This document shows positions 1 to 41,104 of a stretch of 41,104 nucleotides of DNA, piece after piece. A program made the translations under genes and the position numbers. This stretch comes from an uncultured Bacteroidales bacterium (GTDB lineage: Bacteria > Bacteroidota > Bacteroidia > Bacteroidales > Paludibacteraceae). The stretch is from NCBI GenBank assembly GCA_903830915.1, contig CAIKVR010000212.1, forward strand, positions 1-41,104, written 5' to 3'. The notes under the pieces were generated by a model. That model made no database searches, had not been told where the DNA came from, and worked only from the letters and a program-made list of their open reading frames with translations. Position 1 is the stretch's first letter; every line of letters starts with the position of its first letter.

Positions 1-44
1 CCCTAACAGTCCCCTCACACTTCCCTCACGGTTCCCTTAGGAAA
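1..44. repeat. 11-bp tandem repeat, four units, cut by the window edge
   Basis: Four units begin at 1, 12, 23 and 34, each opening CCCT and mostly followed by CAC or AAC (CCCTAACAGTC, CCCTCACACTT, CCCTCACGGTT, CCCTTAGGAAA). The period is exactly 11 bp, about one helical turn. The array runs off the left edge, so its full length is unknown. It ends about 95 bp before the DUF6266-like gene. Function is unknown. Confidence 0.6.
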
Positions 45-138
45 CCAATTTCCGGGTTTTTATCATTTTTCGGAAGTAAAACCAACAAAAATGAGAAACT
101 AATAATTAAATTTTTAACTCATTCAAAACATAAAATAT

Positions 139-762
139 ATGAGTGAATTTATTTCTTCGACCTTCGGAAAAATCTCCGGGCGTCACGGTACAGCAGTTGC
201 TATGAAATCAAAGTCAACAGGTAAAACTTACCTCAGACTTCATAGTGTACCATCCGATCCAAAAACGGCAAAACAACTTGCACAACGTTCTAAGTTTGGT
301 TTCGTAAACAGCGAAATGAACTGTATGCGTAATCTGTTTAAAATCACCTTTGGCAGTAACCAGGGCGTAAGCCACGGTGTTTCACTTGCTTTCGGTGCTG
401 TTACAGGGGAATATCCCAATTTCAGTATCGATTATAGCAAAGTAATCATTTCGCAAGGTGGGGTTGACACTTCGGGCTTTCTGAATGTGGTTAAAACATC
501 AGGAACTACACTTAAATTCGACTGGGATACCACTGCGGGTTTTCAGGGCGATGATAATGATGGAGTAAACCTGGTTATTTTAAACGCCGAATCGAAAGTG
601 GGTTTGTTGAAACAAAACATTGTACTACGTGCAGAAGGAACAGTGGATATTGAACTACCCGCTGTTTGGGCAGGTCAGAAAGTGCATTGCTGGATCTATT
701 TCAGCTCACCCGATGGCATGAACACTTCGAATAGCCAATTTATCGAAACGGTACAACTGTAA
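139..762 (+). CDS. DUF6266-like family protein
   Basis: A 207-residue protein without a signal peptide or membrane segment. The N-terminal 50 residues (GKISGRHGTAVAMKSKSTGKTYLR, then a stretch ending AKQLAQRSKF) match my memory of the DUF6266 family of Bacteroidota. Those proteins open with a G-x-hydrophobic-G-x-x-G pattern, an arginine-rich strand, and a Q-x-x-x-R-x-K-F motif. The rest looks like beta-strand-rich modules, with WDTTAGFQGDDNDGVNLVILN in the middle and a CWIYFSSPDG stretch near the end. The biochemical role of the family is unknown to me. It stands alone with its own terminator downstream, and an 11-bp repeat array lies upstream. Family assignment is by pattern recall, not by a search. 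Confidence 0.7.
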   Translation: MSEFISSTFGKISGRHGTAVAMKSKSTGKTYLRLHSVPSDPKTAKQLAQRSKFGFVNSEMNCMRNLFKITFGSNQGVSHGVSLAFGAVTGEYPNFSIDYSKVIISQGGVDTSGFLNVVKTSGTTLKFDWDTTAGFQGDDNDGVNLVILNAESKVGLLKQNIVLRAEGTVDIELPAVWAGQKVHCWIYFSSPDGMNTSNSQFIETVQL

Positions 763-778
763 GTGTTCTCAGAAAAAA

Positions 779-830
779 GAAACGCAGAGCTGTGAATACC
801 ATTCACAACTTTGCATTTCTTTCTGTTTTT
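779..830 (+). terminator. Rho-independent terminator after the DUF6266-like gene
   Basis: A 19-bp imperfect stem (779-797 against 801-819; core GCAGAGCTGTGAAT pairing with ATTCACAACTTTGC, mostly through G-T tolerance) with a 3-nt ACC loop. A T-rich tail follows to 830. It lies 17 bp after the stop codon. Confidence 0.8.
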
Positions 831-978
831 CAGTTTAATTACCGGACTATGCCGCCTTCAGATTTTTAAACCCCTTTACAGATAAGCATTTCAACAACTA
901 AAACAGATGTTTCTCACATACGTAGAAATGCACCAAACTATCAATTAGCAAAATGTTTAATAAGTGAAAACTTCTTTG

Positions 979-986
979 TAGTTTTG
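979..986 (+). promoter_or_regulatory. candidate -7 element of the CotH-family gene
   Basis: TAGTTTTG matches the Bacteroidota -7 consensus TAnnTTTG and lies 28 bp before the ATG at 1015. No good -33 TTTG is visible at the usual distance, so the call is tentative. Confidence 0.4.
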
Positions 987-1014
987 TGTCTTTTATAACT
1001 TTCAACTTTAAATC

Positions 1015-3225
1015 ATGAATATCACCCGAAAAATAATAACAATACTGGCTTTGCTGGTTATTTTCAGTTATTCTTCATTGTCTGCTCAACTCCACTGGGA
1101 GTCTATGGTGCTTGAATCCGAAACATGGAAATATCTTGTGGCCATTTCTGCTCCTCCTGCCAACTGGTACCAAAGCACTTTTGTTGATACAGATTGGAAA
1201 TCAGGTAAGGGTGGTCTTGGTTATGCCGACAATGATGATTCTACGGTGGTAACCCCCTGTAATTCGCTTTATATCCGCAAGCAGGTTACAGTGACCAATG
1301 TAAGTGTTATAAAGGACTTGGTGTTGGATATTGACTACGACGATGCATTCATTTTGTATATCAACGGAGTGGAATGTGCCCGTTCTACCAATGTAACCGG
1401 TGCTTTTCCCGCATATAATACAACACTTAGCACAGATCACGAAGCCAAAATTTACAGTGGAGGTAGTCCTGAAAGGTTTTCGCTTAAAACTTCGTCATTA
1501 GTATCAGGTGTCAATACATTTGCTTTACAAATTCTGAATCAGGGAATCTCATCCAGCGATTTGTCGGCACGTGTTTTTGTGGAAGCTTATATTAACTCAC
1601 CAACAACCTTATTTCATCCCACTCCAACCTGGTTTATTGAGCCTGTAAGTAACGAAACGAGTAATTTGCCTTTTATTTTCATTAATACTAACAATCAGAC
1701 CATCTTACAAAACTCCAAAATAATGGCTGATATGAAGGTGTTGAATAATGCTTCGGGAGCAAACAATATTAACGATACTACGTTTGAATATAACGGAAAA
1801 GTTGGTATCGAAATTCGTGGCTTTACATCTGCTACATTCCCTAAGAAAAGCTATTCGGTAGAAACCCGTAACAAAGATACCACGAACCTGAATGTGAAAT
1901 TGCTGGGTTTGGGTAAAGAAAACGACTGGGTATTTCACGGACCATATCCCGACAAATCGTTGATGCGCAATGTACTGGCATATAATTTAGGCAATCGCAC
2001 GGGCAAATGGTCTTCAAAAACACGTTTTTTTGAATTATATATGAACGGAGTTTACAGCGGAGTATATGTGTTAGTCGAAAAAATAAAGATTGACAAAAAC
2101 CGGCTCAATCTGACCAAATTAAGTGCTATTGACACCATTGGCGATGGATTGACGGGAGGGTACATAATGAAACTCGATCGCCCCGAAACTACTGATATAG
2201 ATGGAAAAGACTACTGGATATCGCCATATATGGCACCCACAGCCTTGAAGCAGAAAGAGTATTTTCTGCATGCCGATCCGGATGGTGATGAAATCAAACC
2301 AATTCAACACAACTATATAAAAAATTATATCACCAATTTTGAAAACGTACTGTACAGCACCACTTACACTGACCCGGTGAAGGGATATTATCCACTGGTT
2401 GACATTATTTCATTTGTAGATTACTATATTATCACTGAGCTTTCGCATAATCTCGATGGATATCGAATCAGCACGTTTATGTATAAGGATCGTGACAGTA
2501 AAGGCGGCAAACTTACCATGGGACCCTTTTGGGATTATGATATCTGTTTTGGCAATGCCGATTTTTTCTCAGCCGGAAATACTTCGGGCTGGATTGTAGA
2601 CGGAATGGGTGATGGTGATGCCTATGCTATGCCTTTCTGGTGGAAAAAATTCCGTCTCGACCCTGTTTTTAATTCTTACCTGAAACGTCGTTGGAACATC
2701 CATAAAAGTGCTTTCTTAAATACAACTTATCTGAATAACCTTGTCGATTCTTGTGCTATAGAATTGAAAACTGCTCAGAAACGAAATTTCCTGACCTGGA
2801 ATATACTCAGCACCTATGTTTGGCCAAATAACTACGTGGGTGGAACTTACGAGAACGAACTGATTTACCTAAAAAACTGGCTGAAAGACCGGATTACCTG
2901 GATGGACGGTCAAATTCAACCTTTAGTGGATGTCATACAGGCTGTCCCGGTTGTTGGTAGTGTTACAACTCAGGTGCTTCCCTATCCAAATCCTTTTGTG
3001 GATGAGTTAACTATGAAATGCTGGCTGCCAACAGGTGGTAAATTTGAGATTACAATTTTTGATGTGTTTGGAAAACAGATCATCCAACGCAACGAAATTG
3101 TGGGAGAAGGAATACACATTATACCATTGAAAATAAACTCAACCGAATATCCTGCTAAAGTATTTATTTATCAGGTTAAACTTAATGATAAAATTCAATC
3201 CTCAGGGAAATTGGTGAGGATGTAA
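1015..3225 (+). CDS. secreted CotH-family protein with T9SS sorting domain
   Basis: A 736-residue secreted protein. Residues 1-24 are a signal peptide. Residues about 25-195 form a beta-rich region of the type often seen before CotH domains (IDYDDAFILYINGVE). Residues about 205-610 are the CotH domain, with GKVGIEIRGFTS, FPKKSYSVETR, NDWVFHGPYPDKSLMRN and the conserved GPFWDYDICFGN. The last 75 residues are a T9SS type A sorting domain (PYPNPF, then GKQIIQRNEIVGEG and a final KLVRM). Some CotH proteins are atypical kinases of secreted proteins, as in Bacillus spore-coat assembly. Whether this one keeps kinase activity, and its substrate, cannot be told here. It appears to be transcribed alone and ends 11 bp from a convergent gene. 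Confidence 0.85.
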   Translation: MNITRKIITILALLVIFSYSSLSAQLHWESMVLESETWKYLVAISAPPANWYQSTFVDTDWKSGKGGLGYADNDDSTVVTPCNSLYIRKQVTVTNVSVIKDLVLDIDYDDAFILYINGVECARSTNVTGAFPAYNTTLSTDHEAKIYSGGSPERFSLKTSSLVSGVNTFALQILNQGISSSDLSARVFVEAYINSPTTLFHPTPTWFIEPVSNETSNLPFIFINTNNQTILQNSKIMADMKVLNNASGANNINDTTFEYNGKVGIEIRGFTSATFPKKSYSVETRNKDTTNLNVKLLGLGKENDWVFHGPYPDKSLMRNVLAYNLGNRTGKWSSKTRFFELYMNGVYSGVYVLVEKIKIDKNRLNLTKLSAIDTIGDGLTGGYIMKLDRPETTDIDGKDYWISPYMAPTALKQKEYFLHADPDGDEIKPIQHNYIKNYITNFENVLYSTTYTDPVKGYYPLVDIISFVDYYIITELSHNLDGYRISTFMYKDRDSKGGKLTMGPFWDYDICFGNADFFSAGNTSGWIVDGMGDGDAYAMPFWWKKFRLDPVFNSYLKRRWNIHKSAFLNTTYLNNLVDSCAIELKTAQKRNFLTWNILSTYVWPNNYVGGTYENELIYLKNWLKDRITWMDGQIQPLVDVIQAVPVVGSVTTQVLPYPNPFVDELTMKCWLPTGGKFEITIFDVFGKQIIQRNEIVGEGIHIIPLKINSTEYPAKVFIYQVKLNDKIQSSGKLVRM

Positions 3226-3236
3226 AACACTTGATA

Positions 3237-3695
3237 CTAAACAGTTTTCAGTCCTTTTATTCCGTGCGTATAAAACCGCAGGGATGATAGTATCAACGGT
3301 GTCCCCATACAGATATAAAACAACGACAGATACTGTATCGGCACTAATCCTGTCAGCCGAAGTGTCACACCCAGACTTATCATAGTCGACATCAGAATGT
3401 AACTGCGCCAGTTGAAAAACGAAAACACACACGGGCGTTCAATGGGGTTATTCTGCATGCGGACAATGTGTTTCAGCGAAATGCGCGAGAACATAAAAAT
3501 ATAGAAAACAATACCGAAAACAATACTCACGGCTTCCTCAATCAGAATACCTGTGGAATTGTATTTAAGTGCCGAAAACCCCCTGAATAGCAACATTCCT
3601 CCGGCAAATGTCCACACCACAGCCGCCACAAGTAGCAGATAACGCTTTGGAACGGAAGGTTTCAAGGTATTAAGAATTGAATTTAGTTGGCTCAT
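3237..3695 (-). CDS. small four-helix integral membrane protein
   Basis: A 152-residue protein with four likely membrane helices, at about residues 18-38, 52-70, 96-114 and 119-137. Between helices two and three a polar loop reads RMQNNPIERPCVFSFFNW. The P-x-E-R-x-C-x-F-x-F-x-x-W pattern recalls a conserved but uncharacterised Bacteroidota membrane family, though I cannot name it. There is no signal peptide cleavage site, no enzyme motif and no operon partner. It is convergent with the CotH-family gene, with only 11 bp between the stops. Function unknown. Confidence 0.65.
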   Translation of the reverse strand: MSQLNSILNTLKPSVPKRYLLLVAAVVWTFAGGMLLFRGFSALKYNSTGILIEEAVSIVFGIVFYIFMFSRISLKHIVRMQNNPIERPCVFSFFNWRSYILMSTMISLGVTLRLTGLVPIQYLSLFYICMGTPLILSSLRFYTHGIKGLKTV

Positions 3696-3996
3696 ACAGT
3701 TAGAATTTGATGGGTAAAAATACTATATATTTTTCTTATAGCAATATCAATTATCCTTCATTGCTAATCTGTTTCAAATAACACAGAAAATCAATTACAG
3801 ATATTAAATATAACGAGTTAATGACTCAGAATGTATATTTTATAAAACATCAATCTTCGGTGTATTCTGCATTGATTCTTACCATCTATATAATTGTGTG
3901 AATCTTGCAACTTGTTTTAGAAATTTTGTAATACCGGTTCAATGTATAATTATAAACTTTGCACCCTGATATTATATATAAATTAAACTCAACAAG
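3696..3996. other. intergenic region between divergent genes
   Basis: About 300 bp separate the minus-strand membrane protein gene from the plus-strand DUF3494 gene, so both promoters should lie here. A near-match to a Bacteroidota -7 box (TAAACTTTG, 3953-3961) with a TTTTG at 3924-3928 could serve the DUF3494 gene, but the spacing is a few bases too long. Nothing else stands out. Confidence 0.4.
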
Positions 3997-6252
3997 ATGA
4001 AAAAGAAATTACTTCATTTAACGTCGGTACTTTTGTTTTTAGTGTTAAATACAGCCGTAGGACAAACAATGCCTGAACTGGGTTCAACTTCCGGATTTGC
4101 ATTATTTACAGCTGGAGGTGCATTCAACGAATTTGGAACAGCCTCAACGGTAACTGGAGATGTTAGTACAAATGTTGGTGCATTTACCGCATTTCCTCCC
4201 GGAACTTTACACGGAAATAAATTCTCGCCGGGCAGTGCCGTTGCTGTTCAGGCAGCTACCGATGTAGCTCTGGCATACACCAGTTTAAATCAGGGTGGTG
4301 CAGTTATAAACACGGTATTAGATGGCTTAACTCTGACACCGGGGGTTTATAATACAGGAGCTGCTTCATCGTTGAGTGCCGATGGAGTTTTAACCCTGAA
4401 TGCACAGGGTAATTCGGAAGCTTTATTTATTATCAGAATAGGTGGTGCATTTGCCACAGGCTCAAATACAAAAATATTACTCATTAATTCAGCCTCATTA
4501 AGCAGGGTTTACTGGCAAATTGGCGGTCAGTTCGATTTAGGTATTAATTCAATATTCAGAGGTACGGTAATTGCCAATGGCGCTATCAACCTTTTAGAAG
4601 GTTCAATGCTTCTCGGAAGAGGACTTTCAACCGCGGGTGCAATTTCGCTGCATAACAATATAGTAACAATACCTTCCCATTTTCGTTCCAAAGTTTCCGG
4701 GAACTGGCATGCGAACGAAACCTGGGAATCTTCGCCTGATAGCACTGCCTGGGTTAATGCCGCAGAAATACCATCATTGAATGCCATTTCGGCCAATATC
4801 TCTGTCGGACATACGGTAACAATTACCGAAAATGCCACCATTTCGATGCTTAATATCAATCCGGGGGCAAAACTAACGCTAAATTCAGCTCAATCATTAA
4901 GTGCCAATGTTATCAATATAAGCAGCGATGCTACCAATGGCATAGGCACTTATGTGAGCAACGGGACTACCAATGCACCAATTGCTCATATAAAACAACG
5001 ACTTACTCCTGGCCGAAACTGGTATATTTCCAGTCCTGTGGCAGATGCAACAGCCAATTCCATTAATAATGCAACTGGTAGTTACTTGGTAAGTTATGAC
5101 GAAGTGCACGGTTCATCTGCTCCATGGCTAACGGAAAGTTCTATACTTACACCCCTTAAAGGCTATGTAGCTATTTTGCCTGTAACTTTAAATCCAATGC
5201 TTACCTTCACAGGTGTATTGAATGATGGTACGCAGACTATTCATCTGAGTCGTACATCCGGTCAGTATAAAGAAGGATTCAATCTGGTAGGCAATCCCTA
5301 TCCTTCCTACTTAGCCTGGACAAAAACCACAGCTGAAAATGCAAATGCACTATCAACAATCTGGTATCGAACCGCTGTTGGGAATGAATATATATTTCAA
5401 ACCTATAATGCAAATGGCGAAATCGGAGTTCCATATACCACCACGGGAATAATTGCGCCGATTCAGAGTTTTTGGGTTAGAGTAAATGCCGGAGGTGGAA
5501 ATTTATCATTCGATAATTCAATGCGACTACACGATGGTGGTTCTAATCGACTGAAAGCTCCGGCGAAGGTCACAGAAAATCAAATTGTACGTTTGCAGGT
5601 ATCCAATGGTATCAACAGCGACGAAACAGTTTTATACTTCAATGATAGCGCATTGGATGGTTTTGATAGTTACGATTCACCCAAAATGAGTAATAACAAC
5701 ATCGCTGTTCCCGAAATATTTACGATGGCCGGCGACGAAAAAGTGGTTATCAATGGATTGCAGAAATTAAACATTGACAGTGAATTACCACTGGGTTTTG
5801 GCACCCTTTCAACCGACAATTTCAGTATCAGAGCCGGTGAATTGAGCAATATCCCCGTGGATATCAAATTGATATTGATAGACAAACAGGAAAATACAGA
5901 AACTGATATGACAGCCGGTGAAGCCTATACATTTAGCTCGTCAGCCACAAACACGGTCGATCGCTTTAGCCTTATTTTTCGTTCAGCTGCGTCAACAACC
6001 GGTAATATCACAGCTATTCTGAACGAAAACACACTCATTTTCATCAATTCAGCCAACCAAATTACTGTTTTATATAAAGATGATTTAAACAATAATCCGA
6101 ATGTTGCTGTTTATAATTCGACAGGACAGGAAGTTGCTAATCAGCAAATTACGAACAATAAATCAATTCTAAATCAGCCGCTGAAATCAGGATTATATTT
6201 GGTAAAAGTAAACTGTGGAGCGCAAAGTATTACTAGAAAAGTAGTGCTATAA
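3997..6252 (+). CDS. secreted DUF3494 (ice-binding-like) adhesin with T9SS tail
   Basis: A 751-residue exported protein. After a signal peptide (1-22), residues about 25-228 match the DUF3494 ice-binding fold. Visible marks are LGSTSGFALFTAGGAF, VTGDVSTNVGAFTAFPPGTLHG, DVALAYTSLNQ, LTPGVYNTGAAS, LFIIRIGGAF and the closing GRGLSTAGAISLHNN. DUF3494 proteins are beta-solenoids; some bind ice, while many non-polar homologues are taken as adhesins. A long beta-rich region follows, including a GFNLVGNPYPSYLAW segment typical of T9SS cargo. The last 75 residues are the T9SS sorting domain. It should be surface-anchored or released. Ice binding cannot be judged from sequence. The gene appears monocistronic. 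Confidence 0.85.
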   Translation: MKKKLLHLTSVLLFLVLNTAVGQTMPELGSTSGFALFTAGGAFNEFGTASTVTGDVSTNVGAFTAFPPGTLHGNKFSPGSAVAVQAATDVALAYTSLNQGGAVINTVLDGLTLTPGVYNTGAASSLSADGVLTLNAQGNSEALFIIRIGGAFATGSNTKILLINSASLSRVYWQIGGQFDLGINSIFRGTVIANGAINLLEGSMLLGRGLSTAGAISLHNNIVTIPSHFRSKVSGNWHANETWESSPDSTAWVNAAEIPSLNAISANISVGHTVTITENATISMLNINPGAKLTLNSAQSLSANVINISSDATNGIGTYVSNGTTNAPIAHIKQRLTPGRNWYISSPVADATANSINNATGSYLVSYDEVHGSSAPWLTESSILTPLKGYVAILPVTLNPMLTFTGVLNDGTQTIHLSRTSGQYKEGFNLVGNPYPSYLAWTKTTAENANALSTIWYRTAVGNEYIFQTYNANGEIGVPYTTTGIIAPIQSFWVRVNAGGGNLSFDNSMRLHDGGSNRLKAPAKVTENQIVRLQVSNGINSDETVLYFNDSALDGFDSYDSPKMSNNNIAVPEIFTMAGDEKVVINGLQKLNIDSELPLGFGTLSTDNFSIRAGELSNIPVDIKLILIDKQENTETDMTAGEAYTFSSSATNTVDRFSLIFRSAASTTGNITAILNENTLIFINSANQITVLYKDDLNNNPNVAVYNSTGQEVANQQITNNKSILNQPLKSGLYLVKVNCGAQSITRKVVL

Positions 6253-6370
6253 AAATGCTAAAAGTTATAAATGAACTACATCTCAACTGTTTTGACTGAC
6301 ATTTGGGAGGAGGTTCATTTGCTTTTCATTCCGATAATAAAGCCTGGCGAAAGTTACACATTTTGTCCTA

Positions 6371-6403
6371 TTTTGTGCAGGTCGTAAAATTTTGCTACTT
6401 TTG
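6371..6403 (+). promoter_or_regulatory. Bacteroidota-type promoter of the SemiSWEET gene
   Basis: TTTTG at 6371-6375 (-33) and TACTTTTG at 6396-6403 (-7, consensus TAnnTTTG) are separated by 20 bp. Transcription would begin near 6410, leaving a very short leader before the ATG at 6419. This rules out the in-frame TTG at 6392, which lies inside the promoter, as the start codon. Confidence 0.75.
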
Positions 6404-6418
6404 CAAAAAATTTACGCC

Positions 6419-6697
6419 ATGACATTCGACATCGTTATAGTTGGCTATATAGCCGGATTTTGTACTGCCACAGCTCAGTTTCCACAGGCGGTTAAAGTTA
6501 TCAAAACCGGTGATACACAAAGTATTTCGCTTGGAATGTATGCCATTATGACACTCGGGATTTTTTTCTGGTTTACTTATGGTCTCCTGATTCCCGACTG
6601 GCCAATGATTCTGGCTAATGGCGTATGTCTGATTCCCTCAGTTTATATTATGTTCATAACCATCCGCAATTTGCGCAAATCGAAAAGCATAAAATGA
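6419..6697 (+). CDS. SemiSWEET family sugar transporter
   Basis: A 92-residue protein with three membrane helices, the size of a SemiSWEET (one MtN3/saliva triple-helix bundle that works as a dimer). Diagnostic features are the PQ motif in TATAQFPQAVKVIKTGDT, the SISLGMYAIM segment, W-F-T-Y-G in helix two and the conserved ANGVCLIPSVYI in helix three, where the Asn faces the substrate. It would carry small sugars across the inner membrane by facilitated diffusion. The start at 6419 is preferred because an excellent promoter overlaps the upstream in-frame TTG. It lies 58 bp before aroQ and may be co-transcribed with aroQ and pyk, linking sugar entry to glycolysis. The substrate is unknown. Confidence 0.85.
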   Translation: MTFDIVIVGYIAGFCTATAQFPQAVKVIKTGDTQSISLGMYAIMTLGIFFWFTYGLLIPDWPMILANGVCLIPSVYIMFITIRNLRKSKSIK

Positions 6698-6755
6698 AAC
6701 GAGCCCCGTTCTGCGGGACGAGTTCCATGCGACAACTTATAAAAATTATTTACGC

Positions 6756-7178
6756 ATGAAACGAATACAAATCATAAATGGTCCCAATCTCAATCTGTTG
6801 GGTAAACGTGAACCAACGGTTTACGGAAATCAAAGTTTTGAGCAATATCTCGAGGAATTGAAATCGCAATTTCCTGATGTTCAGCTCGATTATTTTCAGT
6901 CCAATACGGAGGGTGCAATAATCGACAAAATTCACGAAGTAGGTTTCAGCTACGATGCCATTGTGCTTAACGGCGGTGCTTATACGCATACTTCCATAGC
7001 CATTGCCGATGCCATACGTTCCATTACCGTTCCGGTACTCGAAGTTCATATTTCTAACGTGTTTAAACGCGAGGAATATCGTCATCATTCGTTCCTTTCC
7101 GAAGCCTGTAAGGGTTGTATAGTCGGATTTGGAATGGATTCTTATCGTCTGGCTATTGAAGCCACACTAAAATTCTGA
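6756..7178 (+). CDS. aroQ: type II 3-dehydroquinate dehydratase
   Basis: A 140-residue cytosolic enzyme that dehydrates 3-dehydroquinate to 3-dehydroshikimate, step three of the shikimate pathway. The type II signature IINGPNLNLLGKREPTVYG starts at residue 5. Its catalytic Tyr lies in VYG, next to the arginine-containing lid. The active-site Asn and the substrate-binding ALA/GGAYTHTSIAI region (LNGGAYTHTSIAIADAI), and the HISNVFKREEYRHHS segment with the catalytic His, are all present. Length is normal for the dodecameric type II family. It sits 64 bp before pyruvate kinase. From memory, aroQ and pyk are neighbours in other Bacteroidota too, which fits the link through phosphoenolpyruvate. 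No oddity was seen. Confidence 0.95.
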   Translation: MKRIQIINGPNLNLLGKREPTVYGNQSFEQYLEELKSQFPDVQLDYFQSNTEGAIIDKIHEVGFSYDAIVLNGGAYTHTSIAIADAIRSITVPVLEVHISNVFKREEYRHHSFLSEACKGCIVGFGMDSYRLAIEATLKF

Positions 7179-7242
7179 CAACCTGTTTTGTCGGAATACA
7201 TCTGTCTGTAAATTAGTTTTTTTGATCAATAATCACTTTTTT

Positions 7243-8685
7243 ATGTCGAAATTCACCAAAATTGTAGCTACCATCAGCGATAAATGCTGTGAGGTAGATT
7301 TTATCCAATCACTTTTCAACGAAGGAATGAACGTTGTGAGGTTGAATTCAGCCCACCTTGATAGTGTTGGCTTTCTGAAAATTATTAATAACGTGCGTGC
7401 GGTGAGCAATGAAATTGCCATTCTGATGGACACCAAAGGTCCTGAAGTGAGAACCACTATAGCCGAAAACAATGAAATAGAGCTTCACACAGGCGATGTG
7501 GTGAAAGTGGTTGGTAATCCCGATCTGACTTCCACTCGTGATTGTATTGCTGTAAATTACAAATTCTTTGTGCGCGATTTGAATATTGGTGACGATATTC
7601 TGTTCGATGATGGTGAAATTGACCTGAAAGTTGAATCGAAAGATACCGATAGCTTGTATTGTAAAGTGTTGAATGATGGAGTTTTGGGAAGTCGTAAAAG
7701 CGTGAACGTACCCGGAGTGCGTATCAATCTCCCTTCATTAACTGAAAAAGATAAAAAAAACATCGTTTTTGCCATCGAAAATAACCTGGATTTTATTGCC
7801 CATTCGTTTGTGCGCAACAAACAGGATTTGCTTGATATTCAAAAGATTTTAGATGAGCACAAAAGTGAAATAAAAATCATTTCCAAAATCGAAAATCAGG
7901 AAGGAGTTGACAATATTGAAGAAATTCTGGAACATACTTACGGGGTTATGATTGCCCGTGGCGACCTTGGCATTGAAGTTGCTCAGGAAAAAATTCCGGG
8001 TATTCAACGCCGCTTGATTCGTAAATGCGTTGTTGCCCGCAAACCTGTTATTGTGGCTACACAAATGCTCCACACCATGATTAAGAATCCACGTCCTACA
8101 CGTGCTGAAATCACGGATATAGCCAATGCAATTTACTATCGTACTGATGCACTGATGCTTAGTGGTGAAACAGCTTATGGCAAATATCCGATCGAAGCAG
8201 TTCGTACCATGGCAAAAGTGGCTGAAGAGGCTGAGAAAACTAAAATGGCCGAAAATGATATTCCTGTAAACATGGACACCAGCGATTTAACTTCGTTTCT
8301 GGCTAATGCAGCAGTACAAGCTACTGCAAAAATTGGAACAAAAGCTATTATAACCGATACTTATAGTGGTAAGACCGCCCTTCATCTGGCTGCTTATCGT
8401 GGCACAAACCCGATTTTAGCATTGTGCTATCATCAGCAAACCATACGCCAGCTGGCATTGTCCTACGGAGTTTTTCCAATGTATCAGGCCGAAAAAGGAA
8501 ACACGCAGAAGTATTTCATTACCGGACTTCAGAAACTTATTGAGAAAAAGATGCTTAACAGCGAAGATTTTGTTAGTTTTCTTAGTGGCAGTTTTGGTTC
8601 AGGCTTCGGAACTACATTCTTGGAAATAAACAAAGTAGATAAAATTCTTGAATCACGGGATAAATATCTGCTACCCAGCTTTTAA
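7243..8685 (+). CDS. pyk: pyruvate kinase
   Basis: A 480-residue cytosolic glycolytic enzyme converting phosphoenolpyruvate and ADP to pyruvate and ATP. Visible landmarks are the N-terminal TKIVATISDKC, MDTKGPEVRT, the B-domain region, the metal- and substrate-binding KIENQEGV followed by GVMIARGDLGIEV, and the signature KPVIVATQMLHTMIKNPRPTRAE. The C-terminal allosteric domain (AIITDTYSGKTA) is present but short. The ATG at 7243 is chosen over an in-frame TTG seven codons upstream, because the protein then begins MSKFTKIVAT, the usual start of the family. A strong terminator follows, so the gene probably ends the SemiSWEET-aroQ-pyk unit. Confidence 0.95.
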   Translation: MSKFTKIVATISDKCCEVDFIQSLFNEGMNVVRLNSAHLDSVGFLKIINNVRAVSNEIAILMDTKGPEVRTTIAENNEIELHTGDVVKVVGNPDLTSTRDCIAVNYKFFVRDLNIGDDILFDDGEIDLKVESKDTDSLYCKVLNDGVLGSRKSVNVPGVRINLPSLTEKDKKNIVFAIENNLDFIAHSFVRNKQDLLDIQKILDEHKSEIKIISKIENQEGVDNIEEILEHTYGVMIARGDLGIEVAQEKIPGIQRRLIRKCVVARKPVIVATQMLHTMIKNPRPTRAEITDIANAIYYRTDALMLSGETAYGKYPIEAVRTMAKVAEEAEKTKMAENDIPVNMDTSDLTSFLANAAVQATAKIGTKAIITDTYSGKTALHLAAYRGTNPILALCYHQQTIRQLALSYGVFPMYQAEKGNTQKYFITGLQKLIEKKMLNSEDFVSFLSGSFGSGFGTTFLEINKVDKILESRDKYLLPSF

Positions 8686-8723
8686 TTCACAATAATTTAC
8701 TAATTGTGTTTGTAAACATTAAT

Positions 8724-8758
8724 AATGCCGGAGATGTTTAAACTCTGGCATTTTTTTT
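8724..8758 (+). terminator. Rho-independent terminator after pyk
   Basis: The stem AATGCCGGAG (8724-8733) pairs with CTCTGGCATT (8743-8752), one G-T pair, loop ATGTTTAAA, followed by a run of T. It lies about 40 bp after the pyk stop. Confidence 0.9.
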
Positions 8759-8817
8759 GTGTCAAAAAGTTGTTCTTAAAAATAGAGTGTTAACATTGAT
8801 TGAAAAAAATAGATTGA

Positions 8818-11277
8818 ATGAAAAAGATTGTTTTAGTATTAGTTGTTTTGTTGAGTTTTACTTCACTGGCTTTCGCAGCTTCGGGAAGCATTAAAGGTAC
8901 GGTGGTGGATGCCGGCGATCAAAATCCGCTGGATTATGTGAATGTGAGTTTAATTAAAAAGGGCTCTCAAAAACCGGTAGCACTTGCCATAACCGATAAT
9001 AAAGGAAGTTTTATTATCTCTTCGGTTGAAAACGGAAACTACATGTTACGGTTTACTTACGTGGGTTATGCAAGTGTGATGAAACCTGTAGAAGTGAAAG
9101 GATCAGTGCAACTTGGTAATATTCCACTAACTGAAGATTCTAAGGAGCTTAAAGGCGTTGAAGTAGTGGGGCAGGGCTCGCAAATGAGATTTGAAATTGA
9201 CAAGAAAGTATTCAGTGTCGACCAAAATATTGCCGCAGCAGGAGGTTCTGCTTCCGATGTGTTGAAAAATATTCCTTCAGTAACAGTTGATAATCAGGGA
9301 AATGTGTCGCTTCGCAAAGACGGCAATGTGGAAGTGTGGATTAATGGGAAAGCCTCCGGGTTAACAGCCGACAACCGTGCTCAGGTATTGCAGCAAATGC
9401 CTGCAGAGAGTATCGAATCGATTGAAATTATGACAAACCCTTCCGCCAAATTTAGTCCCGAAGGTTCAGCCGGTATTATCAATATCGTTATGAAAAAGAA
9501 TCGTAAAGCAGGTTATTATGGCAGTATTTCCGCCGGACTAACCTATCCTGATGGTGGAAAAATAGGACAAAACCTAGGAGCAAGTATCAATTACAACAGT
9601 GGTAAGATAGATGCTTATGTCAATCTGGGATACCGTGCAATGGAATTTCAGGGAGGTGGTAAAACAGATCGTAAAAACTGGACAAACGGAAACGACACAG
9701 TATTTCTGCACCAAAATAATGTGATGAACATGGGTTTCTCGGGCTTATTCATGCGTGCAGGAGTGGATTATCATTTGGACTCAAAAAATACGCTGAGTTT
9801 ATCAGGTTTTGGAATGGCAGGAAATGGTCATCAGGATAATTACACTGATTATTTGTTTAAAAATCAGGCAAATGCTACATTAAAAAACTACTCAATGGAT
9901 AATCCTGGAACAGGAACCCGTCCGAGTCTGAACATGAATCTGGATTACCGTCACGATTTTGACAAAAAAGGTAGTTTCCTGACCGGAACGTTATCTTATT
10001 CCAATCATAACCGCACAGGTGATACCTATTATGACCGTTTTGACTCCATAACAAAAAAACAAAGTTCAATAAATCAGGTTATTGATTCCAGAAATATGGA
10101 ATATGATTTCAAAGTAGACTATACGAAAAAGTTTGATGAAAACACCAAACTGGAAGCAGGGTGGGAGAGTAGAATAAGTGACAGATTAAGCAGTTCGTTT
10201 GGCGACAGTATTATTTCGAATAACAGAAAAGCTATACCATCGTACCTGGATGTGTTTAATTATACTGAACAGGTTCATGCTGCATACGTAACTTATGGAC
10301 AGAAAATAGACAAATTCTCGTTTCAGGTGGGATTGCGTGCAGAGGATTTATTTAAACAATCCACCGATTCAAGTGCGGTTGGAACACAAACCATCCCCTC
10401 AAAATCGTTTTTCCACTTGTTCCCCAGCTTATATTTGTCTTATAGTTTGCCGAACGAATCTGAGTTGCAACTGAATTACACCAACCGGGTTAACCGCCCC
10501 CGTGGTCAGCAGATTAATCCGTTTAAAAATTACTCCGATCCTACCAATATCTCGTACGGTAATCCTGATTTAAAACCTCAGTATTCTTCGGCATTAGAAC
10601 TGAACTATATTAAAACCTGGGGTGGAGGTGGTCAGTCGTTGTCAAGTTCATTATATTATCACAATACCGACGATGTAATTCAAAGCGTACGTTTTGTGAA
10701 TAATGGAATCATGGAAAGCACTTTTGCCAATGTAACCAAATCACAGAATGCTGGATTGGAGCTAATTTCAAAAAACAGATTATTTAAAATTATGAGTCTG
10801 ACCACTTCCGTAAATTTATATTACAGCAAATTAGATTCATCTACTTACACAAATCCGTATAACTCAGCTATTGTTATTCCAATACCAGGTCAGAATAACT
10901 TTTCGTGGAGTGCCAATATTTTGGCAAACTTCATGCTAAGCAAAACATTCTCCGGTCAAATTTCGGCTGAATATGAGTCGCCCCAACTTATTGCTCAGGG
11001 AACAGAAAGTGCTAAATATTCTGTCGATCTAGGAGTTCGACAGACTTTCCTTGATCGCAAACTAAGCCTGAGTTTGAATATACGTGACTTGCTGAATTCC
11101 GATCGTGACCGACAAACAACTTCTGGAACCGGTTTCTCCCAATATTCAACTTCGTACTTCCATGGCAGAATGGTTATGTTCACGTTAAGCTATAATTTTG
11201 GAAATATGAAACCAAAACCTTCAGAAATGAAAAAACAACAAGGTGGTGGCGGTGATATGATGGGTGGCGAGGAATAA
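8818..11277 (+). CDS. outer membrane beta-barrel family protein (TonB-receptor-like)
   Basis: An 819-residue outer-membrane protein. A signal peptide (1-20) is followed by a CarboxypepD_reg-like beta-sandwich (about 22-105; GSIKGTVVDAGDQNPLDYVNV, DNKGSFIIS, LRFTYVGY). Next is a plug-like domain (about 115-230; DVLKNIPSVTVDNQGNVSLR, ESIESIEIMTNPSAKFSPEG, AGIINIVMKKN). Then comes a long barrel region rich in aromatic-ended strands, as in the OMP_b-brl_3 group of TonB-dependent receptors. Barrel landmarks include YTNRVNRPRGQQINPF and GNPDLKPQYSSALELNY. The C-terminus is an unusual Met/Gly tail with QQGGGGDMMGGEE. Unlike SusC proteins it has no SusD partner and no nutrient genes next to it, so the ligand is unknown. 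A perfect-stem terminator follows. Confidence 0.85.
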   Translation: MKKIVLVLVVLLSFTSLAFAASGSIKGTVVDAGDQNPLDYVNVSLIKKGSQKPVALAITDNKGSFIISSVENGNYMLRFTYVGYASVMKPVEVKGSVQLGNIPLTEDSKELKGVEVVGQGSQMRFEIDKKVFSVDQNIAAAGGSASDVLKNIPSVTVDNQGNVSLRKDGNVEVWINGKASGLTADNRAQVLQQMPAESIESIEIMTNPSAKFSPEGSAGIINIVMKKNRKAGYYGSISAGLTYPDGGKIGQNLGASINYNSGKIDAYVNLGYRAMEFQGGGKTDRKNWTNGNDTVFLHQNNVMNMGFSGLFMRAGVDYHLDSKNTLSLSGFGMAGNGHQDNYTDYLFKNQANATLKNYSMDNPGTGTRPSLNMNLDYRHDFDKKGSFLTGTLSYSNHNRTGDTYYDRFDSITKKQSSINQVIDSRNMEYDFKVDYTKKFDENTKLEAGWESRISDRLSSSFGDSIISNNRKAIPSYLDVFNYTEQVHAAYVTYGQKIDKFSFQVGLRAEDLFKQSTDSSAVGTQTIPSKSFFHLFPSLYLSYSLPNESELQLNYTNRVNRPRGQQINPFKNYSDPTNISYGNPDLKPQYSSALELNYIKTWGGGGQSLSSSLYYHNTDDVIQSVRFVNNGIMESTFANVTKSQNAGLELISKNRLFKIMSLTTSVNLYYSKLDSSTYTNPYNSAIVIPIPGQNNFSWSANILANFMLSKTFSGQISAEYESPQLIAQGTESAKYSVDLGVRQTFLDRKLSLSLNIRDLLNSDRDRQTTSGTGFSQYSTSYFHGRMVMFTLSYNFGNMKPKPSEMKKQQGGGGDMMGGEE

Positions 11278-11296
11278 ATAAACTATTCTATCCAAT

Positions 11297-11340
11297 AAAA
11301 ACAAAAGGCAACAAACTAATTTTTGTTGCCTTTTGTTTTT
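11297..11340. terminator. bidirectional terminator between convergent genes
   Basis: A perfect 18-bp stem: AAAACAAAAGGCAACAAA (11298-11315) against its complement at 11322-11339, loop CTAATT. A- and T-rich flanks let it work for both the barrel gene (+) and the double-SGNH gene (-), whose stop codon overlaps its right arm. Confidence 0.9.
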
Positions 11341-12814
11341 ATTCCTCAGATAATACAGACTTGAGTGCATCCGCCCATAGTTGATATCCTTTTTCGGTGG
11401 GGTGACAAAAGTCATCACAAATTTCACGGGTTAAAGTACCATCTGCCGACAGCATTTTCGGACCGATATCAACAAATTTAATGTGATTTTCCTTTGCAAA
11501 ATCGGCAAGAAGTTTATTAGTTTCCATTATCAGAATCCGCCGTGGATGTGTTGCACTTTCTTCGCGAGGAAAAATTGCCATTAGCACAATTGTAGCATCC
11601 GGAACTTTGGATCGAACCCGTAGACAAATTGACTTTATGCCTTCTACTATTTCTAAAGCTGAATTTTTTCGTGCTTTGGCTGTCTGACTGGTATTATTAG
11701 TGCCTATATCAATTATAACAGTCTTTGGGTGAATGTCATCCAATTCGCCACGGTCAAGCCGCCAAAGCACATTCTGTGTTCTGTCCCATCCAAAACCCAT
11801 ATTCAACACCCTGTATTTCCCGAAAACATCATTCCACGCCTGTGGTCCGGTAGGAGGAATGATTTTACCATTATATGTTTTTGCCAGAGGAAATCCCGCC
11901 CAAAAATGGGTGATAGAATTACCAATCAACACAATTTGTGGATTAATAGAGTCTTTGGTATGCAGAATCTCGTTATGCCGCCCAAACCAGTCGTAGCCAT
12001 TTTCTTCGAGTTTGGATACCGGAACAATCGCAGTATTTTCGGGGATTTCCGTGTCGAGGGATTTATCGCCCATAAGTTCCGACAATAACGGTTCCATTGC
12101 CTGTGCCCATGCTTTTGCTCCGGCCTGACTTGGATGTTGCCATACAGACATCATTTTCCTATTGATTGACCCATCCATTTTCAGAAAAACGTGATTAATG
12201 TCGCAATAGAATATCTGTTTCCCATCCGCCAGTTTTGATACAATATCCGAAGCACGTTCCAGAATAATACGATGTGAAGTAGGAGTGGATCCGCCATAAG
12301 CACCCGGAAAACAACGCAATAAAATGATTTTAGTGTCAGGCATCTTAGCCCGCATTAATTTCACTACTGCTTCTATTCCACCTGCAAGTTGACTGGCTGT
12401 GTGACGTGTAGGATAATGCTTTTCATCAATATTGTTGGTCCCGATTTCCAGAATAGCAACTTTAGGAGACTGTCCATCCAATTCGCCATGTTCAATATTC
12501 CAAAGTAGGTTTTCGGTGCGATAACTTCTATAACCAAGATTCAATGCATTTCGTGGCGCAAAAAACTGATTCCAAACAACTTGGTAGTGAGGTTTCTCTA
12601 AATTATAAATAATGGAATTGCCTATCAGAATTAAGTCGTATTTGTGTTTGGAAACCAATTCTAATTTTTCGGTGTGCCGGGCAACATTACAACCCTTTAC
12701 GGCTATGGTGGTTGGGTTTTTTATTTCCTGACCGGCATAAGCAGGATAAACCACACACAATAAAAGCAGTAATACTCCTGCCACTGATTTTAAATGGACT
12801 CTATTTTGTATCAT
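11339..12814 (-). CDS. secreted protein with two tandem SGNH/GDSL hydrolase domains
   Basis: A 491-residue exported protein with a signal peptide (about 1-28) and two homologous SGNH domains resembling PAF-acetylhydrolase-type esterases. Each copy opens with an RHxExL motif (ARHTEKLEL near 46; GRHNEILHT in the second half). Each then has block I as IGNSI (nucleophile Ser), a Leu-Asn-x-Gly block, a (R/D)TxN(L/V)LW(N/R)(I/L) motif and block III GTNN. The second copy ends with DDFCHPTEKG, keeping the Asp and His of the D-x-x-H triad. The first copy ends with SVWQHPSQAG, where the Asp position is Val, so its triad looks incomplete. It may act on acetyl groups of carbohydrates, but the substrate is not shown. 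It is divergent from the MBOAT remnant. Confidence 0.85.
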   Translation of the reverse strand: MIQNRVHLKSVAGVLLLLLCVVYPAYAGQEIKNPTTIAVKGCNVARHTEKLELVSKHKYDLILIGNSIIYNLEKPHYQVVWNQFFAPRNALNLGYRSYRTENLLWNIEHGELDGQSPKVAILEIGTNNIDEKHYPTRHTASQLAGGIEAVVKLMRAKMPDTKIILLRCFPGAYGGSTPTSHRIILERASDIVSKLADGKQIFYCDINHVFLKMDGSINRKMMSVWQHPSQAGAKAWAQAMEPLLSELMGDKSLDTEIPENTAIVPVSKLEENGYDWFGRHNEILHTKDSINPQIVLIGNSITHFWAGFPLAKTYNGKIIPPTGPQAWNDVFGKYRVLNMGFGWDRTQNVLWRLDRGELDDIHPKTVIIDIGTNNTSQTAKARKNSALEIVEGIKSICLRVRSKVPDATIVLMAIFPREESATHPRRILIMETNKLLADFAKENHIKFVDIGPKMLSADGTLTREICDDFCHPTEKGYQLWADALKSVLSEE

Positions 12815-12873
12815 TGAAATTCAGTAATCATTAAATAACCGATTGAAAACAAACAAAGAAAACGATAAAAAGC

Positions 12874-12881
12874 TATATTTG
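12874..12881 (+). promoter_or_regulatory. candidate -7 element for the MBOAT remnant/SGNH pair
   Basis: TATATTTG fits TAnnTTTG and lies 53 bp before the remnant ATG at 12935. No TTTG is seen at the -33 position on this strand, so support is partial. Confidence 0.4.
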
Positions 12882-12934
12882 CAAATAATTTAAAGCTTTT
12901 TAGCCCACACTATCAATGTATATTCAGGATTTCT

Positions 12935-13172
12935 ATGTTGTTTAATTCCCATCCTTTTCCGGGTTTTTCTCTAATAGTTCCTTTTCTGTATTTTGCAGCG
13001 CCTCATAATGGACGTAGGGAAATCCTATTGACAGTCGGCTGTTATAATTTAATCACGCGCCTTTTGACTCAACCCCCTGTATATTCGCAGGGCAGTTTAT
13101 TATGCATTGATAGTTGTAATTCCGATATTCGGTGTGTTCGATGATCGCCGGTTTATCTATTTCCAGTTCTGA
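12935..13172 (+). pseudogene. remnant of an MBOAT-family membrane O-acyltransferase (N- and C-terminal ends only)
   Basis: The plus-strand reading frame from the ATG at 12935 begins MLFNSHPFPGFSLIVPFLYFA, the typical opening of MBOAT acyltransferases of the AlgI/DltB type (MLFNS, then a first helix). About 35 codons later the similarity stops. In a different frame, bases 13068-13172 encode RRAVYYALIVVIPIFGVF followed by DDRRFIYFQF and a stop. This is the classic MBOAT C-terminus, where FIYFQF is almost diagnostic. A full gene is about 470 codons; only about 65 remain here, with a frame change near 13040-13070. So roughly 400 codons were lost by internal deletion. The stop lies 5 bp before the next gene, the normal spacing with its SGNH partner. 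Confidence 0.8.
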
Positions 13173-13177
13173 AAACC

Positions 13178-14155
13178 ATGAAAAAATTCTTTCTGAAACT
13201 TTTACTTTTCTCTTTGCCTTTTGTCGTGCTGGTGCTCGCTATGGATTTATGGTTGAGGAATGTTGACTCGCTGTATAAAGAAAAGTTTCAGGGGATACAA
13301 CGGGCAAAGGATACTCAGATTCTAATACTGGGAAATTCACACGCTAATTATGGTGTCGATCCGGGGTCGTTCTCATTGCCTGCATATAACCTTGCAAATC
13401 CGAATCAGAGTTTGTATTTCGACAAAAGACTCGTGCTGAAACTCCTGCCATCACTCCCAAAACTGAAATATGTGCTCATAAGCATTGATTATCATTCACT
13501 GTATTTTTCATCGCAGGGCATTCGCGATGTTTGGTCGTATTACGCTAATGGCATTGCATACAAAAACCGTAATTATTACTTGGAAAACATTTCACCGTTT
13601 TTATTTGGCTATACACCCGGAGTTTCCATCTCTATGCTAAAGAAGCAGTTGTCGAAAAACATAAAGGATAAAAACCAAAAGCTCATTCAGTTTGAAGTTC
13701 AGGAAGGGGTAAATCTAACCGATAGTATTGTAAACGGATACCTTGGTTTTGAAGGAGTTGATGAAAAATCATTCAACCCGGTTTATTATTCCGAAAGGAT
13801 AGCAGGGTTTAATCAGAAGATTAAAAATTCAACCGAAAGGCTTGAAATAATTCAGGATTTAACCGAATTTCTGTCTGTTTTGAAAAGCAGAAATATCATT
13901 CCTGTGTTTTTTTCAACACCCGTCTATGTTGAATTTTACAAGTACACAGATAAACACACCGTTCTGCAAAATAAAAAGGATATCAATGCTATCTGCCGAA
14001 AATTACAGTTACAATATTTCGATTATTCCGATGGGAGTCTATTCAATAAAACTGACTTCTACGACTGTGACCACCTGAACAAGCAAGGAGCACGTAAATT
14101 TAGTTGCATAGTAAATGAAAAGTTGAACATTTCTCAGAACTGCCATCAAAACTAA
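13178..14155 (+). CDS. SGNH-like membrane-anchored partner of MBOAT acyltransferase (AlgJ/AlgX-like role)
   Basis: A 325-residue protein with one N-terminal membrane anchor (residues 4-26) and a periplasmic SGNH-like domain. Block I reads ILGNSHANYGVDP (near residue 50). An IDYHSLYFSS stretch follows near 105. The C-terminal DCDHLNKQGA supplies the Asp and His of the D-x-x-H triad. Proteins of this type usually follow an MBOAT gene and pass acyl groups delivered by it to an exported polysaccharide. Here the upstream MBOAT is reduced to its two ends, so this gene is probably an orphan unless another MBOAT serves it in trans. The reading frame itself is intact. Which polymer was modified is unknown. 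Confidence 0.75.
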   Translation: MKKFFLKLLLFSLPFVVLVLAMDLWLRNVDSLYKEKFQGIQRAKDTQILILGNSHANYGVDPGSFSLPAYNLANPNQSLYFDKRLVLKLLPSLPKLKYVLISIDYHSLYFSSQGIRDVWSYYANGIAYKNRNYYLENISPFLFGYTPGVSISMLKKQLSKNIKDKNQKLIQFEVQEGVNLTDSIVNGYLGFEGVDEKSFNPVYYSERIAGFNQKIKNSTERLEIIQDLTEFLSVLKSRNIIPVFFSTPVYVEFYKYTDKHTVLQNKKDINAICRKLQLQYFDYSDGSLFNKTDFYDCDHLNKQGARKFSCIVNEKLNISQNCHQN

Positions 14156-14264
14156 ATTGAATGATAATCCGGTATCTCTGTGCCTGACTTAATTACCCTT
14201 ATTAGTCCTATTTCAATGATTAGTGATGGAACGACCTCCTGTTGCAACCTTACTGTATGTTTAG

Positions 14265-14304
14265 TTAGTACGAGTGTGACTTAAAGTCACGCCCACACTA
14301 CTAA
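14265..14304. repeat. long nested hairpin, REP-like
   Basis: The outer arms TTAGTA and TACTAA and the inner GTGTG and CACAC enclose a near-perfect palindrome GTGACTTAAAGTCAC (14276-14290). The element lies about 110 bp after the SGNH partner gene stop. It could be a REP-like mobile hairpin or a terminator; no T-run follows it. Confidence 0.5.
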
Positions 14305-14625
14305 TAGTTTGCTCTTTCAGCACTCCATGCGTTTCAATCAATTGCGTGGGAGCGTGGGAAAGTTATTTGTGTTTTGTGTTGACACACATTGCATACCCGA
14401 CAGCAGAGGCACCAGCAGGTGAGCAAATACTCAACTCTTGATTCGCTTTTTAAGAACGGATTACAAATCCTAAGAATAAAAAAGTTGGGATTGGAACTAA
14501 ATCCCAACGGCAGCGTTCAACATTTGAACATCTAATAAATGATATATCCGGTTGGACGTGGACTCTAATATGTTTTTCTTCCAATACATGTTAGATTTGG
14601 CAAACTTTGATATGTTTTATTCCAA

Positions 14626-14793
14626 TTCCTGTTGGTATTGGTTGACTTCCTGTTGGAATTGATTGATTTCCTATTGGAATTGGTTTACTTTCTATTGGAA
14701 TCGGTTGACTTCCTGTTGGAATTGGTTGTTTTCCTATTGGAATTGGTTGTTTTCCTATTGGAATTCATTGACTTCCTATTGGAATCCGTCTGA
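14626..14793. repeat. eight tandem copies of a 21-bp unit
   Basis: Eight contiguous 21-bp units start at 14626, 14647, 14668, 14689, 14710, 14731, 14752 and 14773. The typical unit opens TTCCTATTGGAA (A or G at the sixth base) and ends TTGGTTGAC or TTGGTTGTT. The opening is itself a short inverted repeat (TTCC-N4-GGAA). Units differ at one to a few positions, the last being most diverged. The unit length is seven codons, but no reading frame with a start runs through it. Confidence 0.85.
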
Positions 14794-14889
14794 AAGGAGA
14801 AGAATCGGGTTTAATTCGGACAAAATCAACTGAATATCAAATAATAAGAGGTTATATTCAAAATAGACCCCTCTTAAAATAGAACGAAA

Positions 14890-14911
14890 TCGGCTGAATT
14901 TCTTCAGCCGA
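14890..14911 (-). terminator. terminator of the alginate operon (TU1)
   Basis: A perfect 9-bp stem, TCGGCTGAA against TTCAGCCGA, with loop TTTC on the plus strand. On the minus strand the hairpin is followed by a T-rich tail. It lies 27 bp after the stop of the SDR gene. Confidence 0.8.
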
Positions 14912-14938
14912 ACCTATATCATTTTGTCAAATAAGGAA

Positions 14939-15691
14939 TCATGAGAATGACATTCCTCCGTTAATATCTACATTGGTTCCGGTGAGATAATCGGAATCGG
15001 AGCAGGCGAGGAATAATACCAAATCAGCAATATCACCTGCATCTCCCTCGCGGCGAAGCGGATAAACACCTTTCATACGCTCACGATTTTCGGGAGTATT
15101 GAACCGGTCGTGGAAAGAGGTGGCAATAGTTCCCGGAGCTAATGCATTGACGCGAATTCCCTTTGGACCAAGTTCTTTAGCCATGGAACGGGTAAAAGTC
15201 ATTACAGCACCTTTCGCAGTGGCATACAGGGAAGCACCCGGACCGCCGCCATCACGGGCTGCCAGCGACGAAAAGTTCACAATGGCAGAGCCTGCAGGCA
15301 TGTGTGGCACTGCTTCACGGGTACAAAGCCAGCAGCTTTTCATATTTACGTCCATCAGCATATAATACCAGTCTTCGTCCTGTTCGGTTATTGCTTTACG
15401 ACCAAAAAGTCCGCCAACCACATTTGCCAACACATGAATTTCCGAACCAAAAGCTTTCAATCCTTCTTCGAAAACACGTTTTACATCCTCAGCTTTTGTC
15501 ATATCCCCCTGAACGATAATGCCCTCAGATCCTGATTCCTGAACCATCTTTAATGTTTCTTCTGCATCTTCGGGATTATCGAAATAATTGATTACAACTT
15601 TTGCTCCTTCCGAAGCAAGTTTTATTGAAATAGCACGACCTAAATCGCGTGCTCCACCGGTTACGACGGCTACTTTTCCTTTTAGTTTCAT
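14939..15691 (-). CDS. SDR-family oxidoreductase, probable DEH (4-deoxy-L-erythro-5-hexoseulose uronate) reductase
   Basis: A 250-residue classical short-chain dehydrogenase. The cofactor motif TGGARDLG lies at residues 11-18. The catalytic set is Ser in NFSSLAARDGG and the YATAK motif (Tyr and Lys), and the C-terminus reads YLTGTNVDINGG. In alginate catabolism an SDR reduces DEH, the open-chain product of exolytic lyases, to 2-keto-3-deoxygluconate with NAD(P)H. That role is inferred here from its place as last gene of the operon, behind PL17, kdgF and an MFS transporter. Other SDR substrates remain possible. A 95-bp gap separates it from the transporter gene. KdgK and KdgA, the next pathway enzymes, are not in the window. 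Confidence 0.8.
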   Translation of the reverse strand: MKLKGKVAVVTGGARDLGRAISIKLASEGAKVVINYFDNPEDAEETLKMVQESGSEGIIVQGDMTKAEDVKRVFEEGLKAFGSEIHVLANVVGGLFGRKAITEQDEDWYYMLMDVNMKSCWLCTREAVPHMPAGSAIVNFSSLAARDGGGPGASLYATAKGAVMTFTRSMAKELGPKGIRVNALAPGTIATSFHDRFNTPENRERMKGVYPLRREGDAGDIADLVLFLACSDSDYLTGTNVDINGGMSFS

Positions 15692-15786
15692 AAATTCATT
15701 TACTATTTTTTTTTACTATTTACAATTTGTTTCTTATCATTTGCTTATTATCTAAAATGGTAATTGGTCAATGATAAAATGGTCAA

Positions 15787-17250
15787 TTATTTTATTTGTT
15801 CTATTTTTCCGGCAGTAAGGAATACCGAGATAAGCGAAAGCGGTACCAGAGTGGCCAGTAAACCAAAAAGTAAAGGCCAACTTTCAATTTTTCCGGCAAA
15901 AAGTATAGCCAGAATTGTTCCCAAAACAGCTGCTGCACCACCTAACCCAGCCAATGAGCCTACAGATTTTCCGCAATGTAAGTCGCTTGGAAGAGTTTGG
16001 ATATTCACAATAGTAAACTGAAAACCACCCAGTACAAATGCCATCAGAATAACTGCCAGAATAGCATTTGAAGCCATTACTGAGCTTATTATTACCGGAA
16101 TCATAATGAGGCCACCGACAACCATAGCTGTTTTACGGGCTTTATCAACCGTGGCACCTTTACGTATTAAATAACCTGAGAACCATCCGCCGAGCAAGCT
16201 TCCGAGCATGGCTCCAACATAAGGAATCCATGCAGAGAATGCCAGTTCTTTAATGTTTAGCTTGAATTCTTCTACCAGATACATCGGCAAAAAGGTTACA
16301 AACATCCACCATATCGGGTCTAAAAAGAACCGCCCTAGAATTACTGAATAATTTTTCCTGTTCGATAATAATTCGCCCCAACTTTTGGCACGTTCATTCG
16401 TCATTTTTGATTCAGGTTGTCCGCTCAGAATGTAATGACGCTCTTCGTCAGTTATCCATTTATGCTCTTTTGGCCCTTTTTTATTGATTATAAGCCAAGG
16501 AATTAACCATGAAATACCCAGACATCCAACAACCACGAAAGTCAGTTTCCAGCCAAGCGAAATATACAACATCAGGATAACTACCGGAGCTAAAATGGAG
16601 CCGATAGAAGCTGCTGCACCGAAAAGTCCCTGTGCAAAAGCGCGTTCGTTTTGCGGAAACCACTCTGCATTACTTTTAGTTGCTCCCGGCCACGGACCGG
16701 CTTCACCTAAACCGAGCATCATTCTGAATCCGGTAAGTGTTACCTTGCCTTGTGCCAGTGAAGTCAGCGCGTCAGCCGTTCCCCAAATCAGAACTGAAGC
16801 CAAAAAGCCAAGTCGGGTTCCTATTTTGTCGTACAGTTTTCCTGAAAAAAGCTGACTGAAACCATAAGCAATCATAAAGAAAATGGTGATTTGTCCCAAT
16901 AAATCTTTGGCTTGTTTCGAAGCTACTTCGGGTGATGCTTTTGAGTCGACAATGCCCAAATCGTAGGCAATTCCCTGACGATTGACCACAGTTTTCCCAC
17001 CGTTTTTAAACGAAATATAAGCGGCTTTTTGAACCAAAGTCTCGCCTTTTTTGCTAACCAACCGATATGAATCTTCGGTTTTCAGAAATTCAGCCTGATT
17101 TTCACTTCTGTAATCTTCAATCTTGTCAACCAGTTTATATTCAATATTAGCCACCCACATATAATTGAGCGTGCCACGGTCGAGATAGTTGATAATGGTA
17201 ATCAGCATTATCAGGCCTATAATCCACCATCGTAATCCTTTGATTTTCAT
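15787..17250 (-). CDS. MFS transporter of the hexuronate (ExuT-like) group with a large loop insertion
   Basis: A 487-residue inner-membrane major facilitator, probably importing DEH or uronate with protons. The start KIKGLRWWIIGLIMLITIINYLDR resembles E. coli ExuT, and GLGEAGPWPGATKSNAEWFPQNERAFAQGLF is the strongly conserved ACS-family core. Between helix 1 (about 9-28) and helix 2 (about 119-136) lies an unusual hydrophilic segment of some 85 residues (about 34-118, rich in Lys and Glu). ExuT has only a short loop of about 20 there. The segment should face the periplasm. The gene starts 1 bp after the kdgF stop, so both are tightly co-transcribed. Substrate assignment rests on the neighbourhood. 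Confidence 0.88.
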   Translation of the reverse strand: MKIKGLRWWIIGLIMLITIINYLDRGTLNYMWVANIEYKLVDKIEDYRSENQAEFLKTEDSYRLVSKKGETLVQKAAYISFKNGGKTVVNRQGIAYDLGIVDSKASPEVASKQAKDLLGQITIFFMIAYGFSQLFSGKLYDKIGTRLGFLASVLIWGTADALTSLAQGKVTLTGFRMMLGLGEAGPWPGATKSNAEWFPQNERAFAQGLFGAAASIGSILAPVVILMLYISLGWKLTFVVVGCLGISWLIPWLIINKKGPKEHKWITDEERHYILSGQPESKMTNERAKSWGELLSNRKNYSVILGRFFLDPIWWMFVTFLPMYLVEEFKLNIKELAFSAWIPYVGAMLGSLLGGWFSGYLIRKGATVDKARKTAMVVGGLIMIPVIISSVMASNAILAVILMAFVLGGFQFTIVNIQTLPSDLHCGKSVGSLAGLGGAAAVLGTILAILFAGKIESWPLLFGLLATLVPLSLISVFLTAGKIEQIK

Positions 17251-17251
17251 T

Positions 17252-17596
17252 TTATTTCAATAAAAAATCCTGTCGCATTGGACTAAATGTATCAATCAGA
17301 ATACCATCTTCGAGGCAAGTTGCACCATGAATTACATCAGGGTCGACATAAAATCCATCACCTGTACGAAGAATTTTTGTAACGCCATTTATGGTTACTT
17401 CAAACACTCCACTGACCACGTACGAAGTCTGTGAATGAATATGTTTATGCTGATAACCAACGCTTCCTGCCACAAATTTAATTTCGAGCAGCATAAGCTG
17501 TCCGTCGTAACCCATCAATTTGCGGGTTAATCCGCCATCTACCTCCACTGTCGGAAGCTCTGCTCCGAACAAGAAATTTTCACCTTTTGTTGTCAT
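17252..17596 (-). CDS. kdgF: KdgF, cupin that linearises unsaturated uronates
   Basis: A 114-residue single-domain cupin. KdgF turns 4,5-unsaturated galacturonate or 4-deoxy mannuronate/guluronate, released by pectate or alginate lyases, into the open ketone form (DKI or DEH). The cupin metal site is visible: H50, H52 and Q56 in HKHIHSQ, and H90 in VDPDVIHG. The HxHxxxQ spacing matches characterised KdgF proteins. The start is well placed, with an AT-rich leader and only 6 bp between the PL17 stop side and this gene. It lies between the PL17 exolyase and the MFS transporter, which fits a step just after monomer release. Small cupins can be mis-assigned, but the context makes this one secure. 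Confidence 0.9.
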   Translation of the reverse strand: MTTKGENFLFGAELPTVEVDGGLTRKLMGYDGQLMLLEIKFVAGSVGYQHKHIHSQTSYVVSGVFEVTINGVTKILRTGDGFYVDPDVIHGATCLEDGILIDTFSPMRQDFLLK

Positions 17597-17602
17597 AATT
17601 TA

Positions 17603-19801
17603 TTAGTTTTGTATATCTGTAAAATAATAATTGCCTGTAAATGAAATGGTTTTGTTGTTTATAATTATTGTTCGTGTTTTGGAATTATCAAAATCTCTAT
17701 TCGCAGTAATAAACAAGAACTTTTGCCCCTTTTTCAGACTGATTTTTACAGCCGAAAAATCCTCATCGTCTTTTATTAATGTCAGTTCAGAAAGATTTGT
17801 TTCGTAACCTTCAGTCACTTCACGTGTCAAATCGTAAAGTCCGTGTGGCTCAATCACCGAAACAAAGGTGTGATTGCTTACTCTGGGTTGACGAATTAGA
17901 AAGCAAGGCGTATCACGCAGGTTGAAATTCGGATCATTAGCCCCAATGCGTGTCAGCTTAAACTCGGTCAATGTGTCGGCGAGCGTTATAATGCTGTAAA
18001 AGCGGTTAGCATTGAGAATTGTAAAGTTAGCAGTCGGTTTATCTGTTTTTCCGGTAGCTTCAAGCCATAAATGCTGGTAGCCGTTTTTCTTTCCGAATGG
18101 CTTTAAGTTTGTGGTGTTTTTATGAATCGTAAAGTCAGTCGAAATTAGTTGACCATTGTAATAAAACGGGAAATCGAGTTGGTGAACCGTATCTGATTTT
18201 ACCCTGAAAATATCAATCGCAAGCGGAAATTCAAAGGCTTTATTCGTCAGCAAAGCCACAGTCCGGTTAAGCAGTACATCTTTATAAGCATTTCGCTCAA
18301 CTCCGGAAACAACTTGAATTTCCGGATTATCGACACTAAAGTAATTAATTTCGGAATGATATTTTGAGGAAATTTTTATATCACCATTAAAATCGCTTTT
18401 TCCATCCACCGTAACCGTATTGTGAGCAATGGTTTGCGAACCCCAGCTGTGATTCTCCTTGGTGTAGCCTCCGCCATCTTTCGGCTCAATATTCAGAAAA
18501 CGCACCGCACCGTAATCGGGCAAAATGCAATTTCCATTATCGTAAAACACCATCGAAAGCTTATCGTAATGACCATGTGACAGTCCGTGCGAAGTGGCTT
18601 TAAAAGTTAGACAGCTTTGGTTATCGCCGCTTCCAGAGCGTAAAATCGCTATTCCGCCTTCATCACCTTTGGCTCCATCGCGAAGTAGTGCAGGTTTCAG
18701 TTCAAAGGCAGGGATTTTTTCGGCAGCAACGGCTTTCGCAACTACCAGACCCTCGCCGCTAACGATGCAGGAGTTTTGCTGACGGGCAATGTCGAGCAGT
18801 TGTTTGTTGGACGGATTGTTTTTGTAGGCAATATCAACCGCATAAACGATTTCCTGTGTTTGGTAGGTTTTGTAAAGCGCATCGTTTAGGTAGAAAAATT
18901 CGCCGTTATAAGCGCATTGCAAAGCCGTGTTTACCGCTTTATCCAAAATTCTGTCGCGATAGCTGAAAATATTTAGTTCCGGTTGCTGATTCTGAATGAC
19001 TTGTGCGAAAGTCATAAACGGCCAAATGGCATAACGCTGATAATAAGGACCTTCGGTGTAATATCCATCGGGCGAGAAGAGCATATCCAGCTGACGGAAA
19101 AAACCGCTTTTCTTATCTTTTTTCGAGCCATAGAGTGCTTTGGCAACCAGATCTTTATCGCCCATCGCGTAGCCAATCATTCCCACTGCAGACAACGCCC
19201 AGGTGCCATGATTATGCATTTTGTTGAATGTTTCATAATTGCTCTCATTCCCGTTCGAAAGGAACTCCGCCATCGGACGAAACAGATTTTTCTCAATCAA
19301 CTGCCGGTCTTTTTCAGCAAGGAAATTATACACGCAATCGTAGGCATTGGCCGTATGAACCAGCCAAACCGCATCGTTCAGGGTTTGCCAGAATAACTTT
19401 CCACGAGCTTCGGATTTGATAACCGGATGCAGGTCGAGGGTAGGATACAAAGCCGCATATTTCAGCAACATATCCTTCACAAACTGAGCATATTTCGGGT
19501 TGCCGCTTATCTGAAACATAATTCCGGCAGCATTCATTGCATAATAGTTGCTTTTGTGCTTTTCGTGTGTGTATCCGCCACCGCCATCTTTCGGAACCGG
19601 AACATCCATTTTTTCAGCCAACGCCTTGTCGGCAATAGCTTTCAGTTCGTCGACCGATTTATCAAAAGCCGGATATTTTCCAACAGACGCTTTTATTTCC
19701 TGAACGGCTTTTGCGGTCAGAAATAAATTGGGATGTTCAACGGCGAAAGTGCTGGTTGCAACAAATAAAATAGCGATGAATAAGCTGAATTTCAGACGCA
19801 T
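17603..19801 (-). CDS. PL17 oligoalginate lyase (heparinase II/III-like)
   Basis: A 732-residue exported exolytic alginate lyase, with a signal peptide (1-20) and no T9SS tail, so probably periplasmic. Residues about 25-340 form the alpha/alpha barrel and about 370-700 the heparinase II/III-like beta-sandwich. Key residues line up with Alg17c of Saccharophagus with a constant offset of four: N197 and H198 (MHNHGTW), Y254 (GPYYQRYA) and Y446 (GGGYTKENHSWG), against N201, H202, Y258 and Y450 as I recall them. It should cut oligo-alginate to single unsaturated uronates, passed to KdgF. It is 2 bp from the PL6 gene and 6 bp from kdgF, a tight operon. Confidence 0.93.
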   Translation of the reverse strand: MRLKFSLFIAILFVATSTFAVEHPNLFLTAKAVQEIKASVGKYPAFDKSVDELKAIADKALAEKMDVPVPKDGGGGYTHEKHKSNYYAMNAAGIMFQISGNPKYAQFVKDMLLKYAALYPTLDLHPVIKSEARGKLFWQTLNDAVWLVHTANAYDCVYNFLAEKDRQLIEKNLFRPMAEFLSNGNESNYETFNKMHNHGTWALSAVGMIGYAMGDKDLVAKALYGSKKDKKSGFFRQLDMLFSPDGYYTEGPYYQRYAIWPFMTFAQVIQNQQPELNIFSYRDRILDKAVNTALQCAYNGEFFYLNDALYKTYQTQEIVYAVDIAYKNNPSNKQLLDIARQQNSCIVSGEGLVVAKAVAAEKIPAFELKPALLRDGAKGDEGGIAILRSGSGDNQSCLTFKATSHGLSHGHYDKLSMVFYDNGNCILPDYGAVRFLNIEPKDGGGYTKENHSWGSQTIAHNTVTVDGKSDFNGDIKISSKYHSEINYFSVDNPEIQVVSGVERNAYKDVLLNRTVALLTNKAFEFPLAIDIFRVKSDTVHQLDFPFYYNGQLISTDFTIHKNTTNLKPFGKKNGYQHLWLEATGKTDKPTANFTILNANRFYSIITLADTLTEFKLTRIGANDPNFNLRDTPCFLIRQPRVSNHTFVSVIEPHGLYDLTREVTEGYETNLSELTLIKDDEDFSAVKISLKKGQKFLFITANRDFDNSKTRTIIINNKTISFTGNYYFTDIQN

Positions 19802-19803
19802 AC

Positions 19804-21528
19804 TTAGTTGATTATAATTTTTTCAGAATAATTTTTTCCATTCTCAGCAATGAATTTTAGAATATAAACACCGGCTGTAGTCGGCAAATTGTTTGACGAA
19901 ATACCTTCCGATAGGTTTTGTTCTAATACATTCTTTCCGGAAATATCATAAACTGACAACTTACCTGCAACTGTTGAATTAGTAATCAATTTACGATTTG
20001 AAATAAAGGATTTAAAACCATTATCCAGGGATACTGACTTTATATCTGTCAGTACTCCATTGAAAAACGATGCGCCTGTTGTCGATCGGTTTGGCATTAT
20101 GCGGTTTGTTGTTCCCGAAGTCTGACTGCAACCGGGAACTTTGGTCGTAGTTCCTCTGTTCCGACCACGAATATCAACAGCAATGTCGGGGTAATCGCTT
20201 GTGGCGTACGATAATAAAGCCGACGTTGAGCCTGGTTCATACATGTTGATGCTTGTACCTGCCAACGCAAGTTTCGGATCCCTTCCGATGATAACCTGAG
20301 GTGCCGAACCTGTAAAATTGGTATATTTCCCCTGATTCATCAGGTTGTTATTCCAGGTAATATCCATTGTGGGGTCAATCTGATTGACATTTATATTTAT
20401 GTTTGAGCTTGAAGTATTGTAAATATTATTGTTCGCAATCACTGTTCCAATGGGCGGCATCGTGTAAGTGGAACTGCTGTTATAATTTATTGTAAAGGCA
20501 TTGCTACAATCTACCATGGTATTAAAAGCTACCAAAGCATTTTTCACTTGAAAATACTCATTTGCCAGCGAGTTCAGTTTTCCCCGGACGATGCAAACTG
20601 CTGAACGAAAGCCAGATCCACCGAGTTTTTCAAAGTAATTGTTGTACACTTTGTGGTTTTCTCCTATGATGCGAACACCGCCCGAGCTTGAATTTTTATT
20701 CCCAAAGAAATAATTACCATCCACCGTACAGCCATTTCCGTGTCGAAGTGTAACCATTCCATTACACTCGTAAAACACATTGTTTGAGTAATAATTCCCG
20801 CAGGATTTATTCGAGATGGTTTCTATTTCGCCGTTGCAATGTTCAAAGAAATTGTTTGTAACTTGAATTCCAGCCGTTTGCATAGAGGTAGAACTATCGC
20901 CAAGCCTCATAATTTCCTGACCGTTTAATTCTGCGCCTGTGGCATCAACATTTGAATTCCTATAACCGAAATAATTATTGTCCACAATATGATTTGGTAC
21001 AATTCCTGATGTAAGCCAAACTACCAACAGGGTTCCCATATTGCTTTTATTCTGAAAAGTACAATGATCCACCCTGTTATTGGCTCCATAAAGCGAAACC
21101 CACTTGCTGTCGATCGTGCTGTCGGTCGGATTGCAATCCACAATGGCGCAATTGGTTAGCCGGCAATTATTGGCAAACTCGGAACTTGATGTGCGAAACC
21201 CTACAATTTCGGAGCCGGTATTCAATGTCCCATTTTTGAAAAACAGACTGGAAACTTCGATGTAACTACCTGATAATCCGATATGTGATGAGCCGCTAAG
21301 TATTACCGAGCCGGGAGTCTGCGCCTTTAAAACCACAGGATTCGTGGCAGTACCGGTTGCTTTCAATGTTATTGCCTGATTAATCCATGTTCCGTTTTTC
21401 ATGACAATAGTATCTCCGGCACTCCAGCTTCCACCACTGATTTGAGAAGCAGTAGTAACAGTGACTTGTCGGGCAAACATAGTCAAAGAAAGGAATAAAA
21501 TCAAAAAAGAACTAACAGTTTTCTTCAT
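19804..21528 (-). CDS. PL6 alginate lyase with T9SS sorting domain
   Basis: A 574-residue secreted lyase of the chondroitinase-B-like right-handed beta-helix family. A signal peptide (1-19) is followed by the PL6 helix, starting VTVTTASQISGGSWSAGDTIVMKNGTW. The Lys/Arg pair is present: K241 in ETISNKSCGN and R262 in VTLRHGNGC, 21 residues apart, the same spacing as K220/R241 of AlyGC as I recall it. The last 75 residues (after GLNNGFKSF-like DNGFKSFISNRK) are a T9SS sorting domain, so the enzyme acts outside the cell or on its surface. It would depolymerise alginate for PL17. It is unusual to find the T9SS tail on PL6 but not on the neighbouring PL17 and PL38, consistent with a division between outside and periplasm. 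Confidence 0.92.
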   Translation of the reverse strand: MKKTVSSFLILFLSLTMFARQVTVTTASQISGGSWSAGDTIVMKNGTWINQAITLKATGTATNPVVLKAQTPGSVILSGSSHIGLSGSYIEVSSLFFKNGTLNTGSEIVGFRTSSSEFANNCRLTNCAIVDCNPTDSTIDSKWVSLYGANNRVDHCTFQNKSNMGTLLVVWLTSGIVPNHIVDNNYFGYRNSNVDATGAELNGQEIMRLGDSSTSMQTAGIQVTNNFFEHCNGEIETISNKSCGNYYSNNVFYECNGMVTLRHGNGCTVDGNYFFGNKNSSSGGVRIIGENHKVYNNYFEKLGGSGFRSAVCIVRGKLNSLANEYFQVKNALVAFNTMVDCSNAFTINYNSSSTYTMPPIGTVIANNNIYNTSSSNININVNQIDPTMDITWNNNLMNQGKYTNFTGSAPQVIIGRDPKLALAGTSINMYEPGSTSALLSYATSDYPDIAVDIRGRNRGTTTKVPGCSQTSGTTNRIMPNRSTTGASFFNGVLTDIKSVSLDNGFKSFISNRKLITNSTVAGKLSVYDISGKNVLEQNLSEGISSNNLPTTAGVYILKFIAENGKNYSEKIIIN

Positions 21529-21555
21529 GTAATATTTATTTTAAAATCCAGATAA

Positions 21556-22731
21556 CTAATAAAATAACACATTATCATCTTTATCTGAATCGCTTATTCT
21601 GTTTCTGTAGAACTTCACATAAACAGGTTTTGTGAGAAATTTATCTGCACGGTACAGTTGCCAGCAGAGCTTTTTCTGAACGCTGTCCCATTCCTTTATC
21701 TGTTTGTATGGAAAATGACTTTGCGGTTTCCCCACGAATTGAGTCAGAAAATCAATTGCTTTCAAAATGCTTCTTCCATCCTGTGATTTAGTGCTAAATA
21801 AATCAACGTTCAGCGATTTAGCCATGCAACACATATCCAATATGTGGGTCAGGTTGAATGTGGAATATCCCAAAGCAGTGGTGCGTGCCAATTCCAGTGG
21901 TTGAGAACCATCGGGTTCAATTTGTGCAAAAAGTCTGCGTTCAGGAAACTCAGCAATAAATTTCCTGGCAATGTCTTCTTTCCCTACAAAAAGCGCATAG
22001 CGTGTTGCCTGAACATCGAAAGCTGTGCCATGATTGTTTTTGGCTGTATATTCTTCGTTTCCTATTTCAGTAGTCATCATCCAGTTCAGATAAGTTGAGA
22101 ACCAGATTGTTAGTCCTTCTGCAACTTGTGGTGAATAGTGTTTCGACCCTTTAAGCAATTCCACTCCATCCAACATATCAATAAATGAATAGGTGTCAAT
22201 AATGCCTTCACCACGACCTTTCCCGTCATTTCTACCGGAAATTGTCTGACCGAAATTCATATTTGGGTTCATTTTAGTGGAAGGGTTCAAAAACCATTTT
22301 CGCAGATTTTGAACTGCTTTTGCGGCATAATTCTCATCCGAAGTCAGGTAGTATGCCACAGCTAACTCTTTTACGCTTTTGGCCATAATACCTAAAATTC
22401 CCCTGTCGAATTTGTCAATCTCATGATTCACCACCCCATCTTTTCGAATATACGGACCGCCCGGATTTTTAGGATCGGGCCACCAGTAACGACCAGCACT
22501 TATATAATCGTGTTTATCGCCACTTGGTGGAATGGTTTCCTTGTCCATAACTGTCAGAATATCAGCTGAAAGTGCTCTGTCTGCTTCACGAAGAATAAAT
22601 TTTGCTGCTTCTGAAGTCAGTGATTTATCTTCATTGAGTTTGTTGACATTCCATATTTTTGTTTGACTACGGACTTGAACAGAAGTTGAAATTAGAGCGA
22701 AAATAAAGAGGTTTAATAATAGTTTTTTCAT
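21556..22731 (-). CDS. alginate_lyase-domain (PF05426) protein, probable PL38
   Basis: A 391-residue exported protein with a signal peptide (1-22) and one alpha/alpha toroid domain of the Alginate_lyase type. The hallmark YWWPDPKNPGGPYIRKDG (82-99) is present. Likely catalytic residues are N233 and H234 in KNNHGTAFDVQ, and R283 and Y289 in LARTTALGY, arranged as in PL5-type lyases. I favour PL38 because PL6, PL17 and PL38 together were described in an alginate-growing gut Bacteroides ovatus. PL5 or a related uronate lyase is the alternative. It lacks a T9SS tail and so probably works in the periplasm. It follows the sialate-esterase gene by 15 bp. Confidence 0.82.
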   Translation of the reverse strand: MKKLLLNLFIFALISTSVQVRSQTKIWNVNKLNEDKSLTSEAAKFILREADRALSADILTVMDKETIPPSGDKHDYISAGRYWWPDPKNPGGPYIRKDGVVNHEIDKFDRGILGIMAKSVKELAVAYYLTSDENYAAKAVQNLRKWFLNPSTKMNPNMNFGQTISGRNDGKGRGEGIIDTYSFIDMLDGVELLKGSKHYSPQVAEGLTIWFSTYLNWMMTTEIGNEEYTAKNNHGTAFDVQATRYALFVGKEDIARKFIAEFPERRLFAQIEPDGSQPLELARTTALGYSTFNLTHILDMCCMAKSLNVDLFSTKSQDGRSILKAIDFLTQFVGKPQSHFPYKQIKEWDSVQKKLCWQLYRADKFLTKPVYVKFYRNRISDSDKDDNVLFY

Positions 22732-22746
22732 GAATTAAGTTGGTTA

Positions 22747-24303
22747 TCAGAATTTTGTAGATTTCACTCCTTCAGTAAGTAATGGAAAATCATCAGTTCT
22801 GAAAGGTGATGCCGGGAAATCAGCAGTATTTCTCAGGTTGGCTTCCGTCCAGTTTGCCCAACCGTAACGAACTGCAACAGGATTGGTAACACCTTCGGCG
22901 TATACAACTATCTGATTTCCTTTGATTTGAGCTTTAGCGGATACAAAGTTTTTGTCAGCACCACAAATAGTGAATCCTTGTAACTCACCGTCCACTTTCA
23001 ATCCTCCGTACACAAAATCGAACGATAAAACTGCCTGATTTCCCTTAAATTCCACGCTTTTGTAAACAGGCCCCGAATACGGAATATCAAATCCATAAAC
23101 AGTATTAAAGGCAATAGCAGCCAATCGTTTACCTACAGGCTCTTTGTTAGTGGGATGAATGTTGGTTTTATTGCCAAGTTCAATCGTAACAGCCATACCT
23201 GTGTTTTTTACATTTTTCCAGGTCAGCAACTGAGATTCGCGCTGTTCAGGCCATATAGGTCGGTTAGCACCATCGGCATTTGCATATCCGGGAAGCTGAA
23301 CAAACAAAAAAGGCAGATTCGGATTGTTGAAATCCGTGCGCCATTGTTCAATCATGGCTGGAAATAAGGTACGATATTGAACTGCCCGGGGCGAATTATG
23401 TTCACCCTGATACCAGATAGCTCCCTTTAGGGAATAAGGTATAACACGTTTCAACATGGTATTATACAAACCATAAGGACGGTTGTAGTTTTGTTCGCCC
23501 ATAGGTTCTTTAGGACTTTTCATGGTTTTATTGCCAGCTTTTACCGAGTCACGGAATACTTTCAAAGCATTTTCATAGTTGGTGAGCAATTCAAGGTATT
23601 TCTCACGTCCCAATTTAGCGTAATTGCTTTCGTAATTCTCAACAATGGGAGCAATTAACGGATTTTTCAAAAGCGATTCCCTACTCATCCATGTTTCAGC
23701 ACCAGAACCACCTTTATAACAGCATATTACTCCAACCGGAACCTTTAGTTTTGCCTGCAAATCTTTTGCAAAGTAATAAGCCACAGCCGACATATTTTTT
23801 ACATTTTCGGTAGTTGCCGTCCGCCAATTCATGTCACCACGGTTTTTATCACCTTCATAAGCCTTGTAAGGAACCATTATAAAACGAATGTTAGGGTTGG
23901 CAGCCTGAGCTATTTCTTCTTTTCCATTATCCGAATTTTCAAGCATAAAAGCCATGTTTGATTGTCCACCGGCTAACCAAACTTCACCTACGTAGATTTC
24001 TTTCAATTTAATGGATTCATTCGTTGAAGTTACACTCATTTGATAAGGTCCGCCTTCTTTCAGGGCTGATAAATCAACAGTCCATTTTCCGGTTTTGTCA
24101 CTTTTCGACTGAAATTGTTTTCCCTGTATGCTGACAGAAACACCGGTTGACGGATCTGCCGTTCCCCAAACGCTTACTTTGGCATTACGCTGAAGTACAG
24201 CGCCTTCATTGAAAAGTTCGCCCAGTTTGAGATTTTGCGCATTTACTATGCTGAAAATGAATAAACCAACAATAATAAGTTGGGTTCTGAAAATGCTTCT
24301 CAT
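22747..24303 (-). CDS. sialate O-acetylesterase-like (SASA) carbohydrate esterase
   Basis: A 518-residue exported esterase. Signal peptide 1-22; a beta-sandwich (about 28-105, KLGELFNEGAVLQRN) precedes the SGNH-fold SASA domain. The nucleophile is S115 in WLAGGQSNMAF. The WYQGEHNS motif (297-304) and NIHP with H383 complete the family pattern. The domain is split by a helical insert around 210-275. Members remove acetyl groups from many sugars, not only sialic acid. In an alginate locus the obvious job is de-acetylation of bacterial, O-acetylated mannuronate. That is inference; algal alginate is not acetylated. No T9SS tail is present. It sits 2 bp from the SGNH esterase gene upstream in the operon. 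Confidence 0.85.
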   Translation of the reverse strand: MRSIFRTQLIIVGLFIFSIVNAQNLKLGELFNEGAVLQRNAKVSVWGTADPSTGVSVSIQGKQFQSKSDKTGKWTVDLSALKEGGPYQMSVTSTNESIKLKEIYVGEVWLAGGQSNMAFMLENSDNGKEEIAQAANPNIRFIMVPYKAYEGDKNRGDMNWRTATTENVKNMSAVAYYFAKDLQAKLKVPVGVICCYKGGSGAETWMSRESLLKNPLIAPIVENYESNYAKLGREKYLELLTNYENALKVFRDSVKAGNKTMKSPKEPMGEQNYNRPYGLYNTMLKRVIPYSLKGAIWYQGEHNSPRAVQYRTLFPAMIEQWRTDFNNPNLPFLFVQLPGYANADGANRPIWPEQRESQLLTWKNVKNTGMAVTIELGNKTNIHPTNKEPVGKRLAAIAFNTVYGFDIPYSGPVYKSVEFKGNQAVLSFDFVYGGLKVDGELQGFTICGADKNFVSAKAQIKGNQIVVYAEGVTNPVAVRYGWANWTEANLRNTADFPASPFRTDDFPLLTEGVKSTKF

Positions 24304-24305
24304 GA

Positions 24306-25019
24306 TTATTTTGTTTGTTTTTTGATTAGAAATGGCTCAATCTTCTTTGCGAAGAGTTTGTAACAATCTGTATTCACGTGCAAACTGTCGGAAGTGAATA
24401 ATTCTTTCCGGTAGTTGCCTTTTTCGTCCAATACCACCGAAGCAATGTCAACGTATCTCAGATTGGTTTTGGTTGCTGCAAATTCTTTCATTTTGTCATT
24501 GTATTCCTTAATTTGCTCCCGTTGAGCATGTCGGCGCGGGCTGTATTTTACCGACAACAAAACAAGTGGAGTTTTGAGTAATTTAATCTCGGTCAGACGA
24601 ACAAAAACCTTTAAATCAGCCAGTAAAGTTTCAACCGGAATACCGCCACCCAAATCATTATCGCCTTCGTAAAGTACCACCTGAGCTGGTTTGTATTGAT
24701 AAACAAACTTGTCGCCAAAATAAATGGCTTCAGCAAGTCGAGAGCCTCCGAATCCGTGATTCAGAATATTCGATTGCGGAAAATAGCTTTGCATATCAGT
24801 CCATTTCCTGAACGTGGAACTACCGATAAATACAACCAGATTGGTGGAATCTATCCCTTTTTTATCTTCCTGAGTAAACTGTGTTATTTCTTTTGCATAT
24901 TTATCCTCTTTCAAAATGGGTTTAGTTTGTGCATTAATTGATTGTAAACCAATTGATAAAAAAGAAAACCAAATACAAATTCCGAGTATTAATCCATTAA
25001 ATTTTGAATAATTTCTCAT
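24306..25019 (-). CDS. SGNH/GDSL-type esterase
   Basis: A 237-residue exported hydrolase. Signal peptide about 1-30. Block I is VFIGSSTFRKW (nucleophile in GSS), block II ILNHGFGGSR (Gly), block III YEGDNDL (Asn) and block V SDSLHVN (Asp and His). All four SGNH signature residues are visible, and the length is typical of a single-domain enzyme. Its start codon overlaps the stop of the upstream esterase gene by 4 bp (ATGA), so the two are translationally coupled. With the next gene it makes a run of three different esterase folds, again pointing to an acylated substrate. The exact ester is unknown. Confidence 0.85.
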   Translation of the reverse strand: MRNYSKFNGLILGICIWFSFLSIGLQSINAQTKPILKEDKYAKEITQFTQEDKKGIDSTNLVVFIGSSTFRKWTDMQSYFPQSNILNHGFGGSRLAEAIYFGDKFVYQYKPAQVVLYEGDNDLGGGIPVETLLADLKVFVRLTEIKLLKTPLVLLSVKYSPRRHAQREQIKEYNDKMKEFAATKTNLRYVDIASVVLDEKGNYRKELFTSDSLHVNTDCYKLFAKKIEPFLIKKQTK

Positions 25020-27376
25020 TTTATGATGACTTTAAAATTAGATTCTGACTGAGCTGTTCTCACTTTCACTATAAACAATCCGGATTGATTGAGTTTGATT
25101 GATTTTTCCTGAGTTTGAAACAACATTTTGCCAACACAATCGAAGATGGTTGTAACCGTTTTCTCATTGGTTTTAACGATTAAATTATTATCAGAAAGAG
25201 TCACATTTAAATTGCTCTTACTTGTTTGATCTACCGAAGAAGTGGTTAAAGAATTGATTACCTGATTCAGGAAAACGATCACTTCCGATTCCATTTGGGT
25301 ATTGTAAGCATCCGGGAAACCTCCGTGTAAACCTCCGGGAACTGTCAGAAATTTGTTTTTAACGCCGGCAGCCTGCAATTTTGCCTGTAATCGTACCGAT
25401 TGGGTGTAAGGTATCGTTGGGTCTGCATCACCGTGAATGATATAGGTTGGAGGCGTGTTGGCATCAATCATTTCGTAAGGCGAAAGTGATTTTACAAATA
25501 CATCATCACTATAGCGTGAACCTAACCAGGAAACCATGCCAGGATAAAAAGGAGCAAATGTCATTAAATCGGCAGCACCGTATTTGTCAATAACTGCCAT
25601 AACTTTAATCGTGCCTGCATATTGCTGACAATCATTATCATAGATTCGGTTGTTTTGCAAATAGCCACCGGTCAGAGCCAAATGTCCGCCTGCCGAACCG
25701 CCCTGAAATATGATTTTATTCCGGTCGATATGCAATTCGTCGGCATGATTCAGCAGGTATTGCATTGCTCCGCGCACATCTTCAACAGCTGCGGGTGCAA
25801 GAGTTTCGTATCTCATTCGGTATTCTACATTGGCAACGGCCCAACCCTGATTAAAATACATGCTGAAACCACCCTGTTCTTCTTTAGCACCACTTACCCA
25901 ACCGCCGCCGTGCATATTGATAACCACCGGAACAGGATTGCCGGCATCAGTAGGGTAATAAATATCCATACGGCAATTGGTGCTGTTCACGTTTTTGTAA
26001 ACCACGTCAAGCAAACCATTATAGTTTGAAGGATATGCCACTGAATGAATGGTTTGGAAATTTACTGTAATGGATTTTGATAAGTTCGATGGATTTCCCG
26101 CTTCGCAAAATGTTCCGGCAGAAATACTCAATGTGTAATTTTTATTAGCTGAACTTGTGGTTGTTAGTGCAACGGGCATGGTTACTGTTGTGCCAGAAAA
26201 TCTGCAACTATCAAGTGACAGCGAGACTCCATTCAGCAAAATAGTACCGCTACCTTTCTGAATATTTTTATTGAAAGTAAGCGTAATGGTCTCTTTTAAG
26301 TTTGAAAAACAAATTTCATTTTCAGCCGGCGAAGTACTTCGGAGTGTCAAATCCAGGGTTTCTTGCAGGGTTCGGGTTACAATTTTATAAACGTAAAGTC
26401 CGCTTCCGGTATTATTGGCAATGCGCAACTTGGTTTCATAATTTCTTGCCAGTGGAATCACATAAACACTATCGGGAGTTTTAATGGTAGTGTATGTTCC
26501 AACAGTTTGCCAGGCATTACTCACCCATTCATCCAACCTGAAACTCATAGCTGTAGTACCTGTAACAGCATGAATTTCCACCTCACCAACTGTCGTGAGT
26601 GTTGGAAATTCAATGGCACCCGATTGCGTATTTCTATCAACAGCAATACGGTTTGTATGCGTTTCACCGTTTGGGCAAGTCATGGTTCCGGTATACAAAT
26701 ATGCTTTCACCAAATTATATCCGTTTATAGTAGAAGATGGATAACTACCGGTTGTGTACGCAGTACTTGCAACTGTCCCCCATGTTCCATCTGCAAAATT
26801 GGTACTGATTTTAGCCACTGATGTTGGTGGTGTTACCGGTATGGTGGTTTGGTATTTCGACAGCTCAATATCATCCACCACAAACCAAGCTGCATTTACA
26901 AAATTTGGATCGGTAGATACGGTGGCATAAAAAATCACTTTAAAGGTTGATAAAGAGTCTTTTATTGGAATAGTAATTTTTGCAAATCCGGGCGATGCAG
27001 TTTTGTTTGGGAAATTAAAAGCGTTATATGTGTTTATAATTGTAGTGTCAGTGCCAATTACTTTTCCTACATACAGCGTCATGTAAGTTGCATTGGCATT
27101 TTTGGAAACATAAAATGAAAGTGTATCCGCTCCTGTAACCTGCGGACTTATCAGATTTTTACCGTATCTGCCCGAACCTGCGGGATCAAACTTGATGGCA
27201 TAAGCACCTGAAAAAGAAAGTCCGGTGTGATTTATTGATGTTGTAGAGCTACACTGACGTGTCCAACCAGAAGGAGATGAGCTGGCAAATCCTTCCTGAA
27301 AGTGATATTCAGAGGCAGCATTAAGTGACGAAAGTACAGAAAACGTAATAAGAAACATTATAAATACCTTTTTCAT
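25016..27376 (-). CDS. secreted modular alpha/beta-hydrolase esterase with T9SS tail
   Basis: A 786-residue secreted protein and first gene of TU1. Order: signal peptide (1-20); jelly-roll-like domain (about 21-175); the FxxGTWG domain shared with TU2 (about 190-336); SbsA-type Ig-like domain (about 345-442, SPAENEICFSN, GTILLNG); alpha/beta hydrolase (about 450-710); T9SS sorting domain (about 715-786). The hydrolase has the oxyanion HGGGW (489-493), S561 in GGSAGG, an Asp in HGDADPTIPY (650 or 652) and H684 in GGLHGGF. This is the BD-FAE/carbohydrate-esterase type layout, with RMDIYYP before it. It should act outside the cell on esters of the polymer. Its promoter region carries the TTTGG palindrome. 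Confidence 0.87.
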   Translation of the reverse strand: MKKVFIMFLITFSVLSSLNAASEYHFQEGFASSSPSGWTRQCSSTTSINHTGLSFSGAYAIKFDPAGSGRYGKNLISPQVTGADTLSFYVSKNANATYMTLYVGKVIGTDTTIINTYNAFNFPNKTASPGFAKITIPIKDSLSTFKVIFYATVSTDPNFVNAAWFVVDDIELSKYQTTIPVTPPTSVAKISTNFADGTWGTVASTAYTTGSYPSSTINGYNLVKAYLYTGTMTCPNGETHTNRIAVDRNTQSGAIEFPTLTTVGEVEIHAVTGTTAMSFRLDEWVSNAWQTVGTYTTIKTPDSVYVIPLARNYETKLRIANNTGSGLYVYKIVTRTLQETLDLTLRSTSPAENEICFSNLKETITLTFNKNIQKGSGTILLNGVSLSLDSCRFSGTTVTMPVALTTTSSANKNYTLSISAGTFCEAGNPSNLSKSITVNFQTIHSVAYPSNYNGLLDVVYKNVNSTNCRMDIYYPTDAGNPVPVVINMHGGGWVSGAKEEQGGFSMYFNQGWAVANVEYRMRYETLAPAAVEDVRGAMQYLLNHADELHIDRNKIIFQGGSAGGHLALTGGYLQNNRIYDNDCQQYAGTIKVMAVIDKYGAADLMTFAPFYPGMVSWLGSRYSDDVFVKSLSPYEMIDANTPPTYIIHGDADPTIPYTQSVRLQAKLQAAGVKNKFLTVPGGLHGGFPDAYNTQMESEVIVFLNQVINSLTTSSVDQTSKSNLNVTLSDNNLIVKTNEKTVTTIFDCVGKMLFQTQEKSIKLNQSGLFIVKVRTAQSESNFKVIIK

Positions 27377-27420
27377 AACAATTAGATTAATAAAGATACA
27401 ACTTCAATGATTAATTGTAC

Positions 27421-27434
27421 TTTGGTCGACCAAA
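27421..27434. promoter_or_regulatory. operator-like palindrome upstream of TU1
   Basis: TTTGGTCGACCAAA is a perfect 14-bp palindrome starting 45 bp upstream of the TU1 ATG. It resembles the t-GGTc-n-GaCC-a pattern bound by FadR-subfamily GntR regulators, which include uronate regulators. Matching sites stand before TU2 and TU3. No regulator gene is in the window. Confidence 0.7.
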
Positions 27435-27488
27435 ATTACAATTAATGAATGGATTACAAAAGAAAATTGTGTTTTATTTCAAGATTTG

Positions 27489-27501
27489 TGTTGCAAAACA
27501 T
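27489..27501. promoter_or_regulatory. upstream motif TGTTGCAAAACAT of TU1
   Basis: An imperfect palindrome of form TGTT-N4-AACA, exactly 68 bp (start to start) beyond the TTTGG palindrome. The same motif at the same distance occurs before TU2 and TU3. It is probably a second protein-binding site; the protein is unknown. Confidence 0.6.
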
Positions 27502-27588
27502 GATTTTAAAGGCTCCATTTATTTTCATATTTATCTTAATCAGATTATATAATTATTATAAAGAAAGTACAGACCAATTAAACTGTTA

Positions 27589-27621
27589 CATCGGACGATC
27601 ATCGGACGGTCATCGGAGGAT
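27589..27621. repeat. three 11-bp direct repeats
   Basis: CATCGGACGAT, CATCGGACGGT and CATCGGAGGAT follow one another without gaps. They lie about 215 bp upstream of the TU1 start, between the TU1 regulatory sites and the TU2 terminator. Role unknown. Confidence 0.65.
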
Positions 27622-27676
27622 AACTAATATTACTATTATGTAAACACAGATGATTATATAGGGTAAATCAGATAAG

Positions 27677-27710
27677 AAGGGTTTCAACCTTTACGATTGA
27701 AACCCTTTTT
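27677..27710. terminator. terminator of TU2
   Basis: A perfect 11-bp stem, AAGGGTTTCAA (27677-27687) against TTGAAACCCTT (27697-27707), lies 26 bp beyond the stop of the last TU2 gene. The T-run is on the plus strand side, with a weaker T-rich tail on the minus strand, so it may work in both directions. Confidence 0.75.
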
Positions 27711-27735
27711 TAAAGATTCTAAGATACTATAATTT

Positions 27736-30486
27736 TTATTTTATTTGCACTTTTGCATTTGTTACCTGACCGTTTGCTGTAGTATGTTTCACAAAATAGA
27801 TTCCACTTGCTAAATTGGTTTTCAATTTGGTTACAGCCTGAGCTTCCAGCATTTTTGCGCCCTGAAGATTGTAAATAGCAATATTGCCAGTTTCAGAACA
27901 AATGAGTTCTTTATTTGAAAAATATAGCTGAATTCCTGATTCGGATTTATTAATTCCGGTTCCAAGGTCGGTAGTTGCCGGAGCAGATTTTGCAGATTCT
28001 GCTGAGTTGAAATAAGTAGTATTATCACCAATGGCAGTTACCGTAAAAGTGTATTCGGTTGCATAGAGTAATCCATTAATATTTACAGTCGTAGCATTTG
28101 GATCAGCCACGTTTACTGTTTTTACCAATGTAGTTCCCTGATATACTTTTATATCATAACTAAGTACATTTGTGACAACAGCTGTCCAATTTGCTGTAAT
28201 TCCTGTGGCTGAAACATTAGCAGAACCAACTACCGGTGTTGCAAGTTGGTGTCCCATAGTAAATTGTGCTGAAGCTACTGTTTGGTAAGAATCTGAATAA
28301 CTTACATCTCCATCACCTAAAGCTTTTACTTTAAAAATATAGGTTGAATCTGCTTGCAAACCTGTAATGCCTAAGTTTATAGTTGATTGACCACCTGTAG
28401 TTTTAGCAGTTGTTTTTAAGGTAGTAGTTTCGGTTTTTAATCCTGGAACTGTTGACGAAGTTATAACTTTAAATACATTTACTTGATAGTTAGTTCCATT
28501 TGCATCAACCGGTATCCAGTTAGCTGTGCAGGTGGTAGCTGCAATTGAACTTGCTACGCCAATAGTTGGAGCTGTTAACAATAAAGGAATAGTAGGACGC
28601 ATAGAAATTTGATAAAAGGTGTATACACCAGATGCAGGGTCAGTAATCTTGAATTTAGCATTTGTAAGTCCTCCTGTAGGAATAATATCAATCTGTTCTA
28701 AACTGTTACTTTCATTGTAATAGTTACCTGCCACTGGAGAAGCAGTATTCCCAGTACCTACAGGCACCCAATTTAAACCTCCATCAATCGATGATTGTAT
28801 AAAATACCATCTGCCTGCCGTAGCAGAAGAGTGAATTTCAATTTCGGCTACACTAGCTACTGTAGGTGTTGTTAATGCTCCAAAGTATTGTGCTTTATCC
28901 AGCATAAGTACATTGGAGTGAATTTCTCCTTTTGGTCCAATTGATGAATTTGTCTTAACTTGTGCATGAGTAAAATCCCATCCATTAACGGAGAAAACCG
29001 GATAGGTACCCATTGTGGGAGATGAACTCACAACTACGCCCCATGTACCATCGCTAAAGTTAGGATTTAATGACGCCGGATAAGTTGAAAGGGTTGAAAA
29101 CCCAGTTGAATTTCCTGATTCATTGGAATCAGAATAAGTAATTGCATCTCCCTTAGCGGTTACAGTATAGGTAAAACTGGTATTTAAATTTAAACCTGTT
29201 ATATCTAAACTGCTTGTAGTTTGACCTGTTGCAGTTACTGTTTTTGCTAAAGTTGGAGTAGTATTGTAAACTTTAACCACATAACTTCCTGCACCAGTCA
29301 CAGTACTCCAATTTGCAATAAAACTTTCCGAAAGAATATTCGTAGCAACACCTAATGTTGGTGTAGTTAATTGAGTAAAATTAGGAGTAGTAAAAGTGTT
29401 TGAGAGTGCCGTTTCCAGTGAATTGGCATTATTTACCTGATCGGTTGCTATGGCATAAACTTTATAAGTATAAGTTGTATTTGGTGTTAAACCAGTTACA
29501 ACCAAACTGGTTGTACTTGTTCCTCCTGTTGTGGTTTGAGATTTTAACAACGAAGAGCCATCACTGCTATAAACATTTACCGTATAGTTACTGGCAGCTG
29601 CTACGCTTGTCCAACTAGCTGTAAAATAGGTTGGTCCAACTGAAGCTGCGTCTACAATTGGTGAAGGAGCTGTGATTTTTGGAAGTGCAGAAATATAAGG
29701 TGCTACTGCATCAGACCAAGATGTACAAACTCTTGCACCACTTACATCGAAATATGCTTTATTTGACCCACTGGTACATTGTTTTATGTATTGTAAGGAA
29801 GTTCTGGCAGTTTTTCCATTTACAGTTCCATCATCAAATGCATAGACTGTAGCACCGGATTCACTTCCACCTATTGTTGGGTTAACATATAATGTTGCTT
29901 TTACCGGTGTTACTGAAAAGTCATATTTCATGACAAGAAAATAAGTTGTGTTAAGTGTTATAGGTGCCCCTAATTGAACATCACCATTTGTTGCGCTTCC
30001 CCTACTTACACCTAACTTAAGGTTTGGGGACGAATACGACGCACAAACATTTGCACCCAAATTCCCAGTAGAAGATTGATCTGATAAACCAATTATCTGT
30101 GAACCACTACCTCCATTTGCTGTACACTTATATAAAAATGCTAAATATACCACACCGGTTGTTATAGGACTTGCAGAAAACGATTTATAAGAGTAGGAAG
30201 ATGCTGAAGTAATACCAGTATAATTTACATACAATGATTTTCCAACTCCGGAATTTATCCATGTTGTACCTACAGCTGGATAAGTTAATGCAGTGGTGGT
30301 GGTTTTTGACCAGGTTGTTGAAGTTGCACCGTTAACAGTTGTCCAACCACTTGCTGCATCAGTTAATGTAGTACTTACTGCTGTGGGATTTGGGAATGTA
30401 GCTGGAAATGTTTCATCCAATAAAACCTGTGCATTTGCCATTATTGCTATCAGCATGAAGGCAAAAAATAAAGTAATTTTTTTCAT
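27736..30486 (-). CDS. T9SS-secreted modular protein: jelly-roll, four FN3, FxxGTWG domain
   Basis: A 916-residue secreted protein, last gene of TU2. Signal peptide 1-19; jelly-roll domain (about 21-262, with MKYDF and YVNPTIGGSE) closely related to the one in the first TU2 gene; FN3 domains at about 270-367 and 372-467; FxxGTWG domain (about 472-630); FN3 domains at about 635-742 and 745-838; T9SS sorting domain (about 845-916). Each FN3 shows the TANW and Y-x-(V/I)-x-(V/A) core strands and a G(L)xxxTxYT(Y/F) turn. No catalytic motif is visible, so it may bind polysaccharide or act as a surface scaffold for the lyases. A 13-bp-armed hairpin separates it from the preceding gene. Confidence 0.85.
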   Translation of the reverse strand: MKKITLFFAFMLIAIMANAQVLLDETFPATFPNPTAVSTTLTDAASGWTTVNGATSTTWSKTTTTALTYPAVGTTWINSGVGKSLYVNYTGITSASSYSYKSFSASPITTGVVYLAFLYKCTANGGSGSQIIGLSDQSSTGNLGANVCASYSSPNLKLGVSRGSATNGDVQLGAPITLNTTYFLVMKYDFSVTPVKATLYVNPTIGGSESGATVYAFDDGTVNGKTARTSLQYIKQCTSGSNKAYFDVSGARVCTSWSDAVAPYISALPKITAPSPIVDAASVGPTYFTASWTSVAAASNYTVNVYSSDGSSLLKSQTTTGGTSTTSLVVTGLTPNTTYTYKVYAIATDQVNNANSLETALSNTFTTPNFTQLTTPTLGVATNILSESFIANWSTVTGAGSYVVKVYNTTPTLAKTVTATGQTTSSLDITGLNLNTSFTYTVTAKGDAITYSDSNESGNSTGFSTLSTYPASLNPNFSDGTWGVVVSSSPTMGTYPVFSVNGWDFTHAQVKTNSSIGPKGEIHSNVLMLDKAQYFGALTTPTVASVAEIEIHSSATAGRWYFIQSSIDGGLNWVPVGTGNTASPVAGNYYNESNSLEQIDIIPTGGLTNAKFKITDPASGVYTFYQISMRPTIPLLLTAPTIGVASSIAATTCTANWIPVDANGTNYQVNVFKVITSSTVPGLKTETTTLKTTAKTTGGQSTINLGITGLQADSTYIFKVKALGDGDVSYSDSYQTVASAQFTMGHQLATPVVGSANVSATGITANWTAVVTNVLSYDIKVYQGTTLVKTVNVADPNATTVNINGLLYATEYTFTVTAIGDNTTYFNSAESAKSAPATTDLGTGINKSESGIQLYFSNKELICSETGNIAIYNLQGAKMLEAQAVTKLKTNLASGIYFVKHTTANGQVTNAKVQIK

Positions 30487-30529
30487 AAGAGTTGAATTTT
30501 ATTTGATTAATAATTATTTTAAAGTTATA

Positions 30530-30563
30530 GTTGGTCAGAATCAATTAATAGATTCTGACCAAC
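30530..30563. repeat. inverted repeat with GTTGGTC arms between TU2 genes
   Basis: A perfect 13-bp stem, GTTGGTCAGAATC (30530-30542) against GATTCTGACCAAC (30551-30563), loop AATTAATA. It lies just after the stop of the 1261-residue protein gene and about 45 bp before the ATG of the next gene. It could be an intra-operon mRNA hairpin or half-sites of the TTTGG operator. Confidence 0.75.
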
Positions 30564-30571
30564 ATTCTGAT

Positions 30572-33500
30572 TTATTTTATGATCATTTTTGTAGTTAGTA
30601 ATTTGCCATCCAATGCTGTAAAGCGAACAATGTAAATTCCTGAATTCAGATTAACTGATAAGTTGGTTGCAAGTTTTGCTTCCAGTACTTTAGCACCCTG
30701 AAGATTGAATACCTCAATATTTCCTGTTTCAGAAGACCTGATTTCTTTACCTGATACAATTAATGAAATAACCCTTTGGGTATTACTAAGCCCGGTTCCG
30801 TCTGTAATAACAATATTTGATTTTTCAGACTCATTTGAATCAAAGTAGGTAGTATTGTTACCTAAGGCTGTTACTGTGAAAGTATATTTAGTTGCGTATT
30901 TCAACCCAGTTATAATTGCAGTTGTTGCAATTGAATCATTTACGGTTATTGAATCAACCAAACTTGAATCCTGATATGTTTTAATTAAATAACCACCAGA
31001 TGCATGTAAAACAACTGACCAATTGACTTTAATTTCTGTGGTTGAAACTGCTGCTCCGGTAGGTATCGATGGCGTTTCAAGTTTATGAGCCATTGTAAAC
31101 GGAGCAGAAGCAGCCGATTCATTAGAATTAGCATAAATTGTATCGCCTATTGCTTTAACAGTATACGTATAAGTTGAATCTGCTTGCATTCCGCCAATAT
31201 TCAGACTGGTAGAATTTTGTCCTTCTTTAGTAGTCGCTGTAAATATTATCGCTGTTCCTTTATAAACTTTTACTTCGTAGTTTGTTGCATTTGGCACAAT
31301 TGCTGTCCAGTTGGCAGTAAAAGTTGTTAGCGTCACATTACTTGCTATCCCAACAATAGGTGTTGCCAATTGCTTGCCCATTGTAAACGGAGCTGATGCT
31401 GCTGATATGTAAGAATCTAAATAATTCACATCGCCATCGCCTAAAGCTTTCACCTTGTAGGTATAAGTAGAATCAGGCTGCAATCCTGAAATAACCAAAC
31501 TTGAAGTAGCCTGTCCACCAGTAGTTTTTGCGGTAACCTTCAGTGTTGTACCTTTATAAACTTTCACCTCATAGTTTGTTGCATTCGCATCCACAGGGGT
31601 CCAGTTGGCAGTGAAAGTTGTAGCTGCAATTGCACTTGCTGCTCCAATTGTTGGAGTTGCAAGAGTAGTTGTTAGCGTTGTATGGGAGCTTATATGATAA
31701 AATGTAAACGCTCCTGAACTAGGGTCAGTGATTTTGAATTGAACATTTGAGAGACCTCCAGTTGGTATAATATCAATTTGTTCCAAATTAGCACTTACAT
31801 TGTAATAGGTACCAGCTACAGGAGTAGCAGTATTTCCCGGACCTACCGGTATCCAATTTAAACCTCCATCTATAGATGATTGAATCAAATATTGTCTTCC
31901 TGCAGTAGCAGAAGAATGAATTTCAATTTCAGCAACACTTGCAACTACAGGAGTTACAATTACACCAGAATTGGTTGTTTTATCCAACATAAGCACATCG
32001 GGATGAGCTTCGCCTTTTGGTCCACTTGTTGTATTTGTTTTAACTAGAGCATGAGTCAAATCCCAGCCATTTGCAGAGAAAACTGGATATGAACCAAGTG
32101 CAGGAGATGCAGTAGCAACTAACCCCCAAGTACCATCGCTAAAGTTTGGATTTAGAGCACTTACTGTTAGGGCTAATGTTTTTGCAACAGCCGATGAAGC
32201 TGATGGATCTGAATTTGTATAACTAACACTATCACCCACAGCAATTACTTTATACGTATAAGTTGTACCCATTGCAAGTCCGGTTAGAATAACACTTGAA
32301 GCAGTCTGACCACTAACTTTAGTTGTAGTTACCAAATTGGATGTTAAATATATCATTATTTCATAACCTGTTGCGTTTGCTGTTGGAGTCCAATTGGCAG
32401 TGAAACCGTTAGCCGTAATATCGGTTGCAGTTCCAACAATTGGAGTTGGAAGTCCAAGTGTATAAAAACTTGCAGAAGCAGTTGATGGATTTGAATTGTC
32501 ATAATTGATAGCATCGCCTACAGCAGTAACTGTATAGGTATAACTTGTTCCGGTTTTTAAGCCTCTAATTGCCGCACTGGTAGAAGTTTGACCAGCAACT
32601 GGGGTAGTATTAACCAATGTTATTCCGCCCTCATATACTTTAACACTGTAACCGCCTGATGCATTTGTAACTGTAGACCAGTTTGCCGTAAATCCATTGG
32701 TTCCTATAAGAGTGGCTACACCTACAGTTGGTGAATCTAATTTTGGCAATGCAGCATAATAAATTGTATTGCCAGCAATTAAGGCATCTGTTGTTGCAGT
32801 AAATAAACTTTTATTGGTAAGCGAAAAATCAAGTGTAGCAGCAATTGTATATATTGGAGTTGTGGTAATAGGAGTTGTTGTTCCCGTAGGTGGTGTTGCA
32901 AATCCACCCACATAACAATCAGTAATTGTCGTACCGAATGTCAAAGGTTGTGTTAATGCAACCGTACTGAAAAGACTATTCTTTATAGCGATTGCGCCAC
33001 CTAATCCCTTGATATAAATAGGACTTGTTTTATCAACTAAAATATTGTAAAATGTACAATGATCGTATGTTTGAGTCCCAACATTAGCTGCGGTATTGTA
33101 AACTACACTTGCTCTGGAAGCAACTAAAGCATTATTACTGAAAGTACAGTTTTTAATATTGATATTCGTTGTGCCGGAAGCTGAATTATTATATAAAATT
33201 CTTCCACCACATTTATTAAATATACTGCCTTGAATATCCATTACCTGCGTGGTAGAAACTCCATCCATTCTGATTGTACCATTTCCGGATACATTTAGCA
33301 TATCATGAAAATAACAATTACTAATATAAAGATTTGTATTAGTAGCAGCAGTAGTAGAATAAAAGGCTATAGGCTGACCCGATCCACCAGCATTTATCCC
33401 ATTAAACTCAAGTCCAGTTAATTTAATTGTTAAACCAGGTGTCGCTGTGTAAATAATATTGCAGGTACCACTTGTAGTAGTACTGTTAATTTTCAAAATG

Positions 33501-34357
33501 GGTTTACTCGCAAGTCCTGCAGCAGCCTTTATTGTGGTGTTTCGGACAAGTGTGTTATTGTTTGTAGAAGCACCAGTATTAAAAGTATATGCACCTCCAG
33601 AAGTGGTTAGTTCATAAATATCGGCCGCTCCTCCTTTTAGGTCGCTGTTAAGAAGTGCAGTTTCTGTATCGGCATATTGCATTGTAAAAGAACCTGTGGA
33701 AGTTGCAGTTGTAAATGATGCCGAATTTGCTGATGCAACAGAACTTGCATAAGTCACACCATCACCAATAGCAGTTACCGTATATGAATAAGTCGTGTTT
33801 GGAGTTAATATCGCAGATATTGCTAACAATGCAGAAGTTGCTCCTGTTACAGTTTTTGGAGAACCGGCAACTAATGAATTTGCTCCATCATATACGTTTA
33901 TTGAATAACTTGTTGCATTAGCCACAGCTGTCCAGTTGGCAGTGAAACCGGTCAGAGTCATTCGGCTTGCAGTCTCAACTGTAGGCGTAGTTAGCTGTAT
34001 TAGTGTTGTTATTATAGCAGAAGGAGTTGATTCCGCAGAATTTGTAAAAATTGTACTATCGCCAACTGCGATTACAGTATAAGTATAAGCAGTTCCCTGA
34101 AATAAACCCGTTATTATTGTTGTTGCAACTGTAGCTCCGGCAACCGGCACTGAAACAACTAATGCAGGTGTGCTGTCATAAACATTTACAATGTAACTTG
34201 ATGCATTTGCAATGGCAGTCCAGTTAGCGGTAAATCCTACTGTTGTAGGTAAAGTGGCAGTACCTACAGTAGGAGCTACCAACTGTGTTTGTGCAGAGAC
34301 TTTTACAGTAACAGTAAATAATAGTATTGCAAATAATAAAGTAATATTTTTCATCAT
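30572..34357 (-). CDS. T9SS-secreted protein: seven FN3 domains, beta-helix (DUF4957/DUF5123-like) and FxxGTWG domain
   Basis: A 1261-residue secreted protein. The start at 34357 (MMKNITLLFAILLF; 34354 is equally possible) is chosen because it gives a normal signal peptide. A longer frame adds 19 hydrophilic residues and crosses a hairpin. Order: FN3 (about 24-118, 120-217); right-handed beta-helix (about 222-535) resembling the DUF4957/DUF5123 pair of Bacteroidota polysaccharide loci (NTTIKAAAGLASKPIL, then repeated NCYFHD, NCTFSNN, HCTFYN turns); FN3 (about 536-634, 635-728); FxxGTWG domain (about 735-895); three FN3 (about 897-1185); T9SS tail (about 1190-1261). The helix turns resemble PL6 but I see no Lys/Arg pair, so I do not call it a lyase. 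It could grip the polymer. Confidence 0.82.
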   Translation of the reverse strand: MMKNITLLFAILLFTVTVKVSAQTQLVAPTVGTATLPTTVGFTANWTAIANASSYIVNVYDSTPALVVSVPVAGATVATTIITGLFQGTAYTYTVIAVGDSTIFTNSAESTPSAIITTLIQLTTPTVETASRMTLTGFTANWTAVANATSYSINVYDGANSLVAGSPKTVTGATSALLAISAILTPNTTYSYTVTAIGDGVTYASSVASANSASFTTATSTGSFTMQYADTETALLNSDLKGGAADIYELTTSGGAYTFNTGASTNNNTLVRNTTIKAAAGLASKPILKINSTTTSGTCNIIYTATPGLTIKLTGLEFNGINAGGSGQPIAFYSTTAATNTNLYISNCYFHDMLNVSGNGTIRMDGVSTTQVMDIQGSIFNKCGGRILYNNSASGTTNINIKNCTFSNNALVASRASVVYNTAANVGTQTYDHCTFYNILVDKTSPIYIKGLGGAIAIKNSLFSTVALTQPLTFGTTITDCYVGGFATPPTGTTTPITTTPIYTIAATLDFSLTNKSLFTATTDALIAGNTIYYAALPKLDSPTVGVATLIGTNGFTANWSTVTNASGGYSVKVYEGGITLVNTTPVAGQTSTSAAIRGLKTGTSYTYTVTAVGDAINYDNSNPSTASASFYTLGLPTPIVGTATDITANGFTANWTPTANATGYEIMIYLTSNLVTTTKVSGQTASSVILTGLAMGTTYTYKVIAVGDSVSYTNSDPSASSAVAKTLALTVSALNPNFSDGTWGLVATASPALGSYPVFSANGWDLTHALVKTNTTSGPKGEAHPDVLMLDKTTNSGVIVTPVVASVAEIEIHSSATAGRQYLIQSSIDGGLNWIPVGPGNTATPVAGTYYNVSANLEQIDIIPTGGLSNVQFKITDPSSGAFTFYHISSHTTLTTTLATPTIGAASAIAATTFTANWTPVDANATNYEVKVYKGTTLKVTAKTTGGQATSSLVISGLQPDSTYTYKVKALGDGDVNYLDSYISAASAPFTMGKQLATPIVGIASNVTLTTFTANWTAIVPNATNYEVKVYKGTAIIFTATTKEGQNSTSLNIGGMQADSTYTYTVKAIGDTIYANSNESAASAPFTMAHKLETPSIPTGAAVSTTEIKVNWSVVLHASGGYLIKTYQDSSLVDSITVNDSIATTAIITGLKYATKYTFTVTALGNNTTYFDSNESEKSNIVITDGTGLSNTQRVISLIVSGKEIRSSETGNIEVFNLQGAKVLEAKLATNLSVNLNSGIYIVRFTALDGKLLTTKMIIK

Positions 34358-34401
34358 AATTCGATTAATAGTTTGAAGATGGAAAAAGATTTTAGCGATG
34401 T

Positions 34402-34432
34402 GTTGGTCAGACAATTATTATGTCTGACCAAC
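34402..34432. repeat. inverted repeat with GTTGGTC arms between TU2 genes
   Basis: A perfect 12-bp stem, GTTGGTCAGACA (34402-34413) against TGTCTGACCAAC (34421-34432), loop ATTATTA. It lies 31 bp after the stop of the first TU2 gene and 44 bp before the preferred ATG of the next. It shares the first 10 bases of its arm with the hairpin at 30530. Confidence 0.78.
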
Positions 34433-34463
34433 TTTAATTCATCGAATTCTACCTTCTTTATTC

Positions 34464-36293
34464 TTATTGAATTAAAACTTTTTTAGTCAACATATCGCCG
34501 TTATTAGTTTTGAGCCGGACAATATAAATTCCTGCTGCCAGATTTGTAATACGATGGTTTTCAATGGCATCCTTGTAAATCAATATTCCCTGTAGGTTAT
34601 ATATACTTAATACTCCCGGTTGTGAACTGACAATTGTTTTTCCGGTACTGTAAAGTGATATCTTACTACTATTTTCTGACAAACCATTAATTACTCCGGA
34701 TACTTTTACTAATCCAACAGCGAAATAGCCACTACCTGTATTGATAATTCTTAATTTGGTAGCATAATTATTATTGAAGTTTACATTTATAATAGTATCT
34801 TTATTATTCAGAGTATCTTTTGCAGAGAATAATGAATGATCTGTTTTCCATGTACCATCAGCAGTCAGTTCCTGAACTAAGAATGTTCTGCCCGGACCGC
34901 TGGTCCACACATGCAATTCCATACTTCCAACTTGTTTCATAGAAGGCAGTGTCAAATACGAACCTCCAACGGCAGTCGATTTATCCAATTTAATCCAGTA
35001 TTTAATGGTGTCTTTCGCAGCTGGATTGTTTGGTAAGTACATACCGATATGTTTGTTGCTACTGTTCAAACCATTCGATATATAATAATTTCCGTTTGAA
35101 AATGAAGGATATGACAATGCAAGAGGTTCAGTAGAACTGTTTGGGTAAACTTGTCCCCAGGTACCATTGCTGAAATCCGGTTGAACTTCCATCACACCAT
35201 CTAAAGTTGAAAAACCTACCGAAGCGGCTGAGGGAGTGGAATTACCTGTGGTAGTTCCATCACCAATTGCCTGAACTTCATAGGTGTAAGTTGTGTTAGA
35301 AACTAAACCGCTAATCTGAACAGATGAAGCAGCCTTATCAACTACAGTGGTTTTACTGAATAAACTTGTTCCATTATAAACCAGTATGTTATATCCATTT
35401 GCATCCGCTGTTGGTGTCCAGTTAGCCCAGAAACTTTCTGCCTCAACGCTTGAAGCAGAACCATTGGTCGGAGTTGCAACTTTAGGAAGTGCAGCTGGTT
35501 GAACTGCATCTTTCCACGATTGACATACTCTGATTCCACTTACATAATAGTTCGCTTTATTTGATCCTTTATTAACTAACATAACATGTTGTAAGGCTGT
35601 TCTGTATACCTCAGCTGTATTTACAGTTGCGTTATCCATCGCATATTCTGTTGGTTCTGAAGCACTTCCAATACCAGGATTTACATATAAATAAGCTATA
35701 TGAGAAGTAAAATCATATTTCATAACAATGAAATTCACTGTTCCATAACTGAATTCTGTTTTACCATTCACAATATCTGCAGATCCACCACCTGCGCGGG
35801 TAAGACCCAATATGCAAGTAGAACCCGTTGAACCCGGTCTAATCCAAAGACACATAGAAGAGCGTTGAACAGAGTCAGTTAAACTTACAGTTTGACCCTG
35901 ACTTCCACCCGGTGCTACAGGTTGGAATAAAAATGAAACATAAATAACACCGGAGTTTATCGGAGTGTTTGAAAACGGTTTTGAAGTTAATAATGCAGCT
36001 CCTGGAGGTGTTTTTGATGCTGAAACTCCCACAAATACGTTGTGTAATGCAGCTCCTTGTCCTGATAAGTAAGGTATACCGTTAAGATCTGCATAACTCA
36101 AACCTTGTTTGTCAAGAATACGATAATCAGTCACATTTGGTTCCAAAGTATTTCCAGAATAATTTGTCCAACCATTTACCGTGGACATATTATCGGTTGT
36201 TGGAAAATCAAAAAAAGTCTCATCCAATAAGACTTGCGCTTTGCCGTAGATCGCTATAAAACAAAGCATTAAAATAAGAGTAGTTTTTTTCAT
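34464..36293 (-). CDS. T9SS-secreted modular protein: jelly-roll, FN3, FxxGTWG domain
   Basis: A 609-residue secreted protein, first gene of TU2. Signal peptide 1-19; jelly-roll domain (about 21-264, VLLDETF, SGVIYVSFLF, MKYDFTSHIAYLYVNPGIG, VSGIRVCQSW); one FN3 (about 269-365); FxxGTWG domain (about 370-530, here FSNGTWG at 374-380, with a longer insert before VGSMELHVWT); T9SS sorting domain (about 538-609). It has the same plan as the last TU2 gene with fewer FN3 repeats, so the two probably arose by duplication. No catalytic residues were recognised. It may be a surface glycan-binding protein standing in for the missing SusD-type proteins; that is a guess from position. Confidence 0.83.
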   Translation of the reverse strand: MKKTTLILMLCFIAIYGKAQVLLDETFFDFPTTDNMSTVNGWTNYSGNTLEPNVTDYRILDKQGLSYADLNGIPYLSGQGAALHNVFVGVSASKTPPGAALLTSKPFSNTPINSGVIYVSFLFQPVAPGGSQGQTVSLTDSVQRSSMCLWIRPGSTGSTCILGLTRAGGGSADIVNGKTEFSYGTVNFIVMKYDFTSHIAYLYVNPGIGSASEPTEYAMDNATVNTAEVYRTALQHVMLVNKGSNKANYYVSGIRVCQSWKDAVQPAALPKVATPTNGSASSVEAESFWANWTPTADANGYNILVYNGTSLFSKTTVVDKAASSVQISGLVSNTTYTYEVQAIGDGTTTGNSTPSAASVGFSTLDGVMEVQPDFSNGTWGQVYPNSSTEPLALSYPSFSNGNYYISNGLNSSNKHIGMYLPNNPAAKDTIKYWIKLDKSTAVGGSYLTLPSMKQVGSMELHVWTSGPGRTFLVQELTADGTWKTDHSLFSAKDTLNNKDTIINVNFNNNYATKLRIINTGSGYFAVGLVKVSGVINGLSENSSKISLYSTGKTIVSSQPGVLSIYNLQGILIYKDAIENHRITNLAAGIYIVRLKTNNGDMLTKKVLIQ

Positions 36294-36324
36294 GATAATA
36301 ATTTATTAAGTTGGTATATAATTT

Positions 36325-36376
36325 CTTGTAGTATTTTTGGTCGACCAGTAATTTGGTTGACCAAAAATACTACAAG
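36325..36376. promoter_or_regulatory. large operator-like inverted repeat upstream of TU2
   Basis: Perfect 18-bp arms, CTTGTAGTATTTTTGGTC (36325-36342) and its complement (36359-36376), surround a 16-bp centre. Nested inside are two TTTGG palindromes: TTTGGTCGACCAGT (36336-36349) and TTTGGTTGACCAAA (36352-36365), centres 16 bp apart. The near one starts 43 bp upstream of the TU2 ATG. It is much too far from the TU3 stop to be that gene's usual terminator. Confidence 0.75.
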
Positions 36377-36419
36377 CTTGAACAATAAAAAAATAATTTC
36401 AGCAATATTTTTCAAAAAG

Positions 36420-36432
36420 TGTTGTAAAACAT
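36420..36432. promoter_or_regulatory. upstream motif TGTTGTAAAACAT of TU2
   Basis: It starts exactly 68 bp beyond the start of the distal TTTGG palindrome (36352). It matches the motifs at 27489 and 40884. Confidence 0.6.
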
Positions 36433-36839
36433 AAAATTGGCCAGCCCCGCAAGTTCAAACTTAGACATTCTTACTAAATTTTAGATATGTTCTCTGAATT
36501 TATCATTTCCTTATTGCAAGTCAATAAGACAGGAGGGTGAATTGAATCGTGTTATGTATTCAGATTTTAAAAATATTGTTCATCAATGATTTGCTGCAAT
36601 AAAAATGTCCTGTATTTAGATCGGAGAAATACCAAACTGGAATGTTAGATTCTCTGGCTTTCATTAGATTTGGATACTCCTTTTATTATCAATGAGATGA
36701 AGTGTTATATATAATTGCCAGAGTTGGTATTTATTTGATTGAGCAAAAACGGTAAGTTTGTTAAAAATGCATCATTACAAGAATATAGTATTTAAAGCGA
36801 ATAGATAAACCTCACAGTATTTTTATTAAAAAAGCTATA
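36433..36839. other. gene-free stretch between TU3 and the TU2 regulatory region
   Basis: About 400 bp with no supportable reading frame, no clear hairpin terminator for TU3 and no repeat. I see nothing else in it. Confidence 0.5.
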
Positions 36840-39800
36840 TTAGTGAATAATAATTTTTTGAATAACTTCCTGTCCTGTCTCGTTTGAAAAGTGAACAATA
36901 TACAATCCGGTATCTAAATTCGTAATCAGCTTGTTTGTATTTTTCAACCGTAATAGAAGGACGCCCTGCGTGCTGTAAATTCTGAATGTTCCTTTTTCGG
37001 ATGCAAGAATACTCTTGTCAACAACCCGTAACGAAAGAACAGATGAATTTAATAATTGGGTTGTAATAGATGTAACTGCAACTTTTTCAACCGCATCTGC
37101 CCAGGTATTTGAAATCCGTACACCACCAATGTTTAGATTTTGTGAAACTGTTCCCTGCGCTCTCGACCATAGATTGCTGAGTTTTGTTCGGATGGTTGCT
37201 GAAGTATTATCAGCTATTTCTGGTGAGGATGGTTCTGAGTCACCAAGTTTTGGATTGATATAAACCGACGACGTTGATGTTGAAAAATCATATTTCAACA
37301 CAATCAGATTGGTAGCTCCAACAGTTAACGAAGTAGGAGAGCTCGCATATTTATAATCGGCACTGGCGGTTGAACCTCGCACAGTACCTAATTTGTAGAA
37401 ACCGGTAGACGTTTTTCCAATCAATACTTTTGGTCCGGCACTGGTTCCATCGGCCATCCCGAATGCTTCCTGATTGGTAGATGATACGTTGGCGTTTACT
37501 TTGAGTAAAAAGCTTAAATATAATACGCCGGAACTGATGGAAGTAGCACTGAATGGTTTGTAGGCTTTAAAATCAGAAACTGTGGTTCCTGATAAAAGGC
37601 TAATAGTCATCGATTTTCCAAGTGCCGAAAGGATATAAGTTCCATATTCATCCGAATAGCTTAAAGTTCCACTTGTAATGGTACGTGTGCCAGTTCCGGT
37701 GGTGATAGTTCCTGCTTCGAGCCACGATCCCTGTCCTGTAAGAGGTCCAACTGTATAATCAAAAATTTCGTTGTACAATCCGGTGGTTGGAATAATGGAT
37801 GTTACGGTCAATGTTTGTACAACATCCGATGCTGCGTTGAAAATTGCATTTCCAACTTGTGATGCAGTAATTGTGACAGTTCCCGGACCAACTAAATGAA
37901 TATTCCCATTTACAATTGTTGCAACGTAAGTATTTGAACTTGTATACGTAACAGCCAAACCTGAACTGGCGGTTGCACCCGGATTAAAATCGGCATCACC
38001 ATAAACTTTTGCAGTCAAACCCGGAAAAGTAATGATTTGATTTGTGCCATTTACGGTAAGCGTTTGACGAACAGAAATGGCAGATTTATAGGTATCATTG
38101 CCCGCTTGCGAAGCAGTAATAATAGCTGTTCCTGCACCTACGATATGAATATTCCCATTTACGATAGTTGCCACTCCGGTGTTTGAACTTGTGAGTGTAA
38201 CGGCTAATCCGGAACTCGCCGTAGCCACAACACTAAAATCGGCATCGCCCGGGACTTTTGTAGGGATAGCCTGAAAAGTAATGGTTTGGCTAGTTTTAGA
38301 ATTGTCAATTAATTGAATGGTATTTAAACTTTGAGCCAAATTTACCAAGGCATTGGAACTCAATATAGCCTGACCATCGAGTGGAGCATACAATTCCAAG
38401 CTTGATTTCAGCATTTTGCCGCTTGACAAACCGGTAATTTCCATCTGATTCATCCCTGAACGGTAGAAAAACCAGTTGCGGTAATCAACCGATGCAGGGG
38501 CATTGGAGTCGAAAAGATTAAATGCCGTAGCCAGCAGTTTTTCATTGATAGTATTCACAGCAACGCCATCGCAATATAGAATAGTAAAACCTTGTGCATA
38601 ATAATGACTCAGGGTTGCGTTGTGCCACTGACCATCGTTCATAATTGTTGTGCCGGTTATAAATCCTCCGTTTGGCGATTGGTAAGTTAGAAATCCTGTA
38701 GTGGCATCAATGGATACAATTCCATCAACAGCACTTTGTGGAAAACTCAGAATCGATCCGGCACCGGTAGTTTTAAAATCAACCGAAGTTGTGAACGAAT
38801 GAAAAGTATTGTCGGGTGTAAAAGAAAGCTGATGGTTGGCAGTCGTCTTATTCAGCGATAAATAAGTGCCTGATTGTCTTGTCGGTTGGGCTTTTCCGGC
38901 ATTTAAAGCATCAAAAAGTGTGGGCACAATGCTGTAAGATAATTCGGTATGACCGTCGTCGTTGGGATGCGAATTGTCGTGCTGATAAAGCAAAGGCCAT
39001 TTCCCTGTTCCATCGTCAATACATCCCAACAGATTGAAACTGGGTACATCCCATTCGTGAATCAGCATATCTATTTGTTTCACATAGTTGTATTCCGTTA
39101 AGCCAAAATCGGCTCGTGGATACACATTGGCAATAATCGGTATTTTTCCCACCGAACGGGCTTTGGCAATAAGCATCAGCATATTGGTTTTAAACTGATC
39201 GTAAATGGTTTGTCCACCGGTAATGATGCCTTCATTTCCCAATGACAGCGCGTAAACAACATACAAACTGCCATCATTTAATAAATCTTTATCCCACCGT
39301 GCCAACACATCTTTGGTGTCATTTCCACCAATGGAGATGTTTGAAACCACCCAATTATTCTGACTTGTTCCTGAAGTGTAGCGTTGATTCAGCATTTGAC
39401 CGTATTTATAAGCATAACCTATGTAGGATGTTGAACCCAAACTGTTTGTAACTGTTACCGAAGCACCTTGCCCGTTGGAAACCGAAGAACCCATTTGAGA
39501 GATTTTAAACGGACTGTTTGGATAAAGTTTGTAGGAATTTGTACCTAAATAAGCCCGAACAACCCCTGAGCCCGAAATTGTCGACGGAATAGGGCTACCT
39601 CCCACAATCAATGTATCGGCTTTCGATCCCGCTCCAAAAATTGTGGCTGTACCTGCATTTTGTGAACTATAGAAATTAAATGTTCCGGTGTTATTGAGCG
39701 TTGTTCCTGTTTCAAAAACGCCGGTATTTATACCAATTTTGTCGGGTGGAGTGTTCAGCAATAGGGCGGTAGATATGTTATCGCCATTGCTTGTAGCTGT

Positions 39801-40754
39801 ACCCGAAAGATATAAAGCCGAAAGTTGGTTACTCACCGTGATTTGTTTTTGACCGGAAAGAACCACGCCACTTTGGGTAATGGAAGCGGTAATCGTAACT
39901 GTTCCGTTTTTCTTAGCTGACAGTAATCCGTTTGCATCAATAGTTGCCACCGTAATATCGTTCACGCTCCAATTGTAGGAGTTGGGTGTGGCGTCGGCAG
40001 GCAGAACAGTTGCTTTCATCTGCGATTGACCTCCGGTGTTTGGAATATCGTTTCCGCTTACAGTAATGGATGTGGTACTCACGTAAGGTACCGTATATTC
40101 TTCCACTTTCAGCGAATTGATGTAGGCATAGCCACCCGAGAAAGGTGTTAGCGTTATATTTATTTCAGCATTTGCATCAGGATAGATTAGCGTGGTTTCG
40201 AGGATAGTAGTTTTATTTCCATTGTAACCTGTACCACCAAGGTTAGTACCCGACGATTGTAATGTACCCGCAGCAGTCGTTAAACCAACTAGGTTGAACT
40301 GGCTGATTCGGGCAGGATCGGCAGTGCTTCGACTGTTGAAAAAAAAGAATTTGTAGGCTTTAGTTTTAGTTAGTCCGGTAAGTTTAAAACTACCTGAAGT
40401 GGAGGTGTAGAAATAATCCTGTGTAACAGTGGGAATGGCAAAGATGCCTATTTTTGAAGCTTCGGGTACAGTTAACCCACCGGATAGAAGTCCATTAGTC
40501 GAAAATTTGGTGACAATCTTCAATGCATAAGCTGTAGCTGTATTGGTATTTGTCAGCAATCCTGATACTGTGGCTGAAGCCGACGGATCAATTATATTAT
40601 TCCAGTAATTAGCGTTTATATCCGGATTACTAGTACTATTTCCATTTGTAACATCGTTTGGCCCAAAGTCGAATAGGAGCGTTTTGTCTAAAGTTTGAGC
40701 GCTAAGACTGAAAAGAGAAAAGCTAATAAAATTCAGAAGTAGAAGTTTTTTCAT
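36840..40754 (-). CDS. T9SS-secreted 1304-residue mosaic SGNH hydrolase (putative carbohydrate esterase)
   Basis: The start at 40754 (MKKLLLLNFISFSLFSLSAQ) gives a normal signal peptide; an upstream in-frame ATG at 40796 would add 14 residues and abut the operators. Order: malectin-like carbohydrate-binding domain (about 21-222, LLFDFGPNDV, YAYINSLKVEEY); BIG2-type Ig (about 226-308); SGNH hydrolase (about 415-625) with GSSVSNGQG near 423, SLGNEG near 507 and D593/H596 in DNSHPNDDGH; LamG-like domain (about 640-815); two near-identical Ig-like repeats (about 820-985, SSGLAVT-x-TSSNT, VGxGT); a jelly-roll domain like those of TU2 (about 990-1225); T9SS tail. A 9- to 10-residue SGNH motif set makes hydrolase activity likely. 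The ester bond is unknown. It is the only gene of TU3. Confidence 0.83.
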   Translation of the reverse strand: MKKLLLLNFISFSLFSLSAQTLDKTLLFDFGPNDVTNGNSTSNPDINANYWNNIIDPSASATVSGLLTNTNTATAYALKIVTKFSTNGLLSGGLTVPEASKIGIFAIPTVTQDYFYTSTSGSFKLTGLTKTKAYKFFFFNSRSTADPARISQFNLVGLTTAAGTLQSSGTNLGGTGYNGNKTTILETTLIYPDANAEINITLTPFSGGYAYINSLKVEEYTVPYVSTTSITVSGNDIPNTGGQSQMKATVLPADATPNSYNWSVNDITVATIDANGLLSAKKNGTVTITASITQSGVVLSGQKQITVSNQLSALYLSGTATSNGDNISTALLLNTPPDKIGINTGVFETGTTLNNTGTFNFYSSQNAGTATIFGAGSKADTLIVGGSPIPSTISGSGVVRAYLGTNSYKLYPNSPFKISQMGSSVSNGQGASVTVTNSLGSTSYIGYAYKYGQMLNQRYTSGTSQNNWVVSNISIGGNDTKDVLARWDKDLLNDGSLYVVYALSLGNEGIITGGQTIYDQFKTNMLMLIAKARSVGKIPIIANVYPRADFGLTEYNYVKQIDMLIHEWDVPSFNLLGCIDDGTGKWPLLYQHDNSHPNDDGHTELSYSIVPTLFDALNAGKAQPTRQSGTYLSLNKTTANHQLSFTPDNTFHSFTTSVDFKTTGAGSILSFPQSAVDGIVSIDATTGFLTYQSPNGGFITGTTIMNDGQWHNATLSHYYAQGFTILYCDGVAVNTINEKLLATAFNLFDSNAPASVDYRNWFFYRSGMNQMEITGLSSGKMLKSSLELYAPLDGQAILSSNALVNLAQSLNTIQLIDNSKTSQTITFQAIPTKVPGDADFSVVATASSGLAVTLTSSNTGVATIVNGNIHIVGAGTAIITASQAGNDTYKSAISVRQTLTVNGTNQIITFPGLTAKVYGDADFNPGATASSGLAVTYTSSNTYVATIVNGNIHLVGPGTVTITASQVGNAIFNAASDVVQTLTVTSIIPTTGLYNEIFDYTVGPLTGQGSWLEAGTITTGTGTRTITSGTLSYSDEYGTYILSALGKSMTISLLSGTTVSDFKAYKPFSATSISSGVLYLSFLLKVNANVSSTNQEAFGMADGTSAGPKVLIGKTSTGFYKLGTVRGSTASADYKYASSPTSLTVGATNLIVLKYDFSTSTSSVYINPKLGDSEPSSPEIADNTSATIRTKLSNLWSRAQGTVSQNLNIGGVRISNTWADAVEKVAVTSITTQLLNSSVLSLRVVDKSILASEKGTFRIYSTQGVLLLRLKNTNKLITNLDTGLYIVHFSNETGQEVIQKIIIH

Positions 40755-40798
40755 AATTTCCTTGTATTTATATGATTTAAAAAGTTTTTTTACCATAC

Positions 40799-40829
40799 AA
40801 TTGGCATACCAATTATTTGGTCAACCAAA
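40799..40829. promoter_or_regulatory. paired operator-like palindromes upstream of TU3
   Basis: AATTGGCATACCAATT (40799-40814) and TTTGGTCAACCAAA (40816-40829) have centres 16 bp apart, exactly as in TU2. The near site starts 45 bp upstream of the TU3 ATG. The first closely resembles the AATTGGTATACCAATT operator of E. coli UxuR, a FadR-subfamily GntR repressor of hexuronate genes. Confidence 0.7.
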
Positions 40830-40879
40830 AGTAATTTCTGTGTTTTTAATCTCAAAATTATTTAAGAGTTTTTTTTACA

Positions 40880-40913
40880 AATATGTTGTAGAACATATTA
40901 TTGGTTGACCAAT
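40880..40913. promoter_or_regulatory. upstream motif of TU3 and a third TTTGG-type palindrome
   Basis: TGTTGTAGAACAT (40884-40896), inside the palindrome AATATGTT-GTAG-AACATATT (40880-40899), starts exactly 68 bp beyond the start of the distal palindrome (40816). ATTGGTTGACCAAT (40900-40913), another copy of the operator pattern, follows directly. Confidence 0.65.
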
Positions 40914-41055
40914 TGATTGGACTCTATAAAAGTAGATTTAAAGTACCAAGTATTCGAATAAATTTCAAGATAATGGGGGTTTTTAGCAACGAAGTCGTCT
41001 TGACTTTTATAATGTTGCTATTTTTGAGAATTTATTGCTGATCTGAATCGGGTCT

Positions 41056-41104
41056 CGCGAGTTCCAACTCGCGGTATTTATGAATATTCGCGAGTTGGAA
41101 CTCG
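41056..41104. repeat. REP-like inverted pair, cut by the window end
   Basis: CGCGAGTTCCAACTCGCG (41056-41073) is a hairpin with 8-bp arms. A second copy, CGCGAGTTGGAACTCG, starts at 41089 and runs off the end. It is the reverse complement of the first. Such paired GC-rich hairpins are typical of REP elements. Confidence 0.7.

Follow-up and report, generated by a model that had tools for sequence, protein, structure and literature searches.

A predicted AusR-like alginate regulon in a Bacteroidales genus, with GntR-type operators overlapping the -7 box and a Crp-type partner site

We propose that an AusR-type GntR repressor, acting through shared palindromes, and a Crp-like activator together run the alginate units of an uncultured Bacteroidales bacterium (Paludibacteraceae; genome G000), including the repressor's own gene, a reading that draws on site distribution, promoter overlap, fixed spacings and orthologue co-occurrence in the sequence and to which we give a probability of about 0.8. 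The palindromes would be the operators of one repressor, encoded at C213:8174-8890 and also acting over its own gene, whose bound dimer would sit across the -7 box of a sigma-ABfr promoter and, by extension, across its transcription start, shutting out RNA polymerase; a copy 16 bp downstream, sometimes with a third 84 bp upstream, would strengthen repression. Breakdown of alginate (or another uronate polymer) would yield an intermediate, most likely KDG by pathway logic, that frees the DNA of repressor. Units TU1 to TU3 would thereby be opened together with a SusC/SusD/PL6 locus, PL6-sulfatase genes, a kdgK-kdgA-MFS unit and the regulator gene. Genes for attacking the polymer and for surface proteins would probably require, in addition, a Crp/BT4338-type activator seated 67 bp upstream from the operator, so that the polymer signal and a lack of better sugars would both be needed; at KDG-catabolism genes the release of repressor alone would suffice. 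Binding, repression, the effector and the identity of the Crp-type factor are what we infer in this scheme.

The window, that is, the whole stretch of 41,104 nucleotides analysed, held the following units:

14939..27376, minus strand: TU1, encoding a BD-FAE esterase, a GDSL protein, a SASA esterase, a PF05426 lyase and a PL6-type protein (Chondroitinas_B), and further a PL17-type oligoalginate lyase, a cupin (KdgF-like), an MFS and an SDR protein
27736..36293, minus strand: TU2, encoding fn3 proteins of 609, 1280 and 916 aa with common domains A and B
36840..40754, minus strand: TU3, encoding a Big_2 and GDSL-like protein that carries a T9SS tail and, C-terminally, domain A

By its predicted products, which include a PL6-type lyase and three esterase-like proteins, TU1 is an alginate unit. 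The best PDB match of its PL17-type lyase had an E of 2e-242 and the next, at 5e-205, was named PL17; its PF05426 lyase, from a family that we take to be PL38, was near solved alginate lyases (E 1.3e-127). Since the PL17 and KdgF genes sit inside TU1, they would use the TU1 promoter.

A pattern scan found exact TTTGGTNNACCAAA at 27421, 36352 and 40816 of the window. The palindromes that the first-pass annotation had placed at 27421, 36352, 36336, 40816 and 40800 were all there, giving, with a further TU3 copy reading ATTGGTTGACCAAT at 40900-40913, one operator copy for TU1, two for TU2 and three for TU3:

27421..27434, minus strand: predicted TU1 operator TTTGGTCGACCAAA, sole copy (pattern scan)
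36352..36365, minus strand: predicted TU2 primary operator, gene strand TTTGGTCAACCAAA (pattern scan)
36336..36349, minus strand: predicted TU2 second operator, gene strand ACTGGTCGACCAAA, a weaker copy 16 bp downstream of the primary
40816..40829, minus strand: predicted TU3 primary operator, gene strand TTTGGTTGACCAAA (pattern scan)
40800..40813, minus strand: predicted TU3 second operator, gene strand ATTGGTATGCCAAT, a weaker copy 16 bp downstream of the primary
40900..40913, minus strand: predicted TU3 third operator, reading ATTGGTCAACCAAT on the gene strand and lying 84 bp upstream of the primary

The copy at 40900 was absent from the first-pass annotation, which also overlooked the operator/-7 box overlap and the Crp-type dyad described below. 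Its distance of 43-45 bp from the nearest operator to the ATG held for TU1 (45 bp, ATG at 27376) and TU2 (43 bp, ATG at 36293); for TU3 it is 46 bp if the internal ATG at 40754 is the start, and this is probably the start codon rather than 40796, where the longest ORF begins.

We then compared site numbers in the genome (4.74 Mb in 436 contigs, 87% complete, fragmented) with those of the reversed pattern as control. Sites were very few elsewhere, as had been anticipated: exact TTTGGTNNACCAAA was found in 6 places in the 4.74-Mb genome, three of them the TU1-TU3 sites, versus 0 for the control, and WTTGGTYRACCAAW in 11 places versus 0. Exact WTTGGTNNACCAAW palindromes numbered 13 (counted from the zero-mismatch rows of the scan), and 12 of these lay outside ORFs, adjoining uronate-polymer breakdown genes, surface-protein genes or the GntR gene; the other, at C358:18964, was inside an ORF resembling a pseudouridine synthase by eye. 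A one-mismatch copy at C62:1593 was flanked by two unrelated genes, one ETF-QO-like and one for a DEAD helicase, and the one-mismatch scan of the whole genome was near background (189/195 versus 163/169 in the control). That the palindromes are chance matches or promoter repeats with no operator role is hardly credible. Such a reading could point to the one exact coding copy and to the window, which was not enriched at up to 2 mismatches (8 found versus 5.0 expected, with 11 of 100 shuffles reaching 8), but exact copies exceed the control both in the genome and around regulator relatives, the right half ACCAAA is conserved though it is no promoter element, spacings of 16, 67 and 84 bp recur, and the orthologue co-occurrence given below contradicts it. 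A looser genome pattern, TTGGYNNRCCAA, gave 45 places versus 18 in the control; those of its additional places that were checked (L030-L038) fell within ORFs or adjoined unrelated genes and were dropped.

Sites predicted by the first-pass annotation before kdgK-kdgA, SusC/SusD and a GntR gene were found among the following, each with an exact or near-exact palindrome upstream or, at C185, with the palindrome between two divergent genes:

C377:7898: SusC/SusD/PL6-type/PF05426 locus
C377:27065: PL6-type and sulfatase unit
C377:35862: CBM96 protein
C407:274: PfkB kinase-KDPG aldolase-MFS unit, kdgK-kdgA-like
C314: 2034-aa fn3 protein
C185: heparinase-like and LRR genes, divergent, palindrome between them
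C213: FCD/GntR regulator gene

The last of these (G000 C213:8174-8890), with an N-terminal GntR wHTH domain (61.7 bits, cut-off 27) and a C-terminal FCD domain (87.4 bits, cut-off 24.3), was the only FCD/GntR gene found in the genome, which is 87% complete and fragmented. A GntR-type gene, as a shared system calls for, is present, with the same site upstream. Filing it under a named regulator was rejected because NCBIfam scores were far below the cut-offs for UxuR (55.6 bits versus 442), ExuR (56.1 versus 396) and NanR, the best NCBIfam match (113.4 versus 260).

Orthologues of the C213 protein, defined by an E of 1e-20 or better, were present in 38 of 200 family genomes and absent from 162. 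Strict sites numbered 144 in the 38 genomes bearing an orthologue (3.8 per genome; 15 for the reversed control) and 62 in the 162 without (0.38 per genome; 30 for the reversed control), and three or more sites occurred in 17/38 versus 1/162. For site number by orthologue presence the Mann-Whitney p was about 5e-19, uncorrected for relatedness, the genomes being related and not independent. A site match was found in 79 family genomes in total; in G351, G395 and G405 the orthologue was present and a strict site was not found. Around 43 regulator relatives, themselves related and in loci chosen for holding a site or regulator, there were 22 strict sites versus 0 control sites in 681 kb. In the 350 bp preceding the regulator gene, 12 of the 43 relatives showed a full match and another 8 matched at 11 of 12 letters; the remaining 23 had no match of at least 11/12 there, two of them because less than 40 bp of sequence was available. 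The order regulator-site-SusC recurred in 11/43 relatives, in one case with an interposed GH2-like ORF. Relatives from flavobacteria (38-41% identity to the regulator) were found among PL17, KdgF, SusC/D, KdgK and KdgA genes, and in loci of Flavobacterium and Frigoriflavimonas alginate genes surround the regulator itself; they carry the same palindrome type as G000, one locus with 4 exact palindromes (control 0) and the other two with none exact.

The sole FCD gene with its own site, the matching functions of the genes behind the sites, the co-occurrence across 200 genomes and the 11/43 conserved orders support the proposal, already made in the first-pass annotation, that one GntR-type regulator serves all three units. 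Another protein, such as a LacI- or UxuR-type uronate regulator, might instead bind the palindrome, with the FCD gene merely a neighbour. LacI-family regulators have been predicted for Bacteroides uronate regulons (in the accessible text of PMC3878776), sites occur where no orthologue was detected in G475 (8 sites) and, in an order-wide search, in G205 (7 sites), and the genome is incomplete (87%). From a regulator search that covered FCD/GntR genes we consider this improbable: the strong co-occurrence of site and orthologue and the conserved regulator-site-SusC order speak against another binder, and GGT-NN-ACC fits the FadR-subfamily consensus with its 2-nt gap (as excerpted from PMC4494728).

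Bacteroidota sigma-ABfr promoters are described as having TAnnTTTG at -7 (available text of PMC7366714). The first TTTG of the operator completes such a box, and TAnnTTTGGT was present in 9/10 site-bearing promoters of the genome; the C185 site was without a -7 box in register. A -33-like element was clear at TU1 and TU3, TU2 being merely T-rich:

27431..27438, minus strand: TU1 -7 box TAATTTTG, its TTTG common to the operator
27457-27461, minus strand: TU1 TTTTG, -33-like element
36362..36369, minus strand: TU2 -7 box TATTTTTG, overlapping the operator
40826..40833, minus strand: TU3 -7 box TACTTTTG, overlapping the operator
40853-40857, minus strand: TU3 TTTTG

We evaluated this register in 89 oriented sites from the window and loci L023-L029, L049-L090 and L179-L235 only (95 distinct sites minus 6 with the gene absent or ambiguous), which merged into 73 promoters. 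Fifty-six regions came from 11 of 12 hand-picked, site-rich genomes (G475 was left out), and 13/75 sites in them fell inside naive ORFs of at least 90 aa. Within the genus, 62/89 oriented sites had TA at precisely -4,-3 on their gene side, compared to 13/89 on the other side, and TTG at -26/-27, the place expected for the sigma-ABfr TTTG near -33, at 33/89 compared to 10/89. By promoter, TAnn was in register with the operator in 62/73; PL17 promoters were in the -7 register in only 1/6. This fusion of the putative operator to the -7 box in a fixed register is new here. Because operator and -7 box have this TTTG in common at a constant register, a protein bound to the operator would be expected to block the promoter. 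The usual spacing puts the start point under a dimer sitting on the -7-box palindrome; such a dimer would therefore cover both -7 box and start point, which is the anatomy of a repressor site. The same regulator could also be an activator, or dual, rather than a simple repressor, and in favour of this FadR-subfamily members can activate and the third copy, at -84, is placed much as an activator site would be. This we regard as unlikely, given a primary operator over the -7 box in fixed register at 62/73 promoters, which leaves no room for polymerase, and given that the published relative AusR is described as a repressor. As a repressor site, TTTGGTYRACCAAA and its +16 copy would be the predicted footprint.

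Composite sites across all fetched loci (n=78) had a second operator copy exactly 16 bp downstream in 28/78 cases (5 more at 17 and 3 at 18), a third copy exactly 84 bp upstream in 9/78, and in 42/78 the dyad ATGTT-N4-AACAT, whose start lay upstream of the operator by exactly 67 bp. All three window units had this dyad:

27488..27501, minus strand: TU1 Crp-type dyad ATGTTTTGCAACAC, its start at -67 from the operator
36419..36432, minus strand: TU2 Crp-type dyad ATGTTTTACAACAC at -67
40883..40896, minus strand: TU3 Crp-type dyad ATGTTCTACAACAT at -67

An initial idea that the dyad was the site of an unknown regulator was dropped after comparison with the Bacteroides Crp motif. The consensus predicted for Bacteroides Crp/BT4338 by Ravcheev et al. 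2013, wwwTATGTTnTAnAACATAwww (accessible text of PMC3878776), agrees letter-for-letter with the upstream dyad; compared to TATGTTnTAnAACATA, TU3 matched 14/14 letters and TU2 12/14, and TU1 had 9/10 dyad letters. BT4338 is reported, in the text available from PMC5061871, to be required by cells growing on a number of sugars, glucuronate and polygalacturonate among them. Six cNMP-domain genes were found in the genome, and the C23 protein was full-length Crp/Fnr-like (E 9.9e-62 to 2gau). Alternatively, the dyad might be the site of another alginate-specific regulator and not of Crp, which we consider somewhat unlikely. Near C23, the best Crp-like gene, only weak dyads (11/14 letters) were present. 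In loci chosen for such sites, the dyad with TAnnTTTG at a 49-nt gap occurred with an AusR-type site in 6/6 cases in the own genome and 32/33 in relatives (the 33rd having a one-mismatch site), an exclusive pairing in the fetched sequence that would be odd for a global factor. Against this stand the letter-for-letter match to the Crp/BT4338 consensus and the cNMP-domain genes, of which one is full-length Crp/Fnr-like, and a Crp-like activator is our preferred reading.

Front-end and back-end promoter classes were defined after the pattern had appeared, and by these the dyad was present at 31/34 promoters of SusC, lyase, esterase, sulfatase and fn3/domain-A genes and 4/5 regulator-gene promoters, and at 0/26 promoters of kdgK (12), kduI (8) and PL17 (6) genes; it was found at CBM96 promoters in 0/2, GH88 in 0/1 and unassigned promoters in 2/5. 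The geometry of such a two-key promoter would comprise the Crp-type dyad at -67, the operator fused to the -7 box, and extra operators at +16 and -84. In the corresponding split, front-end genes would need both keys and KDG-catabolism genes only the repressor key. This front-end/back-end split is a hypothesis for how polysaccharide users join polymer sensing with catabolite control. The proposed regulon also specifies, to the base, the promoters expected to be under repression and those expected to depend on a Crp-like activator as well.

The AusR of Zobellia galactanivorans is described as a GntR repressor of alginate genes that is released by alginate breakdown products (accessible text of PMC8286568, PMC7874173 and PMC8073546) and binds via single, double or triple operator copies (PMC7874173, likewise). 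The system in G000 resembles that description in having a GntR-family regulator gene and operators in one, two and three copies. It differs from Zobellia AusR in its Bacteroidales host from freshwater and sediment type metagenome assemblies, in the Crp-type dyad at fixed distance and in including kduI-kduD and sulfatase/fucosidase genes; unlike the AusR-type layout, the G000 regulator gene adjoins ald and not alginate genes. The operator TTTGGT-NN-ACCAAA, with its 2-nt gap, has the form described for FadR-subfamily sites, an A/T-rich palindrome whose TKGT/ACMA boxes are separated by 2-3 nt (PMC4494728, as available), a comparative GntR study whose FadR-subfamily set, in the same available text, was without a Bacteroidetes member. 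The TTGGT-NN-ACCAA operator and the FCD and GntR domains are shared with E. coli UxuR and with further FadR-subfamily regulators whose sites have a 2-nt GT/AC gap, but the G000 regulator falls far from UxuR in NCBIfam score, as given above. In the Bacteroides Crp (BT4338) regulon, as set out in the accessible text of PMC3878776, the dyad TATGTTnTAnAACATA is likewise paired with local regulators (AraR, XylR, FucR), whereas here it is joined to an alginate GntR operator at exact spacing and at front-end genes only; alginate is absent from the main text of that paper.

The logic of the E. coli lac system is CRP activation combined with a local repressor over the promoter. The present arrangement, with a putative global activator upstream and a repressor over the promoter, is similar, but uses another sigma factor and promoter, and letters of its operator belong to the -7 box as well. 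A literature search, mostly of open papers, found no description of this promoter architecture in Bacteroidales. On sequence grounds, a Bacteroidales regulon of AusR-like type, partnered by a Crp-type site, is largely supported, and a motif seen by eye has become a testable regulon outside the marine flavobacteria where AusR was described.

More tentatively, and at somewhat less than even odds, we suggest that this Bacteroidales genus uses a two-key promoter of fixed geometry and that TU2 and TU3 encode new T9SS-exported, alginate-handling surface proteins. The T9SS tail was over the cut-off in the 609-aa (first) TU2 protein and in the TU3 protein, and sub-threshold in the 916-aa TU2 protein. 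Domain A was common to TU2 and TU3 (33-41% identity to the first member) and domain B to TU2 and the TU1 esterase; a PDB sequence search gave no significant match for either (best E 0.99 and 0.17, respectively). Copies of domains A and B in C375 of the same genome had no site in the 20 kb examined, so the two domains are not exclusive to the regulon. Guilt by regulation provides a ground for testing whether these surface domains bind alginate or deacetylate it. The inclusion of TU2 in the alginate system, suggested in the first-pass annotation, gains support because TU2-like genes were the first gene after the operator in four other genomes (G498, G447, G495 and G475).

Because the operator also precedes a KduI-SDR-DUF4861 unit in relatives (8 promoters, at the fetched loci L185, L191, L200, L205 and others), the regulon seems to extend past alginate to unsaturated uronates. 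Within the window's own genome, a heparin-lyase-HepB-like protein adjoins a site on contig C185 (L028, 2072-4711; 478 bits, below the cut-off of 600), and contig C377, itself carrying predicted sites, encodes GH88, sulfatases and a fucosidase. Together, these genes give a hint that a second substrate may be a sulfated uronate polymer. In the order-wide search, genome G205 contained 7 strict matches to the operator pattern versus 0 for the reversed control pattern, and no orthologue of the FCD/GntR regulator was detected there; perhaps a different GntR protein uses the same site in G205.

Promoter-proximal and repeat features of the window were as follows:

36325-36376: inverted repeat holding the TU2 operator pair, with 23-bp arms, 96% complementary and 6 nt apart
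36436-36449: half-decayed version of the TU3-type third operator, at the -84 position of TU2 (gene strand, CGGGGCTGGCCAAT)
41058-41104: perfect 16-bp inverted repeat at the window's end (CGAGTTCCAACTCGCG / CGCGAGTTGGAACTCG), arms 15 nt apart

Since the TU2 operator pair sits within the 23-bp inverted repeat, its second operator carries a -7-like box (TATTTTTG) facing the opposite way, and from this arrangement the pair possibly forms a divergent or face-to-face promoter. The longest open reading frame of TU3 starts at 40796, only 4 bp away from an operator copy; as a start codon, the ATG at 40754 fits the anatomy of the promoter better. The inverted repeat at the window's end may be a repeat element or a terminator. 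A CATCGGACG-like short repeat was also present at 27590-27625, between the end of TU2 and the TU1 promoter region.
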